64,000 nt of DNA from Prochlorococcus sp. MIT 0603 (GTDB taxonomy: Bacteria > Cyanobacteriota > Cyanobacteriia > PCC-6307 > Cyanobiaceae). The notes beneath the pieces were generated by a model. It made no database searches and had not been told where the DNA came from. It saw only the letters and a program-made list of their open reading frames with translations. The position numbers and the translations under genes were made by a program. Below are positions 1 through 64,000 of this stretch, piece by piece. The first letter of the stretch is position 1; the number at the start of each line of letters is the position of its first letter. Location of the stretch: positions 124,001-188,000 of the forward strand of contig NZ_JNAW01000003.1 of NCBI RefSeq assembly GCF_000760215.1, read 5' to 3'.

Positions 1-25
1 GAAACGTGTGGATGCATATTTTTCA

Positions 26-1063
26 TTATTCTATAACTTCCATTGATAAAGAATCACCCTTAATCAGATCTACAATTGTACTCTTACCAAGAACATTATC
101 GATATGTATTGGTAATAAAGAGTTTGTAGGTCTAAGAATAGCTATGTGGTGGCCCTCTAATCTAGTTCCTGCTGGAATTGCTTTAGCTGCATATAGGCCT
201 CGACGAGCATGTAATCTGGCCATCTCTTGACTCTTTAAATCAGGAATTCCCTCTCCAAGCAACTTAATTAATTTCTTTTCCCTTATTCTTAACTCTAATA
301 AATCTTCTGCTGTCATTGCGTGGTAATGGTCATTTCCTGCCTTTATTCGTGAGGTAGTAAAATGCTTTTCTATAAATACTGCTCCCGAAGTAATAGCAGC
401 CAAAATACAGTCAAAGCCTTCAGGTACTGGAACGTGGCAAGAATAACCAATACTAATATTCTGATCGGCAAAATGATCCTTTAGAGTTGATACCATTGAA
501 ATATTTGCATTATCAATTTCACATGGATAGTTAAGAACACAATGAAGTACCGTTAAATGTATCTTTGTATTTTTTATTATATGATTAACTGTGTAATCTA
601 TTTCATCAATTGTACTTGCACCTGTAGATAAAACTATAGGTTTATTTTTTTCTATTATATGATCTATTAAAGGCAAATTTGTAATATCTGATGAGCTGAT
701 CTTATGAAAAGGTACATAAGGGTCAAAGGTATCAATTAAATCTGGATCAAAGCAGGTAACAACAAAGTCCAAGTGATATTTTTTACATGCTTCAATCAAA
801 GGTTTGTAAAAGTCAAGATCATTTTGCTCAAGTCGTTTAAATAAAGAGTATTGAGTTCTTTCTGACTCTTTATCTGTATCCCAATAAGCTGGAGAATGTT
901 GTGCTGCTAATTTATCTGCTTCATAACATTGAAATTTGACACCACTTGCTCCTGCAATGGAAGCGGTCTTAATCATCTCCAGAGCCAGGTCTAATGACCC
1001 TCCATGATTAACTCCAATCTCAGCTAGCATATAAGCAGGTTTCATACAAGTGATATCTAGCAT
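26..1063 (-). CDS. neuB: NeuB-like sialic/legionaminic acid synthase
   Basis: Predicted to condense phosphoenolpyruvate with an N-acylated aminohexose to form a nine-carbon nonulosonic acid (sialic, legionaminic or pseudaminic type). The 345-residue protein has the family opening EIGVNHGG near residues 15-22, the KISSSDITNLP segment near 121-131, the EKHFT motif at 232-236, and a C-terminal antifreeze/SAF-like domain from about 285. Length fits the family. The first Met has no clear ribosome site; Met7 (base 1045) aligns better with where family members begin. No CMP-sialate synthetase (neuA) or epimerase (neuC) is in the window, so partners may lie beyond the left edge. Family is clear; the exact sugar is not. 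Confidence 0.85.
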   Translation of the reverse strand: MLDITCMKPAYMLAEIGVNHGGSLDLALEMIKTASIAGASGVKFQCYEADKLAAQHSPAYWDTDKESERTQYSLFKRLEQNDLDFYKPLIEACKKYHLDFVVTCFDPDLIDTFDPYVPFHKISSSDITNLPLIDHIIEKNKPIVLSTGASTIDEIDYTVNHIIKNTKIHLTVLHCVLNYPCEIDNANISMVSTLKDHFADQNISIGYSCHVPVPEGFDCILAAITSGAVFIEKHFTTSRIKAGNDHYHAMTAEDLLELRIREKKLIKLLGEGIPDLKSQEMARLHARRGLYAAKAIPAGTRLEGHHIAILRPTNSLLPIHIDNVLGKSTIVDLIKGDSLSMEVIE

Positions 1064-1238
1064 TAATCAATTTACATTAAAATAGTGTATTTGATCAATT
1101 GAGTTGTTTAATAGTTACAGACGTAAGAACTTTATTCTAAAAATATAAAAGTGATCCCTTAGTAAACATCTGGTTAGTTGTAAAGAGAATATTACTTAGT
1201 TGAGTATAAAATTCTAATCAAGATAGAGAGTGAAAATG

Positions 1239-2720
1239 TTAAATGATATCTCTAAATGTTCCTTGTATAATATCTTCTATAGTTATTAATATCTTTCTTA
1301 TAAAATGTTTAGAAAATACATTAGGACGTTTGGTTATATATATAATTAATTTTTCTGGTATGCTTAGTATTCTAGATAGTCTAGAGACTGGCAATGTGAT
1401 TGAATGCACTTTGTAAATACCATCAACCCTTTCAAAGCCATCTAGAGGATCAAAATAACTCATCAAATAATTAGCAAAGATAATTGCATTTTTGGAATCT
1501 AATATTTTAATTTTATTTAATTTACGATTATTAGCTTTTAGGAAATCGATGCAATCTATAGCAGAATTAAAGTTATATCCTATGTTAAGTGGAGAGTATG
1601 GAGAAGGTCCTATTTGAATTAATAATTTTTTCCAATAGGAGGCCTCAAGGGAGATCGAAGACGCAAATGTAATGACTGCATCTGCTTTGTCAAGTAAAGC
1701 ATAAGAGTCAATAACACTATCAGGATCATGTACTGTAACATTATCTCTTTTTGGAAGACTTCTTATTGATTGCAATGAAGAAGTTCTCACTCCTATTTGA
1801 TTAGGATGGATTCTTATTACTATCTCAAAGTCTTCTGAAGGAAGGTTTGTAATTAACTTAAAGATTTCCTTTGACTGTAATACTTTCCTTTGACTGATAC
1901 CCCAATCATTGCCTAAAAATCTATATTCGTCATCAGAAGAAGTATAGATTACAATTAATTGCTTTGATTTATTTAATTTTCCATAAAAACCTAACTGCTG
2001 CTTATCAGTATAAGAAGTTTCAAATGTGCTTTTCTGATTTCGTCTATCATTAAAATATTTTATAGCTACTTTGGTAGATTGTTCAGGATTTTTATAAAAG
2101 AGTAGATTAGCTCGCTTTATAGCCTCATGTGCATTATGTAAGTCTATGTTTTTATTTATATAGGGTCTATATTGCTGTCTGACATCATAAACACTAAAGT
2201 CTATTCCAGAATTTCTTGCTGCTTCCTTAGCTGCTTTACCACAAGAGTATCGACCATTAAAGATATATAACTCTTTTATATCATAAATTCTAATTATTTC
2301 CTTTATGGACTTATAGGTCTTTATAGATGCAATATGTAATCGCTTTAGAATAAATTTCCAAATACAACTTAAATCTGATATAGATTCAGCTCTAGTATGC
2401 GAGGCGACACTAGACATAGCTCCCAAGAAAAGACTGTTAGGTGTATATGTTATATCTTTAGGTTTAAACTCAGATAAATAAATATATTTTATGCCTGAAA
2501 TATTGCAAATCCTAGTAGCTCTTAACCTGCAAAAATAACAAGTAGCTGGCAAGCCTGTTGGGTTGATGCTACAACCACCAAATTTACCATCACATATAAT
2601 TCCAAGAATAGATGATTTATTGCTTATCTTTTGTAAATTTATAATATGAGCAAGATGTAGTTCTGCTACAGGTGAAAAGTTAGCTAAGCTTAGGAAGACA
2701 GCATATTCATATTTATCCAT
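1239..2720 (-). CDS. Unknown protein, possible glycan-synthesis transferase
   Basis: I do not firmly recognise this 493-residue protein. Its C-terminal half has an IRIHPNQ segment (about residue 305), then VITFASSISLEASYWKK (around 350-370) followed by a PSPYSP stretch. This recalls GT-B type capsule-synthesis proteins in which a late Ser/Thr-Ser-Glu segment binds the sugar-nucleotide. The N-terminal 75 residues hold a cluster of cysteines (CDGKFGGC, then CYFCRLRATRIC) that could bind metal. There is no signal peptide or clear membrane span. It sits between a nonulosonate synthase and a glycosyltransferase, all on the minus strand, so a role in surface glycan assembly is likely by context only. 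Confidence 0.5.
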   Translation of the reverse strand: MDKYEYAVFLSLANFSPVAELHLAHIINLQKISNKSSILGIICDGKFGGCSINPTGLPATCYFCRLRATRICNISGIKYIYLSEFKPKDITYTPNSLFLGAMSSVASHTRAESISDLSCIWKFILKRLHIASIKTYKSIKEIIRIYDIKELYIFNGRYSCGKAAKEAARNSGIDFSVYDVRQQYRPYINKNIDLHNAHEAIKRANLLFYKNPEQSTKVAIKYFNDRRNQKSTFETSYTDKQQLGFYGKLNKSKQLIVIYTSSDDEYRFLGNDWGISQRKVLQSKEIFKLITNLPSEDFEIVIRIHPNQIGVRTSSLQSIRSLPKRDNVTVHDPDSVIDSYALLDKADAVITFASSISLEASYWKKLLIQIGPSPYSPLNIGYNFNSAIDCIDFLKANNRKLNKIKILDSKNAIIFANYLMSYFDPLDGFERVDGIYKVHSITLPVSRLSRILSIPEKLIIYITKRPNVFSKHFIRKILITIEDIIQGTFRDII

Positions 2721-2770
2721 CTACAAGTGATTTATATTGTGATTGAACTCAACTTTAAAAGGGATACAAA

Positions 2771-2805
2771 AAAAGAGTATCACGGATTTGATTAAATACT
2801 CTTTT
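2771..2805 (-). terminator. Likely rho-independent terminator
   Basis: An inverted repeat pairs AAAAGAGTAT at 2771-2780 with ATACTCTTTT at 2796-2805 (10 bp, 15-base loop). Read on the minus strand the second arm runs into seven T residues (2768-2774). It lies about 105 bases downstream of the glycosyltransferase ending at 2911. The stem is AT-rich, so strength is uncertain. Confidence 0.5.
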
Positions 2806-2910
2806 AAAATAGCATAAGATAAGGGAAAGTACAATCAACAAAAATGCTAGATAAACCTCTTATTACTTTGATTATAAAGAAATATAATGATCAACGGATT
2901 AAAATTTAAA

Positions 2911-3936
2911 CTAGAATGTTCTTAAAATAGAAACTATAGAAAGTGAAAATGATTCCTCAGAATATGGCTTTGCTATTAATGAAGAGTAATTAGACATTTT
3001 GTTTAGCTCTATATCCGTAAGATTCTCGAATCTAAACATAACATCAACAATTTCATTCAAATCACTTTCATTAAAAATAAATCCATTTACACCATTAACT
3101 AGAAGGTCTGATGAAGATCCAACATTTTCAGACAAAGCAAGAAGCATTCCTGAAGAGGCTGCCTCAACAGCAACAGTTCCCCAGTGTTCTATTCTACTTG
3201 GCAAAATAAGAGTGTAATGTGATCTATAAAGCATAGATAATTTTTCTGGTTGGAGGAAATCTTCTTCAGAGATAGAATTGGATTTAGGTATCTCATAATT
3301 ACCACTGCCAACAATCTTTAGAGACCATTCACCTCCTAGTTCCTTATATCTAATAAATGATTTAATAAGCATATCAATACCTTTTCTATGTATTTTTTGA
3401 CCTACGAATAAAAAAGTCTTTTTTCTTTTAATTTTTGAATTAATATCTAATATATTAGGAAAATATTTAGATGAATAACCATAATATCCCCCATAGATTT
3501 TACTTGAATCAACACCAAATAATCTCAAAAGATTTCTTGCCTTTTCACCAGGAACTAAATATAAGTCTGCAATTTTAGAAATATAGAATCTAAAGTAAAC
3601 AGAGCCAATTAATTGTCTTGGTGTATATCTTAGGTTATTATCTACCATCATCACAACTTTAGTTCCTAAGGGTTTTAATTTCTTAGCCAATGCAAGCCAT
3701 ACATTATGAGACCATCCTGTAATAATAAGAAGCTTTATCTTGCTTAGGTTGTCTCCAAGATATTGAATAGGGTCTTCATTTTCTTTTAGATATATAGGTG
3801 GATACTTTAAGTTAGAGAATCCTTGATATGGTACATTAGGTTTATCTGAAAAGACAGTTACTTCCAGACCGCAATCAAAAAGTGATTCTATTCTTGTAGC
3901 ACAAACAGGGTATCCTTCCCAATATATGACGATCAT
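2911..3936 (-). CDS. Glycosyltransferase, GT4 family (GT-B fold)
   Basis: Predicted cytoplasmic glycosyltransferase of 341 residues. The C-terminal half shows the GT4 pattern: LFVGQKIHRKGIDMLI (around 172-190), a PSRIEHWGTVAVEAASSG segment (about 245-265) that carries the sugar-nucleotide-binding E-x7-E region in degenerate form, and a following NGFIF. The N-terminal acceptor domain is short. Donor and acceptor cannot be read from sequence. It is divergent from the UXS-like gene at 4472 across a 535-base gap, and the putative terminator at 2771-2805 closes it off from the next minus-strand gene. Confidence 0.8.
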   Translation of the reverse strand: MIVIYWEGYPVCATRIESLFDCGLEVTVFSDKPNVPYQGFSNLKYPPIYLKENEDPIQYLGDNLSKIKLLIITGWSHNVWLALAKKLKPLGTKVVMMVDNNLRYTPRQLIGSVYFRFYISKIADLYLVPGEKARNLLRLFGVDSSKIYGGYYGYSSKYFPNILDINSKIKRKKTFLFVGQKIHRKGIDMLIKSFIRYKELGGEWSLKIVGSGNYEIPKSNSISEEDFLQPEKLSMLYRSHYTLILPSRIEHWGTVAVEAASSGMLLALSENVGSSSDLLVNGVNGFIFNESDLNEIVDVMFRFENLTDIELNKMSNYSSLIAKPYSEESFSLSIVSILRTF

Positions 3937-4471
3937 ATCTAAAACTCAATCTTATATTTATATAATACAAAGTCTGAATTACATATACTCATACAACTAT
4001 TAGATTCTTCTAAGCATAATAAATGATGCTTTCTATTTACTCTTAGTAAATCACTTGAATATAGACTTGCCATTCTTTTATTATATTTTTTGAACTATAA
4101 CGCAAGTGAAAGATTTTTCCTTCGTCTCTCATCTAAGCTATAGTTTGAATTCATTGATAGAGATAGATATTCTATCAATAACAATTTTGAATTTACATTA
4201 TCATGATTACTCAAAGCAAATACTCTTAAGAATTAAATTGAAATGAAGTTTAATACTAATTATATACTGTTGAATGTAATATTTTTCATCTGTGATTTAT
4301 CTAAAAGCATGCCAAATTAGCTATTAGTAAAAAACAAACCTTCCTATATTCTAAATTTAATGCAAATTAGATATAACTGAAATGGTCATAAGTCTAGTTA
4401 AAAGGAATCATGCTCCAATTTGCGATAAAGTTGTAGTAACGAATAATTTTTAGTTCTGAAAGCATTCCATT
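3937..4471. other. Divergent intergenic region with inverted repeats
   Basis: This 535-base, very AT-rich gap lies between two divergent genes and must hold both promoters; no convincing ORF is present. Two perfect inverted repeats are visible: ATTTACT/AGTAAAT at 4035-4041 and 4045-4051 (3-base loop), and ATTGATAGA/TCTATCAAT at 4153-4161 and 4171-4179 (9-base loop). They could be operators, RNA hairpins or chance. I could not fix -10/-35 boxes because near-matches are everywhere. Confidence 0.4.
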
Positions 4472-5413
4472 GTGACTAAATTAGTTAAAAACCTAGTGAC
4501 TGGAGGAGCAGGTTTTTTAGGCTCTCACTTAATAGATCGATTAATGGAAGCTGGGGAAGAGGTCATTTGTCTTGACAACTTCTTTACAGGTCGTAAGGAA
4601 AATATTATTCAATGGATTCACAACCCTAGATTTGAATTGATTAGGCATGATGTAACCAAGCCAATCCAACTTGAAGTAGATAAAATTTGGCACTTAGCTT
4701 GTCCTGCTTCTCCTGTTAGCTATCAATACAATCCAATAAAGACTTCTAAGACAAATTTTCTAGGTACATATAATATGCTTGGCTTAGCTCGTCGTGTAAA
4801 AGCTCGTTTTTTATTAGCCTCTACTAGTGAAATATATGGTAATCCAGAGGTTCACCCTCAACCAGAGACTTATAAAGGTGCTGTAAATACAATTGGCTTA
4901 AGAAGTTGTTACGATGAAGGCAAAAGGATAGCAGAAACTCTTACATATGACTATTACAGAATGCATGGAATAGATATTCGTATTGCTCGCATCTTCAATA
5001 CGTATGGTCCAAGAATGGATCAATCAGATGGGAGAGTAATTAGTAATTTTGTAGTTCAAGGGTTAAAAAACAATCCTATTACCATTTATGGTGATGGTAG
5101 TCAGACAAGATCATTTTGTTATGTTGATGACTTAATCAAAGGTCTTATAAAATTAATGGGATGCAATCATACTGGTCCAATAAATCTAGGGAACACCGAG
5201 GAATTTACTATTAAACAACTAGCTGAAATGATCAGATCAAAAATAGATGGGAATATTAAACTAGTAAATAAAAGTCTGCCGGAAGAAGACCCTCTACAAA
5301 GACAGCCAATAATATCTCTTGCTAAAAAAGAGCTTGACTGGGAACCATTGATTTCCATCGATGATGGTTTAGATAGGACTATTAATTACTTCAAGTCTCA
5401 ACTAATGATTTAA
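4472..5413 (+). CDS. uxs: UDP-glucuronate decarboxylase (UDP-xylose synthase)
   Basis: Short-chain dehydrogenase/reductase predicted to convert UDP-glucuronate to UDP-xylose with enzyme-bound NAD. Evidence is the GGAGFLGSH dinucleotide site near residue 11, the family hallmark [15 protein letters not shown], the catalytic SCYDEGKR (Tyr-x3-Lys), and the NTYGPRM stretch. At 313 residues it is the usual bacterial length. The start is GTG; the residues just after it lead directly into the nucleotide site, leaving no room for a later start. The substrate can come from the UDP-glucose dehydrogenase at 40261-41682. It stands alone on the plus strand and converges on the 4,6-dehydratase gene at 5513. 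Confidence 0.9.
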
Positions 5414-5512
5414 GATGATTGGCTTAAGATAAATTAGTATGTTTTAAATTGTCTCCTTAAAACTTTTTAAATATAGTCTAGATATTGATATTTCAATGAT
5501 TTGAATATTTTA

Positions 5513-7468
5513 TTAAAGTTTTTGATCGACTCTGTTCCATTCTGGGACAAGCTTTGATAATAAATCCAAGGTTTTAATCACGTTTCTTTCTTTTAATAAT
5601 TCCCTTAGTATTTCAACCTCTTTCCACAATTTTTCATATGGTATTGATTTTTCTTTAGCTTTATAAATAAGTTTATGTTGGGTTGGGATAGGTTTTGCAT
5701 CAATAAGTAATTCTTCATAAAGCTTTTCTCCAGGTCGTAAGCCTGTGGAAATTATTTCAATGTCCCCATTCGGATTATCATTATCTAAAACACTAAGGCC
5801 ACTTAATCTAATCATTTGTTTTGCCAAATCTATAATGCGAACTGGCTCTCCCATATCTAGTAAAAACACATCCCCTCCTTGAGCAAGCACTGATGCTTGA
5901 ATTACTAGCTGTGCCGCTTCTGGAATAGTCATAAAGTATCGGACCATATTTTCATGTGTGATTGTTAAAGGTCCTCCCTCTTTAATCTGCTTAAGAAATA
6001 AAGGTACTACTGAACCAGAGGAACCTAAAACATTGCCAAACCGTACCATTGCATAACAAGTTTTAGATTCAATTGAAGTCTTACTTTTATTATTTATATC
6101 ATCACTCTGTTGAGCTGCTGCTTGCATTATGAGCTCTGCTAGCCTTTTAGATGCTCCCATTATATTTGTTGGTCTTATAGCCTTATCGGTTGAAATCAAG
6201 ATCATCTTCTTTACCGAAAATTCTGATACTATTTCACAAAGAATATAGGTTGAAATAACATTATTTATTATTCCTTCGATTGGGTTTTCCTCTACAATTG
6301 GAACATGTTTATAAGCTGCTGAATGATAGACAATATCTATATTGTAAGTATTGAATATTTTTCTTAAAAGTGTTTCATCTTTAGCATCACCTAAAAGAGA
6401 TATTATTTGAATCTGATTATTAATTGACTTTTTCAGCTCTTGCGTAACAGCATAAAGGTTAGGTTCACTTATATCTAAAAGTATTAGCTTAGATGGCTTA
6501 AGATCTAATATTTGACGACATAGTTCACTACCTATAGAGCCACCTGCTCCTGTAACAAATACGATGGAAGAAGTTATCCCTGGACCAAGTAAAGAAGGGT
6601 CAGCAGGAACAGAATTTCGACATAGTATGTCATCTATAGAAATAGGTTTAAGATCTTCAATTTTAGTTCTCCCAGATATAAGGTCATCTATTGAGGGGAT
6701 CTGAAATATTGGTAGTTCATATTTTTGTATATTGTTGAATATCTCCATTCTCTTTGCTCGGCTTAAGGAAGGCATAGCTATTAATATTTGGTCAATATTG
6801 TCAACAAAAGAGGGAATTAAATCTGGTGATTTTATAGGTTTGCCATATAACCTTCTCTGCCAAAGAGTTGGATCATCATCTATGAAATTTTTAACGATAT
6901 GTGTGTTGCCAATCTCTAACGAAATAGCTAGTTGAGCACCTGCCGATCCAGCTCCGTAAATTGATACTCGTGGAAGCTTAGAATTAGATGAAGAATTTGT
7001 AAATCTAAGTATATCTCTGAAAAATAATCTAGATATAGAGGTCGCTGAAGTTAACACTATCCAAAAGAGGAACCATGTATTAAATGAAGGTATAGATAAT
7101 CGAAATATTATCCCATAGAGATATGTTAAAACAAGGAATGAGAGATTTCTAAATGCCAAGAAATATATAACAAAACTACTAAAATATCTTGTTAAACTTT
7201 GATATCTAGCTGTAAAAGTATAAATTAATATGGCTGAAAGAGGAACTGCATAAAACATCCATCCATATGCATGTGCAATTTTGGATTTATACAAAAGCAG
7301 TCCTGATGGAAGGCCTAAAAGAGGTATGTCTAGCCTAAGGTAAAGACATAAAAAAATGATAAATGGTATTAGTAAAAAATCTGATGCTAATAGCAAAGTT
7401 AATTTAGTCCTTGGCTTAAGCTTTAAAAGCGCTTGAAAGAAAGAAGTATATTTGCTTATTATAGTCAT
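5513..7468 (-). CDS. Membrane UDP-HexNAc 4,6-dehydratase, PglF/CapD type
   Basis: Predicted inner-membrane sugar-nucleotide 4,6-dehydratase, probably acting on UDP-GlcNAc to give the 4-keto-6-deoxy sugar used for bacillosamine- or QuiNAc/FucNAc-type residues. The 651-residue protein has about four membrane spans in residues 25-145, a first Rossmann-like site YGAGSAG at 171-177, and the SDR site VTGAGGSIG at 305-313. STDKAIRPTNIMGASKR follows, where Met replaces the usual Tyr as is typical of this long subfamily. Length and layout match PglF/WbpM/CapD. It sits just upstream, in the same direction, of the sugar-1-phosphate transferase at 7557-8525 in reverse order, a common pairing in O-antigen clusters. 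Confidence 0.9.
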   Translation of the reverse strand: MTIISKYTSFFQALLKLKPRTKLTLLLASDFLLIPFIIFLCLYLRLDIPLLGLPSGLLLYKSKIAHAYGWMFYAVPLSAILIYTFTARYQSLTRYFSSFVIYFLAFRNLSFLVLTYLYGIIFRLSIPSFNTWFLFWIVLTSATSISRLFFRDILRFTNSSSNSKLPRVSIYGAGSAGAQLAISLEIGNTHIVKNFIDDDPTLWQRRLYGKPIKSPDLIPSFVDNIDQILIAMPSLSRAKRMEIFNNIQKYELPIFQIPSIDDLISGRTKIEDLKPISIDDILCRNSVPADPSLLGPGITSSIVFVTGAGGSIGSELCRQILDLKPSKLILLDISEPNLYAVTQELKKSINNQIQIISLLGDAKDETLLRKIFNTYNIDIVYHSAAYKHVPIVEENPIEGIINNVISTYILCEIVSEFSVKKMILISTDKAIRPTNIMGASKRLAELIMQAAAQQSDDINNKSKTSIESKTCYAMVRFGNVLGSSGSVVPLFLKQIKEGGPLTITHENMVRYFMTIPEAAQLVIQASVLAQGGDVFLLDMGEPVRIIDLAKQMIRLSGLSVLDNDNPNGDIEIISTGLRPGEKLYEELLIDAKPIPTQHKLIYKAKEKSIPYEKLWKEVEILRELLKERNVIKTLDLLSKLVPEWNRVDQKL

Positions 7469-7556
7469 TCAGATAGAAACTATATAGAGCTTATAAATAT
7501 AATTACAAATATAGCAAATATATAATATATTTCAAGATATATTTATCTAGAGATAA

Positions 7557-8525
7557 TTATAGTTTTCTAAGAATAGCTATATTGAATGGAATCGCAAAGT
7601 ACTTTTCTAAAGTTAATCCGGCTACAATTACATAGATCAATGAAAGGAAAAGCCCATTTACATCGAATAAGAAGTAAAGGAGTGAGCATATAAAAGTAGA
7701 AATTATGTAAAGAGTCGATACAAAGGCATGACTCATACCAGCCTGATGAAGCCTTTGATAGAGATGTACTTTATGAGGAGAAAAAATAGGTTGCTTTGCT
7801 ATATAGCGCCTTAACACACAAGTAAATGCATCTAGTAGTAATGGGGATGCCATGGTTAGAGCAAAGATTGAAAGCTGTGGTGTTGGGAGATGGAAAATCA
7901 ATGTTGATAACAAAGCTCCTAAGAATAGGCTTCCAATGTCTCCCATAAACAATGCTGCTGGTTGCCAATTGAAAAGAAGGAATGCAAATATGGAGCCACA
8001 GATAGGTATAAGCACCGGGAAAGATATAAAAGAAATTGAAAGCAATATTACAAACATAGATCCTGCAAGCAATCCATCTATTCCATCCATAAAATTAATA
8101 AAGTTAATTACTGATGTCGAAAATAACAAAGAAATTATAATAGTAATTAGGTAAGGGATATCAAGATCTAATAAATAGATCTGAAATGGTGAGTTATTAA
8201 TAATAAAATATGAGGTTAAGAGTTGGATTAAATATTTGTGAAATGGTTTTAAGTGATACTTATCATCAAAAAGACCTGCGATAGCTATCGGTAAAAGAAT
8301 TAAAGTATTTAAAGATGAAAATATAGTAGAGGTTAATAGAGATAAGGTTACAAATACAATGCCTCCAGCAGATGGCTTAGGCAAAACATGTGAGCTTCTG
8401 TTATTGGGTATATCTATGAAGTTAGATGTAAGTACTGGAATAATTAGAGATATACAAATATAAGAGATAATAAAAGATAAAATAAAATATATAATCTTTA
8501 ATATATAAGTTTCTAAATAAAACAT
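7557..8525 (-). CDS. Undecaprenyl-phosphate sugar-1-P transferase, WbpL/WbcO type
   Basis: Integral membrane enzyme predicted to start glycan assembly by moving a HexNAc-1-phosphate from UDP to undecaprenyl phosphate. It has about ten hydrophobic spans in 322 residues and the family's cytoplasmic motifs: NNRSSH near residue 40, LFDDK near 85, NFMDGIDGLL around 145, FMGDIGSLFLG around 193, and HKVHLYQRLHQ near 255. That last form (not HIHH) resembles WbpL/WbcO, which prefer 6-deoxy-HexNAc donors, fitting the neighbouring PglF-type dehydratase. A second, WecA-type transferase is at 38140-39117. Confidence 0.88.
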   Translation of the reverse strand: MFYLETYILKIIYFILSFIISYICISLIIPVLTSNFIDIPNNRSSHVLPKPSAGGIVFVTLSLLTSTIFSSLNTLILLPIAIAGLFDDKYHLKPFHKYLIQLLTSYFIINNSPFQIYLLDLDIPYLITIIISLLFSTSVINFINFMDGIDGLLAGSMFVILLSISFISFPVLIPICGSIFAFLLFNWQPAALFMGDIGSLFLGALLSTLIFHLPTPQLSIFALTMASPLLLDAFTCVLRRYIAKQPIFSPHKVHLYQRLHQAGMSHAFVSTLYIISTFICSLLYFLFDVNGLFLSLIYVIVAGLTLEKYFAIPFNIAILRKL

Positions 8526-8576
8526 CGATAAAAGTCAGTATTGTATGATACTAGTATATATAAGTAACATTGTAGC

Positions 8577-9788
8577 TTATATGGAATTCAAATACTTTTG
8601 AAGTGCTACGTCTTTAGCTAAATATTTATTATAATAATTCTTACCATTTTGACCATATTTTACTAATTTCTCTGGTTGTCTTGCGTAATATAATAGGAAT
8701 TCAGAAATTTTTGATATATTATAATTTTGAAAAGAAAAACCTGCCTCAGCTTGTTCTAAATAATAACTTATATCAGAAGGCGGTCCAATATATAAGACAG
8801 GTATACCCCTAGACATATAACCAAATAATTTACTTGGAACTACTAAGCCTGAAAAACTTTGTTTTAGGCTAACTAGTCCTAATGTTGATAATGATAAAGA
8901 TTTTGGCAGCATTTCCATTTGAACCAAAGGCATTATATAAACAATATTATGTAATTTGGAATTATTTACTCTAACTTTTATCTGATCTGCTTTCGTTGAA
9001 TTAGTAAAGATAAGTACTTTGATATTTGACAGAGATAAAGATACATACTCAACTGCTTCTAAAAAAGATTCCAACTCATGAGAATTCCCGATATTACCTG
9101 AATAGACGATATTAAATGTACCATATAGTTTATATTTTTGAACAAAGGGATTTTTTTCGGGATCTATATCTTCTATAGGACCTGTAGACCAATTACTAAT
9201 AATATCTATATTTGTACTTTTGACTCCTTTTATCATGAGTCTTTTAGACATATATGGTCCCAATGAATAAACAGTTTGAGCTCGCGAATAAGAGGCGTTA
9301 AAGATTATTTGGGTTAGAGGTTGTATTATTTTTGTCCACCTATTGTTGAAAGTTGCGTTGAAAACCTCTGGATAAAGATCCATTGCAATTATTTTATATG
9401 GAATGTTCCTGAGACTGGCTGCTAAGGCTGTTACTAAGATCAAAAATGGTGGATTAGTTTGAATTAAAAATAGAGAAGGCTTATTAGAGCTGAGAAAATA
9501 TATAAGAACTGATAATGAAAAGTAAATATCGTTAAATAATCTATGGAAATAGTTCCTGGGTTTAAATATTATAGGGTTTACTCTCTTGATAGGTATTCCT
9601 TTAAATGAAGGTGGTCTTCCAGAAATTATTGTAGATGAGTTTTGATAGCTGACTGATGAACAAATAACATTAATATTATAACCATTTTGATTAAGGTGAT
9701 TGACTATATCTCTGGACAACTGAGCTCCAGACCAATCCTCTGGATAAAAATACTGTTCTGCAAAGTAGATATTAGGTTTGGTATTCAA
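8577..9788 (-). CDS. Glycosyltransferase, GT4 family, WbuB-like
   Basis: Predicted GT-B glycosyltransferase of 403 residues. The N-terminus (FYPEDWSGAQLSRD) and the C-terminal PSKLFGYMSRGIPVLYIGP segment match the WbuB group, which adds a 6-deoxy-HexNAc in O-antigen assembly; IVYSGNIGNSHELESF marks the start of the donor domain. The start codon is TTG on the minus strand (base 9788); no better start precedes the conserved region. It is 51 bases upstream of the WbpL-type transferase and probably transcribed with it and the dehydratase, which suggests it adds the second or a nearby sugar. Confidence 0.82.
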   Translation of the reverse strand: MNTKPNIYFAEQYFYPEDWSGAQLSRDIVNHLNQNGYNINVICSSVSYQNSSTIISGRPPSFKGIPIKRVNPIIFKPRNYFHRLFNDIYFSLSVLIYFLSSNKPSLFLIQTNPPFLILVTALAASLRNIPYKIIAMDLYPEVFNATFNNRWTKIIQPLTQIIFNASYSRAQTVYSLGPYMSKRLMIKGVKSTNIDIISNWSTGPIEDIDPEKNPFVQKYKLYGTFNIVYSGNIGNSHELESFLEAVEYVSLSLSNIKVLIFTNSTKADQIKVRVNNSKLHNIVYIMPLVQMEMLPKSLSLSTLGLVSLKQSFSGLVVPSKLFGYMSRGIPVLYIGPPSDISYYLEQAEAGFSFQNYNISKISEFLLYYARQPEKLVKYGQNGKNYYNKYLAKDVALQKYLNSI

Positions 9789-9936
9789 TTTAAGTTATAA
9801 GCTTAATTTAGATTATATAGCAAATATTAGATGAATTATGAATTTCTTATTATTTTTTATCCAAAATAATATAAGGATAGTTTGTTAATTATAAATAGTA
9901 TTGACAATGTATCATTATTAAAACTGGATTATGATG

Positions 9937-10977
9937 TCAAATAAAATTCTTGTGTATTCTATCCCAATGCATTGTTTCTAAACACTTAATACAATTTCCA
10001 CAACAATTAAAGTTTTTAATATTATCTCGGTCGATTATATATTCTGTCAGTGAGTTTTTAGGAAACCATTTAGGGTAAGGGTGGAAGAGGCCATAATGTG
10101 AACCAGGTAAAAAGATTGTTATACGAGATCCTAAGTAAACTGTTAAATGAGCAGGGAATGAATCTGATGCAATGATATGATTAGAAGAAGTTATAAGATT
10201 TACTAAATCAGTTAAACTTGCATAGTGGTTAGCATAAGAATCTATACGTTTATCTGATTCATAATAAGATACCATGATTCTATTATTGGATGAGTTTAGA
10301 GTAATTATTTCGTCTATAATTGATTGTGGTATTTCTTTATTTGGGCCTGTTTTGGAGGCAACTCCTACAGAAGGTAGAACAAGGATATCATTATAAGCTT
10401 TATCTTTTGATCTTGCTAGATATGAATTGTGAACATTGAAAATTATATTATCTCGTATTAATTGTGGATCAATCCTAAAATAATTGGATGATGTTGAAAT
10501 TAATATGTCCAAAACATGGGTTGATTTTTTCGATTCATTAAGGAAAAATTTAGTATCTGAAGAATTCGCTTTAAGTTTACGGGAACCAATTAGTGACAGG
10601 AAAATATATTGTACTGCTAGATATACAAACTTTAAATTAATGGGTGCTTTTGTCCTGAGAGGCCTCCAGTATCTATAGAAGGTTATATTGTACTTAAATT
10701 TATATTTTATTAAATCTATTAAAGGGAAAAATGATCGTTCTAATGGGCTCAACTCAAATACAGGTTTTTCTACTGGATCGTTTGTAGTTATAATATTGAT
10801 ATTGGTTTTAAGTAGTTTCTGTATTTGTCTAGCTATTGAATAGTAATGTGGTTGCACTATAAGCATAAATTCCAAGTCATGTCGAATATTATCAATGGAC
10901 GCTAGTACTATGGTATCTAAAAATATATCGCCAACTTGTCTCTGAGATAAAATATATATTTTGCTGGTAGAGGTCAT
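9937..10977 (-). CDS. GT9 (heptosyltransferase-like) glycosyltransferase
   Basis: Predicted family 9 transferase, a group that moves heptose from ADP-heptose. The 346-residue protein has VLPSVGVASKTGPNKEIP (about 195-212), a region equivalent to the GT9 donor loop, and ASDSFPAHLTVYLGSRITIFLPGS (about 278-301), close to the classic TNDSGPMHLA-ALG pattern. The C-terminus has a cysteine group CCGNCIKC that resembles the Cys-rich tails of some GT9 enzymes. The gene begins one base after the stop of the heptose nucleotidyltransferase, in one operon with the heptose kinase, which strongly suggests ADP-heptose as donor. Sequence is divergent, so the assignment leans on context. Confidence 0.72.
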   Translation of the reverse strand: MTSTSKIYILSQRQVGDIFLDTIVLASIDNIRHDLEFMLIVQPHYYSIARQIQKLLKTNINIITTNDPVEKPVFELSPLERSFFPLIDLIKYKFKYNITFYRYWRPLRTKAPINLKFVYLAVQYIFLSLIGSRKLKANSSDTKFFLNESKKSTHVLDILISTSSNYFRIDPQLIRDNIIFNVHNSYLARSKDKAYNDILVLPSVGVASKTGPNKEIPQSIIDEIITLNSSNNRIMVSYYESDKRIDSYANHYASLTDLVNLITSSNHIIASDSFPAHLTVYLGSRITIFLPGSHYGLFHPYPKWFPKNSLTEYIIDRDNIKNFNCCGNCIKCLETMHWDRIHKNFI

Positions 10978-10978
10978 T

Positions 10979-11896
10979 CTATTTATCTAAAGATTTACAT
11001 ATTTCATTAATAAGTATTCTATGAACTGTATCAATTACAAAATTGTTGTTACTAACAACATTGAAAATATTTGTTTGGTTTAGAGTTAGTTTAGATTTTC
11101 CAGCAAATTGAAATACGTTATCTATACAAAGGTTACTTTTAAGGTGATCTAGTGTATTTTTGATTTTTATATCATCTTCTTGGTAGCTGATAGCGATTAT
11201 GACATCATTTGGACCTGTTAAATTTTCTATATCATGTAAATCATTTGAATCCTCTATAAATGTTTTAATATTCAATATGTTATTAGTCTTATGTCTAAAA
11301 GAGGTAAGACTATTTAGCTGTTGATAAAAATCCCTAGAAGTATTATTACCAAAGGTTATAATACGAGAATTATTTGACATGGCTAATCTAATTTTCTGAC
11401 TAATAGTATTTGTATAGTTCAGAATACTTTGACGACTTTCTTTAATTGCTGCTATAAGTGAATCTATATCTTTAGTAATGTGATTTTCTTGATAATTTTT
11501 TTGGATGATTTGATTAGCTATCTTAGTAGAGCTAAAACCGTCCTTTAAAGGAAATATTCTGATATCTTTTACAAGATCAAAACCTACTACATCATTCTTG
11601 TTATAATCGCCTCCTTTTACTATTATATCTGGTTGTAAAGTTTGTATAAGGTGATATGGAGTCTGTTCATTAAATAACAATACTTCATCTGCTATTTGCA
11701 ATGATTGTAAAAACCCCTTCCTTATTTTTTCATCCAGGAAGGGACGGTGAGTGCCTTTATTAAGTTTAACTGATAAGTCACTATTAATTCCTATTATTAA
11801 TATATCTCCTATAGATTTACAATATAATAATAATTCTATATGTCCTTGATGAACAATATCGAAACATCCGTTTGTAAAAACCTTTATTTGTTTCAT
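10979..11896 (-). CDS. hldE: Heptose-1-P adenylyltransferase with extra C-terminal domain
   Basis: Residues 1-130 form a nucleotidyltransferase of the HldE C-domain (RfaE2) type: TNGCFDIVHQGH carries the HxGH ATP site, and IVKGGDYNKNDVVG matches the family end. It would make ADP-beta-D-manno-heptose from the 1-phosphate. A plain RfaE2 domain is about 160 residues; this one has 305. The remaining 150-305 (with ITFGNNTSRDFYQQ and DVIIAISYQEDD) looks like a degenerate SIS sugar-phosphate fold similar to GmhA, but lacks its zinc residues. The ATG overlaps the kinase stop as ATGA, so the two are translationally coupled. The kinase and transferase halves fused in E. coli HldE are separate genes here. 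Confidence 0.82.
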   Translation of the reverse strand: MKQIKVFTNGCFDIVHQGHIELLLYCKSIGDILIIGINSDLSVKLNKGTHRPFLDEKIRKGFLQSLQIADEVLLFNEQTPYHLIQTLQPDIIVKGGDYNKNDVVGFDLVKDIRIFPLKDGFSSTKIANQIIQKNYQENHITKDIDSLIAAIKESRQSILNYTNTISQKIRLAMSNNSRIITFGNNTSRDFYQQLNSLTSFRHKTNNILNIKTFIEDSNDLHDIENLTGPNDVIIAISYQEDDIKIKNTLDHLKSNLCIDNVFQFAGKSKLTLNQTNIFNVVSNNNFVIDTVHRILINEICKSLDK

Positions 11897-12810
11897 GATT
11901 TTTCCAAGTCTTTGTTATTTGCTACATAAGCTCCGAAATGAGAAACAGCTATCCCAGCTAGCTTATTTGCAAATTGCAATGATTCATCTATGTTCTTTCC
12001 TTTATCAATTGAATGTGTTAGCCCTGCTAAAAAAGTATCGCCTGCTCCAGTAACATCGTAAACTTCTTTTGAATTAGCTAGTATATGTTTAGATTGATTA
12101 TCAATTAGGGCAACGCATCCTTCACTACCAAATGTAATGCATGGGTAGTATATATTCAACTCTTCTTTTAAGCGTAAAAGAATATCTTTGTAATTAAATA
12201 TAGTAACTTCCTCTCTTAAATATTCTGATACTTCTCGGTTATTAGGAGTCATCAAATATGAATTACTGTATAAATGAAAGTTTTTTGGATGAGGGTCTAC
12301 TATATAGCGTATTTTATTCAATGAAGCTCTTTCGGAGATATAGTGTACGACTTCTTGGTCTATTGAACCCTTGTTATAATCTGATAGTACCAATATATCA
12401 TCTATTTTAATTTTTTCTATTATATCGTAAATCTTATTTATTGTTTCTATTGATAATTTAAATTTTCTTTCATAATCAGTTCGGAGTAATTGTTGACTTG
12501 AAGAAATATATCTTGTTTTTATAGGTGTCGAAACTGATGTATCTTCTATTAAATGGAATAGAAGGTTTGGGTATTTATTTGATAGTCCTAAGAAATATTT
12601 ACTATTTAAGTCATTGGGGTTGTATGGATAAATGTAATTAACATGTGACCCTAAGCCTAATATATTTTCCAAAAGGTTCATGGAACCGCCATTCCGTTGA
12701 TATTCTTTTGATATCTGTAATATTGGGATAGGGGCTTCTGGAGATATCCTATGACATTGGCCAATGATATACTTGTCGAGTATTGGATCTCCTAATACAT
12801 AGATAGACAT
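11893..12810 (-). CDS. hldA: D-beta-heptose 7-phosphate kinase (HldA-like)
   Basis: PfkB-family kinase predicted to phosphorylate D-glycero-D-manno-heptose 7-phosphate at C1, on the ADP-heptose route. The 305-residue protein has the N-terminal GDPILDKYIIG, the RISPEAPIP segment typical of HldE kinase domains, the glycine-rich RNGGSMNLLENI in place of the usual GGAANVA, and the PfkB C-terminal DVTGAGDTFLAG with the catalytic Asp. Its stop overlaps the next gene's start. It is first in a three-gene operon (kinase, nucleotidyltransferase, GT9). The phosphatase step can be met by GmhB at 36126-36662 and the first step by GmhA at 14149-14733. Confidence 0.87.
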   Translation of the reverse strand: MSIYVLGDPILDKYIIGQCHRISPEAPIPILQISKEYQRNGGSMNLLENILGLGSHVNYIYPYNPNDLNSKYFLGLSNKYPNLLFHLIEDTSVSTPIKTRYISSSQQLLRTDYERKFKLSIETINKIYDIIEKIKIDDILVLSDYNKGSIDQEVVHYISERASLNKIRYIVDPHPKNFHLYSNSYLMTPNNREVSEYLREEVTIFNYKDILLRLKEELNIYYPCITFGSEGCVALIDNQSKHILANSKEVYDVTGAGDTFLAGLTHSIDKGKNIDESLQFANKLAGIAVSHFGAYVANNKDLEKS

Positions 12811-13195
12811 TTTAAAAGCTATAATATGAAGGTTTTTTATAAAAGTAGAAATCTACTATATTTGAGATTTTTATAGTTTGCTCATAAAAAATAATTTTAG
12901 AGCCTTTCTTCAAAATTTGATGAAGCATCTAATATAAATTTAACTTTTAACCATCTCTATTATACCAAAAGTGAAATTTCTAGCAAAAAACTCCTTATGG
13001 AAATAAAAGATGCTATTTCTTCTTGTATATAATCTTTTGCTTTTAAGAGCTAAAGGGTTCATTATCAATGGTTTATAACTAATTTATAACGATAATCTTA
13101 CATTAAAGAAAAAGAAATATATCTACCATGAAACGATTGTTAGGTAATATTTTATATCATATATAATTGATTATAGATCGCAACTAAAGCTATTA
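12811..13195. other. Divergent intergenic region
   Basis: A 385-base AT-rich gap between the divergent heptose-kinase and epimerase genes. It must contain two promoters. I see one short perfect palindrome, AGTAGA-AA-TCTACT at 12844-12857, just 34 bases upstream of the kinase start, which could be an operator. No ORF, RNA gene or repeat with firm support is present. Confidence 0.35.
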
Positions 13196-14134
13196 ATGGC
13201 AAAAATCATTGTGACTGGTTCTAACGGATTTCTAGGCAAATCCTTATGTGAATATCTTTCTGAAATACATGAAGTCATTGGTGTTAGGAGAAATGCTTAT
13301 AAATATCATGATGGTTTTAAGGAAATTTCTTATTCGGATTTATTTAATTCTACAGCTAATGATTGCCAACTAAATAATTGCACACATATAATTCATGCTG
13401 CTGGTCTGGCCCATAAAGAATACTCGAATAACATATATCATATATTTAATATGTATAGAAGTAATGTTACCTTAACTAGAAAATTAGCTATTACAACTAA
13501 AAGGCTAGGTATAAAAAACTTTATCTTCATAAGTACAATTGCTATTCATGGTGATAATACAGATCACGTTGATTCTATAAATGAATCTTCTGCTATAAGA
13601 GCAAATGGTCCATACGCTAGATCGAAGTTATTAGCTGAGGCATGTCTAAATAGAATATTAGACGATAAATCTTCAGCATTAACAATAGTTCGACCATCTC
13701 TTGTCTATGGTAAAAATGCCCCTGGAAATATTAAAAAAATGGTAGGTATTATTGACTTGGGATTACCATTACCAATAATGAATTTTAACAACAAAAGATC
13801 ATTTCTTTCTATAGGTAATTTTACTTCTTGTATAGACTCTATTATTAAGAGTAAAAAGTTTGGTAATTACACTTATGTTTTATCAGATAATGAATCTATA
13901 TCTCCAAAAGAATTCATCGCTAATATATGTAAGGTAAGAAATAGTAAGAATTCTTTTTTCAAGTTGAACTATATACTTATGAAGATTGCGCAAATGATCC
14001 CATTTATAGGGGGAGCCTTCAAAAAGTTATCAGTAAATTTTATTATTGACAATTCATATGTTAAAAAGTCTTTAGATTGGTGCCCTCCTTTTACATTGGC
14101 TGAGGCAATTAATAATGAATTCAGTGAAGTATAG
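13196..14134 (+). CDS. NAD-dependent sugar epimerase/reductase (WcaG family)
   Basis: Extended SDR of 312 residues with the nucleotide site TGSNGFLGK at 7-15, the HAAGLAH segment, FISTIAIHG (about 117-125), the catalytic YARSKLLAE (Tyr-x3-Lys), and RPSLVYGKNAPGN. The last stretch and the C-terminal hydrophobic MIPFIGGAFKKL are typical of WbpV/WbnK-like reductases acting on UDP-4-keto-6-deoxy-HexNAc made by PglF-type enzymes. That would fit production of UDP-QuiNAc or FucNAc from the dehydratase at 5513-7468. The specific substrate is inferred. It converges with the GmhA gene, separated by 14 bases. Confidence 0.75.
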   Translation: MAKIIVTGSNGFLGKSLCEYLSEIHEVIGVRRNAYKYHDGFKEISYSDLFNSTANDCQLNNCTHIIHAAGLAHKEYSNNIYHIFNMYRSNVTLTRKLAITTKRLGIKNFIFISTIAIHGDNTDHVDSINESSAIRANGPYARSKLLAEACLNRILDDKSSALTIVRPSLVYGKNAPGNIKKMVGIIDLGLPLPIMNFNNKRSFLSIGNFTSCIDSIIKSKKFGNYTYVLSDNESISPKEFIANICKVRNSKNSFFKLNYILMKIAQMIPFIGGAFKKLSVNFIIDNSYVKKSLDWCPPFTLAEAINNEFSEV

Positions 14135-14148
14135 ATATAATTTATTTT

Positions 14149-14733
14149 TTAGTTATCATTACCTAGTACAAGTTCATCTAAAGCTCTACATAATAAATGA
14201 AGGAAAAAGATATGGCTTTCCTGAATAGAGGCAGTAGTAGTCCATGGAAAATCAATAATAATGCCGTCACTATGTTGTATGGTATTAAGATCTGATGTTA
14301 GAAGAATCCAATCTATTGAATTTTCTGATGCATATTCTATAACTTTTAATATATTTCTACTAGTGCCACTTGTTGATATTCCAACTACCAAGTCATCCTT
14401 GCGACTAAGTGCTTTAAATTCTCTTAGGAATATATCCTCATAACAATAGTCATTACCTGAAGCTGTAACAACTGATTGATTTGCTCCCAAGGCATAAGCA
14501 GAGAAAGGTTTTCTTTCTCTCTTGTAACGCACAACTAATTCTGCTATAAAATGCTGAGAATCAGAGAATGATCCACCATTACCACAAGAAAAAATATTCT
14601 TCCCCTTGATTATTTTAGAGTATATTAAATCAATAGATTGCTTAAATAAAACAGAGAAATTATCACTCTTTACAAAATCAAGTGTTTGTATATGATCTGA
14701 ATATGAAAAGTCGATTAATTTATTATCTATCAT
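14149..14733 (-). CDS. gmhA: Sedoheptulose 7-phosphate isomerase GmhA
   Basis: SIS-fold isomerase that converts sedoheptulose 7-phosphate to D-glycero-D-manno-heptose 7-phosphate, the first step to both ADP- and GDP-heptose. The 194-residue protein is the usual length. GNGGSFSDSQHFIAEL places His61 and Glu65 at the positions of the known zinc ligands, and Gln171/His179 in TASIQESHIFFLH match the later pair. GISTSGTSRNIL (118-129) is the phosphate-binding segment. It is one base downstream of the epimerase at 14735 and ends the minus-strand run that also holds HddC, so it probably serves the GDP-heptose branch at least. It is the only GmhA in the window. Confidence 0.92.
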   Translation of the reverse strand: MIDNKLIDFSYSDHIQTLDFVKSDNFSVLFKQSIDLIYSKIIKGKNIFSCGNGGSFSDSQHFIAELVVRYKRERKPFSAYALGANQSVVTASGNDYCYEDIFLREFKALSRKDDLVVGISTSGTSRNILKVIEYASENSIDWILLTSDLNTIQHSDGIIIDFPWTTTASIQESHIFFLHLLCRALDELVLGNDN

Positions 14734-14734
14734 G

Positions 14735-15688
14735 CTACAAAATATTTATATTATTCTCAGCCCATCTATATGTTAACTCTAATGATTGAGTAAAGTCTGA
14801 TTTTATTTCCCATCCTAAGTCTTCCAAAGCTTTTGAGCAATCCAATGACAAGGCAGTAGGTATATCAGGTTTTGATATATCATTAAAGATATCTAAGTCT
14901 TTCCCACTTAATCTTATTATTAATTCGGCCAGTTTATTAATTGAGATAGATTCTCCCATACCACAGTTATAGAGTCCAAAAGAATCAGTTTGATTAGAGT
15001 ATGACTTTTCTATAAATGATATTAAATCTTTTATATATATAAAATCTCTTCTAGCCTTACCTGTTCCCCAAACATTCAATTCACCTTTTTGTGGTGAATT
15101 AATTACTTTTCTTATAGTAGCACCAAGAACATGGCTTTTATTTAAATCAAATTTATCGTAAGGTCCAAATACATTAGAATGTCTAATTACTGTTGTTTTC
15201 ATACCAAGATTTGAATAAAACTTGCACATCTTCTCAATATATATTTTAGTGTTTCCAACTCCAAAATAAGTAGGGTTTATTTGAGTAGATTCATCCCAAT
15301 CCTCTTCCTTTTGTTTTTCTAATGATGCAAGCATAACAGTACAGCTAGGAAAGATAAAATGCTTGACATGAGATTCAAAAGATTCTCTAAGCAAATGAGA
15401 ATTCATTACGGCATTATCTGTTACATGTAAATATGGTCTATTTTTTATATCATTAGCGCCCGAAGTAGTGGCTGCAAATTGAAGGAAGAGATCAGTATTA
15501 TTAATATATTCTTTTAATGATCCTGCTAATCTTAAATCAGTATTAACCCATCGGACATTGTTATTGAATCCGTCTAAAGGTGGTCTCTTGAAATTTATTG
15601 CAATAATTTCATTTCTTTGATCTCTCGAAAAGTGTTCTAATAAATTCCTACCAATAAAGCCTGTAGCACCACAAATAATAATTTTCAT
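14735..15688 (-). CDS. GDP-fucose-synthase-like SDR, altered active site
   Basis: Extended SDR of 317 residues related to GDP-4-keto-6-deoxymannose epimerase/reductase (Fcl/WcaG). It shows the nucleotide site CGATGFIGRN near residue 6, FPSCTVM (about 113-119), RHSNVFGPYDKF and WGTGKARRDFIYIKD, all typical of the group. The segment expected to hold Tyr-x3-Lys reads TYFGVGNTKIYIEK: the lysine is there but the residue four before it is Val, with a Tyr three further away. It starts two bases after the stop of a second, related SDR and is followed one base later by GmhA, so it probably acts on a GDP-heptose intermediate. The reaction (epimerase, reductase or both) cannot be settled here. Confidence 0.75.
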   Translation of the reverse strand: MKIIICGATGFIGRNLLEHFSRDQRNEIIAINFKRPPLDGFNNNVRWVNTDLRLAGSLKEYINNTDLFLQFAATTSGANDIKNRPYLHVTDNAVMNSHLLRESFESHVKHFIFPSCTVMLASLEKQKEEDWDESTQINPTYFGVGNTKIYIEKMCKFYSNLGMKTTVIRHSNVFGPYDKFDLNKSHVLGATIRKVINSPQKGELNVWGTGKARRDFIYIKDLISFIEKSYSNQTDSFGLYNCGMGESISINKLAELIIRLSGKDLDIFNDISKPDIPTALSLDCSKALEDLGWEIKSDFTQSLELTYRWAENNINIL

Positions 15689-15690
15689 GC

Positions 15691-16662
15691 TTATTTGCTC
15701 TCCTTAAAGGAATTGTAGCGTTTATACCCCAAATAGCCCTCTTCCTTAAACCATTTAACTGTATCAGCAATTCCATCCTCTAAAGTAATTAATGGATTCC
15801 ACCCTTTACTCTTGAGTCGACTAACATCCATAAGCCTTTTGTTATCTCCTTGGAAAGTCGACTCTGTAAATTCATAGCTTACATTATGGAAATTTCTAAT
15901 AACCTCTTCTACAACATTCTTGATTGTTGTAGGGTTCCCAGATGATACGTTGACTGGTTCTTGAATATTATTATCCATTACATACTTCATTGCTCTTGCA
16001 ACATCAGATGCATGTACAAAGTCTCTTATAGGACAGCCATCTCCCCATACTTTCAATGGATTCTCTCCTTTATATAGACGAGCAATTAATGAAGGTATGA
16101 CCATTGCATTTTCAGGGTCAAAGTTGTCATACCTTCCGTATACATTGCCTGGTCTAACGATTGAATATATTGATGATGAGTTTTGATACTGGATCCTATA
16201 TGCATCCGCTTGTAACTCTCCCATCCTTTTTGCCCAGCCTGCAAAACGATCATTCTCAGAAGGGAATGTAGACCAAACATCATCTTCTTTAAATATTTCT
16301 GCTGGATGATAGACCCCTACTGAACTGGTATAAAGATACTTCTTTACACCTGCTCTTCTAGCAGCTTCCATCATATTTAAGCTAAATGTAATTGTAGGCA
16401 CAAAGAAATCTGCTGGCTGTTCTCTGCACATCTTTGGAGATCCCTTGACTCCTGCTAAATGATAAACCTCTTCAATTTCCTCACAGGCTTCTATGCAATT
16501 GTTGATATCTCTTAGATCTAGTTGTTTAAATTTAGCATTGGGATGACAAAGCTCTTGTCCATCAAGTGATGCGACAGTAACATTATGAGAATCACGAACT
16601 AGTAGTTCTACTAGATACCTTCCTATCATTCCTGTTCCACCTGTTACTAAAACATTAGACAT
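15691..16662 (-). CDS. NAD-dependent epimerase/dehydratase SDR, altered active site
   Basis: Extended SDR of 323 residues with the nucleotide site TGGTGMIGRYL near residue 7, HLAGVKGSP, YTSSVGVYHP (about 110-119), RPGNVYGRYDNFDP and VWGDGCPIRDFVHASDV. The catalytic region reads RFAGWAKRMGE: lysine is present but Ala stands where the Tyr of Tyr-x3-Lys should be. The gene is paired with the next SDR (2-base gap) and GmhA (1-base gap). Context with GmhA and HddC suggests a role in changing C3/C5/C4 of a GDP-heptose, but a hexose substrate is possible. Confidence 0.72.
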   Translation of the reverse strand: MSNVLVTGGTGMIGRYLVELLVRDSHNVTVASLDGQELCHPNAKFKQLDLRDINNCIEACEEIEEVYHLAGVKGSPKMCREQPADFFVPTITFSLNMMEAARRAGVKKYLYTSSVGVYHPAEIFKEDDVWSTFPSENDRFAGWAKRMGELQADAYRIQYQNSSSIYSIVRPGNVYGRYDNFDPENAMVIPSLIARLYKGENPLKVWGDGCPIRDFVHASDVARAMKYVMDNNIQEPVNVSSGNPTTIKNVVEEVIRNFHNVSYEFTESTFQGDNKRLMDVSRLKSKGWNPLITLEDGIADTVKWFKEEGYLGYKRYNSFKESK

Positions 16663-16800
16663 TTAGGTTCTTATATAATGTTATACAGTGATTCTACAGG
16701 TTAAAGCAGTAATGCTCTATATCTGTTAGTTATTATTTAATAAATATGCTTATTTGTTCTTTGGAGTAAATTATAATAACAAACACTATATATAGTAAAT

Positions 16801-17850
16801 TTATGTATAGCTATTTATCATTAAATCCTTACATGCTTTTAATAAACTTTTTTTATAACTTGGTTTACCTTCCCAATGGTTAAATGCATTTAATTGCATC
16901 GCCTTAAATCTTAAATGGTCAGAATGAATATCTTTTATTTTATTAACCAATATTGACATATCATTATCTAAGAATATTAGGGAGTTGTATCCATCAACGC
17001 AGTAGGAACTAATTTCCCCTATACTAGTTACTATTGGAATAAGCCCCAATTGCATGGATTCCACAACAGACATTGCCATGCCTTCTTTCTTACTTAATTG
17101 TAGAAAGAACTTACATTTCTTTGAAATTTCTACAATCTGCTGAAAATTTAATTGTCCTAGAAAAAAAACTTTCTCTTCTAAATTAAAAGATCGTACTAGA
17201 GATTTCAATCGTTCAAGATCACCATCGTCTGGTCCTATAATAAAAAATTTAGAGTCTGTATTTTCTTTTGAAAACAAAGAAAATAATCTCAATGAGATGT
17301 CTATGGATTTTAAAGGAGAAAGTCTTCCCCAATAAATAAAATCAGAACATTCAGAGTGGTCTATAAAAGGTAAATTATTTTGAAATATAAAACTTATTAT
17401 CTGGTAATTGGTCTTATGTTTAAAATATAGATGTGAAGCTCTATTATTATATGATGTTTTGGAATCAGCCCATATTTCAGAGGTACGTAATGAAAATAAA
17501 GATGTCACAATTTTTTCTGCAAAATGCTTATTATAAGCACTATGTAATAGCATGATATATTTTGTATTTGGCCTAAAAATAGAAACGGTTAATGCGACTA
17601 AATAACTTTTCCATAAAGAGGCTATTAATATATCAGGTGGTTCTTTTGTTAAATTATAAACAGAAAGAAAGTATTTATATAAAAAATTTATCTGCCTTAA
17701 GATGAAGTTCTTGTGATAAGCTGTATTAATATAAAAAACATTAAAATTAAAGTATTTAGATCGAATTTGAGACGTTTGCCTTGCAGCATTCTCTGCCCCT
17801 CCAATCTTATTAGATGGTGATAAATGTATAACATCAAATTTATGCTGCAT
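16801..17850 (-). CDS. Glycosyltransferase, GT4 family
   Basis: Predicted GT-B transferase of 349 residues. The N-terminus has SPSNKIGGAENAARQTS (11-27), the acceptor-domain glycine loop of GT4; the donor domain shows FIYWGRLSPLKSIDISLRLF (about 172-191), FFIIGPDDGDLERL, VFFLGQL and KKEGMAMSVVESMQLGLIPI (about 262-281), which is the E-x7-E sugar-nucleotide site. There is no signal peptide. It lies between the two-SDR/GmhA group and HddC on the same strand, so it may transfer the GDP-heptose sugar made by them; this is inference. Confidence 0.85.
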   Translation of the reverse strand: MQHKFDVIHLSPSNKIGGAENAARQTSQIRSKYFNFNVFYINTAYHKNFILRQINFLYKYFLSVYNLTKEPPDILIASLWKSYLVALTVSIFRPNTKYIMLLHSAYNKHFAEKIVTSLFSLRTSEIWADSKTSYNNRASHLYFKHKTNYQIISFIFQNNLPFIDHSECSDFIYWGRLSPLKSIDISLRLFSLFSKENTDSKFFIIGPDDGDLERLKSLVRSFNLEEKVFFLGQLNFQQIVEISKKCKFFLQLSKKEGMAMSVVESMQLGLIPIVTSIGEISSYCVDGYNSLIFLDNDMSILVNKIKDIHSDHLRFKAMQLNAFNHWEGKPSYKKSLLKACKDLMINSYT

Positions 17851-17918
17851 TGTGTATATAAGATCTAATTTATAGTGTAATTTAGATTCAAATGGAATCT
17901 TGGTATTTTCACAAATAA

Positions 17919-18614
17919 TTATCTCTTATTCATTTTTTTGTATCTATCTAATGTGCCGTAATCATGAAATTTAACACTGAATGGAGTTGCCTTTACAGAC
18001 TTTTCTTTTACAAGCATAGGGATAATATCTGATTCCAAGGAAGATGAAATTACGCTCTGACTCCTAAAGTATTCTGTTTTACATCTATATAAGCCTATAC
18101 TTGTGTATATTTTAGATAAGTGATGTTGTTTTTCAGGTAATGTCTTTTCAGCAAATTTTATAATATAGTTATTATAATCTATATGGATAGATCCGGAATC
18201 ATCATAATTATTATCAGTACATGCAATATTCAGCTTAACTGAATCATCCATATTAGTTTTTTGTAAGAATTCAAGTAAGTTTACTTCTTGAATTGTATCT
18301 CCATTAAGAGCAATAAAGTCTTTGGTTTTTATTAGTCTTGAAGCTAGAGCAAGTGCTCCTCCAGTTCCTAAAGGCTGATTTTCTTTGGAGAAGGTTATCC
18401 TTGAACGATAGTTAACTGAGGAGATGTAATTTTCAATTATGTTATGAAGATGACCTGTGGCTAAAATTATTTCTGAATTTTGTGGGAGGTAATCATTGGC
18501 CAACCAATCAAGCATAGTTTGATTTTTGTTTATTTTTACCAGTATTTTAGGTAAAGTACTAGATACCTCTTGAAATCGTGTACCTTTCCCTCCACACAAT
18601 ATGACTGTATACAT
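17919..18614 (-). CDS. hddC: Heptose-1-P guanylyltransferase HddC-like
   Basis: Nucleotidyltransferase of 231 residues predicted to make GDP-D-glycero-alpha-D-manno-heptose from heptose 1-phosphate and GTP. It opens with LCGGKGTRFQEVSSTLPKIL, the pyrophosphorylase signature, then LATGH, QPLGTGGAL (about 81-89) and IALNGDTI (about 97-104) with the metal-binding Asp. Length and the short C-terminus match HddC better than hexose-type enzymes (over 250 residues). HddA (30826-31815), GmhA and GmhB are all in the window, which supports the GDP-heptose assignment. It sits 39 bases after the SDR at 18654. Confidence 0.83.
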   Translation of the reverse strand: MYTVILCGGKGTRFQEVSSTLPKILVKINKNQTMLDWLANDYLPQNSEIILATGHLHNIIENYISSVNYRSRITFSKENQPLGTGGALALASRLIKTKDFIALNGDTIQEVNLLEFLQKTNMDDSVKLNIACTDNNYDDSGSIHIDYNNYIIKFAEKTLPEKQHHLSKIYTSIGLYRCKTEYFRSQSVISSSLESDIIPMLVKEKSVKATPFSVKFHDYGTLDRYKKMNKR

Positions 18615-18653
18615 TAATATGCTAGATCGTTACTAGTAATATTATAATATTAT

Positions 18654-19358
18654 TCATCTCCCTCCATTTACATCTATATTTGTTCCACTAATATAGCTAC
18701 TTCTAGTTGAAGAGAGAAAGTATATAGTTTCAGCAATATCTTTTGGTGTAGCTAGTCTGCCTAAGGGGATTCCCTTAACAGGAGCTATAGGGTTTTCAAG
18801 GTTGATTAAATCAACCTTGCCAGGGCTGACTATATTTATTCTTAAATCATTAGGTCCATACTCATAAGCAAGTGATTTACATAAATTATTCATACCTGCC
18901 TTTGCTGCACTATAGATTGAAAGCCCAGGAGCCTGATATTTAGCTAATTGAGTTGAAACATAGATATATGCCTTATTATTAGAAATAGACCTATAAGCTA
19001 ATGCATCACAAGATACTTTTGTGAACCAAATAGAATTTATAAAGTTAATTCTAGATAACCTGGATATCTCTTCATAAGTCATTGATGAAATATTATTCCT
19101 ATCTCCTGCTTCTGCTGCCAAATGAACAACAGTTTCAATTGATTTTAGATCAATATTAGAAAATACAGAATCTATATCATCTTCAAACTTAGAAGAAGAA
19201 AAGTCCAACTGAAAATAATGAATTTGCTTTTTTGAAAGGGAATCACTATCTATTTTTGAATTTCTTCCTAATTGAATTATTTCTTTGCCATATGAACTAA
19301 AGATGTTTTTTGTTGCTTGACCTATAGAAGATGTAGCTCCTGTTATTAATACACTCAT
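18654..19358 (-). CDS. Classical short-chain dehydrogenase/reductase
   Basis: A 234-residue classical SDR with the cofactor site TGATSSIGQA (6-15), HLAAEAGDRNN (the NAG-like segment), a Ser-containing YVSTQLAKYQAPGLSIYSAAKAG stretch where YSAAK is the catalytic Tyr-x3-Lys, and the C-terminal YISGTNIDVNGG common to FabG-like enzymes. FabG itself is not implied: the gene sits between HddC and a Nudix gene in the heptose group. It could reduce a keto-sugar nucleotide at C4, supplying the Tyr-dependent reductase that the two SDRs at 14735-16662 seem to lack. That role is inference. Confidence 0.78.
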   Translation of the reverse strand: MSVLITGATSSIGQATKNIFSSYGKEIIQLGRNSKIDSDSLSKKQIHYFQLDFSSSKFEDDIDSVFSNIDLKSIETVVHLAAEAGDRNNISSMTYEEISRLSRINFINSIWFTKVSCDALAYRSISNNKAYIYVSTQLAKYQAPGLSIYSAAKAGMNNLCKSLAYEYGPNDLRINIVSPGKVDLINLENPIAPVKGIPLGRLATPKDIAETIYFLSSTRSSYISGTNIDVNGGR

Positions 19359-19425
19359 CTATTTATTTTGTTTAATACTATTATAGAGCATCTTACTTAT
19401 AATGCTCTGTATAAAAAGTTTATTA

Positions 19426-19881
19426 TCAGTAAATGCTTCTAATAAATTGTTTAAGCGGAATAATAGCTGGTGGAACAATATCAATTGGCAGTTTCTCTGG
19501 CTGGAAAAAAGATAGATTTAGACTTTCATGACTGATAATTGGTTCTCTATTTTCCACTAGCCTGAGATAGTAGATTATGTCAATTGCATGGAATATATTA
19601 TCAGGGTATTTAATTATACGTTTATGCAATGGGTTAGAAAAAACTCCTAACATCCTTATCTCATTTGTATGAATGCGAAATGAAGTCTCTTCCAAAGTTT
19701 CTCTAATGATAGACTCCTCAACTTGTTCTCCCACTTCAACTCTACCCCCTATAAGACCCCATTTACCACAATCTCTTCTTTGCTCAAGTAGTATACCCTT
19801 ATGATTATACAAAATTATACCTACTCCTAGACGGATTTCTCCTGCAAGATTAATGTCTTCGAGATATTCCTTGGCTATCAA
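19426..19881 (-). CDS. Nudix hydrolase (GDP-mannose hydrolase-like)
   Basis: Nudix protein of 151 residues. The Nudix box GGRVEVGEQVEESIIRETLEE occupies about 45-66 with the metal-binding REtLEE. The flanking layout (GVGIILYNHKGILLEQRRD, then WGLIGG) is similar to WcaH-type GDP-mannose mannosyl hydrolases found in polysaccharide clusters, but the box here is complete whereas classic WcaH has a changed box, so a different nucleotide-sugar or a housekeeping-type substrate is possible. It is the first gene of the minus-strand run down to GmhA and diverges from the glycosyltransferase at 20013. Confidence 0.75.
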   Translation of the reverse strand: MIAKEYLEDINLAGEIRLGVGIILYNHKGILLEQRRDCGKWGLIGGRVEVGEQVEESIIRETLEETSFRIHTNEIRMLGVFSNPLHKRIIKYPDNIFHAIDIIYYLRLVENREPIISHESLNLSFFQPEKLPIDIVPPAIIPLKQFIRSIY

Positions 19882-20012
19882 AATAATAAAATTACTTGCT
19901 AATTTTGATACTAGTCCTATATAATTGTCATTGTATAATTCGCTATTATATATTCATATTTGTTTAATCTTAAGATATATGCTAGCATCTTATTGTTGAG
20001 GTTAATGCATAA

Positions 20013-20876
20013 ATGGTCAACCTTGATGCGTTCCTTCTTATTAATACAAATAATGATTTCACGAAGCAAGCGATAGGCTGCTTGAATAATTCAATTTGTA
20101 CTGAAACTATTAAGTTTTATATATCTACAACTGAAGTTTTATATGGAGAGTTATCTGATTATATAAATACTCAAAAAGTTCATTTAATATTACATAAATC
20201 ACCTCACAAAAGCCTCTGGAGGCATATGGAATGGCTATCTAATTATAGCAAGTCAGACTATATAACTTTCCTTCATGATGATGATATATTTGATAGAAAT
20301 TATTTGCAAAATTCTTTTTGCATGATCACAGCTAATAAGCCTTATGCATATTCAAATAGAACTCAATCTATAGATAAATTGTCTAATAAATTAAAAAATA
20401 GAAAACATATTCCTAGGAACAAGTCAATTAAATTAAATCTTTCAAACATTTTAAATAGATATTTTCTTCCCTTTGAACGTACTGTTGATTTTCCAACAAT
20501 TACATATAAAAGAGAAGTACTCTGTGACTATTGGAGAAGCAACAAACTGCGTAATCTATCTATATTTGAGGATGTTAGGATAGTATGCTACTTAGCAAGC
20601 AGAGGTTTATTTATAGAGCACAAAAATTCTAATTTATATAGTTACAGGATAAATCAGTTTCAGACAAGTAATATTAGGAATGAAATCGATCGGCTTCGAT
20701 TAATTAGCTGGCTAAAAAAATTAAAAATAGCTAGGCTATATCGATCAATATTAGTTCTTTCCGCTAAATTGCAATACTTGGTTTATTATAAAAAGCCTAC
20801 AAGAAAGAATAAGTATTATTCTAAATTTGTTTTCAGAATGCGTAATAAACTAATCAAAATAAGGAATGGTGAGTGA
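20013..20876 (+). CDS. Glycosyltransferase, GT2-like (GT-A fold)
   Basis: Predicted GT-A transferase of 287 residues. It has LINTNNDFTKQAIGCLNNS near the start, the metal/nucleotide-binding FLHDDDIFD (about 88-96) as the DxD motif, SIFEDVRIVCYLASRGLFI (about 184-202) as the catalytic ED region, and SYRINQFQTSN after it. The C-terminus is strongly basic (many Lys/Arg), perhaps for membrane association. Donor and acceptor are unknown. It is a single plus-strand gene between two minus-strand operons and converges on the DegT-family gene. Confidence 0.8.
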   Translation: MVNLDAFLLINTNNDFTKQAIGCLNNSICTETIKFYISTTEVLYGELSDYINTQKVHLILHKSPHKSLWRHMEWLSNYSKSDYITFLHDDDIFDRNYLQNSFCMITANKPYAYSNRTQSIDKLSNKLKNRKHIPRNKSIKLNLSNILNRYFLPFERTVDFPTITYKREVLCDYWRSNKLRNLSIFEDVRIVCYLASRGLFIEHKNSNLYSYRINQFQTSNIRNEIDRLRLISWLKKLKIARLYRSILVLSAKLQYLVYYKKPTRKNKYYSKFVFRMRNKLIKIRNGE

Positions 20877-20922
20877 AAAATTATTTTATTTAATTTATAT
20901 AATCTATTCGAGCTTTATATAT

Positions 20923-22125
20923 TTATCTATGTAGAGCTATAAATCCATCGATTGTATTATGAAGTTTATCAAACATCTTATCAGTCATTCCATGGTGAAC
21001 TGGTAGAAGGACTCCTCTTTGCATAACATTATCTGATTTTTCAAGCCCCATTGCGGTTACTTTCTTGTAGAAACTTTTACTCATAGGCTGCCTCAATATG
21101 TTCCCTGTAAAAACTACTCTGGTTTGAATACCTCTTTCCTCTAAATATATTTGGAATTGTTTTCTTGTGAATGGTGCTCCTTTATTTATAATAATAGGGT
21201 AGGCCAGCCATGCTGTATTTGCTCCTTTTGTTTCTTCTGGATTTGTGAATAAATCAGAATATTGAGAAAAATATTTAAACTGCTTAATAAAGTTATTTTG
21301 TCTTAATTTTATATTCTCTTTGAGTTTATTTAATTGCTTTAATCCAAATGCGGCTCCAAGTTCATTACCCTCAAGATTGTAGCCAACTCTTTCGAAGACA
21401 AATTTAGCATCATAATCTATTCCATCAAGACAAGTGTTAAAGCGATTTTCTATAGACTCACTATTTTCATCATATAATGATGAACTGCGCCCCCATGATC
21501 TTAAAAGTTTCGCAGTTTTCATTATCTTTGAATCATTTAAAGTAAGTGCACCACCATTTCCTGCACAATTAATAATATGTGAACCATAAAAACTTGTAAT
21601 TGAAATATCAGTATATACTCCTGTAGATTCGCCATTATTTATAGTTGCACCTAAAGTATCAGCAGAATCTTCTATTAATACCAAGCCAAACTTGTCTGCA
21701 ATTTTACGTATTAAGTCCCATTGGCAAACATTACCTAACAAATTAGGTGCTAATATAGCCACTGTTTTATCATTTATAAGATCCTCAATCTGACTAGTAT
21801 CGATGAGGTATGTATTCTCTTTGATATCAGTAAATACTGGTACAAGATTGTTCTTTACTAAACACCCTACAGTTGTAGAGAATGTAAGCGCAGGTGTTAT
21901 AACCTCAGAACCTTCTTTAAATTCACAAGCTTCTATTGCTAAATAAAGTGCTGATGAGCCTGAATTAACATAAAGCCCATATCTCTTTCTAAATAAATCC
22001 GCTATCTTTGATTCGAACTTCCTAGAATATTTGCCCATCTGTGTGGATTCATTTAGACACTTTACAACTGCATCTATCTCTTCCTTTCCATATACAGTTT
22101 TAGCATAAGAGATTTTCTGATCCAT
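20923..22125 (-). CDS. rfbH: RfbH-like CDP-sugar 3-dehydrase, DegT family
   Basis: PLP/PMP enzyme of the DegT/DnrJ/EryC1 fold, 400 residues. The segment SFYGSHIINCAGNGGAL puts His183 where aminotransferases have the PLP lysine, the hallmark of 3-deoxy-forming dehydrases (RfbH/E1, ColD). IEDSADTLGA holds the cofactor Asp. The gene follows RfbF and RfbG, so it should remove the C3 hydroxyl of CDP-4-keto-6-deoxyglucose. Unlike classical RfbH (about 437 residues), the stretch after RSWGR reads SSSLYDENSES and lacks the Cys-x-Cys cluster that binds 2Fe-2S; only one later Cys (NTC) is kept. No RfbI-type reductase is in the window. Exact chemistry is therefore uncertain. Confidence 0.82.
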   Translation of the reverse strand: MDQKISYAKTVYGKEEIDAVVKCLNESTQMGKYSRKFESKIADLFRKRYGLYVNSGSSALYLAIEACEFKEGSEVITPALTFSTTVGCLVKNNLVPVFTDIKENTYLIDTSQIEDLINDKTVAILAPNLLGNVCQWDLIRKIADKFGLVLIEDSADTLGATINNGESTGVYTDISITSFYGSHIINCAGNGGALTLNDSKIMKTAKLLRSWGRSSSLYDENSESIENRFNTCLDGIDYDAKFVFERVGYNLEGNELGAAFGLKQLNKLKENIKLRQNNFIKQFKYFSQYSDLFTNPEETKGANTAWLAYPIIINKGAPFTRKQFQIYLEERGIQTRVVFTGNILRQPMSKSFYKKVTAMGLEKSDNVMQRGVLLPVHHGMTDKMFDKLHNTIDGFIALHR

Positions 22126-22267
22126 TAAATAAGTTGATAGTTTATTTTTATTTATTCTATCATGCTAGATAGTAATTATTTTTATAAGCTAAATATCAAT
22201 ATTGGCTATAAATATAAAATCCTAGCAAGCATTAAAAAACCATGGTATAAAAAAATCTTTATAGCAG

Positions 22268-23350
22268 TTAATCACTCAAATAGTCATTAAGGTCACTAAT
22301 ACATAAGTCTTTTGCTAATAAAGGATTTTCTGAAAAAGATTGGTGCCAATAAATTGTTTTTTTTATTGCTTCTTCAAATGTCCACTTTGGTTTCCAATTT
22401 AGATCCTGAAATGCCTTATCTATTTGCAAATTAAGATTCTTTGCCTCATGTTCTTGATTTATAGTACTTATATCTTCCCATTGACCTGGCCAATAGGATA
22501 AGACACATTCAACTAAATCTTTTACAGAACGGTTTGATTCTTGATTGGGACCAAAGTTATATGCAGAGTTGTATTTATTGTTTAAGCCTTCCGAAGAAAA
22601 CAGTTTCTCCGCAAGACTAATATAGCCACTTAATGGTTCTAATACATGTTGCCAAGGCCGTTTTGAAGCAGGGTTTCTTACTTTTATCACAGCTCCATTT
22701 GCAAGAGCTTTAATAGCATCAGGTAATATCCTGTTTTCAGACCAATCTCCACCTCCTATAACATTACCAGCTCTTGCTGAAGCTATAGCATGATTAAAAT
22801 TAGGTGAATTTGCTTTAGTGAAAAAACTAGATCTCCAACTTGATATTGCAATTTCTGCTGCTGCTTTGCTTGAACTATATGGATCATATCCGCCTAGAGG
22901 ATCGTTTTCTCTATATCCATACTGCCATTCATTATTTTGATAAACCTTATCTGTAGTTACAATTACTATGGCACACTTTCCTTTTATTTTCTTTAATGAT
23001 TCTAAAATATTAATAGTACCCATTACATTAGTTTTCCATGTATATACTGGCTCAAGATAGCTTTTTTTTACTAAAGGCTGCGCTGCCAAGTGAAATATTA
23101 TTTCTGGCTGAAAGCTATTAAATGTATCCTCAACTTTGGAAAGGTTATTAATATCAACTATGCAATGTTTATCTAAGATTTTATGTAAATTAAGTTTGGT
23201 AAATAAATTTGGCTGTGTTAAAGGTTCAAGGCTTAATCCACAAACCTCAGAACCAAATTCTTTTAACCAAAGTGAAAGCCATGAGCCTTTAAAACCAGTA
23301 TGACCAGTTATTAATACCCTTTTTTGTTTCCAAAAGTTCTTATTATTCAT
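22268..23350 (-). CDS. rfbG: CDP-glucose 4,6-dehydratase
   Basis: SDR that converts CDP-glucose to CDP-4-keto-6-deoxyglucose. It has VLITGHTGFKGSWLSLWL (cofactor site with the GFKGSW typical of RfbG), HLAAQPLVKKSY, IVTTDKVYQNNEW with the Thr-Asp-Lys triad, ENDPLGGYDPYSSSKAAAE (Tyr-x3-Lys) and RAGNVIGGGDW. About 360 residues is standard. The reading frame is open to 23365, but the ATG at 23350 overlaps the RfbF stop as ATGA, the best-supported start. It feeds the RfbH-like enzyme downstream. Confidence 0.93.
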   Translation of the reverse strand: MNNKNFWKQKRVLITGHTGFKGSWLSLWLKEFGSEVCGLSLEPLTQPNLFTKLNLHKILDKHCIVDINNLSKVEDTFNSFQPEIIFHLAAQPLVKKSYLEPVYTWKTNVMGTINILESLKKIKGKCAIVIVTTDKVYQNNEWQYGYRENDPLGGYDPYSSSKAAAEIAISSWRSSFFTKANSPNFNHAIASARAGNVIGGGDWSENRILPDAIKALANGAVIKVRNPASKRPWQHVLEPLSGYISLAEKLFSSEGLNNKYNSAYNFGPNQESNRSVKDLVECVLSYWPGQWEDISTINQEHEAKNLNLQIDKAFQDLNWKPKWTFEEAIKKTIYWHQSFSENPLLAKDLCISDLNDYLSD

Positions 23351-24114
23351 TCCCATACTTTCCATGGTGGATTATCAGAAGCCCATAAATCTTCTAACTT
23401 GTGTTTATCCCTCATTGTATCCATTGGTTGCCAAAAACCATCATGTTTATAAGCTAACAATTCCCCATTTCTAGCCAAAGTTTTCAAAGGATAGTCCTCC
23501 CAAGTACATTTATCACCGCTTATTAATTCAAGTACAGACTTTTGAAGTACAAAATACCCACCATTGATCCAAGAACCATCTCCTTTAGGTTTTTCAATGA
23601 AATCAGTTACTTTGTTTCTATCCAAGTTAATCAAACCAAATCTTCCTGGTGGTTTAACAGCAGTTAATGTTGCTTTTTTACCATGCTGATAATGGAAATC
23701 AATTAAAGATTTTATGTTTATATCTGCAACTCCATCTCCATATGTAAAACAAAATGTTTCGTCAAGATAATCACTTACTCTAGCTAATCTTCCCCCAGTC
23801 ATTGTTTCTATTCCAGTATCCACTAAAGTAATCTTCCAAGGTTCTGTCTTAGTATGATGAATCTCAATATCATTCTTTTCCATATAAAATGTAACATCAC
23901 TTGTATACAAAAAATAATTTGCAAAATATTGTTTAATTAAATTACCTTTATAACCACAACATATAATAAAATCATTTATTCCATAGGAACTATATGACTT
24001 GAGTATATGCCATAAAATTGGTTTTTCTCCAATTTCAACCATTGGTTTTGGTCGAATATTAGTTTCCTCAGAAAGACGTGTTCCAAATCCACCTGCTAGT
24101 ATTACAGCTTTCAT
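23347..24114 (-). CDS. rfbF: Glucose-1-phosphate cytidylyltransferase
   Basis: Makes CDP-glucose from CTP and glucose 1-phosphate, the first committed step to CDP-3,6-dideoxyhexoses. The 255-residue protein has LAGGFGTRLSEETNIRPKPM (signature), FIICCGYKGNLIKQYF, TGIETMTGGRL and FCFTYGDGVADI with the metal Asp; EKPKGDGSWINGGYFV is the sugar-binding part and QPMDTMRDKHKLE the C-terminal part. These are all specific to RfbF. Length matches the 257-residue homologues. First gene of the rfbFGH run; divergent from the RfbJ-like gene with 65 bases between starts. Confidence 0.94.
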   Translation of the reverse strand: MKAVILAGGFGTRLSEETNIRPKPMVEIGEKPILWHILKSYSSYGINDFIICCGYKGNLIKQYFANYFLYTSDVTFYMEKNDIEIHHTKTEPWKITLVDTGIETMTGGRLARVSDYLDETFCFTYGDGVADINIKSLIDFHYQHGKKATLTAVKPPGRFGLINLDRNKVTDFIEKPKGDGSWINGGYFVLQKSVLELISGDKCTWEDYPLKTLARNGELLAYKHDGFWQPMDTMRDKHKLEDLWASDNPPWKVWE

Positions 24115-24179
24115 TATCTGCTCATTTACTTAAAATTTTAACCATAGCATAGATTTTCTTCCCATACACTTATTTATAA

Positions 24180-25007
24180 ATGAGGGTTTTTTTAACTGGA
24201 GGCACTGGTTTTGTTGGCAGCCATTTTTTAAATCATGCTGTTAATTGCGGTCATGATATAACTGCCATTAAAAGGTATAGTTCTTCTCCAAAAATCAAAC
24301 TTCTTAAAGAGCCTGTTTGGAAAAGAGGTTCTTTAGACTCTAATTGGAAAAAAGAATTATCGGTCTCTGATGTTCTTATTCATTTTGCAAGCCATGGTGT
24401 TCTTGAAGGTTCAAATGATTGGGTTAACTGCTTTAAGACAAATGTGGAGAAATCCCTAAATCTATGGCTACAAGCAATTGAAGCTGGCGTAAAAAGACTT
24501 ATCATCTTGGGTTCTTGTGCTGAATATGGCTTATCAGCCTTAAATTACAAATATATTCCTTCTAATGCTCCATTGATTCCTACAACTGCATATGGAGCAT
24601 CAAAAGCTGCTGCTACAATGGCTGCTATTAGCTTGTGCATTGAACACCCAATAGAAGTAATAATTCTAAGACCTAACTATATATACGGTAGAGGCCAATC
24701 AGAATTAGGTTTTTGGGGATCGCTATCAAAAGCTGCTTTAAATGATGAAGACTTTAAAATGACAAAAGGCGAGCAAATTAGAGATTTTCAAAGTGTTCAA
24801 GATACAGTTCGAATAATAGAGACTTATGTGTCAAGGGAAATTGAGATGGGGAAGCCATTGATTAATAATATAGGTAGCGGCTGTGAAAAAACTCTTTTAG
24901 AATTTGCAGAAGAACAATGGAAATTTCTAAATGCAAAAGGTAATATTATTCCCGGTGCAATTCCTTATAGGAATAACGAGATCATGAGATATGTTCCATT
25001 GTTATAA
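24180..25007 (+). CDS. rfbJ: RfbJ-like CDP-3,6-dideoxyhexose reductase/epimerase
   Basis: Extended SDR of 275 residues with LTGGTGFVGSHFL (5-17), HFASHGV, LGSCAEYG (about 121-128), YGASKAAAT (Tyr-x3-Lys), RPNYIYGRGQ and GEQIRDFQSVQDT. This matches CDP-abequose/paratose synthases, which reduce the 4-keto group of CDP-3,6-dideoxy-4-keto-hexose. Stereochemistry (abequose or paratose) cannot be told. It is divergent from RfbF and completes that pathway. Being slightly shorter than typical RfbJ/RfbS it is otherwise unremarkable. Confidence 0.82.
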   Translation: MRVFLTGGTGFVGSHFLNHAVNCGHDITAIKRYSSSPKIKLLKEPVWKRGSLDSNWKKELSVSDVLIHFASHGVLEGSNDWVNCFKTNVEKSLNLWLQAIEAGVKRLIILGSCAEYGLSALNYKYIPSNAPLIPTTAYGASKAAATMAAISLCIEHPIEVIILRPNYIYGRGQSELGFWGSLSKAALNDEDFKMTKGEQIRDFQSVQDTVRIIETYVSREIEMGKPLINNIGSGCEKTLLEFAEEQWKFLNAKGNIIPGAIPYRNNEIMRYVPLL

Positions 25008-25062
25008 ATAAAATAATTCTGTTAAGATAGTTTTGATAGATTTTATAGTATATATTGAAACC

Positions 25063-26442
25063 ATGAGCTCAAAATTACGGAAAATCAGATCTAAGATCTT
25101 TATATCATTTTATGGATTTGTTAGTATTTCTGTATTGTATTTTGCAGCTTTCTTATTTATTGAAAATGGAAAAAGTCTAGTCCGTATTCAAAACAACTCT
25201 TCCAATGAGGCTTTATCTGAGTTTACCACTAGATTTTATAATAGTCTAAAATACTCGGATAATAATAAGGGTTTATTTAATTTAAATAAAGAGCATATCT
25301 CAAGTGCTTGGCACAATATAGACAAAAGCACTATATCGTTGAAAAATTATCTATATCATTACAGCAAAGATAAGGATTATAGTGAGTTACCAGGGGGTTA
25401 TATCGATATAATAAATGATGAGATTATTATAGGCTCTAATGGGAAAGGAGAAATGTTTTTATTTAATGTAAAGAAGAAGTCCGCGCATAAATTAAATTCA
25501 AATCTAAGTGAAATCTTTGCCAGTCAGAATTATAAGCGTAAAGTAATTAAAAATCTGAGAGGTAGATTTGGAGTTCGAGATATTTATTTAGATAGGAAGT
25601 ATGATAGAGTCCTCGCCTCAATGGTTGTAGATGTAAATGGTCAAGGCTGCTATGGAATGGCAATTTATGAGTCTAAAATTATACTTAACCCAAGCTTTGA
25701 CAAAAGTAAGCGCCTAAATTTTACAGAGCTTTTCAAAACTAATTCTTGTAATTCTGATTTTGGTGGACATGCATTGGGTGGCAGAATTAATCGTTTAAAT
25801 AATAAAATATTATTTACAGTTGGAGATCTTGACCATAATTTAGATGGTGATATAAGGATTGCTCAGTCTAAAAAGAATGCAATTGGGAAAGTGATATCAA
25901 TAGACAATGATGGTTCTTTCAAAGTGATATCTATGGGACATCGTAATCAACAAGGTATGGTTATATTTAATGGAAAAGTTATTATAACAGAGCATGGGCC
26001 AAGAGGTGGTGATGAAATTAATTTAATTTCCGATGGCAAGCATTACGGATGGCCTTACTATTCATATGGAATAGGTTATGACTTTCATGCAAAGCATAGA
26101 GTTAAACACACTAATAAATATAAGAAGCCAATATTTTACTTTACACCATCAATTGCTATTAGCGAGATAATACACTATAAAGGAAATGAGTTTCCATATT
26201 GGAAGGATAAGCTTATAGTTTCTAGCTTAAAAGCAAAATCATTATTTCTATTAGATATTGATCCATTAACTATGAATATCTTATCTGTAGAACGTATTTA
26301 TGTAGGTCATCGCATTAGAGATATAAAAGAGATGCCTTCTGGCTCAATCGTTTTTATTACAGATGATCAAAACATAGTATTTTTAAATAAGTCTTTGAAA
26401 AGCCTGATTTTAGATGAGTCTAAAATACCATTTATTAAATAA
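25063..26442 (+). CDS. Membrane-anchored glucose/sorbosone dehydrogenase-like protein
   Basis: Predicted beta-propeller protein of the PQQ-dependent soluble aldose dehydrogenase family. The recognisable part is late: MGHRNQQGMVIFNGKVIITEHGPRGGDEINLI (around 300-330) then YGWPYYSYGI; the HGPxGGDE motif holds calcium/PQQ contacts in the family. An N-terminal hydrophobic helix (about residues 12-35) would anchor it facing the periplasm. The start is taken at ATG 25063; an in-frame TTG at 25033 would add ten residues. Picocyanobacterial PQQ supply is doubtful, so it may be a non-enzymatic or differently used propeller. Function in the island is unknown. Confidence 0.7.
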   Translation: MSSKLRKIRSKIFISFYGFVSISVLYFAAFLFIENGKSLVRIQNNSSNEALSEFTTRFYNSLKYSDNNKGLFNLNKEHISSAWHNIDKSTISLKNYLYHYSKDKDYSELPGGYIDIINDEIIIGSNGKGEMFLFNVKKKSAHKLNSNLSEIFASQNYKRKVIKNLRGRFGVRDIYLDRKYDRVLASMVVDVNGQGCYGMAIYESKIILNPSFDKSKRLNFTELFKTNSCNSDFGGHALGGRINRLNNKILFTVGDLDHNLDGDIRIAQSKKNAIGKVISIDNDGSFKVISMGHRNQQGMVIFNGKVIITEHGPRGGDEINLISDGKHYGWPYYSYGIGYDFHAKHRVKHTNKYKKPIFYFTPSIAISEIIHYKGNEFPYWKDKLIVSSLKAKSLFLLDIDPLTMNILSVERIYVGHRIRDIKEMPSGSIVFITDDQNIVFLNKSLKSLILDESKIPFIK

Positions 26443-26531
26443 CTATTTGTCATATAATTAGATTTATAGCGATTTGCCTAATATTACTATAATCGCTAAA
26501 ATCACTATATTAAGGAAAAGTTCAAACTGTA

Positions 26532-27926
26532 ATGAGTATAAAGCCACCAAATTTAATTGTTTACGAATTAAATGAGGTCCCAAAGAGAGTAATTGATCAT
26601 TATATTTTGCACCGACCATATAGCAATATTTCTAAACTATATAAAAGAGGTTCATTTATTGAGACTGTTACAAGGGATTCAGGTGAATTGCATCCTTGGA
26701 GTACTTGGCCTTCTGTCCACAGAGGAGTGACGAATGATCTTCATGATATTCGGTTTATTAACCAAGATTTAAGTTGTGCGAGTAAATATCCACCTATTTG
26801 GCAGGTATTAGAGAAATCCGGAATAAGTATTGGAATATTTGGTTCATTACAATCTTATCCTCCTTACAAGGGAGGCAATGTAAAATTCTATCTTCCGGAT
26901 ACCTTTTCTCCAGAATCCAAGGCTATCCCAAGAGAACTGGAATTGTTCCAAAGGTTTAATCTTCATCTAGCTAAAAGAAATAAAGCAGTTGCTCAAGGCA
27001 TTCAAAAAAGAGACATAACTAATCTTAGTAAATTAATCAAAAATAATATTATATCTATTTCCGTTTTATTAAAAACATCAATTCACATGTTAAAGGAGAT
27101 TTATGATAATAGAAATAAAAAAAGAAGGGCTAACATTCAAGCATTGATTTCATTTGATGTATATAAAAAATATTTAATTGATCTTGAGCCACAATACTCT
27201 ACTTTTTTCTCTAATCATATAGCATCTACAATGCATAGATATTGGATGCATTCTTTCCCAGAGGATTTTGGAATCCTAGAAGACGAAAAAATTATAGATA
27301 AACAATTCAATTCAAAAAGCTTAATTAAAGCAATGGACTTAGCAGATTTTCAAATAGGAAATCTATTAAAATTGCAAGAAAATAGAGGTGGAGATTTGTG
27401 GATTATTTCAGGTTTTGGTCAAAAGGCAATTCTCAGGAATGATTTACAGGAATATGAACTACTCCTAGAAGAAGACAGTAAATTACTTAAGATTCTACAA
27501 CTAGATTATAAGATGTATGAATTTATTCCAGCCATGTATCCAGATATAAATATTGAGTGTGATTCTGAACATTATGTAAATCTACTATTAAAGAATATAA
27601 ATAGGTTAAAGGATATAAATAATATGCCTATTCTTCAATTACGTTATAAACCTAAGCAAAATACAGTTAATATAATTATATCTAATGTTCATGGCCTTAA
27701 CGAAGCTGCTATTATATATCTAGATAATAAAGAAATAAGGATAGAAGAAGCTGGGTTTAAACTAATAAAAAGGGATTCAGGGACAGGCTATCATTCGAAA
27801 AATGGTATAATATTATTTAATAGTGATAAAACAGAAGTATTGAAAAAATTTGTTGACAGCAAAACAGGATATTTAGATATATGTAATATTTTTCAGATGA
27901 CAAAAGATCATTTCAAGATAGAGTAA
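26532..27926 (+). CDS. Alkaline-phosphatase-superfamily-like protein, degenerate
   Basis: A 464-residue protein resembling type I phosphodiesterase/alkaline-phosphatase-fold proteins seen in polysaccharide clusters. Similar parts are LIVYELNEVPKRVID (8-22), SGELHPWSTWPSVHRGV (about 50-66), where Ser/Thr would be the nucleophile, and FFSNHIASTMHRYWMH (about 225-240). The usual metal segment (Ser-Asp-His-Gly) reads WIISGFGQ (290-297), so Asp and His are missing and activity is doubtful, though GTGYHSKNGIILF keeps a later His. No signal peptide or membrane span. Its last 19 bases overlap the end of the converging membrane-protein gene. Confidence 0.6.
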   Translation: MSIKPPNLIVYELNEVPKRVIDHYILHRPYSNISKLYKRGSFIETVTRDSGELHPWSTWPSVHRGVTNDLHDIRFINQDLSCASKYPPIWQVLEKSGISIGIFGSLQSYPPYKGGNVKFYLPDTFSPESKAIPRELELFQRFNLHLAKRNKAVAQGIQKRDITNLSKLIKNNIISISVLLKTSIHMLKEIYDNRNKKRRANIQALISFDVYKKYLIDLEPQYSTFFSNHIASTMHRYWMHSFPEDFGILEDEKIIDKQFNSKSLIKAMDLADFQIGNLLKLQENRGGDLWIISGFGQKAILRNDLQEYELLLEEDSKLLKILQLDYKMYEFIPAMYPDINIECDSEHYVNLLLKNINRLKDINNMPILQLRYKPKQNTVNIIISNVHGLNEAAIIYLDNKEIRIEEAGFKLIKRDSGTGYHSKNGIILFNSDKTEVLKKFVDSKTGYLDICNIFQMTKDHFKIE

Positions 27927-29047
27927 TTAAACTTTTTATCTTTCTCTAGTTGACTAATAACTGCTAAAGGGAAAACTATTCCTGGTGGTATAAAGTTAAC
28001 TCTATGTCTCTGAGCTGTCCCGACATTAAATGCTCCCGGGACACAAAATAATGTTAAGTAAATGAATGTAATGCCAAAGAAAATAATATTCAATACTCTC
28101 TTTAAATAAGTATTTTCAGAACATTTACGCAAAGCCCTTGTCCAAGTGATATAATATAAAAATAGAAATATAAAAGAGTCTAATAAAATAAACATTGATT
28201 TCATAGGGCTATTTAATACTTCACTTACTGTGGGAAACAAAGCAAGAAAGGGAAGCCTAATAAAATTACTAAACTGATAAAATCCCCCTAAGTCAACAAG
28301 AAAATACCTAGAGAAATTAGCATCTAGTGATAAAAAACTTCCTGTTACAACCATATCAATCCACTCAATGAAAAATCTATTAGTGAGATAAACTATAGTT
28401 ACAATCAAGAATCCTAAAGAAAGGGTTATTATAGGTATTAGACTAAATCCCAATTGCGATGTTCTCAATGGTTTATACTTAAGTCTTATCAATGGGAATA
28501 TAGTTGTAGTTATGCCAATTAAAAACAATGGTGTAACCAAAACCCCTCTTAATATATAAAGTAGTGATAAAAGACTAAACCTAAGGATTAAACTCCTTAA
28601 GTTATTCCATTTATCTATATCATTTCTTGCTAAATTCGTTCCTTCAATTACTGCATAAAAGATAGCAACAGGCCATACAAGAGCTTCTTTGGATGGAATT
28701 GCTGTCCAAACGACCATACTTGGCAATGCTAGAACTAGCCACCATAAGTATGTGTATTTATCGTAAATAAACCTTTTAACTGAACTCCACAGCAATATAG
28801 GTCCTACAATTGATAGTAGAAAGCTCGCTATTAATTTATCTTGACCAAAGAGATTTACATAAATCCATAAAGTTAATTGAGACCTCCAACTCTCAGGTTC
28901 ATGATCATCTGCAAGACCCATATAATAGGTTGCATCTCCTAAACTATCAGTAAGCTCATTTAGCAGTCCATACATTACACAAACTATTATAAGTCTATAA
29001 AGTACATAAAATAAAAATTGCTTTTTAAAAGTAAAACTGTTTTTCAT
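27908..29047 (-). CDS. Polytopic membrane protein, candidate glycan polymerase
   Basis: Hydrophobic protein of 379 residues with about nine to ten predicted spans. It has a LPSMVVWTAIPSKEALVWP loop (around 107-125), a Pro-Ser...Trp...Lys-Glu pattern I associate with oligosaccharide-repeat polymerase-like proteins; a large extracytoplasmic loop with Arg follows. Wzy proteins are poorly conserved, so this is a candidate by topology and context only. It starts one base after the stop of the ABC exporter (29048) and is the last gene of the operon from 36108, a position that fits polymerase or ligase. Alternative: a lipid- or glycan-transferring membrane enzyme. Confidence 0.55.
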   Translation of the reverse strand: MKNSFTFKKQFLFYVLYRLIIVCVMYGLLNELTDSLGDATYYMGLADDHEPESWRSQLTLWIYVNLFGQDKLIASFLLSIVGPILLWSSVKRFIYDKYTYLWWLVLALPSMVVWTAIPSKEALVWPVAIFYAVIEGTNLARNDIDKWNNLRSLILRFSLLSLLYILRGVLVTPLFLIGITTTIFPLIRLKYKPLRTSQLGFSLIPIITLSLGFLIVTIVYLTNRFFIEWIDMVVTGSFLSLDANFSRYFLVDLGGFYQFSNFIRLPFLALFPTVSEVLNSPMKSMFILLDSFIFLFLYYITWTRALRKCSENTYLKRVLNIIFFGITFIYLTLFCVPGAFNVGTAQRHRVNFIPPGIVFPLAVISQLEKDKKFNYSILK

Positions 29048-30820
29048 TCAATTTGCTATTATGTTGTTGAAAATGACATTACCTTGGCTATCAATATTTA
29101 TATTGCTTCTACATTTTGCTGCTATAGTTTTATTATGTGTAATTATCAAAATAAGGCTTTGATTTAGTTCTATTAATAGTTTATCAATAAGTCGATTCTC
29201 TTTATCTGTGTCTAATGCATTTGTTGATTCATCTAATATTAAAATATTTGGTTTAACAATTAGGGCCCTTGCAATACCTAGTCTTTGTTTTTGTCCTCCA
29301 CTCATATTTATAGCTTGTTCACCTAAAATTGAATCAAGTTTAAAGGGAAGACTTTGTACATAATCTTCTAATTCAGCTAATCTCAAGCAATTCCAGACGA
29401 AATCGCTATTAATATCTAAATTTGTATTGCCTAGCGTTAAATTATCTATGATATTACCATTAATTATAGGGACCTCCTGAGGAACATAACCTATAGATGA
29501 TCCATTCTCTAAATAACTTGGCAATTCAATTGTTCCATGCGATGGTTTCAAAAGCCCAGATATCAAATCGACTAAAGTAGTTTTACCGCAACCAGAAGCT
29601 CCTGTTATAGATATAGTATTAGGTATATCTATCTTAAGGTTAGTATTATTAATTATATAATTTATATCATCTGCATTTGAATTACTAGAGTAAGCAAATG
29701 AGACATTCTTCAAAACAATGCTTTTGGAAGAGTTTTTGATTTTTATTATACCTTGAGGATCTCTTCTATCTAGATCTTTATTGGAAAATTCTTTTTCTTC
29801 TTTAATACTATCATATAAACCTATTATAGAATACTTATAGGTTGATATATATGCCCATATTCGATAAAGTTGCTGTAAAGTGGGCAAAAGCCTTTGAGAG
29901 GCAAATACAAATGTTATTATAAATGTTACCTGAATATTGAGAGAATTGATTTTAATAGATAATATAAATAACAAAGTTATTAATATAACTCCTAATGCTT
30001 CCAAGGCAAATCTAGGGTACTGCTCAAGAAATTCTCCTGTAGCTATCCTCTCGCGAAGTTTTCTTTCTCTTGACTCAAAATAACTACTATAATATCCTTC
30101 TGCATGAAAATGCTTAATTGTTTTTAATGAGGAAAAAGCTTCTTGAGTATATCGTGATATATCTTCATTTAAATTACCTATTTGACTAGATATTCTTTTT
30201 AATTTAGGTTTAATAATTCGAGATAATATTATATACGGTGTTATTAAGAATATTGATGAAAGCATGGTAACATTTGTATTGATATATGCTAGTAAAATTA
30301 GTATCAATACCGTAGAAAGAAGGTAACCAGAAAATAATATTATATTTTTAAATACTGCTACAAAATAAGTATTGTTTGTTCTATAAATACTAGAGTATTT
30401 GCTAAGATTAGCAGAACTTAAATCTCCATAATCTCGAGCTAATAACTGAGAATATGATGCTGAGAAAATACCTGCACTTATTTCACCAGACTGCCTACAG
30501 GCTTGCCACATAAGTAAGGTGCGGAGAACGTTGGAAAAACAAAAAACAAATAAAAATATTGATAAGGCTATTAATTTCTGTTCTAATTCATTATAAATGC
30601 TGAAATCAATTAAATTTTTAGGTATACTTAAGGCACTATTTAAAGAAAAATTATCTATGAGAACTCTATAGGTTGGCTGAACAAGAAATATAGATATAAA
30701 CTCAACCAAGGATGATATTAAGACTAAGCTTATCAAGCATATAATCCTAGATCTATAAGAATCAACCTTAGAGCTTTTTAATATTAAATATATGTATTTG
30801 ATTGCATTAAAAGTATCCAT
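29048..30820 (-). CDS. ABC exporter, fused permease-ATPase, PglK/MsbA-like
   Basis: Half-transporter of 590 residues with about six membrane helices in the first 320 and one ATPase domain after. The ATPase shows Walker A GASGCGKTT (around 408-416), the Q-loop GYVPQE, signature MSGGQKQRLG, and Walker B ILILDEST. It should work as a homodimer. No Wzx-type flippase is present in the window, and the gene lies in the operon with heptose synthesis enzymes, so a PglK-like role flipping lipid-linked glycan is the best guess; lipid A or other lipid export as by MsbA is possible. It is 5 bases after HddA and is immediately followed by the membrane protein. Confidence 0.85.
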   Translation of the reverse strand: MDTFNAIKYIYLILKSSKVDSYRSRIICLISLVLISSLVEFISIFLVQPTYRVLIDNFSLNSALSIPKNLIDFSIYNELEQKLIALSIFLFVFCFSNVLRTLLMWQACRQSGEISAGIFSASYSQLLARDYGDLSSANLSKYSSIYRTNNTYFVAVFKNIILFSGYLLSTVLILILLAYINTNVTMLSSIFLITPYIILSRIIKPKLKRISSQIGNLNEDISRYTQEAFSSLKTIKHFHAEGYYSSYFESRERKLRERIATGEFLEQYPRFALEALGVILITLLFILSIKINSLNIQVTFIITFVFASQRLLPTLQQLYRIWAYISTYKYSIIGLYDSIKEEKEFSNKDLDRRDPQGIIKIKNSSKSIVLKNVSFAYSSNSNADDINYIINNTNLKIDIPNTISITGASGCGKTTLVDLISGLLKPSHGTIELPSYLENGSSIGYVPQEVPIINGNIIDNLTLGNTNLDINSDFVWNCLRLAELEDYVQSLPFKLDSILGEQAINMSGGQKQRLGIARALIVKPNILILDESTNALDTDKENRLIDKLLIELNQSLILIITHNKTIAAKCRSNINIDSQGNVIFNNIIAN

Positions 30821-30825
30821 ATTTT

Positions 30826-31815
30826 TTAATCCTTATAGAGTATTGAACAACCTTCGTTTGTTATTTCAGGATCGTTGATCTTATAAGATTTCATTGCTTC
30901 ATTAAATCTATTTTGCTTTTCCTTAGGCACTAAAAATAAATAGAAACCACCACCACCTGCTCCTAGTAATTTGCCTGAATGAGCTCCAGCAGAGATAGCT
31001 TCTTCGTATATCGATAGAAGGTTTTCACTAAGTTTAGATCGTGGGAATGAGCTTGATTTATGTAGCCAAGATTCTCGTAAATAACTGCAGAAATCTTCAT
31101 ACTTCATTTCTCCATCTAAAATCTTGCTGTTAACCTTTTTTGCTATACGACAAATTTGCTTAAGAGATTCATCCTTTATCTGTTGATCTAAATTCTTATT
31201 TGCATTGTGAATATCCGAAGATGTCCTAGATATACCAGTATATAATAACAACATTTCCTGCGATATCTTTCTAACTAATTCATCACTAATGTCTAGTCTA
31301 AGTGTTCTATATAAACCATCTTCACGTATATTAATCAAGCTAAAGCCTCCTTGGCATGCTTGTATCTGATCTTGAATTCCTACATTTTCCTTTAGTATAT
31401 TTTGTTCAAAATTAATTGTACTTTCTGTTAGCTCTCTTATTGAGACTTTTTTACCTAAATATGTATTTAGGCCAAGTATTAAAGCTGAAGAAAAAGAAGA
31501 TGAGGACCCAAGGCCACTTCTTGCAGGTAAATCACCATCTGTATGAATTTCTAAACCTTGTTTTATTTTAAAATGATTTAGGGCTCCTCTTACTGCTGGA
31601 TGATCAATTTCACTAGGATCCTTGACCTCCTCTATCTTTGACCAAGACAATCTAAACCTTGTTCCATAAAATGGTGTTAATGGTCTAAGAGTTACATAGC
31701 AGAATGAATTGATTGTTGTTCCTATTACGACAGCTCCATTATTTTTATACCAAGATTCATGGTCTGTTCCACCACCAAAAAATGAAACCCTGAATGGAGC
31801 TCTAGTTATAATCAT
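30826..31815 (-). CDS. hddA: D-glycero-alpha-D-manno-heptose 7-phosphate kinase HddA
   Basis: GHMP-family kinase of 329 residues predicted to phosphorylate C1 of the alpha-heptose 7-phosphate, leading to GDP-heptose. Motif 1 is RAPFRVSFFGGGTDH (5-19); motif 2, the ATP loop, is LPARSGLGSSSSFSSAL (about 99-115); motif 3 is GKLLGAGGGGFYLFL near the end. These match HddA closely. It starts directly after the stop of the GMD-like gene. HddC at 17919 and GmhA/GmhB complete the route. A close relative, fucokinase-type GHMP enzyme, is a weaker alternative. Confidence 0.88.
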   Translation of the reverse strand: MIITRAPFRVSFFGGGTDHESWYKNNGAVVIGTTINSFCYVTLRPLTPFYGTRFRLSWSKIEEVKDPSEIDHPAVRGALNHFKIKQGLEIHTDGDLPARSGLGSSSSFSSALILGLNTYLGKKVSIRELTESTINFEQNILKENVGIQDQIQACQGGFSLINIREDGLYRTLRLDISDELVRKISQEMLLLYTGISRTSSDIHNANKNLDQQIKDESLKQICRIAKKVNSKILDGEMKYEDFCSYLRESWLHKSSSFPRSKLSENLLSIYEEAISAGAHSGKLLGAGGGGFYLFLVPKEKQNRFNEAMKSYKINDPEITNEGCSILYKD

Positions 31816-32823
31816 TTATCGTTGAAGAAATGTATTGCCTGACTTATTTATTTTTATACGCCAGTAATTCAATAGATCCTCAATTGTTTGTTGATAAGAA
31901 ATGCTAGGCGACCAATTTGTTTTTTTAACAAACTTACTAATATTAGGTACTTGTAAATCTGCATCGATTGGTCTAAGTCTATCAGGATCTACTTTATATT
32001 TAATTGATTTATTTGTAGACAAAGCAATTAAGTTATCTAATATCTCTCCTACCTTTAATGTTGTATTGCCACCTATATTATAATATGATCCAGGTTCAGG
32101 CGACTTATTTAATAAGGTCCAATATGCTCTAACAGCATCTCTTACATCAGCTATTGTTCGTAATGAATCAAGATTTCCAACCTTAACTATAGGCTCTTGA
32201 TAACCTTTCTCAATTAGAGCTATTTGTTTTGCAAATGTTGACTCCATAAACACATCACCTCTTCGAGGTCCAGTATGAGTAAACATACGAGTGATCTGAG
32301 TGTTTAATGAAAAAGCTTCTGCATAATATCTACCAATTAAATCAGTTCCACATTTAGAAATTGCATATGGTGAAGCTGGATGAAATGATGTTTCTTCATC
32401 TATAGGTACCTTATCCTTACTAACCCTTCCAAAGACTTCTGATGATGAGCAAACATGTACTATTGCCATAGGGGAATATTTTAAAGTTGATCTTAAAATA
32501 TGTTCAGTTCCATTTATATTTGTTTCATAAGTTTCAATTGGATTCGTAAAAGATACATGCGGGTAACTTTGAGCTGCTAAATGAAAGATATATTTGAACT
32601 TATATTTAGAGAAAATATTATCTACACCTATAGCATCTCTAATATCACAATGTTCGAGTTTAATCCTTTTGCCTTGATTAATTAAAGGAATATGATTGGA
32701 GATATTTTCTAATGAAGTCCTCCATCTAGATAAACCAATAATTTGCTCGTCTGTATTTTCAAGAACATAATCTAATAGATGTGACCCTACCATTCCTGTT
32801 ATTCCAGTAATTAATATTGTCAT
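31816..32823 (-). CDS. GDP-mannose 4,6-dehydratase-like SDR (GDP-heptose type?)
   Basis: Extended SDR of 335 residues in the GDP-mannose 4,6-dehydratase group: TGITGMVGSHLLDY (6-19), HLAAQSYPHVSF, CSSSEVFGRV with the Ser/Thr-x-Glu catalytic pair, SPYAISKCGTD (Tyr-x3-Lys) and FTHTGPRRGDVF. Because it lies between HddA (adjacent, no gap) and a ColD-type dehydrase (ATGA overlap), its substrate may be GDP-D-glycero-D-manno-heptose, as for the Yersinia DmhA and Campylobacter homologues, giving a 4-keto-6-deoxyheptose. GDP-mannose is the alternative; there is no mannose pathway gene in the window. Confidence 0.85.
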   Translation of the reverse strand: MTILITGITGMVGSHLLDYVLENTDEQIIGLSRWRTSLENISNHIPLINQGKRIKLEHCDIRDAIGVDNIFSKYKFKYIFHLAAQSYPHVSFTNPIETYETNINGTEHILRSTLKYSPMAIVHVCSSSEVFGRVSKDKVPIDEETSFHPASPYAISKCGTDLIGRYYAEAFSLNTQITRMFTHTGPRRGDVFMESTFAKQIALIEKGYQEPIVKVGNLDSLRTIADVRDAVRAYWTLLNKSPEPGSYYNIGGNTTLKVGEILDNLIALSTNKSIKYKVDPDRLRPIDADLQVPNISKFVKKTNWSPSISYQQTIEDLLNYWRIKINKSGNTFLQR

Positions 32824-34133
32824 GTCGAATAATTTTCTAGTTTAATAAACTGGTCTACATAATATAATATTTTCTCAATATCCTTAGACTTTAAACCTTG
32901 ATGACAAGGCAATGCTAAGCCACTAGAAGTTATTGCACTTGTAACAGAGAAATCGCCATCTTTTATATGCTGGAATTTGTTCATTACAGGTTGAATTGTA
33001 AAATCACCTGCAAGAAATGGTCTTGTTTCAATTTTTTTGTCGAGCAGGAAATCTCTGAAATGCCTTCTTTGTTTGTCTAAACGCCCCTTTAGTACAAGTG
33101 GGAAGCCAAACCAACTTGAGTTTGCCTCTGGTAAAGGCTCAATAAAAGAAAATATATCTTTATGGTTTTGAAAATATTCACTGTAGATCATTGCCATCTG
33201 TTTACGATTTTCTATAAAGCTATCTAGCATTTTAATTTGCTCTATACCAATTGCGGCTTGAGGTTCAGAAAGCCTTAAGTTATAGCCAATATTGCTAAAA
33301 AGAAAACCTTTATCCAATTCTTTATATTGAGAAAATATTGGATCATTATCTTCTAAATGTCTTAACCAGCCATGAGACCTTATTGATTTTGCAAGTGATA
33401 ATAATTCCTCGTCTTTAAAGCATGTAAAGCCTCCTTCAAGTGTGCAAATATGGTGAGAGTAATAAGTACTAAATGTTGATACTTCTCCAAAGGTTCCTGC
33501 TTTTCTTCCAGAGTATTCAGCGCCCATGCTTTCACAAGTATCTTCTATAATTAACATATTATTTTCATTACATAATGAACAAATTTGATTCATATCTGCA
33601 GGACATCCATAAGTATGAATAAGCATTATAGCTGATGGATTATATTTTTTAATTAAGCTTTTTAGATGATAAGTATCTATATTATAATCAGTATCATTAG
33701 CATCACAAAAAACAGGTACAAGGCCATATTGGACAAGAGGGAATACAGTAGTGGACCATGATAGAGCGGGCACTATTACTTTATCACCTACAGATAATCG
33801 GCCTGATTGCATTAGAGTTGATATTGCTAATAGGTTTGCAGAGGAACCTGAGTTGCATGAAAGTGATTTAAAGGAGCCTCCTAAATAATCTGAATATGAT
33901 TTTTCATAGAAATCAACCAATTTACCCATAGTAATCTGATTTCTAACTATTGCTCTAATGCAAGAATAAGCAGAGGAAGATTCTATAGTGGAATCATGTA
34001 ACCTAATTGGTTTATTTTCGTTAGTTTCCTGAATAGCTCTTATTGAATATAGCTTTTGTATACATATTTGCAATTCGTTTAAAGCAGAATCAAATTCAGC
34101 ACCAAATTCATTGTCATGTTTTAAATAAGACAT
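32820..34133 (-). CDS. ColD-type sugar 3-dehydrase, DegT family
   Basis: DegT/DnrJ-fold enzyme of 437 residues with STYYSHHICTLEGG at 222-235. His227 stands where the PLP lysine would be, followed by His-Ile-x-Thr-x-Glu-Gly-Gly as in GDP-4-keto-6-deoxymannose 3-dehydratase (ColD). IIEDTCESMGAEY (195-207) binds the cofactor. No 2Fe-2S cysteine cluster is seen, also like ColD, which reforms PMP using glutamate. The product would be a 3,6-dideoxy-4-keto sugar on GDP. Start overlaps the E1-beta stop (TAATG) and the stop overlaps the next gene (ATGA). An N-terminal 75-residue extension with several Cys precedes the core. Confidence 0.85.
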   Translation of the reverse strand: MSYLKHDNEFGAEFDSALNELQICIQKLYSIRAIQETNENKPIRLHDSTIESSSAYSCIRAIVRNQITMGKLVDFYEKSYSDYLGGSFKSLSCNSGSSANLLAISTLMQSGRLSVGDKVIVPALSWSTTVFPLVQYGLVPVFCDANDTDYNIDTYHLKSLIKKYNPSAIMLIHTYGCPADMNQICSLCNENNMLIIEDTCESMGAEYSGRKAGTFGEVSTFSTYYSHHICTLEGGFTCFKDEELLSLAKSIRSHGWLRHLEDNDPIFSQYKELDKGFLFSNIGYNLRLSEPQAAIGIEQIKMLDSFIENRKQMAMIYSEYFQNHKDIFSFIEPLPEANSSWFGFPLVLKGRLDKQRRHFRDFLLDKKIETRPFLAGDFTIQPVMNKFQHIKDGDFSVTSAITSSGLALPCHQGLKSKDIEKILYYVDQFIKLENYST

Positions 34134-35164
34134 TAGAATGGTCCCCTAAATGATTTAATCTCTGGACTTTCATCGATCATTATATCATCATCTATGTTAC
34201 ATAATTCTAATATATTTTTTGCTATAGAGGTTGGGTTTGGATAATAATAATTTTCTAGAGTTTTTGGAGTTGGGCATGGGCTATCTGAATAGCCCATTAT
34301 TTTAGACTTTCCCATAAATCCATTTAAATAAAGTTCACAAAGAATATCTTTAGCTATTGAGCATTTTGTCCAACCATTATCTATGATTAATAGATTTTTA
34401 TTTTTCATTGCAGACTCGAGAATAACTTCTGTAGAAATATTATCTAGTCTAACAATACTAAAATGATCTGAGGTTATATTCATTTTAGAACTTAATTCCT
34501 CAATAGCTCTACTTGCCTCAAGAGACATATGAGATATTGAAACAACTGTAATATCATTGCCAGATTCTAGCTTCCTGATACTAGGCTCATAACCTTCTTC
34601 TATATATACATTGCCTTTATTGCTATATAACATTCTATTTTCCACAATGATAACTGGATTTTCATACTTAGTAGCCCATAATATAGTATTAAACATGTCG
34701 TGAGGTGTAACAGGTGCAACTACAGTCAGTCCAGGTATTGATGATAAAAAACTATGAAATGATTGAGAATGTTGTGCGCCTTGCCCCCAGCTCCTTCCTA
34801 TAATTGCCCTAACTATTAATGGGCAGGAATCCTTGCCATTTGATAAATATTTTACTTTCGCAGCTAAATTAATAAGCTGATTCATGCAAAGCAACAAAAA
34901 ATCAAATCTCTGATGTACATGAATAGGCCTGAATCCATTTAAGGCCATGCCAATCCCTATCCCAGTCATTGCATCTTCAGATAGAGGTGTATCAAAGCAT
35001 CTGTTGCCACCAAATTCTTCTACTAGTCCTTCTGTGGTCCCGTACATTCCTTTAGGGTCATCTACGCCTAAGCCATATACAAGTACTTTTGTGTCTCTAC
35101 GCATAGAAAGTTTAATTGCCTGACCACAAGCTTCTCCATAACTAAGTAATTGATATTTTTCCAT
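34133..35164 (-). CDS. ThDP-dependent E1-beta-like subunit (pyruvate dehydrogenase type)
   Basis: Transketolase/2-oxoacid dehydrogenase beta-subunit fold, 343 residues. It has FDTPLSEDAMTGIGIGMAL (about 57-75) with the ThDP-activating Glu, GRSWGQGAQHSQSFHSFLSSIPGL (about 123-146) with the active-site QHSQ, VVAPVTPHD, and ENRMLY; the C-domain is a transketolase C fold. These match E1-beta of pyruvate or acetoin dehydrogenases, but no E2 or E3 gene is nearby. It is 5 bases after the alpha subunit and overlaps the ColD-like gene by one base. Best guess: partner in a two-carbon (acyl) transfer to a 4-keto sugar, by analogy with AviB1/AviB2-type enzymes. Confidence 0.82.
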   Translation of the reverse strand: MEKYQLLSYGEACGQAIKLSMRRDTKVLVYGLGVDDPKGMYGTTEGLVEEFGGNRCFDTPLSEDAMTGIGIGMALNGFRPIHVHQRFDFLLLCMNQLINLAAKVKYLSNGKDSCPLIVRAIIGRSWGQGAQHSQSFHSFLSSIPGLTVVAPVTPHDMFNTILWATKYENPVIIVENRMLYSNKGNVYIEEGYEPSIRKLESGNDITVVSISHMSLEASRAIEELSSKMNITSDHFSIVRLDNISTEVILESAMKNKNLLIIDNGWTKCSIAKDILCELYLNGFMGKSKIMGYSDSPCPTPKTLENYYYPNPTSIAKNILELCNIDDDIMIDESPEIKSFRGPF

Positions 35165-35169
35165 GATTA

Positions 35170-36108
35170 TTAGTATACAAATTGGGTCAGATTTGTTAGG
35201 TCACAATCCTTCTCTTTTAAAGCAGAAGAAAACAACTTCTGAACTTTATCTTCTGCATCTTTGGATTCTCTTAAAACAAATTCATCAGATACACCCCATA
35301 AGTTAGGGTTACTTTCAATATCAAATTTTTTCCAATAATTCAACTCACTCTCATCTCTATAACCCAAATGCCAGTCTGTAGCGACACCAACATGCTCATA
35401 CCATCTATAGCACCTCACAATATGGAATAAAGGTTCACCTAGTCTTACTTGCTTGATTGAATCTTGGACTTTTCCAACCAACTTAATTGGATCCTCATAA
35501 GTTGATTCATCAGTATTCATATTCCATGATTGAACTCTTGTTTTGTATGAGCTCGAAGGGGTCCTTGCTTCTTTAGATGAATGAATGGCTAACCCATTAT
35601 CCTCACATGCAAATAAAATAGGTAATGACTTTAATGATGCATAATTTATAGACTCAATAAAAACGCCTTCTTCCATTGCGCCGTCACCAAACTGACATAT
35701 AACAATCCTGTTTCCACCATCTTCTTGATTAAGGCGTTGTTGTGCTTCGGCTATGCCCACTGCAATTGGGATCCCTGATGCAACTATCGCACTCGTCCAT
35801 GTCATCCCCTTGTCATGGCAACCCAGATGCATTGATCCAGCTCTTCCTCCAAACTCTCCTGTTTTTTTTGCGAATAGTTCATCAGTAATCTTCTGGGGGT
35901 TGTCAGTCAAAGCCAGGGATAATGCATGACTTCTATAGTTCCCAATTACCTTGTCTTTCCTTTTAACATGAGAAGCCAATAATACGCTGAACAATTCCTG
36001 TCCAATACTAAGATGAACTGGTGACTTAATTACGTCGGAAGAGTACACATCTATTATTTTCTCTTCAAATTTCCTTATAAATAAGATCTTTTTTATGATT
36101 TCTTCCAT
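35170..36108 (-). CDS. ThDP-dependent E1-alpha-like subunit (pyruvate dehydrogenase type)
   Basis: Dehydrogenase E1 alpha-subunit family, 312 residues (shorter than typical pyruvate dehydrogenase alpha). Motifs seen: HLSIGQE (about 32-38), NYRSHALSLAL, FGGRAGSMHLGCHDKG (about 85-100), and the thiamine-diphosphate motif FGDGAMEEGVFIESINYASLKSLPILF..DN (about 138-168). The alpha/beta pair would form an alpha2-beta2 enzyme that decarboxylates a 2-oxoacid, probably pyruvate. First gene of the seven-gene minus-strand operon; divergent from GmhB with 17 bases between starts. It could in principle be a real pyruvate dehydrogenase subunit displaced into the island, but the neighbours argue against it. 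Confidence 0.82.
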   Translation of the reverse strand: MEEIIKKILFIRKFEEKIIDVYSSDVIKSPVHLSIGQELFSVLLASHVKRKDKVIGNYRSHALSLALTDNPQKITDELFAKKTGEFGGRAGSMHLGCHDKGMTWTSAIVASGIPIAVGIAEAQQRLNQEDGGNRIVICQFGDGAMEEGVFIESINYASLKSLPILFACEDNGLAIHSSKEARTPSSSYKTRVQSWNMNTDESTYEDPIKLVGKVQDSIKQVRLGEPLFHIVRCYRWYEHVGVATDWHLGYRDESELNYWKKFDIESNPNLWGVSDEFVLRESKDAEDKVQKLFSSALKEKDCDLTNLTQFVY

Positions 36109-36125
36109 TCCATGCTATTTGGAAA

Positions 36126-36662
36126 ATGCATAAGAATTATAACCTAATGCTTCTTGACAGAGATGGAACAATAAACATAGATGAAGATGGCTACTCCCAT
36201 GATTATAATAAATGCATATTATTTGATGATGTTTATGAGTTTTTTACTAGAATAAATTATAATATAAAGGTATGTGTTGTTACCAATCAATCAGGTATAG
36301 GGAGAGGCTTATTTAGTCTTAATCAAATGAATGAATTCAATAATAAAATTAATAGTTTAATTAGAAAAAACTCTGATCATCCAGGCATAGATAAATTCTT
36401 TTATTGTCCGCATAAACCAATTGACTTATGTAATTGTAGAAAGCCAAAAACTGGTCTTATCGAAAAGGCATTGAATTACTATCAATGTAATTCAGAAAAT
36501 TCTATACTTATAGGAGATAAGACTACTGATCTATTAGCAGGAAAGGGATGTGGGGTCAAGTCATACTTATTGAAAAGGGGTGTGAATGGACAAAATAATA
36601 TTCATGAAAATAATTACATATCTAGCTTATTAGATCCATCTCTCGAATTTCTTTTCTATTAG
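36126..36662 (+). CDS. gmhB: D,D-heptose 1,7-bisphosphate phosphatase GmhB
   Basis: HAD phosphatase of 178 residues that removes the C7 phosphate of heptose 1,7-bisphosphate, shared by ADP- and GDP-heptose routes. Evidence: LLDRDGTINID (8-18) with the nucleophile Asp and second Asp; VTNQSGIGRGLF (about 52-63); zinc loop CPHKPIDLCNCRKPKTG (about 98-114) typical of GmhB/HisB; and LIGDKTTDLLAG. Length fits. The start (ATG 36126) is 17 bases from the divergent E1-alpha start, so both promoters must overlap the other gene's 5' end. Confidence 0.92.
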   Translation: MHKNYNLMLLDRDGTINIDEDGYSHDYNKCILFDDVYEFFTRINYNIKVCVVTNQSGIGRGLFSLNQMNEFNNKINSLIRKNSDHPGIDKFFYCPHKPIDLCNCRKPKTGLIEKALNYYQCNSENSILIGDKTTDLLAGKGCGVKSYLLKRGVNGQNNIHENNYISSLLDPSLEFLFY

Positions 36663-36788
36663 AGTAAGGCTATTAGTAATAAATTTATTTTGTTACAAGC
36701 GATTAATATAAGAAATGCTCTCTGGACTTTCATTGATAGTAATAGCAAGATATGTTTATTCATGTTTATCTTATTTTAAGATCTTAAA

Positions 36789-38072
36789 ATGAATCAGGCT
36801 GAAGAATCAGTTCCCAACATATATGAACATCGGCCAATACTTTTGTTAGCGAATAGCAGTTGGTATCTCCAGCATTATAGGAGTCACTTAATATCTTCAC
36901 TTAAACAGCTAAGGTTTAGTGTATTAGCTTTATGTCCATATGATTCGTCATCAGCATTTCTTTCGACTTTACTCACTCATATACCATGGAGAATAAAGAG
37001 ATCGAATGATCTAAGCTTAATATCACTTTTTGCATCTACTTTAAAACTTTCAATATTTATAAGAGCTATAAAGCCAAAAATCTTACATTCGCATACATTA
37101 AAAGTCAACCTTATTACAGCCTTTGTCTCTTCCATTTATGGAATACCTACTGTAATTTCTTTTGCTGGAATGGGCAAACTATCTAAAAAAAAGTTTATCT
37201 ATAGGCTAATATTTATATGTATTTTAAAGCTAATTAATTTCTTTTCTAATAGGCAAAGAAATACAAGGTGGTCATGGCAATTAAGTCGTAATAGGACTTA
37301 CTTTATATTTCAGAATCCCAAAGATATGAATCTATATAAAGCGATTATTTCATCTCCCATTAATAATAGCAAAATAATTCATGGCTCTGGAGTTCCAGAT
37401 AGATACTTAGAGCATGGTTTCAACTCTAATTTATGGATGAAACAGAAAGAATCGGAAAAGGAAATACCAACTTGTACATTCATTTACTGTGGAAGACTTT
37501 TGCAATCTAAAGGTATAGGCATATTTTTATCTTTGTCTGAAATTCTCCCTGAGCATGAATTTGAAGTTTATGGTGGTATAGATCCATCTAGTAAAGATTC
37601 ACTATCATCTAATGAAATACAATTATTAAGTAAAAAACACAAAAATCTAAATTTCCATGGTGAAACTATCGATCCTTTACTTAATTGTAATTTTGATTTT
37701 CCTATATTAGTTTTACCATCATCTTATGGCGAAGGATTCCCAAGGTCTATTGTTGAAGCATTTTCTGTTGGGATACCTGTTATATGTTCACAATCAGCAT
37801 CATGTGATGTATTTACTAAAGAAAATATTTATCTCCCTTTGAATAATACTCCTATCTCATATAAAGATTCTTTTAAAGAATTGATTCATCAATATCAAGA
37901 AGGTTCCATAACAAATAAAATAAAAACTTGTTTTGAACTTACCAAAGAAACTTTCTCAGAGAGAAAAATTACATTAGAAACCATAGAGATTTATAAACAG
38001 CTTTTGGAAAACAAGAGTTCTTACCTACTTTCAAAGGATACTGAATCGTTGAAAAACTGGCTTTCACAATAA
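36789..38072 (+). CDS. Glycosyltransferase, GT4 family
   Basis: Predicted GT-B transferase of 427 residues. N-domain: LLANSSWYLQHYRSHLI (17-33), HSHTLKVNLITAFVSSIYGIPTVISFAGMG (about 100-129), a layout common in PglA/WbpY-like enzymes that act early on lipid-linked glycans. C-domain: FIYCGRLLQSKGIGIFLSL (about 232-250), VLPSSYGEGFPRSIVEAFSVGIPVI (about 314-338), the E-x7-E donor site. An amphipathic or hydrophobic stretch near 138-155 may associate with the membrane. It is followed 67 bases later by the WecA-type gene on the same strand, suggesting it adds the first or second sugar after that transferase. Confidence 0.85.
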   Translation: MNQAEESVPNIYEHRPILLLANSSWYLQHYRSHLISSLKQLRFSVLALCPYDSSSAFLSTLLTHIPWRIKRSNDLSLISLFASTLKLSIFIRAIKPKILHSHTLKVNLITAFVSSIYGIPTVISFAGMGKLSKKKFIYRLIFICILKLINFFSNRQRNTRWSWQLSRNRTYFIFQNPKDMNLYKAIISSPINNSKIIHGSGVPDRYLEHGFNSNLWMKQKESEKEIPTCTFIYCGRLLQSKGIGIFLSLSEILPEHEFEVYGGIDPSSKDSLSSNEIQLLSKKHKNLNFHGETIDPLLNCNFDFPILVLPSSYGEGFPRSIVEAFSVGIPVICSQSASCDVFTKENIYLPLNNTPISYKDSFKELIHQYQEGSITNKIKTCFELTKETFSERKITLETIEIYKQLLENKSSYLLSKDTESLKNWLSQ

Positions 38073-38139
38073 GAGTTCTTTTTTTAACCCCTTCTTTTAA
38101 CTATAATGTGATCATAAGTTGTCCCTTTACTAGGATTCT

Positions 38140-39117
38140 TTGTCAGGCACCTCTCTGCTACTAGTGCTTAGCGTAATTGCAAGTACCTTTCTAACTATAG
38201 TTTTAACACCTCCATTGAGAAGGTTAGGAGAAAGGCTAAACATAATTGACAACCCAAATGAAAGAAAACAGCATAAAAAGCCTTTAGTAAGAATTGGAGG
38301 AATTGCAATTTTCATAGGTTTCTTTTTAGCTTTACTTTTCTCAATAGTTTTATCAGGAGATTGGCTATCAATTCTTAACTATAAAATCTTCTTAATTGCT
38401 ATAGGAGGTGCATTCTCTTTTTTTCTAATAGGGCTTTTTGATGATTTGTTTGAGATTTCACCATTTTATAGATTGTTTTTTCAAGTCTTACTAGCAATAA
38501 TCCTTTGGGGTTTTGATATTCGTGTTCAGGTTATTGATTTAAGTTGGCTTTCCAGTAATATTGAAATAATATCAATACCTGATTTCTTTAGTTTATTAAT
38601 TACAGTTATTTGGATAGTAGGTGTTACAAATTCAATCAATTGGCTTGATGGATTAGACGGTCTTGCTTCTACTATCTTATCAATTAATTCTATAGCATTG
38701 ATAATTATATGCTTGTCATTTAATAACTATTTATTTGCTTTATATTCTGCTGCTCTCTTAGGAAGTTCCTTAGGTTTCCTTCGCTATAATTGTCAACCAG
38801 CTTTAATACTAATGGGAGATTGTGGTTCTTATTTCCTTGGCTTTTCCCTTTCTATTATTAGTATAATTGGTCTTTCTAAAGAGAACCTTGGCCTAAATCC
38901 ATTATTAGCATTATTAATTTTGTTTATTCCCTTAGCAGACATGGTTTTTGTTATTTTAAATCGACTAAAGAGTGGTCGATCACCTTTTCATCCTGATAGG
39001 AGTCACATACATCATAGAATGCTTGCAAAGGGTATTTCATTAAACAAATCATTGCTAACTATTTGCTCAGGCTCATTATGTAGTTCTTCTTTGGCATTAT
39101 TTATTGCACTAAAATAA
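38140..39117 (+). CDS. wecA: Undecaprenyl-phosphate GlcNAc-1-P transferase, WecA/TagO type
   Basis: Polytopic membrane enzyme of 325 residues that starts lipid-linked glycan synthesis. Motifs: DNPNERKQHKKPLVRIGG (about 38-55), GLFDDLFEISP (Asp-Asp pair near 102), NWLDGLDGLA (about 166-175), LMGDCGSYFLGF and HPDRSHIHHRML (HIHH motif near 287), typical of WecA/TagO rather than the WbpL form at 7557. A stop codon at 38131-38133 limits the upstream reading, and TTG at 38140 is the only usable early start. Two initiating transferases in one island suggest two lipid-linked glycans. Confidence 0.88.
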   Translation: MSGTSLLLVLSVIASTFLTIVLTPPLRRLGERLNIIDNPNERKQHKKPLVRIGGIAIFIGFFLALLFSIVLSGDWLSILNYKIFLIAIGGAFSFFLIGLFDDLFEISPFYRLFFQVLLAIILWGFDIRVQVIDLSWLSSNIEIISIPDFFSLLITVIWIVGVTNSINWLDGLDGLASTILSINSIALIIICLSFNNYLFALYSAALLGSSLGFLRYNCQPALILMGDCGSYFLGFSLSIISIIGLSKENLGLNPLLALLILFIPLADMVFVILNRLKSGRSPFHPDRSHIHHRMLAKGISLNKSLLTICSGSLCSSSLALFIALK

Positions 39118-39169
39118 GAAAGAGTAAATATTTAAATCTCTAATTAATTCCAGAAAACTTGATCATATT

Positions 39170-40192
39170 TTAATGATTATAGAATTCCTTATACCATTTT
39201 ACAAACTTCCTAATCCCTATAGAAAGAGGCGTATTTGGCTTGAACCCTGTCCAGTTTTCTACTATACTTGTTTCAGCTGATGTTGCCTGAACATCTCCAC
39301 TTTGCATTGAGCAAAATATTTTTTTAGCCTTGACTCCTAATTCATTTTCTATAGTTTGAATAAAATCAATTAAATTCACTGGCTTACTATTACCTATATT
39401 AACTATTTTGTATGCATTCCAACTAGATGAAGGATCTGGTGAATCCTTTTGAAAGTTAATATCAGGAGTTGCTGGCTTAGCAATTAATCTAGTAATTATT
39501 TCTATAACGTCATCAATATAAGTAAAGTCTCTACTCATATTTCCATTATTGAAAATTTGAATTGGCTTATTAGAAAGAATTGCTTTAGTGAAAATCATTG
39601 GCGCCATATCTGGCCTCCCCCATGGGCCGTAGACAGTAAACAATCTTATTCCAGTACAAGATATCCCATATAAATGACTATAGCTATGTGCCATTAGTTC
39701 ATTTGCTTTTTTTGTTGCTGCATAAAGACTGACGGGATGGTCAACTCCATCTTTTTCAGAAAATGGCACCTTTGTATTTCCTCCATATACAGAGCTGCTA
39801 CTTGCAAAGATCAAGTTATCTATTGGAAATCTTCTACAACATTCAAGGATATTGGCAAAACCAACTAGATTGGAATTGACATACGCACTGGGGTTATCTA
39901 TAGAATATCTAACCCCTGCCTGAGCTGCCAAGTGAACAACCACCTGAGGAGAGTTATCTTTAAAAAGTTTTTCCAATAATTCTTTATCCTCAAGATCTAC
40001 TTTAAAAAAATGCCACTTCCCCAAAAGTTTGCTTGAGGTTTTTTCAAGGACTCCTAATCTTGCTTCTTTTAGAGATATATCATAATAGGAGTTAAGGTTA
40101 TCCAATCCGTATACATCATTCCCATTTTCTATAAGTTTCTGACAAAGGTGGAAGCCAATAAAACCTGCAGATCCTGTAACTAGAATTCTCAC
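39170..40192 (-). CDS. UDP-glucuronate 4-epimerase
   Basis: Extended SDR of 340 residues predicted to interconvert UDP-glucuronate and UDP-galacturonate. The N-terminal GSAGFIGFHLC (7-17) and GLDNLNSYYDISLKEARL, then HLAAQAGVRYSIDNPSAYVNSN (about 92-113), SSSSVYGGN, YAATKKAN (Tyr-x3-Lys), and FTVYGPWGRPDMA are the recognised marks of this epimerase. GTG is the start codon. It follows the UDP-glucose dehydrogenase on the same strand (68-base gap), which makes its substrate. Confidence 0.92.
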   Translation of the reverse strand: MRILVTGSAGFIGFHLCQKLIENGNDVYGLDNLNSYYDISLKEARLGVLEKTSSKLLGKWHFFKVDLEDKELLEKLFKDNSPQVVVHLAAQAGVRYSIDNPSAYVNSNLVGFANILECCRRFPIDNLIFASSSSVYGGNTKVPFSEKDGVDHPVSLYAATKKANELMAHSYSHLYGISCTGIRLFTVYGPWGRPDMAPMIFTKAILSNKPIQIFNNGNMSRDFTYIDDVIEIITRLIAKPATPDINFQKDSPDPSSSWNAYKIVNIGNSKPVNLIDFIQTIENELGVKAKKIFCSMQSGDVQATSAETSIVENWTGFKPNTPLSIGIRKFVKWYKEFYNH

Positions 40193-40260
40193 TTTAATAA
40201 TTAAACTCCATTAATTAGTACTTTAATAGTGAAGGGATCAAATTAGAAGTATTTATCTTT

Positions 40261-41682
40261 TCAGACTCCATTCCCTAACTCCCATACATTTATACCAAAT
40301 TCTTTTGCTTGCTTTGTATTTGCAATGGACCTTGTATCAAACAACCATGCTGGTTCTCTTAAAACATTGGATAATAATTCCCAATTTATTTGTTTAAATT
40401 CACGCCATTCAGTTAAAATTACAATTGCATCAGCGTCATTTGCTGCTTCAACAATTGATTCGCAAAATGACCAAGATCCTTCCTGATTAGTGCTTGAGTC
40501 TCGATTATTTTCATCTAATTCTAAATCTTTTTCTATTTGATTTTTACTTACTTTAGGGTCATAAATACATAAATTGGCACCTTCTTCTATTAATTCCTTA
40601 CATATACTTATAGCAGATGATTCTCTCGTATCATTTGTATTTGCTTTAAATGCAAATCCGAAAATAGCTATATTTTTCCCAGTAATTGTACCAAACAGCT
40701 TCTCTATAATGATTTTTGCTATTCTCTTTCTTTGCCAGTTATTAATATCAACAACTTTTTGCCAATATGATGAAACTTCATAGAGTCCATAATGATTACA
40801 TATATATACTAAATTCAGGAGATCCTTTTTGAAACAACTTCCTCCGAAACCAGGCCCTGAATTCAAGAAATATTTCCCAATTCTCTTGTCAGCTCCTATT
40901 GCTAGAGAAACATCTCTAATATCTGCCCCTGTAGCTTCACAAAGAGCTGAGAAAGAGTTAATAGAACTAATTCTTTGGGCAAGAAAAGCATTTGAGATTA
41001 GCTTTGACAGTTCAGAGCTCCAAAGGTTAGTAGTCAATATTTTCTCTTTATCTACCCAATTTAAATAAATTTCTATTAAGGAATTAATAGCCTCATTATC
41101 TTCGCCACCAATTAATACTCTATCGGGATTCTCCAAGTCATTTATTGCGGTTCCTTCAGATAGAAATTCAGGGTTTGATAAAACAAAAAAACTTTTAAGC
41201 TTAGATGTATCATTAATTAAATCTCTTTTTGGTGCCTCTAGTATTTGTTTAATAGTTTGTGCTGTCCTAACTGGCAGTGTACTTTTCTCAACCACAATTG
41301 CTTTATCCTTAGCATATCTTGAGATTTGCCTTGCAGATGCTTCAACCCACTTGAGATCACTAGCTTGTCCTGCTCCTATACCTTTGGTTTTTGTTGGTGT
41401 ATTGACAGATATAAATATCATGTCTGCGAATCTAAGTTTCTCTTCTATTTGAGTTGAAAAATGGAGATTTATGCCTCTTGATTTTATAATTAACTCTCTC
41501 AGACCTGGCTCAAAAATTGGCAACCTAGAGAGATCAGAATCATTCCAGTCCTTTATACGCTTTTCATTTAAATCAACAACATTTATATTAATATGTGGGC
41601 AATGATGAGCAATTACTGCCATTGTAGGACCACCTACGTATCCAGCCCCTATACAGCAAATTTCTTTAATTTGAATGCTCAT
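40261..41682 (-). CDS. ugd: UDP-glucose 6-dehydrogenase (long form)
   Basis: Oxidises UDP-glucose twice to UDP-glucuronate. The 473-residue protein is the longer, eukaryote-like form: CIGAGYVGGPTMAVIAHHCPHI (10-31), IFEPGLRELI, FISVNTPTKTKGIGAG (about 90-105), VEKSTLPVRTA, NPEFLSEGTAI (about 171-181), and the catalytic Cys in GPGFGGSCFKKDLL (around 275-288). GFAFKANTNDTRES is the C-terminal NAD half. It supplies the 4-epimerase downstream and the UXS-type decarboxylase at 4472-5413. Divergent from GalE. Confidence 0.95.
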   Translation of the reverse strand: MSIQIKEICCIGAGYVGGPTMAVIAHHCPHININVVDLNEKRIKDWNDSDLSRLPIFEPGLRELIIKSRGINLHFSTQIEEKLRFADMIFISVNTPTKTKGIGAGQASDLKWVEASARQISRYAKDKAIVVEKSTLPVRTAQTIKQILEAPKRDLINDTSKLKSFFVLSNPEFLSEGTAINDLENPDRVLIGGEDNEAINSLIEIYLNWVDKEKILTTNLWSSELSKLISNAFLAQRISSINSFSALCEATGADIRDVSLAIGADKRIGKYFLNSGPGFGGSCFKKDLLNLVYICNHYGLYEVSSYWQKVVDINNWQRKRIAKIIIEKLFGTITGKNIAIFGFAFKANTNDTRESSAISICKELIEEGANLCIYDPKVSKNQIEKDLELDENNRDSSTNQEGSWSFCESIVEAANDADAIVILTEWREFKQINWELLSNVLREPAWLFDTRSIANTKQAKEFGINVWELGNGV

Positions 41683-41819
41683 TTATTTAATTATGATATA
41701 AGCCTTTTAGAAAAATCTAATTATAGGCTCTTGATCATATGATTGCAACTTTAGTTAATCCAATTGAGTTTTTTAGCATAATAACGATGTATCATTAAAA
41801 TATACTAGATAGCTAATAA

Positions 41820-42884
41820 ATGAAGAGAGTTTTAATAACTGGTGGGGCTGGATTCATAGGTAGTCATACTTGCTTGGTTTTGCTTCAAAAAGGTTATGAA
41901 GTTTTTGTGATAGATTCATACATAAATAGTTCTAATAAATCTCTTGAAAGAGTAATTAAGATATGTGAGGACAATAAATTTTCAGTTTCTAATAAATTGC
42001 ACGTTATTAAAGGTGATTTAAGAGATGAACATATTTTAAAAAAAATATTTTCAGATGCCTCATTAGATGGTCAATCTATTGATGGTGTTATTCATTTTGC
42101 TGGGTTGAAATCAGTTAGAGAATCCGTTGGAAACCCTTTAAAGTATTGGGACGTAAATGTAAATGGCGCAATTAATTTATTAAAAGTTATGGATCATTAT
42201 AAATGTAGATCAATTGTTTTTAGCAGTAGCGCAAGCATTTATGGAAATACTTATGAGAATAATATTAATGAGGAATCTGAAGTAAAACCAATTAATCCTT
42301 ATGGAACAACAAAAGCTGTTGTGGAAAATCTATTAAGTAATATCTCACTTAGCTCGCCTGGGAAATGGCGAATCGCAAACTTACGTTATTTCAATCCAAT
42401 AGGTGCTCATACTTCAGGACTGATAGGTGAAGATCCTTTAGGTACACCTAATAATATATTCCCTCTAATTTCAAAGGTGGCGACAGGTAATATTGAAAAG
42501 TTAAATATTTATGGCAATGATTGGCCAACTCCAGATGGAACTGGAGTAAGAGACTATATACATGTAATGGATGTTGCAGATGGTCATGAAAAGGCTTTCG
42601 AATACTTATTAAGTAAAGAACCACAAGTTCTAAATTTGAACTTAGGAACAGGAAAAGGTACTAGTGTTTTAGAATTGATACATACTTTTGAAAAAGTTAA
42701 TAATATCAAAATACCTTATGTTTTTACTGGTCGAAGAGAAGGAGATGCCTTTCGAGTAATAGCAGATAATTCATTGGCAACATGTCTTTTAAATTGGACC
42801 CCAAAAAGAAGTCTAGAAGATATGTGCTATGACGGTTATAAATGGCAATCTTTAAATCCAAATGGATTCTTATACCCCCATTAA
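41820..42884 (+). CDS. galE: UDP-glucose 4-epimerase GalE
   Basis: SDR of 354 residues that interconverts UDP-glucose and UDP-galactose. It has ITGGAGFIGSHTCLVLL (6-22), HFAGLKSVRESVGNPLKYW (about 93-111), FSSSASIYGN, NPYGTTKAVVE (Tyr-x3-Lys), RYFNPIGAH and PDGTGVRDYIHVMDVADGHEKA, all standard GalE marks. Length is slightly above the usual 340. It is the last sugar gene before the tRNA-Arg and core genes, so it marks the right side of the island. Confidence 0.95.
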   Translation: MKRVLITGGAGFIGSHTCLVLLQKGYEVFVIDSYINSSNKSLERVIKICEDNKFSVSNKLHVIKGDLRDEHILKKIFSDASLDGQSIDGVIHFAGLKSVRESVGNPLKYWDVNVNGAINLLKVMDHYKCRSIVFSSSASIYGNTYENNINEESEVKPINPYGTTKAVVENLLSNISLSSPGKWRIANLRYFNPIGAHTSGLIGEDPLGTPNNIFPLISKVATGNIEKLNIYGNDWPTPDGTGVRDYIHVMDVADGHEKAFEYLLSKEPQVLNLNLGTGKGTSVLELIHTFEKVNNIKIPYVFTGRREGDAFRVIADNSLATCLLNWTPKRSLEDMCYDGYKWQSLNPNGFLYPH

Positions 42885-42996
42885 ATTTATAATTGAATTT
42901 TTATAAGATTTATATTGAAATACTCTTAGAGCTAAATCTTCTTTGAAATTTTTCATTCATCTGTTCATGAACTGTTTAATAAAAGTAAATTTCTAA

Positions 42997-43070
<74 letters not shown>

Positions 43071-43404
43071 TCGGAAGACTAATGATGCCCAAAATTAGCT
43101 TTAATAAAAGACAGGAAGACACCATTGCTTTGCCGTATGTACAACATTACTAACATTTAGTCATATAGGCCATCTAAATTCAGGGCTGCAAACAAAGTTG
43201 TCTAAATTCAATTGAGATTTATTTTCAAGCGCCTTGCTTTGCAGAGCAGAGAAGTGGCTGTTTAGCTTATGTTTTATAGTTTTCTGCATTAAGAGCTAGA
43301 ATTCTCGTTACTCTAATAGTCAGAGAGGGAAGAAGTAATATTTAAATTTCACCTAGTGGAATAGGTTCCAAAGTAAGTTAATAAGGATATTTGAATAGAA
43401 TTTT
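43071..43404. other. Intergenic region beside tRNA-Arg
   Basis: A 334-base stretch between the tRNA 5' end and the HTH gene. It must contain the promoter of the tRNA (minus) and that of the HTH gene (plus). I see no ORF with support, no strong hairpin and no repeat. A non-coding RNA cannot be excluded. Confidence 0.4.
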
Positions 43405-44157
43405 GTGGCTAAAAAACTCACAGAAATTCTAAAAAAAGAAATCTTCGAAGGATTTTCTTCAGGTATTTCCCTTAGCGCTCTTGCTAAGTCCTATGGATGC
43501 ACTCCAGCAACAATTACAAGAGCAGTTAAAACTTTTTTAACAGAGGATGAGTATGTTCAATTAAAAGAGAAAAGAGCTAAAAAAGCCCGCTCATCTAATA
43601 GGCTCGAAAGCAAGTCTAAAGCTTCAAGAATTTCTGAAAAAGATACTGCTATAAAGCCAGAGGTATCCAATGTCTCTAATAACATTAATATTGATTCAAA
43701 GGAATTAGCTGGGGAGATAAATGGAGAGAACGAAAAACCAATCAATTTAGAGACCAATTCTCCTGATAATCAAATAGGTATGTTTAGGGAGATTGCCCCT
43801 TTGAATTCAGACCCTTTCTGCGAGGATCAGAAAGAGATTGCTTGCATTCCACTTGAATCAGAAGCATTACCACAAATTGTATATATGTTAATTGATAAAA
43901 AGAATGAACTTGATTCAAAAGCTCTAAATGAATTCTCAGAGTGGAGTTTCCTTTCAGATCAGGATAAAGCCAGATTGGCAATTCCTCTATACTCAAATCA
44001 ACGTGTTGCTAAAAGAAATTGTGGTAGAAGTCAAAAAGTTTTAAAAGTTCCTGATTCGAGAGTATTCATTCTTTCTTCTTCGTATTTACTTTCCAAGGGT
44101 ATTACTAGATTAATAATGGATGAATCTTTAATCGCTATTGATAATTTATCTAAATAA
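43405..44157 (+). CDS. HTH-domain protein, unknown function
   Basis: A 250-residue protein with a predicted helix-turn-helix at residues 5-45 (EIFEGFSSGISLSALAKSYGCTPATITRAVKTFL), similar in pattern to resolvase/transposase-type HTH. Residues 50-70 are Lys/Arg/Ala-rich, then a polar, probably unstructured linker to about 150. The C-terminal part (VPDSRVFILSSSYLLSKGITRLI) is hydrophobic-polar with no recognised fold. Start is GTG: an in-frame stop at 43396-43398 leaves no earlier site. It could be a DNA-binding regulator; I do not recognise a named family. Convergent with the small membrane protein. Confidence 0.65.
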   Translation: MAKKLTEILKKEIFEGFSSGISLSALAKSYGCTPATITRAVKTFLTEDEYVQLKEKRAKKARSSNRLESKSKASRISEKDTAIKPEVSNVSNNINIDSKELAGEINGENEKPINLETNSPDNQIGMFREIAPLNSDPFCEDQKEIACIPLESEALPQIVYMLIDKKNELDSKALNEFSEWSFLSDQDKARLAIPLYSNQRVAKRNCGRSQKVLKVPDSRVFILSSSYLLSKGITRLIMDESLIAIDNLSK

Positions 44158-44163
44158 CATTTT

Positions 44164-44394
44164 CTAATATCTTGACTGCTTAAGAGGCATCAAAAAAGTT
44201 GTTGCCAAACCGCCGGTTAAGGAACCTAATGCAATTGAAATGCCAATTAAGAAGCCTGATGGCAATTTCTCTGTAGAAGAGATACCTAAATTAACACTAT
44301 GTCTTTCACTTAGGTTTTGAGAGCCTAAGGCTAACATCAAAACAAGAAGCGAAGTCTGCGCTATGCTAATTCCCAAGATAAAGGCTTTGCGCAT
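44164..44394 (-). CDS. Small two-span membrane protein, LapA-like?
   Basis: A 76-residue protein with two hydrophobic segments (about 5-24 and 47-68) separated by a polar loop SQNLSERHSVNLG. The arrangement (helix, a short Asn/Val strand, Pro-Ser-Gly, second Gly-rich helix) weakly recalls LapA/DUF1049 small membrane proteins; I would not name it on that. It is 47 bases downstream of rsmI on the same strand. The ORF is not disturbed by stops and has normal codon use, so it is likely a real gene. Confidence 0.6.
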   Translation of the reverse strand: MRKAFILGISIAQTSLLVLMLALGSQNLSERHSVNLGISSTEKLPSGFLIGISIALGSLTGGLATTFLMPLKQSRY

Positions 44395-44441
44395 TATAGC
44401 AAGTTGGATTTATATAGAAGATATTATAGAGATAAGATAAT

Positions 44442-45338
44442 TTATGCACTGATATTCTTGTTATTATTTTCATGAATTAGTGAATAAAGAAAGTTTCGTG
44501 GATATCCTGTTCTTTGCGCTATTTCCTTGACTGCATTATTTGTACTCGATCCATTGCTAATAAGCCTTTTAACTTCTTCAATTAATTCATTGACATTAAT
44601 TTCTACTTTCTTTATTCCTTTTGCACCACCTAAAACAATGGTAAACTCACCTCTTGGCTTTGTATCTAAAAAATAATTAATTGCATCACCAATTGTTGGT
44701 CCAATTTGCTCTTCATGTTTTTTAGTAAGTTCTCTTGAAATACTAATGGGCCTTTCTTCTCCACATAAATCACTTAAATCTTTTAAAAGTTTCAGGAGCC
44801 TATATGGAGATTCATAGATTACTGTAGTTCTTTTTTCTTGAGCAATTAAATTTAAAATTAATTTTCTCTCTTTTGTTTTAGAAGGCAAGAATCCTTCGAA
44901 GCAAAATCTTTGTGAGGGGAGCCCACTTATTGCCAAGGCAACTGTTGCAGCACATGGTCCTGGCACACATATAACATCATGCATCGTTTTTCTTGCCGCA
45001 GCTATAAGCTCTTCTCCAGGATCACTAATGCTAGGCAAACCTGCATCAGTTATTAGAGCAATGCTTTCACCTTTATCAAGTAGTTCAATAATAATCGGGA
45101 CTCTTGCACGTGTATTGTGCTGATGAAAGCTTAAAAGTTTAGTTTTAATGTTAAAGCTGTTAAGAAGTTTCTTACTGTGTCTAGTATCTTCGCATGCAAT
45201 AACTGAAACTTTTGAAAGAAGATTTTTTGCTCTTGTTGAGAAATCTCCAAGATTACCTATAGGAGTTCCTACTATATAAAGAACACCTGGTTTTGGTTCA
45301 AGTTGATTTTTTGAAATGAAACCTGTTTCTAGATCCAT
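44442..45338 (-). CDS. rsmI: 16S rRNA 2'-O-methyltransferase RsmI
   Basis: Methylates the ribose 2'-O of C1402 in 16S rRNA. SAM-dependent tetrapyrrole-methylase-like fold: GVLYIVGTPIGNLGDFSTRA (about 18-37 from the chosen start), VSVIACEDTRHSKKLL, LITDAGLPSISDPGEEL, and VPGPCAATVALAISGLPS. About 298 residues is normal. The frame is open 30 codons further (to 45428), but that extension is antisense to CysQ; ATG 45338 is close to the conserved start. It is divergent from cysQ with a single base between the two ATG codons. Confidence 0.93.
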   Translation of the reverse strand: MDLETGFISKNQLEPKPGVLYIVGTPIGNLGDFSTRAKNLLSKVSVIACEDTRHSKKLLNSFNIKTKLLSFHQHNTRARVPIIIELLDKGESIALITDAGLPSISDPGEELIAAARKTMHDVICVPGPCAATVALAISGLPSQRFCFEGFLPSKTKERKLILNLIAQEKRTTVIYESPYRLLKLLKDLSDLCGEERPISISRELTKKHEEQIGPTIGDAINYFLDTKPRGEFTIVLGGAKGIKKVEINVNELIEEVKRLISNGSSTNNAVKEIAQRTGYPRNFLYSLIHENNNKNISA

Positions 45339-45339
45339 T

Positions 45340-46254
45340 ATGAATACAAAGGTCGAACTGCCAAAGAAAGTAGATTTGGATGATTTGTTGCAGAAGCTTA
45401 GGGTCCTTAGTTGGGGCGCCGCAGACATCTTGAAGGCTTATGCAAAAGGAGAGAAACCTCCATATGGATTCCCTCAAGCTTTAAATGTTCAAGAGGGAGG
45501 AGATGGTCCCGTCTCAGCAGCAGATCTTGCAGTTAATAGCTGGCTGATTAATGGCTTGAATTCTAATTTCCCTCTTGTTTCTTGGACTGTGGTTAGCGAA
45601 GAAACGGCAAAGGAGCAAATTGTAAAAGGTGTTCCTATAGAAGATGAGTGGATATGGATTTTAGATCCTCTTGATGGAACAAAGGACTTCCTTCAGAAGA
45701 CAGGGGAGTACGCAGTCCATTTAGCTTTAGTTAAGAGCAATGAGCCTATTTTAGGAGTTGTTTTGATACCTGAGTTGGAAGAACTTTGGATTGGATTAAT
45801 TGGATCTGGATCATGGTGCGAAGATAGATTGGGTAATAAGAAACCGTTTTCCTTTAGTGATAGAGATCAAATCTCAGAAATGATACTTGTTTCAAGTAGA
45901 AATCATAGGGACGGAATATTAGAAGATTTGCTGGAACGCATACCTTTTGCTGAAAAAAAAGCAGTCGGTAGTATCGGTTGCAAAATTGCTAAAATCTTAA
46001 AAGGTGAGGCTGATTTTTATTTATCTCTATCTGGGAAATCAGCCCCAAAAGACTGGGATATTGCTGCTCCTGAAATTATTCTTAAGGCTGCAGGTGGTAA
46101 ATTTACCCATGCTAATAATAAAGCAATTTCTTATAACACTGGAGATATCAATCAATGGGGATGCATAGTTGCCAGTCATGGAAGGCACCACGAAGAACTA
46201 TGTAAAACCATTCAATATGAGTTATTAACTATTGATCAAAACATTTTACTTTAA
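45340..46254 (+). CDS. cysQ: 3'(2'),5'-bisphosphate nucleotidase CysQ
   Basis: Inositol-monophosphatase-fold phosphatase that breaks down PAP/PAPS in sulfur assimilation. It has GPVSAADLAVNSWL (about 47-60), the metal-binding WTVVSEETA, WILDPLDGTKDFLQKTGEYAVHLAL (about 100-124) and KDWDIAAPEIILKAAGG near the C-terminus. About 304 residues. The ATG at 45340 is one base from the divergent rsmI ATG; an earlier in-frame ATG at 45316 would add eight residues and overlap rsmI. Convergent with pnp. Confidence 0.9.
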   Translation: MNTKVELPKKVDLDDLLQKLRVLSWGAADILKAYAKGEKPPYGFPQALNVQEGGDGPVSAADLAVNSWLINGLNSNFPLVSWTVVSEETAKEQIVKGVPIEDEWIWILDPLDGTKDFLQKTGEYAVHLALVKSNEPILGVVLIPELEELWIGLIGSGSWCEDRLGNKKPFSFSDRDQISEMILVSSRNHRDGILEDLLERIPFAEKKAVGSIGCKIAKILKGEADFYLSLSGKSAPKDWDIAAPEIILKAAGGKFTHANNKAISYNTGDINQWGCIVASHGRHHEELCKTIQYELLTIDQNILL

Positions 46255-46274
46255 TCAAAAGATAGAAGTCCTAT

Positions 46275-48443
46275 TTACATTAAAGGAGCTACTGGCGTAG
46301 GCGTTGGTTGAGGGTAATACTGCATATCTCCATTCTGTGGAATACCTCTGAGAGTAAGATTTATTCTTCCTCTATTATCAATTTCTCTAACTCTTACAGT
46401 AACCTCATCGCCTACTTTCACGACGTCTTCAACCTTCTCAACTCTTGCTTCCGATAATTGTGATATGTGAATCATTCCTTCTTTGCCAGGAAGTATTTCT
46501 ACAAATGCGCCAATTGGGATAATTCGTGTTATTGAGCCTTTAAACACTTCACCTTCATGAACTTTCCTGGTAAGACCTTCAATTATCTTCTGAGCTTCTT
46601 CAGCTGCAACGCCATCATGAGATGCGATTGTGACTATGCCACCATCTTCAATATCGATTTTAGTATTCGTGCGTTCTGTAATTCCTTTAATTGTTCTCCC
46701 ACCTGGACCAATAACAGTTCCTATTAACTCAGGGTCTATTCTAAAACTTAAAAGTCGTGGAGCATGTGGGGACAATGCCTCACGAGGCTTGTCTATTGCT
46801 TCGACCATCTTTTCGAGGATATGCGTTCTTGCAGGTTTTGCTTGATTAATTGCATCTGCGATAGTTTTTACAGGTAGTCCAGATACTTTCATATCCATCT
46901 GCAAAGCAGTGATGCCTTTTTCGGTACCGGCAACTTTGAAATCCATATCACCCAAGAAATCTTCAATTCCTTGAATATCAGTTAAAATCCTAACTTCCTT
47001 TCCTTCTTTAATTAGTCCCATAGCTGCTCCACTAACAGGAGCCTTTAAAGGTACTCCTGCATCAAGCAGTGCGATTGTACTTCCACATACAGATCCCATT
47101 GATGTTGAGCCATTTGAACTAAGTACTTCGCTAACAACCCTCAAAACATAAGGAAATGATTCTTTAGCTGGCAGTACTGGAATAATTGCTCGTTCTGCTA
47201 AAGCACCATGGCCAACCTCTCTTCTCCCTGGAGTCCTCATTGGTCTAGTTTCACCAACAGAATATGGAGGGAAATTATAGTGATGAATATAAGTTTTATC
47301 AGGACTAGGGTTTAAGTCATCCATTTCTTGAGCATCACTTGGTGTTCCTAATGTTGCAGTCGAGAGGACTTGAGTTAATCCTCTTTGGAACAACCCTGAA
47401 CCATGTACTCTCTTTGGCAGGACTCCAGCTTCTGCAGATATCTCCCTAACTTCATCAAGAGCTCTACCATCAACTCTTTTACCATCTTTTACAATTTGTT
47501 CTCTCATTAGCTTCTTGGTTAAAGCTTTAAAGCTAGTTGAGACTAATTTTGGATTTGCAGAAGTCAACTTCTTAACTGCATTATCATCTTTTAGGGAATC
47601 TATTTTCTCAACACAGTTAGATTTAATTTCATCGAGTTTAAGATCTCTATCCTCTTTTGAAAGCTCAAATTCTTTTAAAAGAGCACTAATTGCTTTTGTA
47701 CAATTTTTTTCCAAATATGCAGGGACTGTTTCATCTGTTTTTTGTTCTTCAGGTTTTACTTGAGTCATTCCTGAATCTTTAAGAATAGATTCTTGAGCTT
47801 TAATTAATTCATTAACTGCTTCGTAACCAAAATCAATGGCTTCGATTACATCTTGTTCCGAAAGTTGATTGGATCCAGCTTCTACCATTACAACCCCATC
47901 AGGAGTTCCAGCAACTACTAAATCCAAATCGCCTCTTTCAATTTCTCTGAAACTTGGATTTAGAACAAAGTCATCACCGAGCAAACCGACTCTCACTGCA
48001 GCCATTGGGCCATAAAAGGGAATCCCTGCCAAAAGTGTTGACATAGATGCGCCTGTAACTGCAAGGACATCAGCAGGAACTCTCTCATCTAATGAAAGGC
48101 AAGTTGCTACTACCTGTATGTCATCTCTCATCCAACTAGGGAAAAGTGGCCTTAGTGGTCGATCTATAAGTCTAGAGATTAAGGTTGCTCTTTCAGGAGG
48201 ACGGCCTTCTCTCCTCATAAAGCTGCCAGGAATTCTCCCTGCGGCATAAAGTCTTTCCTCATAATCACAACTTAGAGGAAGGAAATCAGCACCTTCTCTA
48301 GCTTGCCCTTGGGTAGCAGTTACGAGGACGGCAGTATCACCGCATTCGATCATTACTGATCCACCAGCTTGTGGGGCATATCTCCCTGTGGTTAGCCGTA
48401 TTTCCCGACCATCGAAAGAGACCGACGTTGTCTGACCTTGCAC
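46275..48443 (-). CDS. pnp: Polynucleotide phosphorylase
   Basis: Phosphate-dependent 3'-5' exoribonuclease of the RNA decay machinery. The 722-residue protein has two RNase PH cores ([18 protein letters not shown] at about 29-46; [17 protein letters not shown] around 352-368) with the [19 protein letters not shown] active-site part, a KH domain ([15 protein letters not shown], about 570-584) and an S1 domain ([19 protein letters not shown], about 637-655). The start is GTG. Complete length. First or sole gene of its unit downstream of rpsN. Confidence 0.97.
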
Positions 48444-48638
48444 GTTGTGTTTGCTTATGTCTTTTTATATGTGAACATTCTTGCACTTGATAGGCACTTC
48501 TTGATTGTTAAATATGCAATTACTTGTTTTTCTTATGTGCTCTTAGATGTCCTTTTTACCCGAAAAACCTTTAGGCAAAAGACATTTGATGCAAACACCC
48601 TAATTTTTGAGTTAAAGGTAAATTCTTGATTTCCCTAT

Positions 48639-48941
48639 TTACCAACTTGATTTAACTACTCCAGGCAGCTCACCTTTATGAGCTCTTTCTCTTAATTGAT
48701 TACGACAAAGTCCAAAATCTCTATAGACTCCTCTAGGTTTTCCTGTTGCCCAGCAACGATTTCTCATTCGGCTAGGTGCACTGTTTCTTGGCAGCGCCTG
48801 AATCTTCCTATGTATTTCCAAGCGTTCCATAGGATCTTTAGCAGATTTGAATTGATCTAATAGGCTTTTTCGCTTTGAAGCATAACGTTCGACTAGTTTT
48901 TTGCGCTTTACATCACGCGCAATCATAGATTTCTTGGCCAT
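48639..48941 (-). CDS. rpsN: 30S ribosomal protein S14
   Basis: Small-subunit protein of 100 residues, the zinc-free long form (no Cys pairs; one Cys in [14 protein letters not shown]). Features are the basic N-terminus [16 protein letters not shown], the [18 protein letters not shown] core (about 50-67), [20 protein letters not shown] and the end KSSW. It is in the ATG frame at 48941 with a gap of about 195 bases to pnp. Confidence 0.97.
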
Positions 48942-48998
48942 GTAAGTCTTGTCTTTTTACATTTGTAAGATTTTACCTCCTTGCCCTAAAGTTTTTGG

Positions 48999-50081
48999 TT
49001 ATCTATTGGTCATTTGCTGAAATATTTCCAATTGACTTGTATCGCGAATAATAAGCAAGATGCTGAGACCAACCAGAAGAACAAACCCAGATTGCATAAA
49101 TACAAGCTGAACCTTTTCTGGGATAGGTCTGCCTCTTATTGCTTCAATAATAATTAGTGTGAATTGCCCGCCATCAAGCAAAGGGAATGGAAGCGAGTTC
49201 AAAACAGCAAGGTTAATAGATATTAATGCCGCGAATAATATTAAACCTTGAGAGCCTTGCCCTGAAAGCTGTGCACCAAGTTCAACAATCTTTACAGGTC
49301 CACTAAGTTGTTTTGATGTAGCACTAAAGTCTGTAAATAAACTCTTATAACCTTGTATGGTCTTTATTAATATATTGGAAAATTTTAAATTAGTATAATT
49401 TAATACCTCACCAAAGCCCTTTGCTGGCCTGAGATTACTCTCCATATTAGGCTGCAATTGAGCACCAACTTTTCCTTTCCCCTGATAATCTGTAGGGGTT
49501 ATTTTTATTATTTCCTTAATTCCATTAGTACTCTTTTGTAATGAAATTAATTGACCTGGTGATGCCTGAATTTCATCGACCAAAATCTTAACTGCATCTT
49601 GTCCTGTCCCTAGGGGAATGCCATTAATACCAAAGATCTTATCCCCAGCATGTAATCCAGACATTGCTGCCGCTTGATTTTGCTGAACATCTACAATAAG
49701 AACTCCAGGATCAGGCTGGCTAGGGAGCCCAGCAAAGGTTGCCTGTCCAAATAAAACGAACCAAGCTATTAACAAATTTGCAATAACACCAGCAGAAATA
49801 ACAAATAATCTCTGTAAAACTGGCCTATTGGAAAGCAAGTCTGGATCATCTCTAGCAATCTCCGAATCATCATCATCATCAGGGAATGATACAAAGCCAC
49901 CTAAAGGCAAAGCTCTAATCGAGTAGGTCACCCCCTGAAATTCTTTTTTAAGTAGTGCAGGTCCAAAACCAATAGAGAATCCACTAACTCGAATACCTTG
50001 AACAGTTGCAGCTAAAAAATGCCCTGCTTCATGAAAGAAAATTAATATTGCCAGGACACTCACTGATGCAAGTAAATTCAT
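48999..50081 (-). CDS. rseP: Site-2 protease RseP
   Basis: Intramembrane zinc metalloprotease (RIP family), 360 residues. The active site FFHEAGHF lies at 15-22 in the first membrane span; a PDZ domain occupies about 120-200 (VQQNQAAAMSGLHAGDKIFGI); NSLPFPLLDGGQ (about 303-314) supplies the third zinc ligand Asp; final span near 335-350. It cleaves membrane-bound substrates, such as anti-sigma factors. It ends 57 bases before rpsN and begins 5 bases after serS, so likely one transcript. Confidence 0.93.
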   Translation of the reverse strand: MNLLASVSVLAILIFFHEAGHFLAATVQGIRVSGFSIGFGPALLKKEFQGVTYSIRALPLGGFVSFPDDDDDSEIARDDPDLLSNRPVLQRLFVISAGVIANLLIAWFVLFGQATFAGLPSQPDPGVLIVDVQQNQAAAMSGLHAGDKIFGINGIPLGTGQDAVKILVDEIQASPGQLISLQKSTNGIKEIIKITPTDYQGKGKVGAQLQPNMESNLRPAKGFGEVLNYTNLKFSNILIKTIQGYKSLFTDFSATSKQLSGPVKIVELGAQLSGQGSQGLILFAALISINLAVLNSLPFPLLDGGQFTLIIIEAIRGRPIPEKVQLVFMQSGFVLLVGLSILLIIRDTSQLEIFQQMTNR

Positions 50082-50086
50082 ATTTT

Positions 50087-51364
50087 TTATCTAGAGGTTA
50101 ATTGTTTTTGACCAAAATAAGGGACTAATGCTTTAGGCAGAAGAACATTTCCATTAGGCTGTTGCCCATTTTCCAGAATTGCTGCCATTGTCCTTCCAAT
50201 TGCTAATCCGCTTGCATTAAGGGTATGTAAAAGCTTGGTTTTCTTGCCTTCCTTTGTTCGAATTGAAGATCTCCTGGCTTGAAAATCATCACATATGCTA
50301 GAACTTGAAATTTCTCGATATGCATTAGCTCCAGGAAGCCACACTTCCAAATCGTATGTACTGGCTGCTGAGAAACCTAAGTCGCCAGTACAAAGCTCCA
50401 TAACTCTATAAGGCAATTCTAATTCTTTTAAAACAGCTTCTGCATCAGCTGTGATTTCTTCATGAGCATCTTTAGATTGATCTGATTGAACAAACCAATA
50501 AAGTTCTACTTTGTTGAATTGATGTAGTCTGATCAACCCCCTAGTGTCTCTCCCATAGCTTCCAGCTTCTCTTCTAAAGCAAGGGCTGTAAGCAACATAT
50601 TTAAGAGGCAAATGATCAGATGGAATAATTTCATCTCTGTGTAAAGACGTTAAAGGGACCTCTGCTGTAGGAGTTAGCCATAGATCATCGTCAGTGCAAC
50701 GAAAGCTCTCTTCAGCAAATTTTGGGAGCTGCCCAGAGCCTTCAAGACTTGAAGTATTAACAAGAGCAGGTGGAAGTATTTCTGTGTAACCTTTTGCGGC
50801 ATGCATATCAAGCATAAAGTTGATCAATGCCCTCTCCAACCGTGCACCTTGACCGAAAAGAGTGACAAAACGACTTTTAGCAATACGTACAGATCTCTCA
50901 GTATCAATAAGGCCCAGTTCGTCCGCAATTTGCCAATGCTCTTTATATTGCTTCCCTCTTAGTGGACTACCCCATTTGCGAATTTCACAATTATCACTTT
51001 CATCTTTCCCTTCAGGACAATTTGCATGAGGAATATTTGGGTAATGAAGAATCTTTTCTTTGATTGACTTTGCTAGAGCTTTTTCTTTTTCTTCCAGAGT
51101 GCTTACTTTTGATTTTATTTCATTACCTTTTTTTCGCAAAGAAGATAATTCATCAGAATTAGCCATTTCACCTGATTTAATTTTTTGACCTACTTCTTTA
51201 CCAATTAAATTCCCTTCTGCTTGTAATTCACTTCTTTGTTTCTCAAGTTGTATAAGGTTTTCACTAGCAATTTTAAGTGAAGTTAAATCAACTTTTAAAC
51301 CACGGCGAGACAAGCCTTGTTCTACAAAAGCAGTATTTTCTCTAATTTCTCTTGGATCTAGCAC
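50087..51364 (-). CDS. serS: Seryl-tRNA synthetase
   Basis: Class II aminoacyl-tRNA synthetase, 425 residues. The N-terminal coiled coil arm spans about 30-105; the class II motif 2 is [27 protein letters not shown] (about 256-282, given in part) and motif 3 [20 protein letters not shown] (about 389-408). The start is GTG and leads directly into LDPREIREN, the normal first residues. It is 5 bases upstream of rseP, 8 bases after the AAA+ gene. Confidence 0.97.
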
Positions 51365-51372
51365 TAGCTTTT

Positions 51373-52851
51373 CTAATGGATATTAAGTGATGCTGGTCTT
51401 GCTCTACCAGAAGAGGCCCAGTCTTTTAGGAAATCAAGTTGTTCTTTTGCTGTTTTCGAAAGAGGTATTAATTGAGTAGCAGCAAGTATTAAATCTGTTT
51501 CCATAAGTTCTCTCCTCTCAGAAAAGGCATGATGCATTGCCTCAATAACTGTTTGTTCAAGTTCTGCTCCAGAAAAACCTTGAGTACGGTCAACAACTGT
51601 CTCAATAGGCAAACTTAAATTAGGACGCCTATGGCTTATATGAAGTTCAAGAATTTTATATCGCTCTGATTGTGTTGGAAGATCCAGTAAGAAGATTTCG
51701 TCAAACCGTCCTTTTCTAAGCAATTCTCCTGGCATTCGATCAATCCCATTCGCAGTTGCGACAACAAATACAGCACTTTGTTTTTCTGCCATCCATGTCA
51801 AAAGATTTGCTAAGACTCTCTGGCTAGTGCCTCCATCACTCCTTGCATCCCCTCCAAACCCTTTATCAATTTCATCTATCCAGAGAACACATGGCGCCAT
51901 TGATTCTGCATATTGAATTGTTTCTCTTGTTTTTGCTTCACTGGCTCCTACAAGACCAGCAAAAAGGCGGCCAACATCAAGTCTCAATAGAGGCATTGAC
52001 CAGCTATGGGCTATTGCTTTAGCTGTTAATGATTTGCCTGTTCCTTGAGGGCCAATAAGCAATACACCTCTAGGTAAAGGCAAGCCAAAATCCCTTGCTT
52101 CATCTGAAAAAGCCTCATGACGTTGATCAAGCCATGATTTAAGGGCATCTAAACCACCTATGTCAGAAGGTGAGGCCTTGGTTTCAAAATATTCAAGAAC
52201 TTCGCTGCGAGCGACAGCCTGACGCTTCTCTTCTAAGACTTCACTAATATCCTCTTTACTCAACTTGCCTCGTTGAGCTAGTGCCTTTGCAGCAACTTGT
52301 CGAACTCTAACTTCACTAAGGCCACTGCATGCATGGGTAAGCTCTTCAAGGGTTTCTTTATTTAAGTCAGAATTACTTGCAGTTGCAATATTTCTAAGTA
52401 AAGTTTTTAATTCATTCTCTTGCGGCAAAGGCAAGTCAAGAATGGTCAGAGTGTCATCCAGATTGCTTGATGGAGACCAATCAGAAGAACAAAGAACAAT
52501 TGTATGAGGCTTTTTTCTAAATTCTGAAGATAGATTTCTCAGCATTCTTGCTATGCCAGCATCTTCAGTAAATCTATGAAAATCCTTTGCGAGAAGAATT
52601 GTTGGCAAGGATGGATCTACATTTTGAAGCCATTGAAGAATTGCCATTGGCTGCCTTGCGCCTATGCCTTCTGAATTGAGTATGCCTGTTAAACCCTCAA
52701 CATAATCCCAAGTTGCAAGACGAAAATTAGACAATCTTTTAGTTGATTCCTTTACTAAAGTCTCAAGTCTTTCTTCTTCACGACTCCTAACAAGAATTAA
52801 TGGAGTTCTTGATTTAACTAAAAGATCAAATTGTTCATTCCAGGTTTGCAT
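51373..52851 (-). CDS. ycf46: AAA+ ATPase, Ycf46 family
   Basis: A 492-residue AAA+ protein found in cyanobacteria and algal plastids; in cyanobacteria it is linked with photosynthesis and CO2 regulation. N-terminal part (1-220) is a degenerate ATPase-like domain. The C-terminal domain has Walker [16 protein letters not shown] (about 266-280), Walker [12 protein letters not shown] (about 321-331), an Arg finger region [14 protein letters not shown] (about 380-393) and sensor 2 GFSGAELEQ. Its stop is 8 bases from the serS start. It is the upstream gene of the serS-rseP-rpsN group. Confidence 0.9.
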
Positions 52852-52935
52852 AAGTTAATTAAGCATGTTGAATTATAAGCAAATTAATTTTTTTTAAATT
52901 AGAAGGAAAACTGCAATTTTCTAAATTCGTAGGTT

Positions 52936-54078
52936 CTACTTGTTACTTTTTGGTTCAAATGGAAGTCGTTCTGAATCAGAAATAGTTTCAGTAGACATGG
53001 CAACCTTCCCTTTATTCCTAAGCTGGTCTTCAAGTATTTTTTGAAGGTTTTCAGGCAGAGCTTCTTTGCTTAAGAGAAATGTTTGAAAAGCTTGGAAAAC
53101 ATTTGCAATTACCATATATAAAAGCACTCCAGCAGGAAGAGGGAAAAACAAAAACATCCCTGTAATCATTATTGGCGTTATTTTTTGTGCTGTAGCTTGT
53201 TGAGGATTTGGCGGCATCCCTTGACCAGAAAGAACTTGAGAAATAACAAGCGTGAGGCCAAATCCCCCAACTAAAATTGCTATGTCCCAGTTAATTGAAC
53301 CATCTACATAAAAGCCTACTTGACCTAGTGCTTTGATGAATAAAAAGCCACTTTTAGCAGCAAGGCCAGGGATCTTGCCTTCAACAGTTGCATCACCTGG
53401 ATACTTTGCAGTAACCGTTCCATCAGGAGAAACAGTTGCCAAATCAGCCCCTTTAGTTAACTTCCAAGTTGGTGAGAATTTGGAGCCGTTATCAAAGTTG
53501 TTTAGGACATTGCTAAATTTTTCTCCTGAAAGTGTCTCTAGTTTTATTTTTACGGAATCTCCAGCTCCAATTTTCGTGCCTCCAGGTAGAGATGCAATAA
53601 CAGGGAAGTGATCTTTGTCAGTAATAAAAATAGAATGCCTAGGGCTTGTAAATGGCTTAGGTTCTACTGTGGCCACCTGCTCGGGTGGAAGTATTTTCAA
53701 ATTAACTAGATAAGGAACATCTGCAAAAGGAGACCCTCTTAAGGTTGCAAATAATGCAAATAGAATTGGCATTTGAACTAAAAGAGGCAAACAACCAGCT
53801 AGTGGACTTCCAAATTCGCCCATAAGCTTGGAAAGTTCTTCTTGCTGTTTTTGTGCATTATTCGCGTAACGACTTTTAATTTCAGCCTGACGTTTTTGCA
53901 TTACAGGTTGGGCTATCCTCATCCGACGAGCACTTCTTATAGATCCAGCACTTAAAGGGAATAGAGCCAGTCGAATTACTATTGTCAGTGCAACTATTGC
54001 TAATCCATAACTATGAAACAAGCCATAGAAGAAATCCAGAATCGGTATTAGGAGGTTGTCAGAGATGTACCCGATCAC
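52936..54078 (-). CDS. yidC: Membrane protein insertase YidC
   Basis: Inserts proteins into the plasma and thylakoid membrane, with or without Sec. The 380-residue protein is a cyanobacterial YidC/Alb3/Oxa1: first span at about 15-37, then [22 protein letters not shown] (coiled cytoplasmic loop), [18 protein letters not shown] (about 93-110), a periplasmic domain of about 130 residues between spans (unusual position, as in other cyanobacteria), and final spans at about 258-340. A GTG codon is the start. Follows rnpA and the PH-domain gene, the classic rpmH-rnpA-yidC order. Confidence 0.94.
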
Positions 54079-54167
54079 GATGATTCAAAAAGAAAGGACA
54101 AAAGGCGCATGCCACTATTTATAAAAGATAATAAGCTCCTTAAGGATTTGGTGAATTTAATTGAAGT

Positions 54168-54569
54168 TCAGAACCCAGTTGCATCTAATGATGACTTTCG
54201 TGAACTTGTTTGATTAATTTGTTGATTAATAAAATTCTCAACTTCTCTAAAGTTTGGCATAGAACGCAGTTCTAGTCTTGCATTATCTTCCATAACTAGA
54301 ACCATATCTCCATATGAACCAAGTCCTCTTGGAATTGACCTAACCTCTTTAATTTGGCTATAAGCTATTTGGGATTTATCCTTACCCATCCACCCACCAG
54401 TAACAGAAATTCTTTTATTTGTAATCTTAAAGCGAACCCATAAAGCCCTTACTAAAGCTCCAAAAGTAAAAGGAAGCCCAATTAAAGTAATTCCTGCAAG
54501 TAGATTCAAAACGAGATCTTCCTTGGCAGGAGCACCTTCATAAAAGACTATTTCAGAAGACTTCATCAT
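54168..54569 (-). CDS. PH-domain membrane protein (YdbT-like)
   Basis: A 133-residue protein with one hydrophobic segment (about 21-45) followed by a bacterial PH-like domain: RFKITNKRISVTGGWMGKDKSQIAYSQIKEVRSI (part at about 47-80) and YGDMVLVMEDNARLELRSMPN. The ITNKRI and QI-K-V pattern is the hallmark of bPH2 domains. The function is not known. It sits in the rpmH-rnpA-PH-yidC operon found in cyanobacteria, and its ATG overlaps the rnpA stop as ATGA. Confidence 0.8.
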   Translation of the reverse strand: MMKSSEIVFYEGAPAKEDLVLNLLAGITLIGLPFTFGALVRALWVRFKITNKRISVTGGWMGKDKSQIAYSQIKEVRSIPRGLGSYGDMVLVMEDNARLELRSMPNFREVENFINQQINQTSSRKSSLDATGF

Positions 54570-54952
54570 TGAAGCAATCCAGCCTCACTAAGTAACTTAT
54601 CGCATTCTTTGAGCAATGTGGAAGGGGATTTTCGCAAACAGTTTGGACTTAAGCTAATCAAAGTCCAATAATTACAATAATCTTTCTTGTTAAAAAGTCT
54701 CATTCTTAAATGATCATGGAGTCGTCGTCTCAAACGATTTCTCACAACAGCCTTTTTACTAACTTTATTGCTTATAGAAATTGCACATTTGCAAGAGCTA
54801 CTTCCCATGGTTTCCTTAGAGCCTCTTATTAAATTATTTCTAGCTTTACTAACCTTTAGGCTCATTGAAGCACCTCTAAAACGTTTGGATGACTTATGTA
54901 TATAGTCAAAACACTTATATCCTTTTAATCTCATTGCCTTGGGTAGAACCAT
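54566..54952 (-). CDS. rnpA: Ribonuclease P protein component
   Basis: Protein subunit of RNase P, which matures the 5' ends of tRNAs. The 128 residues are basic; the RNR motif SKKAVVRNRLRRRLHDHLR (about 66-84, given in part) is the signature. The N-terminal LPKAMRLKGYKCFDYIHKSSKRF is the usual start region. Located 27 bases after rpmH, as in most bacteria, and translationally coupled to the PH-domain gene. Confidence 0.94.
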   Translation of the reverse strand: MVLPKAMRLKGYKCFDYIHKSSKRFRGASMSLKVSKARNNLIRGSKETMGSSSCKCAISISNKVSKKAVVRNRLRRRLHDHLRMRLFNKKDYCNYWTLISLSPNCLRKSPSTLLKECDKLLSEAGLLQ

Positions 54953-54979
54953 ATTAATTACTTAGGAAGTTTTTGATGA

Positions 54980-55117
54980 TTAGACAGCTATACGAGATCT
55001 ACCTCTCCTTCTTCTACTACGAATAACACTTCTCCCAGTATGGGTTCTCATCCTAACCCTGAAGCCTGATACGCGTTTTCTTTTTCTACTGGTTCCACCA
55101 AATGTTCTTTTTGTCAT
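54980..55117 (-). CDS. rpmH: 50S ribosomal protein L34
   Basis: A 45-residue, highly basic ribosomal protein. Translation from the ATG at 55117 gives [18 protein letters not shown], then [17 protein letters not shown] and the end RSRIAV before the TAA at 54980-54982. The [15 protein letters not shown] and MRTxxGRxVI parts are the family's standard. It heads the rnpA-PH-yidC group. Confidence 0.97.
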
Positions 55118-55167
55118 GAGAATGCTGCCTTATTTAGAAATTTTTTAAGCCTATCTAATTTATCAGC

Positions 55168-55752
55168 TCACTCGATTGCAATGTTCCAAGACCCAACATA
55201 CCCAGATATTGGTACAGCACCAGGTGATTGAGCATAAGCATGGAATTGAAACATTCCAGCACTATTAGGGTTGAATATCTTCATCCTCAAAGCGTATGAT
55301 TTTTTATCTACTGGAATTGGCTGATCTGGATAGAAGTCAATAGCTGTCTGATCTTTACTGACTTCTATAATGCCAGGAATAGTTTCTAAACATTTTGTTC
55401 TTGTGCTATATCCTCCTACCTGTGCTCTACAAAATTCTAGTTTCTCAGGTTTGATTTTTGATTCAAAATAATCTGGTACTTTAATTGTTAATTTTAAAAT
55501 ACCAGTTTTTCTATTTTTAGACCTTAAGATCAGATAGTAGGTTGAACGATCTCTTTTTTCTTTGGATGATTGTACATATTTAAGTCTGACGTAATTAGGG
55601 TCAGGATCCCACATGAAATCTATCCCTGTATTTGCCAAACTAGGATTATTTGGAATTGTTCCAATTGCAAACAATGCCCCAATTGCCAAAGATGAACTTA
55701 ATAGTTTCTTTGCCGAATTCTTGAAAGTTGAGTTATTGGAGATCTGACGCAT
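55168..55752 (-). CDS. Secreted DUF2808-like protein
   Basis: Predicted exported protein of about 194 residues from Met at 55752. The N-terminus is a signal peptide: basic KNSAKK then LLSSSLAIGALFAIG and a cut near SLANTG. The mature part has FMWDPDPNYVRLKYVQSS, IKVPDYF, RAQVGGYSTRTKCLE and PDQPIPVDKKSYALRMKIFNPNSAG, in the manner of DUF2808 proteins of cyanobacteria. The frame is open 13 codons further to 55791, but this would place charged residues before the signal. Function unknown; envelope location expected. Confidence 0.75.
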   Translation of the reverse strand: MRQISNNSTFKNSAKKLLSSSLAIGALFAIGTIPNNPSLANTGIDFMWDPDPNYVRLKYVQSSKEKRDRSTYYLILRSKNRKTGILKLTIKVPDYFESKIKPEKLEFCRAQVGGYSTRTKCLETIPGIIEVSKDQTAIDFYPDQPIPVDKKSYALRMKIFNPNSAGMFQFHAYAQSPGAVPISGYVGSWNIAIE

Positions 55753-55845
55753 TTTTAAATAGGTTGTAATGAATAAGGGTTCAAGCTTCAAAGATACTAA
55801 TTCTTAATTTGAAGCTTTCAGATTGGATCTATTAAGAACAAAAAT

Positions 55846-56220
55846 CTAAGGCAATGCCTTTATAGATCTGTCTGGTCTTAAGATACTCGCTTTTCCTAAA
55901 TAAGTATGATTAGGAACTTGATTTTCCGAGAGTCTTACATGCACAAGTATCCTGATGCACTTAGGCAGATCATTTTTCACAAACATTTGCTGACAATCAA
56001 TTAAAGAGACCGTTTCCCATCCGGTTTGTTTTCTCGCGATACTTGCAGGGAAACAAGCATTTAGGTCAGTTGTAACTGAAAAAATTACAGAAATAATTTG
56101 ACTAGGTTGAAGCCTATTCCTGTTTACCAATTCAGCGACAAGCTCATTAACTGCTTCTTCAATAGCTTCTACTGTGTTGTTTAAGCATGTAGTTGCTCCT
56201 CTTATAGATTGAATGTTCAT
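55846..56220 (-). CDS. aroH: Chorismate mutase, AroH class
   Basis: Converts chorismate to prephenate for Phe/Tyr synthesis. The 124-residue protein is the trimeric AroH type: IRGATTCLNNTVEAI (6-20), with the Arg contacting substrate, SVIFSVTTDLNACFPASIARK (about 46-66) and later RILVHVRL. Length is typical. It lies 23 bases downstream of the sppA start region, on the same strand, with sppA upstream. Confidence 0.92.
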   Translation of the reverse strand: MNIQSIRGATTCLNNTVEAIEEAVNELVAELVNRNRLQPSQIISVIFSVTTDLNACFPASIARKQTGWETVSLIDCQQMFVKNDLPKCIRILVHVRLSENQVPNHTYLGKASILRPDRSIKALP

Positions 56221-56243
56221 TTAATTTCTTTTTCAGTTATAAC

Positions 56244-57053
56244 TTATGGTCTAAATAGCCAGAGGATTTGACCATTAGTAGAAAATTCAATACTTATTAG
56301 TTCGATTAATGATGCAATCATACTCCCACCGGGCAAAAGACCTATTAATTTTTTCTTTGGACGGCCAAGAGTAATTGGCTGGAGTTTTTCATCAAGGTCT
56401 GCAAGCTCTGCCGCTAAAAGCCTTGCATCATTTTCATCTCCAACTTCATCTACTAATCCAAGCTCTTTTGCTTGATCACCAGTGAACACCCTTCCATCTG
56501 CAAAGGCTCTTACTGATTCCTCGCTAAGGTTTCTTCCTTGTGCAACTGCTTTAACAAACTGGCCATAACTACTATCTATAAGTGATTGAAGAAGAGAACG
56601 TTCTTCAGCTGTAAGAGCTCTATCCGGTGAAAGGATGTCCTTAAACACACCACTTTTTACTGTTTCAAATTGAATGCCTATACGTTCAAGCAACTTCGAA
56701 ATGTTGTTGCCACGAAGAATCACGCCTATTGAACCTGTAATGGTTCCAGGGTTTGCAATAATCCTCTCAGCAGCAACTCCTATATAAACGCCCCCAGAAG
56801 CTGATATGTTGCCAAAACTTGCTATAACATGACATCCCGTTTCTCGAAGTCTAAGTAGTGCAGCATGTATTTCCTGACTGTCACCAACAGTGCCTCCTGG
56901 GCTATCAATGCGAAGAAGAAGAGCTGGGAACTCTCTTTTTTCAACTTGTCGAATAGCTTTAAGAACAATTTTTCTTGTGGAACCTCCTATGGGTCCATCA
57001 ATAATTATTCTTGCCATCCTTTTTTTGGATTTGCGACGCCAAGGCCAGATCAT
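56244..57053 (-). CDS. sppA: Signal peptide peptidase SppA, short form
   Basis: Serine protease of the S49 family, 269 residues, a short SppA with one catalytic domain. IIIDGPIGG (16-24), ALLLRIDSPGGTVGDSQEI (about 44-62), FGNISASGGVYIGVAAERIIANPGTITGSIGVI (about 80-112) with the catalytic Ser in the SASGGVY part, and VKSGVFKDILSPDRALTAEE with Lys are all clear. It has no N-terminal hydrophobic helix but starts with an MIWPWRRKSKKR basic end. It probably degrades leftover signal peptides or membrane proteins. Confidence 0.92.
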   Translation of the reverse strand: MIWPWRRKSKKRMARIIIDGPIGGSTRKIVLKAIRQVEKREFPALLLRIDSPGGTVGDSQEIHAALLRLRETGCHVIASFGNISASGGVYIGVAAERIIANPGTITGSIGVILRGNNISKLLERIGIQFETVKSGVFKDILSPDRALTAEERSLLQSLIDSSYGQFVKAVAQGRNLSEESVRAFADGRVFTGDQAKELGLVDEVGDENDARLLAAELADLDEKLQPITLGRPKKKLIGLLPGGSMIASLIELISIEFSTNGQILWLFRP

Positions 57054-57106
57054 TTCTTTAGTACGTATTCCATTGAATCTTAAAAAAAAGCTTTCAAAGT
57101 GTGGTC

Positions 57107-58063
57107 ATGTTTGAAAAGTTGAATTGGTTGTTAATGGTTTTACCCTTCGCATTATGGGGGACTGCAATGGCAGCCATGTCACCATTGGTTGAATCAGGTG
57201 GGCCTGAGGTTGTAGCCACCTTAAGGCTTTTCCCTGCTGGAGTGGTACTTCTATTAGCAGCATTTTGCCTCAAAAGACCTTTAAAAATTGCAAAAACTGA
57301 TTGGTTATGGTTTGTAGCTTTCTCGTTAATTGATGGAAGCTTATTTCAATTTTGCTTAGCAAGAGGCTTGGCGGAAACCGGCGCAGGATTAGGTTCTGTA
57401 TTCATTGATTCTCAACCATTAATCGTTGCATTACTAGCTAGAACTCTTTTTGGAGATCCTATTAATCCTATTGGTTGGATTGGCTTGACTTTAGGGATTG
57501 GAGGAATAGCTTGTATAGGAATTTCGCCAGATTTATTAGGCAACTGGTTCTTAATGGGAGAAGAAGTTTCTGGATTTAATATTTTAAATAATGGAGAGAC
57601 TTGGATGTTATGTGCTGCAATTGCAATGGCTATAGGAACTGTTTTAATTCGTTTTACTTGTAAAGGAAGTGACCCAGTCTCTGTAACCGGATGGCACATG
57701 GTAATTGGAAGTATTCCTTTGGCATTGGTTCATTATTTTGATCGGGAATGGCCCCTATTCCCTCATTGGTCTTTCCATGACTGGAGCTTAATGGCCTATA
57801 CCACTTTATTAGGGAGCGCTTTGGCTTATGGATTATTTTTTTGGTTTGCAAGCAAAAAAGAACTTACAAGTTTTAGTGCCCTTGCATTTTTAACCCCAGT
57901 ATTTGCTCTTATTTCAGGAGGTGTTTGGTTAGGAGAAAGACTTAATTCAATACAATGGATTGGTGTTTGTTTTGTTCTTTTCTCTGTGTTTTTAGTTAGC
58001 CAACGGTCTAGGTTATGGGAGCCTTGGACTAATCTTAATGGTGGTATTTCAAAAGATATATAA
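57107..58063 (+). CDS. DMT/EamA-family permease
   Basis: Integral membrane transporter of 318 residues with ten predicted spans in two EamA repeats (about 5-140 and 165-300). The first repeat has LPFALWGTAMAAMSPL; FQFCLARGLAETGAGLGSVFIDSQPL (about 85-110) is typical of the family. Substrate is unknown; amino acids or metabolites are possible. The ATG at 57107 is chosen over a GTG two codons earlier. It ends 2 bases before the glycosyltransferase, so the genes are likely one operon. Divergent from sppA. Confidence 0.85.
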   Translation: MFEKLNWLLMVLPFALWGTAMAAMSPLVESGGPEVVATLRLFPAGVVLLLAAFCLKRPLKIAKTDWLWFVAFSLIDGSLFQFCLARGLAETGAGLGSVFIDSQPLIVALLARTLFGDPINPIGWIGLTLGIGGIACIGISPDLLGNWFLMGEEVSGFNILNNGETWMLCAAIAMAIGTVLIRFTCKGSDPVSVTGWHMVIGSIPLALVHYFDREWPLFPHWSFHDWSLMAYTTLLGSALAYGLFFWFASKKELTSFSALAFLTPVFALISGGVWLGERLNSIQWIGVCFVLFSVFLVSQRSRLWEPWTNLNGGISKDI

Positions 58064-58065
58064 GA

Positions 58066-59154
58066 ATGGATTTACAACATTTAAAATTAATTATCATTAG
58101 TACTCCTATTGGATTTATCGGGAGCGGAAGAGGTGGTGGTGTTGAATTAACTTTGGTCTCTATAGTAAAAGGATTATTAGAGATGGGATATGAAATTACC
58201 ATAATTGCATCAGAAGGATCTTCTTTACCTTCTTCTTGTCAGAAGGCTAATATTATAGAAGTTAAAGGGGTAGATCAAGTTAGTTGGCAACAGCAAAAGG
58301 ATGATTCCCCTATTGAAATACCTATGGATGGAATACTTCCTAAATTTCTAGAGATAGCAATTAATCTATCTAAAGAATATGATGCAATCCTAAATTTATC
58401 CTATGACTGGTTACCCATATGGATTACTCCATATATAAATGCAAATATATTTCATTTAATTAGCATGGGAGGTGTTTCTAAGATAATAAAAAATACTATT
58501 AAAAATATATCTGAAACACATCATTCTCGATTAGCATTTCATACATATACTCAAGCTTCAGACTATCGATTAGAGAAGGAGCCTATTATTGTAGGGAATG
58601 GATTTGATTTTAGAGATTATGATTTTCAAGCAAATTCAACAGGACCTATAGGCTGGGCTGGAAGAGTTGCTCCAGAGAAAGGATTAGAGGATGCAGCAAA
58701 AGTCGCAGCATCTCTAGGGGATACTTTACTGGTTTGGGGTTTCATCGAAAATAATGACTATGCTTCTAAAATTGAGGCCTCTGTACCTCCAGGAACAATT
58801 GAATGGAGAGGGTTCCTAAACACTCATCAATTCCAATCTCAAATGGGAGCTTGTAGAGTACTTATCAATACGCCAAAGTGGAATGAAGCTTACGGGAATG
58901 TTGTAATGGAAGCCATGGGTTGTGGAGTCCCAGTAGTTGCTTATAACCGGGGTGGGCCTGGCGAACTAATTAAATCAGGCGTTACAGGTTGGTTAGTTCC
59001 TCCAGACGATATTGATAAATTAAGAGAAGCTGTATTAAAAGCAAACAAAATCAATAGAAAAGATTGCAGAGAATGGGCTATTCAATCTTCTTCTTATCAA
59101 CAACTTGCGAAAAGAATTCATTGTTGGATTACAAATGAAATTGCAATTAAATAA
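58066..59154 (+). CDS. Glycosyltransferase, GT4 family
   Basis: Predicted GT-B transferase of 362 residues. The N-terminal domain has IGFIGSGRGGGVELTLVSIVKGL (15-37), the glycine loop. The donor domain has IGWAGRVAPEKGLEDA (about 198-213), VLINTPKWNEAYGNVVMEAMGCGVPVV (about 264-290) with the E-x7-E motif and GGPGELIKSGVTGWLVPPDD. No membrane spans. It follows the DMT permease by 2 bases and precedes a GT39 enzyme, suggesting a core-genome lipid or wall glycan role separate from the island. Confidence 0.85.
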   Translation: MDLQHLKLIIISTPIGFIGSGRGGGVELTLVSIVKGLLEMGYEITIIASEGSSLPSSCQKANIIEVKGVDQVSWQQQKDDSPIEIPMDGILPKFLEIAINLSKEYDAILNLSYDWLPIWITPYINANIFHLISMGGVSKIIKNTIKNISETHHSRLAFHTYTQASDYRLEKEPIIVGNGFDFRDYDFQANSTGPIGWAGRVAPEKGLEDAAKVAASLGDTLLVWGFIENNDYASKIEASVPPGTIEWRGFLNTHQFQSQMGACRVLINTPKWNEAYGNVVMEAMGCGVPVVAYNRGGPGELIKSGVTGWLVPPDDIDKLREAVLKANKINRKDCREWAIQSSSYQQLAKRIHCWITNEIAIK

Positions 59155-59189
59155 ATACACATATTCTTTAAAATATATCTAAAGTCAAA

Positions 59190-61022
59190 GTGAAGTCATT
59201 TATCTCTAAATCTGAATACCAGAAAGGAATATTTGCAATTCTCTTGTTTGGTTTTTTTATTTTTATTTTTCAACTTGGATCAACTGGTTTAATCGATGAG
59301 ACACCTCCTCTATTTGCTGCTGCAAGCAGAGCAATGAGTGAAACAGGTAATTGGCTTACTCCAAGAGTTAATGGATTAAATAGGTTTGACAAGCCTCCCT
59401 TGATTTATTGGTTAATGGGATCCTTTTACTCCATACCAGGACATGACCTCTGGGATCCACTAGGAACTTGGGCTGCAAGACTTCCTTCTGCTATGTCGAG
59501 CCTGATGATGATGCTTTTCCTTGGCGACACATTAATGAAACATCCAGTGCGAAATAATACTTTTCCAAGAAGGACAGCTCTGGTGGCGTCACTTGCATTT
59601 GCACTGTCTCCAATAGTTATTGTATGGGGCCGCATCGCAGTTAGCGATGCGCTTCTTTGCTGCACCTTAGGAATAAGTTTACTTCTCAATTGGAGAACAT
59701 ATGTTTACAAAGATAGTTCTAATAATTGGTGGAGTGCTTGGGTCGTACTGGGATTAGCTGTTCTTACAAAAGGGCCAGTTGCAATAGTCTTAACATTAAT
59801 GACTTTGATTATTTTTGGATATTTTCAAAAGGATTATTTAACTCTAATAAAAAAGACTAAACCATTAAAAGGTTTGTGTATTAGCGTTCTAATAAGTAGT
59901 CCTTGGTATATAGCCGAGTTGATTGTTGAAGGGAAGCCTTTCTTTGATAGTTTCTTTGGTTACCATAATCTTCAAAGATTAACATCAGTTGTAAATAGTC
60001 ATTCTCAACCATGGTGGTTTTTCGTAATGATGCTATTAATAGCATCATTTCCATTTACACCTTTTCTAATCTCTGGTTTAATTAACTACTTCTATAAAAT
60101 ATTAAGTCCAAATAGAAGCTACTATATAAACAAAACAGATAATTCTTTACTTAATTTTGCAGGCAGCTGGCTCATCTCTGTTTTTATACTATTTACATTT
60201 GCAGCCACGAAGCTTCCTAGTTATTGGCTTCCTGCAACTCCTGCTGCTGCAATAATTATTGCTTTATCGTCAGGCAAAAGTATCCATGATGATAGAAAAG
60301 TTTCAATTCACTATTTGTCAATATCTTTTTTCATGTTTTTGATGGCCATATTACTTTCAAATCCCGAAATATGGATTAACACTATAAATGATCCTGAAAT
60401 GCCTGAACTTGCATCAGAATTATTAGAAAGTGGTTTAGTTACAAGAGCTGCTATATATTTTTACTTACCTGCATTTATAAGCCTTTATTTCGCGATAGGG
60501 AAAAAGTCGAGAAATCTAATATTACTTCAATTGCCATTTATTATTTTTCAAATCTTTGTAATGCTTCCGATCTGGAAACTTGCAGATGGCTTACGTCAAA
60601 AGCCTATTAGAGAAGTTGCAAAACAGCTCACTTTGCTACACAAGGAAAATGAAGAACCAATAGCAATGGTTGGTATAAAGAAGCCCTCTCTTCATTTTTA
60701 TGCGAATAAATTAATATTTTACGAATCAAATGATGTAGTAGCACTTGTCAACTTATCTGAAAGATTACGTGAAGAGAATAGAGCAGAGTGGACTAACGAA
60801 ACAACCTTTTCAGAGGGGAGGTCTCCTACTGTACTTGTTGTTATAGACAAGAAAACAAATGATTACCCGCACTGGCAAGGAATGAATGCAAAGGAAATTA
60901 GTTCTTTTGGTATCTATAAGCTTTTGCGTCTAGATATAGGAACTCTTAAACAAAGAGAAATCCTTCTAAAAAAGGAAGGCGTTGTTTCAGACTGGAGAAA
61001 GCCTCGAAACGAAAGATTCTAA
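59190..61022 (+). CDS. GT39 membrane glycosyltransferase (ArnT-like)
   Basis: Polytopic membrane enzyme of 610 residues with about 11-12 spans in the first 430 and a soluble periplasmic C-terminus. The catalytic N-loop TGLIDETPPLFAAASRAM (about 31-48) carries the Asp-Glu pair, and RVNGLNRFDKPPLIYWLMG (about 59-77) is the next GT39 hallmark. It would move a sugar from a polyprenyl-phosphate carrier to a lipid or protein on the periplasmic side. GTG at 59190 is the start; 35 bases separate it from the upstream GT gene. Donor and acceptor unknown. Confidence 0.85.
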   Translation: MKSFISKSEYQKGIFAILLFGFFIFIFQLGSTGLIDETPPLFAAASRAMSETGNWLTPRVNGLNRFDKPPLIYWLMGSFYSIPGHDLWDPLGTWAARLPSAMSSLMMMLFLGDTLMKHPVRNNTFPRRTALVASLAFALSPIVIVWGRIAVSDALLCCTLGISLLLNWRTYVYKDSSNNWWSAWVVLGLAVLTKGPVAIVLTLMTLIIFGYFQKDYLTLIKKTKPLKGLCISVLISSPWYIAELIVEGKPFFDSFFGYHNLQRLTSVVNSHSQPWWFFVMMLLIASFPFTPFLISGLINYFYKILSPNRSYYINKTDNSLLNFAGSWLISVFILFTFAATKLPSYWLPATPAAAIIIALSSGKSIHDDRKVSIHYLSISFFMFLMAILLSNPEIWINTINDPEMPELASELLESGLVTRAAIYFYLPAFISLYFAIGKKSRNLILLQLPFIIFQIFVMLPIWKLADGLRQKPIREVAKQLTLLHKENEEPIAMVGIKKPSLHFYANKLIFYESNDVVALVNLSERLREENRAEWTNETTFSEGRSPTVLVVIDKKTNDYPHWQGMNAKEISSFGIYKLLRLDIGTLKQREILLKKEGVVSDWRKPRNERF

Positions 61023-61366
61023 TCCTAATTAATTCATCTCGCTTATAACTATCAACAGAAAAGTTTCTTCTAAGTTTTTCTTGACGAAATTTCCCTTATT
61101 GCCATTACTAAAGCATGAGTCAATCTGAGCCTATCCCTCTTGACGCATAAGATGCATGACTGCTTTGACAAAGCGCTTGTCATAAGAGCATCAAATATAA
61201 AGGAAACCTAAAGAAAGCTTATCATGTCGTCCAGATCGATCGAGAAGGTAAGAGTCATGATCTTTTTTCTTGACAACTCCCTCTTTAAATGAATTTGCTA
61301 ATCCTGCTTTCAAATCGAATGCAAAAAGATTAATCTTATCAAGCCTTACCTGAAAAGGCTGAATCT
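61023..61366. other. Intergenic region with inverted repeats
   Basis: A 344-base region between the GT39 and Nif11-like genes. It holds a promoter-like TTGACA at 61165-61170 overlapped by an inverted repeat TGACAA/TTGTCA (61166-61171 and 61177-61182). A second hairpin, AGCCTT/AAGGCT (61342-61347 and 61355-61360), sits just before the next ATG and could affect its translation. A 22-residue ORF (61224-61292, MSSRSIEKVRVMIFFLDN...) is present but too short to support. Confidence 0.4.
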
Positions 61367-61546
61367 ATGTCTAGAAAAGATCTCAATAAATTCATTGAAA
61401 AAGTCAATGCTCTTAACGCTTTAATTGATTCTATTGAAAAAATTCCAAGTCGAAAAATTCAATTAGAGAAATGCATTTCACATGACCAGGTCGTAAAGCT
61501 TGCCAAGTCATGGGGGTTTGACATAGGAAGGCGTTGGGGAGAGTAA
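61367..61546 (+). CDS. Nif11-like leader-type peptide
   Basis: A 59-residue protein missing from coarse ORF finding. It begins MSRKDLNKFIEKVNALNALI and ends DQVVKLAKSWGFDIGRRWGE. The first helix with L-x2-F-I-x2-V and the later V-V-x-L-A-x3-G-F-x-I are the pattern of Nif11-family peptides, which serve as leaders of lanthipeptides such as the prochlorosins. Here there is no double-Gly cleavage site and no Ser/Thr/Cys-rich core after the Nif11 part, and no LanM is in the window. So it is more likely a free-standing Nif11 protein than a precursor. The function is unknown. ATG at 61367 is the obvious start. Confidence 0.65.
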   Translation: MSRKDLNKFIEKVNALNALIDSIEKIPSRKIQLEKCISHDQVVKLAKSWGFDIGRRWGE

Positions 61547-61635
61547 ATTAATTAAAATTATTTGTTATTTCTTTTTAAATCTTAATTGGAGTACTTTGCT
61601 AAAGTCTAAATATATTCTCTTGGGAGACATTAAAA

Positions 61636-61767
61636 TCAAGGGGAATCAAAGAAGCCCGTTGAAGCAAGGTAAAGGATCATAATAACTATTGGTCCTAATC
61701 CAAAAATTAGTAAAACTAGTTTTTGTAATTTAGGAGATTCTTCTTTCTCTTTTATAAGTTTACTCAT
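61636..61767 (-). CDS. Small single-span membrane protein (43 aa)
   Basis: Translation from the ATG at 61767 gives a 43-residue protein: a charged start (MSKLIKEKEESPKLQK), one hydrophobic span LVLLIFGLGPIVIMILYLA, and a short end STGFFDSP. This is the usual shape of small photosynthetic-complex or NDH subunits in cyanobacteria, but I do not recognise a named subunit. It is on the same strand as, and downstream of, the antenna gene and its terminator. The composition and the clean frame suggest a real gene. Confidence 0.5.
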   Translation of the reverse strand: MSKLIKEKEESPKLQKLVLLIFGLGPIVIMILYLASTGFFDSP

Positions 61768-61914
61768 TTCTTTTAATTATTTTCTTCATTATAAAATTTC
61801 AATCCCATTGAATTAATAAATATCATAATAATCATTAAGAATCTTTTGAGATTGAATCACTTATAGAATTTAAATTCAATGGTTTTCCAATTATTTATTA
61901 ATATAGTATAAAAC

Positions 61915-61946
61915 AAAAAAGGCCTCGTATAAACGAGGCCTTTTTT
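61915..61946 (-). terminator. Strong rho-independent terminator of the antenna gene
   Basis: GGCCTCGT (61921-61928) pairs with ACGAGGCC (61933-61940) around a 4-base loop. A run of six A before and six T after extends the pairing, so it works in either direction. It lies 18 bases after the stop of the minus-strand antenna gene ending at 61964 and would end its transcript. Confidence 0.9.
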
Positions 61947-61963
61947 AGTATATGCAAAGAAAG

Positions 61964-63034
61964 TTAATTTGAACTTGTACTGAAGTTCAATTTAGCTCCA
62001 ATTTCCTTGAAGTTATATCCCATTGCACGAAGTGCATGCCAAAGATGCCCCTGGATAGCAAAGAAACCTGCAATGTAGTGAAAATTAGCTGTCCAACAGC
62101 GTCCTGAATGTCCTAAAGGTGCAATTCCATTGCTGTAGTCTATTGAGTCAACAAAAGCTGGGGCAATTACAAAAGCACGATTTAGTGGCTCTCCATAAAA
62201 TTCAACGGGGTAAACCGTGGTGTTTTGAGAAACCCAGAAAGCTGCAACAATTGCCATCCAGCCGATGCCAGCAAGACTAAATGAAAGAATTGCTTCTGCT
62301 GAAAGAAGACCAGCTCCTTTTAACCTGTCATATTCCCCAAGGCGTTTATCTTCCCATTTTGTAGAACCTGCAATTGCATGAAAGCATCCACCAGTAATCT
62401 CAACAAATGCAAGGAATGCATGACCTCCCATTACATCTTCAAGGCTATCAATATTTAGGAAATTAACTTGGCGTTCCCAAATCATTGATAGATCAAGATT
62501 GTAATTAACTTGTCTAACCGCACCAATAGCTGGGTCATATATTCCGTGTATCCTTGCCCATTCAACAAACCATGCACAAGCAAGGCCAAAAAGTATTAGA
62601 TGATGGCCAAGGATAAAGGTTTGGTTGTCTGGGTTATCCCATTCCAATTTGAACTTCCTAGCTTGGGCAACATTACTTTTCTGCATGTCATCAGGAAAGT
62701 AAATGGCATGCATTAATCCTCCTGCTCCATAAACCATTGACAAAATTAAATGAACGATTGCGATGGTTACCACACCAGCTCCAGTCCAGACCCCAGCTTC
62801 ATCGAAGCCAATACCTACTGATGCTAAATGAGGAAGAAATATCAACCCTTGATCACCCATAGGCAACGAAGGGTCAAAGCGAGAAAGTTCGAATAATGTG
62901 TTAGAACCTGCTCCAAAAGCGATCATCCCAGTATGCGCAGCATGCGAGGCTATAAATCGCCCAGATCGATTGGTAACAGATGCATTACCAGCCCAAAAGT
63001 CATAAGTGACGTCTGGATTACCATAGGTCTGCAT
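61964..63034 (-). CDS. pcb: Pcb chlorophyll a/b-binding antenna protein
   Basis: Thylakoid light-harvesting protein of the Pcb/IsiA/CP43 family, which replaces phycobilisomes in Prochlorococcus. The 356 residues have six hydrophobic spans and chlorophyll-ligand His residues, e.g. RFIASHAAHTGMIAFGAGS (27-45), LPHLASVGIG, HLILSMVYGAGGLMHA, FILGHHLILFGLACAWF (about 140-156), MGGHAFLAFVEITGGCFHAI (about 202-221), and FHYIAGFFAIQGHLWHALRAMG near the end. It lacks the large lumenal loop of CP43. It is a single gene with its own terminator. Which pcb paralogue this is (PSI or PSII antenna) cannot be told here. Confidence 0.93.
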   Translation of the reverse strand: MQTYGNPDVTYDFWAGNASVTNRSGRFIASHAAHTGMIAFGAGSNTLFELSRFDPSLPMGDQGLIFLPHLASVGIGFDEAGVWTGAGVVTIAIVHLILSMVYGAGGLMHAIYFPDDMQKSNVAQARKFKLEWDNPDNQTFILGHHLILFGLACAWFVEWARIHGIYDPAIGAVRQVNYNLDLSMIWERQVNFLNIDSLEDVMGGHAFLAFVEITGGCFHAIAGSTKWEDKRLGEYDRLKGAGLLSAEAILSFSLAGIGWMAIVAAFWVSQNTTVYPVEFYGEPLNRAFVIAPAFVDSIDYSNGIAPLGHSGRCWTANFHYIAGFFAIQGHLWHALRAMGYNFKEIGAKLNFSTSSN

Positions 63035-63340
63035 AAATTTAGATGTTCCGATGGGTAGACATGACCAAAGGTTACAGGGATCACATTCTTATGCTCGTTT
63101 TGTTAAAGGTCTGTATTTAAAAGTCAAAGTTTAGACCAGCCATATAAAGTCTATTTCAAGGAAAATCAAGTTTTTCTTCCTGAAGAGTCTTCAACGCAAT
63201 GGGAGGCATTTAAAAAGAGGATTCAAACATATCGGCTCTATAAAGCCTTTTCTAGTCTTATTTAAGCAACAAACTTTTCCTAAAAAGAGGTTTCCTCTAT
63301 CTTTTCCTGCTAGAAAGCTTTTTGAATTCAAAAATGCACC
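63035..63340. other. Upstream region of pcb with possible gene remnant
   Basis: A 306-base region with the promoter of pcb (minus) and that of the next plus-strand gene. The plus strand from 63107 to 63265 stays open for 53 codons, ending YRLYKAFSSLI, with protein-like composition (KVYFKENQVFLPEESS) but no ATG or good start; a second frame upstream (63049-63132) reads MGRHDQRLQGSHSYARFV. Together they may be a broken small gene. This is weakly supported. Confidence 0.3.
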
Positions 63341-64000
63341 TTGAAGGTTTTAAAGAAAGTCTCTCCTAAATTATTCGCCTTATCTATTGCCTCCTTTGGA
63401 ATGATCAATGGGATAGGGGCATTATCTGAGGTCAAAATAGATTGCGAGTCATCTGCTTGGGAAGATCATCCATCATGCGATAAATCTAAAGGGACCAAAA
63501 CAATTGACAAAAAGTCAGGGTTAGAAGTAATTGAATTTGTCAAAGATATTGATTGGAAGTCAAAATCCAGAGATAAGCTTCCTTATTCAAAAATAGTCAA
63601 AGTTACATCCCTACTAGATGGTGAATATGAACTTGCTGTTTTTGATAGAGATTACAAAAGTGGATTATGGTCAGGAGGTAGCGAGAGAGTTGTCCTAAAT
63701 GGACAACCGATATGCTGCGAGGATATACCTATTCAGCTGGAGGATGTGGGCTTTTAACTTGTACATATCAAAGGTCATCTTACAATGATTTACCAGATGT
63801 TATAGAGCTATTTGTTGCTAGTAAAAGTTTTAGATTATATGGAGATAGTGGCGAATTCCAATTACCTCAATCTTTTGTAGAATTAATAAAAAAAAGCAAT
63901 GAAAATACTGAAGTCAATTTAAAATTAAAAGGGAGCAGTGGTGCTGTCATCCCAATAGGTAGTGGAACAATATCTTCATTAAAGCAACTTTATACTAAAG
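63341..64000 (+). pseudogene. Secreted protein gene, apparently frameshifted, partial
   Basis: From a TTG start a 138-residue product begins with a signal peptide (MKVLKKVSPKLFALSIASFGMINGIGALS) and a polar mature part with Cys pairs (CESSAWEDHPSC, CCEDI). The frame ends at TAA 63755-63757. Beyond it the -1 frame (open from 63682) reads on without stop to the window end: GGCGLLTCTYQRSS, then LPDVIELFVASKSFRLYG and LPQSFVELIKKSNENTEV. The junction would lie between 63682 and 63757. A sequencing error, a disabled gene, or ribosomal frameshifting could each explain this. The family is unknown. The 3' end is outside the window. Confidence 0.55.

Follow-up and report, generated by a model that had tools for sequence, protein, structure and literature searches.

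Organization of the locus

The window analysed here, a 64-kb stretch of a Prochlorococcus-type genome, contains in a surface-polysaccharide region a block of six ORFs, running on the minus strand from 36108 to 29048 and all starting with ATG (Table 1). Intergenic gaps are 5 bases between E1-alpha and E1-beta, -1 between E1-beta and dehydrase, -4 between dehydrase and SDR, 0 between SDR and kinase and 5 between kinase and ABC gene. The coordinates of the six genes and their contiguity with overlaps or 0-5 base gaps, as described in a previous sequence-only reading, are therefore borne out (gaps of -4 to +5), and Pfam profile matches agree with the domain identities that it gave to the six genes. 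A further gene (27908-29047) follows the ABC gene with a gap of 0. Its direct adjacency was correctly noted; its product, described there as a candidate polymerase, has no family match in Pfam or NCBIfam. The ABC transporter itself is possibly a flippase for a lipid-linked sugar, as judged by its sequence.

Table 1. Features of the window (positions in the 64-kb stretch)
Feature	Position	Strand	Evidence
E1-alpha, orphan ThDP enzyme	35170..36108	-	PF00676 (E1_dh), 103 bits
E1-beta subunit	34133..35164	-	PF02779 (Transket_pyr) and PF02780 (Transketolase_C)
ColD/RfbH-type PLP 3-dehydrase, His for Lys	32820..34133	-	DegT, 254 bits; best PDB match ColD 2gms, 218 bits
GDP-heptose 4,6-dehydratase (SDR)	31816..32823	-	GDP_Man_Dehyd, 229 bits; PDB 7us5, 321.6 bits
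HddA-like GHMP kinase, candidate heptose-7-phosphate kinase	30826..31815	-	best NCBIfam model HddA, 102 bits
ABC transporter with fused ATPase, PglK/MsbA-like	29048..30820	-	PF00005; best NCBIfam model PglK, 188 bits, below cut-off
GmhB-like heptose bisphosphate phosphatase	36126..36662	+	divergent to E1-alpha; NF006506, 142 bits (cut-off 178)
GmhA-like phosphoheptose isomerase	14149..14733	-	PRK13936, 150 bits (cut-off 276)
HddC-like heptose-1-phosphate guanylyltransferase	17919..18614	-	best NCBIfam model HddC, 91 bits (cut-off 300)
Fcl1, extended SDR without catalytic Tyr	14735..15688	-	orthologues, residue at Tyr position
Fcl2, extended SDR, GDP-fucose-synthase-like, without catalytic Tyr	15691..16662	-	orthologues, motif
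Short-chain SDR, FabG-like	18654..19358	-	NCBIfam short SDR
RfbF, RfbG and RfbH-like dehydrase	20923-24114		RfbF and RfbG above NCBIfam cut-offs

The E1-alpha/beta pair

Alignment showed that E1-alpha keeps the ThDP motif FGDG...EDN and the histidines of SPVHLSIGQE and RWYEHVG, and that E1-beta keeps the catalytic Glu (FDTPLSE) and His (GAQHSQ). All E1 catalytic residues are retained in the pair, which shares its E1-alpha/beta domains, ThDP motif and catalytic residues with the E1 components of pyruvate dehydrogenase (PDH) and other 2-oxoacid dehydrogenases. It falls short of the cut-offs of the curated PDH E1 models, scoring 173 bits where 394 are required and 203 where 321 are. The block E1-beta ends in a ...SFRGPF tail, absent from the PDH E1-beta of the same genome, and in the E1-beta tree the block sequences lie on one side of a branch with support 98/94. 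Encoded among deoxysugar genes whose predicted product is a keto sugar, the pair also has the genetic setting of an alpha-KADH2 carboligase and is a candidate for this type. It is not of the YerE type (a single-chain decarboxylase-superfamily protein), as its E1 domains sit in two chains.

The sequence-only reading had considered that this might be the only pdhA/pdhB pair of the genome. Separate genes were found elsewhere for a PDH-type E1-alpha (C3:86338, 272 bits), an E1-beta (C2:320788, 148 bits) and the sole E2 (C2:29089, distant from the block), showing that the block pair is neither the dedicated nor the only E1 for the E2 of the cell. Neither the window nor any of 14 related loci contains an E2 homologue. 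The lack of an E2 near the pair, used previously as an argument against a PDH complex, thus holds as an observation but is weak as an argument, because the PDH genes of this genome are themselves scattered.

Dehydrase, dehydratase and candidate GDP-heptose genes

An active-site histidine replaces the PLP lysine (SHH motif) in 13/13 aligned block dehydrases, as in ColD and RfbH; the product should therefore be a 4-keto 3-deoxy sugar, not an amine. An aminotransferase role for the DegT protein was rejected on the same His active site. The best PDB match of the neighbouring SDR, 7us5, is a solved GDP-D-glycero-D-manno-heptose 4,6-dehydratase, followed by the GDP-6-deoxy-D-lyxo-4-hexulose reductase 2pk3 (176 bits). 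GDP-mannose dehydratases reach at best 112 bits (2z1m), placing the SDR closer to the solved heptose enzyme. At 102 bits, far below the HddA model cut-off of 600, the kinase owes its assignment solely to its best match and its context; its best PDB matches (4usm, 3k85 and 4n3o) comprise sugar kinases and heptose kinases of the HddA type.

The GmhA, HddC, GmhB and HddA candidates all lie inside the window and all four score below their NCBIfam cut-offs. Judged by similarity, the GmhA-, HddC- and GmhB-like genes complete a putative GDP-heptose route in the window. These three genes and two SDRs had been overlooked previously.

Fcl2 has orthologues of 55-69% identity in L051, L055, L061, L062 and L064, and all six proteins carry FAGWAK where YxxxK is expected. 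In the orthologues of Fcl1 (44-61% identity; L051, L054, L057, L061 and L063) the Tyr is likewise replaced, by V or A, 6/6 with Fcl1 included. The FabG-like SDR is tentatively proposed as a ketoreductase for the branch. Short SDRs are also present in L057, L061, L062, L063 and L064, a co-occurrence that weighs little because the family is too common.

Recurrence of the block in other genomes

One scan with E1-beta as query retrieved 14 loci; Cyanobacteria, Alphaproteobacteria and Gammaproteobacteria are among the groups represented. The gene order, which the sequence-only reading had proposed to search for elsewhere, was found across several phyla, and the six-gene arrangement is thus not due to chance. 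The block is present in a cyanobacterium, as described, but is not confined to this phylum since distantly related bacteria carry it too. The 3-dehydrase is found in 12/14 loci (Fisher p about 6e-6) and the heptose dehydratase in 13/14 (p about 7e-7), each compared to 0/13 picocyanobacterial loci with other orphan E1 pairs. The 14 loci are not independent events, because all came from one E1-beta clade. E1-alpha and E1-beta adjoin ColD in 11 of the 12 block loci carrying it, and HddA lies near the block in 10/10 long loci. E1-alpha, E1-beta, ColD and SDR show correlated pairwise divergences (Spearman 0.65-0.94, Mantel p <= 0.005). Cultured bacteria with the E1 pair beside a His-type dehydrase include Azospirillum lipoferum 4B, A. 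thermophilum and Solidesulfovibrio magneticus.

Two loci depart from this pattern: L055 (21 kb) lacks a dehydrase but carries a second E1 pair, and in L056 a putative B12-type radical SAM gene adjoins the E1 pair. In G052, a relative, the dehydrase, SDR and heptose genes occur with no E1 of this kind, so that the first half of the pathway can stand alone. The recurrent partners of the block in the related loci do not include an acyltransferase, a CoA ligase or an E2. The other picocyanobacterial orphan E1 pairs (L038-L050) stand among different neighbours and form a topic of their own. E1 pairs on Streptomyces plasmids (L113, L116) lie in loci without an evident sugar pathway and were uninformative here.

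Proposed pathway and alternatives

The gene content, active sites and conserved linkage are observed, whereas the C-C bond, its donor, its placement at C4 and the closing reduction are inferred. We consider it likely that the block, together with its partners, serves to build a GDP-linked, branched deoxy sugar of nine carbons that enters a surface polysaccharide, the E1 pair adding acetyl at C4. Sedoheptulose-7-P would be converted by GmhA to heptose-7-P, by HddA to the 1,7-bisphosphate, by GmhB to the 1-phosphate and by HddC to GDP-heptose. The SDR would then form GDP-6-deoxy-4-keto-heptose, and the ColD-type enzyme, with PLP and glutamate, GDP-3,6-dideoxy-4-keto-heptose. The E1 pair would decarboxylate a 2-oxoacid on ThDP, pyruvate being the most likely donor, and transfer the acyl anion to the C4 ketone to give a 4-C-acetyl branch. 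Reduction of acetyl to hydroxyethyl would probably involve a reductase, to which no gene is firmly assigned. The 3-deoxy position and C4-linked two-carbon unit of the carbocyclic C9 sugar caryose fit the predicted product, whereas its 6-OH does not.

A bolder version, to which we give a small chance, is that the product is a branched heptose of a new nine-carbon class and that Fcl1 and Fcl2, the tyrosine-less SDRs accompanying the E1 pair, perform an unusual branch step, such as intramolecular C-C closure or isomerisation, instead of ordinary ketone reduction. Somewhat less credit is due to an E1 pair that supplies acyl or hydroxyacyl groups to a subsequent N- or O-acylation, or moves another unit (glycolaldehyde or a longer 2-oxoacid residue), instead of placing acetyl on the sugar ring. 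The donor is not readable from sequence, and in a related plasmid locus the partner of the heptose SDR is a split transketolase; against this, none of the acylation genes sought recurs with the block and known E1-type sugar enzymes take their C2 unit from pyruvate (PMC12247030).

Branching of a CDP sugar is improbable. The RfbF, RfbG and RfbH-like genes of the window, the first two scoring over their NCBIfam cut-offs, would then lead to a yersiniose-like product, and YerE indeed adds its C2 unit to CDP-3,6-dideoxy-4-keto-glucose (PMC12247030). However, 0/14 block loci have a good RfbG match (20-30% identity only) while 13 have the GDP-heptose dehydratase, and the E1 genes are contiguous and co-directional with the GDP branch. 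This route was rejected, RfbF/G/H not being conserved with the E1 clade.

Very unlikely is a block that makes only unbranched GDP-3,6-dideoxy-heptose, with no part for the E1 pair, as in Campylobacter jejuni HS:5, where the route is proven (PMC10440746); G052 has it without E1, but the adjacency of the pair to ColD and their correlated divergence argue otherwise. Equally unlikely is that the pair is an additional E1 for pyruvate or another 2-oxoacid, using the E2 of the genome and placed here by chance: clear E1 homology and scattered PDH genes are compatible with it, but as a primary role it was rejected because separate E1 genes exist in this genome and the association with ColD and heptose dehydratase is conserved across phyla, the distinct GPF tail and RWxEHVG motif also speaking against it.

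Comparison with known systems

For C. jejuni, the route predicted here to GDP-3,6-dideoxy-4-keto-heptose is biochemically established and relies on enzymes of the types found in the block, a GDP-heptose 4,6-dehydratase and a PLP C3-dehydratase (PMC10440746). The HS:5/HS:11 pathways share GmhA, HddA, HddC, GDP-manno-heptose 4,6-dehydratase and PLP C3-dehydratase with the window, but continue with a C5-epimerase and a C4-reductase, no ThDP enzyme being described there (PMC10440746). The C. jejuni C3-dehydratase is 62-67% identical to known ColD-type enzymes, whereas that of the window is placed in a group farther removed from these, scoring 218 bits with ColD. The GDP-colitose pathway (Gmd, ColD, ColC) also uses a 4,6-dehydratase and then a ColD-type dehydrase; it differs by its hexose substrate, its ColC reductase and the absence of an E1 pair. 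Clusters of GDP-colitose shape occur in other picocyanobacteria.

Two-carbon branches of lipopolysaccharides are credited to YerE-type enzymes (PMC12247030). In the yersiniose pathway of Yersinia pseudotuberculosis, a 3-dehydrase likewise gives a 3,6-dideoxy-4-keto sugar to which a ThDP enzyme adds C2 at C4, for an O-antigen sugar (PMC12247030). YerE is a single-chain flavoprotein acting on a CDP-hexose, in contrast to the E1-alpha/beta pair of the block, which presumably acts on GDP-heptose. We found no E1-type enzyme in O-antigen or heptose clusters in the literature, of which our coverage was incomplete.

If the proposal is true, E1-type branching would act on GDP-heptose, not hexose, and some of the orphan E1 pairs that carry a pyruvate dehydrogenase annotation within surface-sugar regions would gain a role. 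The predicted sugar could be sought in culturable strains, and the enzymes would be a source of carboligases for tertiary alcohol synthesis.

A parallel for the pair is found in actinomycete antibiotics, where E1-alpha/beta pairs put two-carbon branches from pyruvate on keto sugars (PMC12247030). AviB1/AviB2, Pau11/Pau12 and KbDH-alpha/beta (alpha-KADH2; PMC12247030, PMC4425429) are, like the block pair, E1-alpha/beta pairs in deoxysugar pathways, for which C2 transfer from pyruvate to a ketone is proposed or shown. The block pair, likened to them by gene type and context, lies instead in a surface-polysaccharide locus of a Gram-negative bacterium, alongside genes for a GDP-heptose pathway. 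Two-carbon branching by E1 pairs, so far known only from the making of some antibiotics, is probably extended by the block to a nine-carbon sugar of bacterial surface polysaccharides.

Enzymes encoded by the block

The six open reading frames of the sequence-only reading (E1-alpha, E1-beta, ColD-type 3-dehydrase, SDR, HddA-like kinase and ABC transporter; minus strand, 36108 to 29048) were found in the window where it had placed them. They are separated by 5, -1, -4, 0 and 5 bases, and the following gene abuts the sixth directly. G+C is about 28-34% in this surface-polysaccharide region (1-44 kb), compared with 36-40% in the housekeeping part of the window. The genome measures 1.75 Mb; among public sequences, single-cell genomes of Prochlorococcus are its close relatives.

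The SDR matched 7us5, the solved GDP-D-glycero-D-manno-heptose 4,6-dehydratase, over nearly its full length (321.6 bits), against 176 bits for the second match, a GDP-6-deoxy-4-keto-hexulose reductase, and 112 bits for the best GDP-mannose dehydratase. The nearest match of the DegT protein is ColD, and its active site carries SHH, as in all 13 block sequences. In the E1 pair, the ThDP motif, both E1-alpha histidines and the E1-beta glutamate and histidine are conserved; its scores are well under the cut-offs of PDH models. Another E1-alpha, another E1-beta and a single E2 lie elsewhere in the genome. Because these genes are scattered, distance from E2 is not evidence by itself; the existence of a separate E1-alpha/E1-beta set is.

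The heptose route

Within the window, GmhA-, HddC- and GmhB-like genes supply the remainder of the heptose route; the sequence-only reading had overlooked them. As all three score under NCBIfam cut-offs, they are named by best match and context. The context argument is supported by L064, a block locus where nucleotidyltransferase and GmhB phosphatase are fused in a single protein near the block, and by L062, where both matches lie within one ORF. An ADP-heptose route may run alongside, as suggested by separate genes for an HldE-type kinase and an adenylyltransferase. The same region holds a second, CDP-linked 3,6-dideoxyhexose set, and two different 3-dehydrases therefore serve one locus.

Features in the window and in related loci
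Feature	Position	Remark
HldE-type kinase and adenylyltransferase	10979-12810	separate genes
GmhA-like	14149	best match and context
Fcl1, Fcl2	14735-16662	extended SDRs, minus strand
HddC-like	17919	best match and context
RfbF, RfbG, RfbH-like	20923-24114	CDP-linked
Protein	26532-27926	no Pfam match
Candidate polymerase of the sequence-only reading	27908-29047	no Pfam or NCBIfam match
SDR	31816	block
DegT protein	32820	block
GmhB-like	36126	best match and context
E1-alpha	C3:86338	same genome, outside block
E1-beta	C2:320788	same genome, outside block
E2	C2:29089	same genome, outside block
B12-binding radical SAM-like	L056 2800-4395
B12-binding radical SAM-like	L063 15388-17373
Miniature E1 pair	L108 6272-7413 (G385)	197 aa (alpha), 180 aa (beta); beside Fcl1/Fcl2 relatives, 65-71% identity

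Conservation of the linkage

A two-sequence E1-beta alignment, scanned once against the 84,980 species of genome_contigs, returned 14 loci, whose neighbourhoods were compared to the window by tblastn; the dehydrase and SDR played no part in finding them. The order E1-alpha, E1-beta, ColD, SDR is intact in L051, L052, L053 and L057 to L064, the contig ending inside the SDR in L052, L059 and L060. L054 has all four genes in one cluster, but with the E1 set apart. HddA homologues occur in 10 of the 10 loci with long enough flanks. The records are labelled Prochlorococcus, Rhodospirillales, Odyssella, Gammaproteobacteria, Thiothrix, Marinimicrobia and Nitrospiraceae, although many are metagenome bins and some labels may be wrong. 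None of 13 other orphan E1 pairs of picocyanobacteria had ColD or SDR homologues above 200 bits (Fisher p about 6e-6 and 7e-7, respectively, compared to block loci). Block E1-beta sequences group on one side of a branch with support 98/94, a result partly expected from the use of E1-beta as the query. E1-alpha, E1-beta, ColD and SDR show correlated divergences.

Other orphan E1 pairs lie in picocyanobacterial polysaccharide loci (L038-L046), fused into one protein in L038 and L041, and most of them share a recurring gene set that comprises SDRs, a SIS-type isomerase and a gene resembling alcohol dehydrogenase. Another class (L047-L050) is without the GPF tail; in L048 and L049 it adjoins a DegT-family gene and a PglC-like sugar transferase.

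Exceptions and partial versions

L055 carries SDR, HddA and a second, different E1 pair; ColD was absent from its 21 kb and the neighbouring stretch examined. In L056, a gene resembling B12-type radical SAM directly follows E1-beta; several loci have such a gene adjoining the E1 pair or the block, possibly for tailoring of the sugar.

The relative G052 (genome 77% complete) has ColD (52%), SDR (64%), nucleotidyltransferase and GmhB- and GmhA-like genes, its only E1-alpha being of PDH type, and in genomes G290 and G364 the heptose SDR has no ColD nearby. Together with the block loci they therefore represent three stages: 6-deoxy-heptose, 3,6-dideoxy-heptose, and 3,6-dideoxy-heptose with E1.

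On plasmids of Azospirillum thermophilum, A. lipoferum 4B and Solidesulfovibrio magneticus RS-1, E1-alpha and E1-beta adjoin a His-type dehydrase or lie close to it, and homologues of HddA or HddC/GmhB are present as well. The heptose 4,6-dehydratase SDR of Azospirillum sp. TSA2s p2 (L117) clusters with a split transketolase. This independently places a ThDP enzyme next to the maker of this ketone, and the transketolase may be another sugar-branching enzyme.

Fcl1 and Fcl2 orthologues lie near most long block loci. Every sequence seen, including those of other phyla, lacks the catalytic tyrosine of YxxxK, which other SDRs aligned beside them retain. Fcl2 occurs in only 4 of 400 picocyanobacterial genomes, two of which have the block. 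The others are G385, where both Fcl genes occur together with a miniature E1 pair (its E1-beta holding only the pyrimidine-binding domain), and G026, which has Fcl1 and Fcl2 and, on a different contig, a miniature E1-beta.

Comparison with known pathways

The pathway in the window is well supported up to GDP-3,6-dideoxy-4-keto-heptose. The conserved linkage is best explained by the E1 pair adding a carbon unit to this ketone, which is probable; the donor would likely be pyruvate and the site likely C4. Our literature search, with subscription papers mostly outside its reach, found no account of a heptose or O-antigen pathway that includes an E1 pair. In C. jejuni HS:5 and HS:11, conversion of GDP-heptose through GDP-6-deoxy-4-keto-heptose to GDP-3,6-dideoxy-4-keto-heptose was shown by Ghosh, Xiang and Raushel, with an epimerase and a reductase acting afterwards (PMC10440746). 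According to a 2025 review (PMC12247030), E1-type pairs place C2 branches on sugars of secondary metabolites, KbDH-alpha/beta providing in vitro proof on ketones, while LPS is served by YerE-type enzymes. On this reading the block joins two already known kinds rather than being wholly new.
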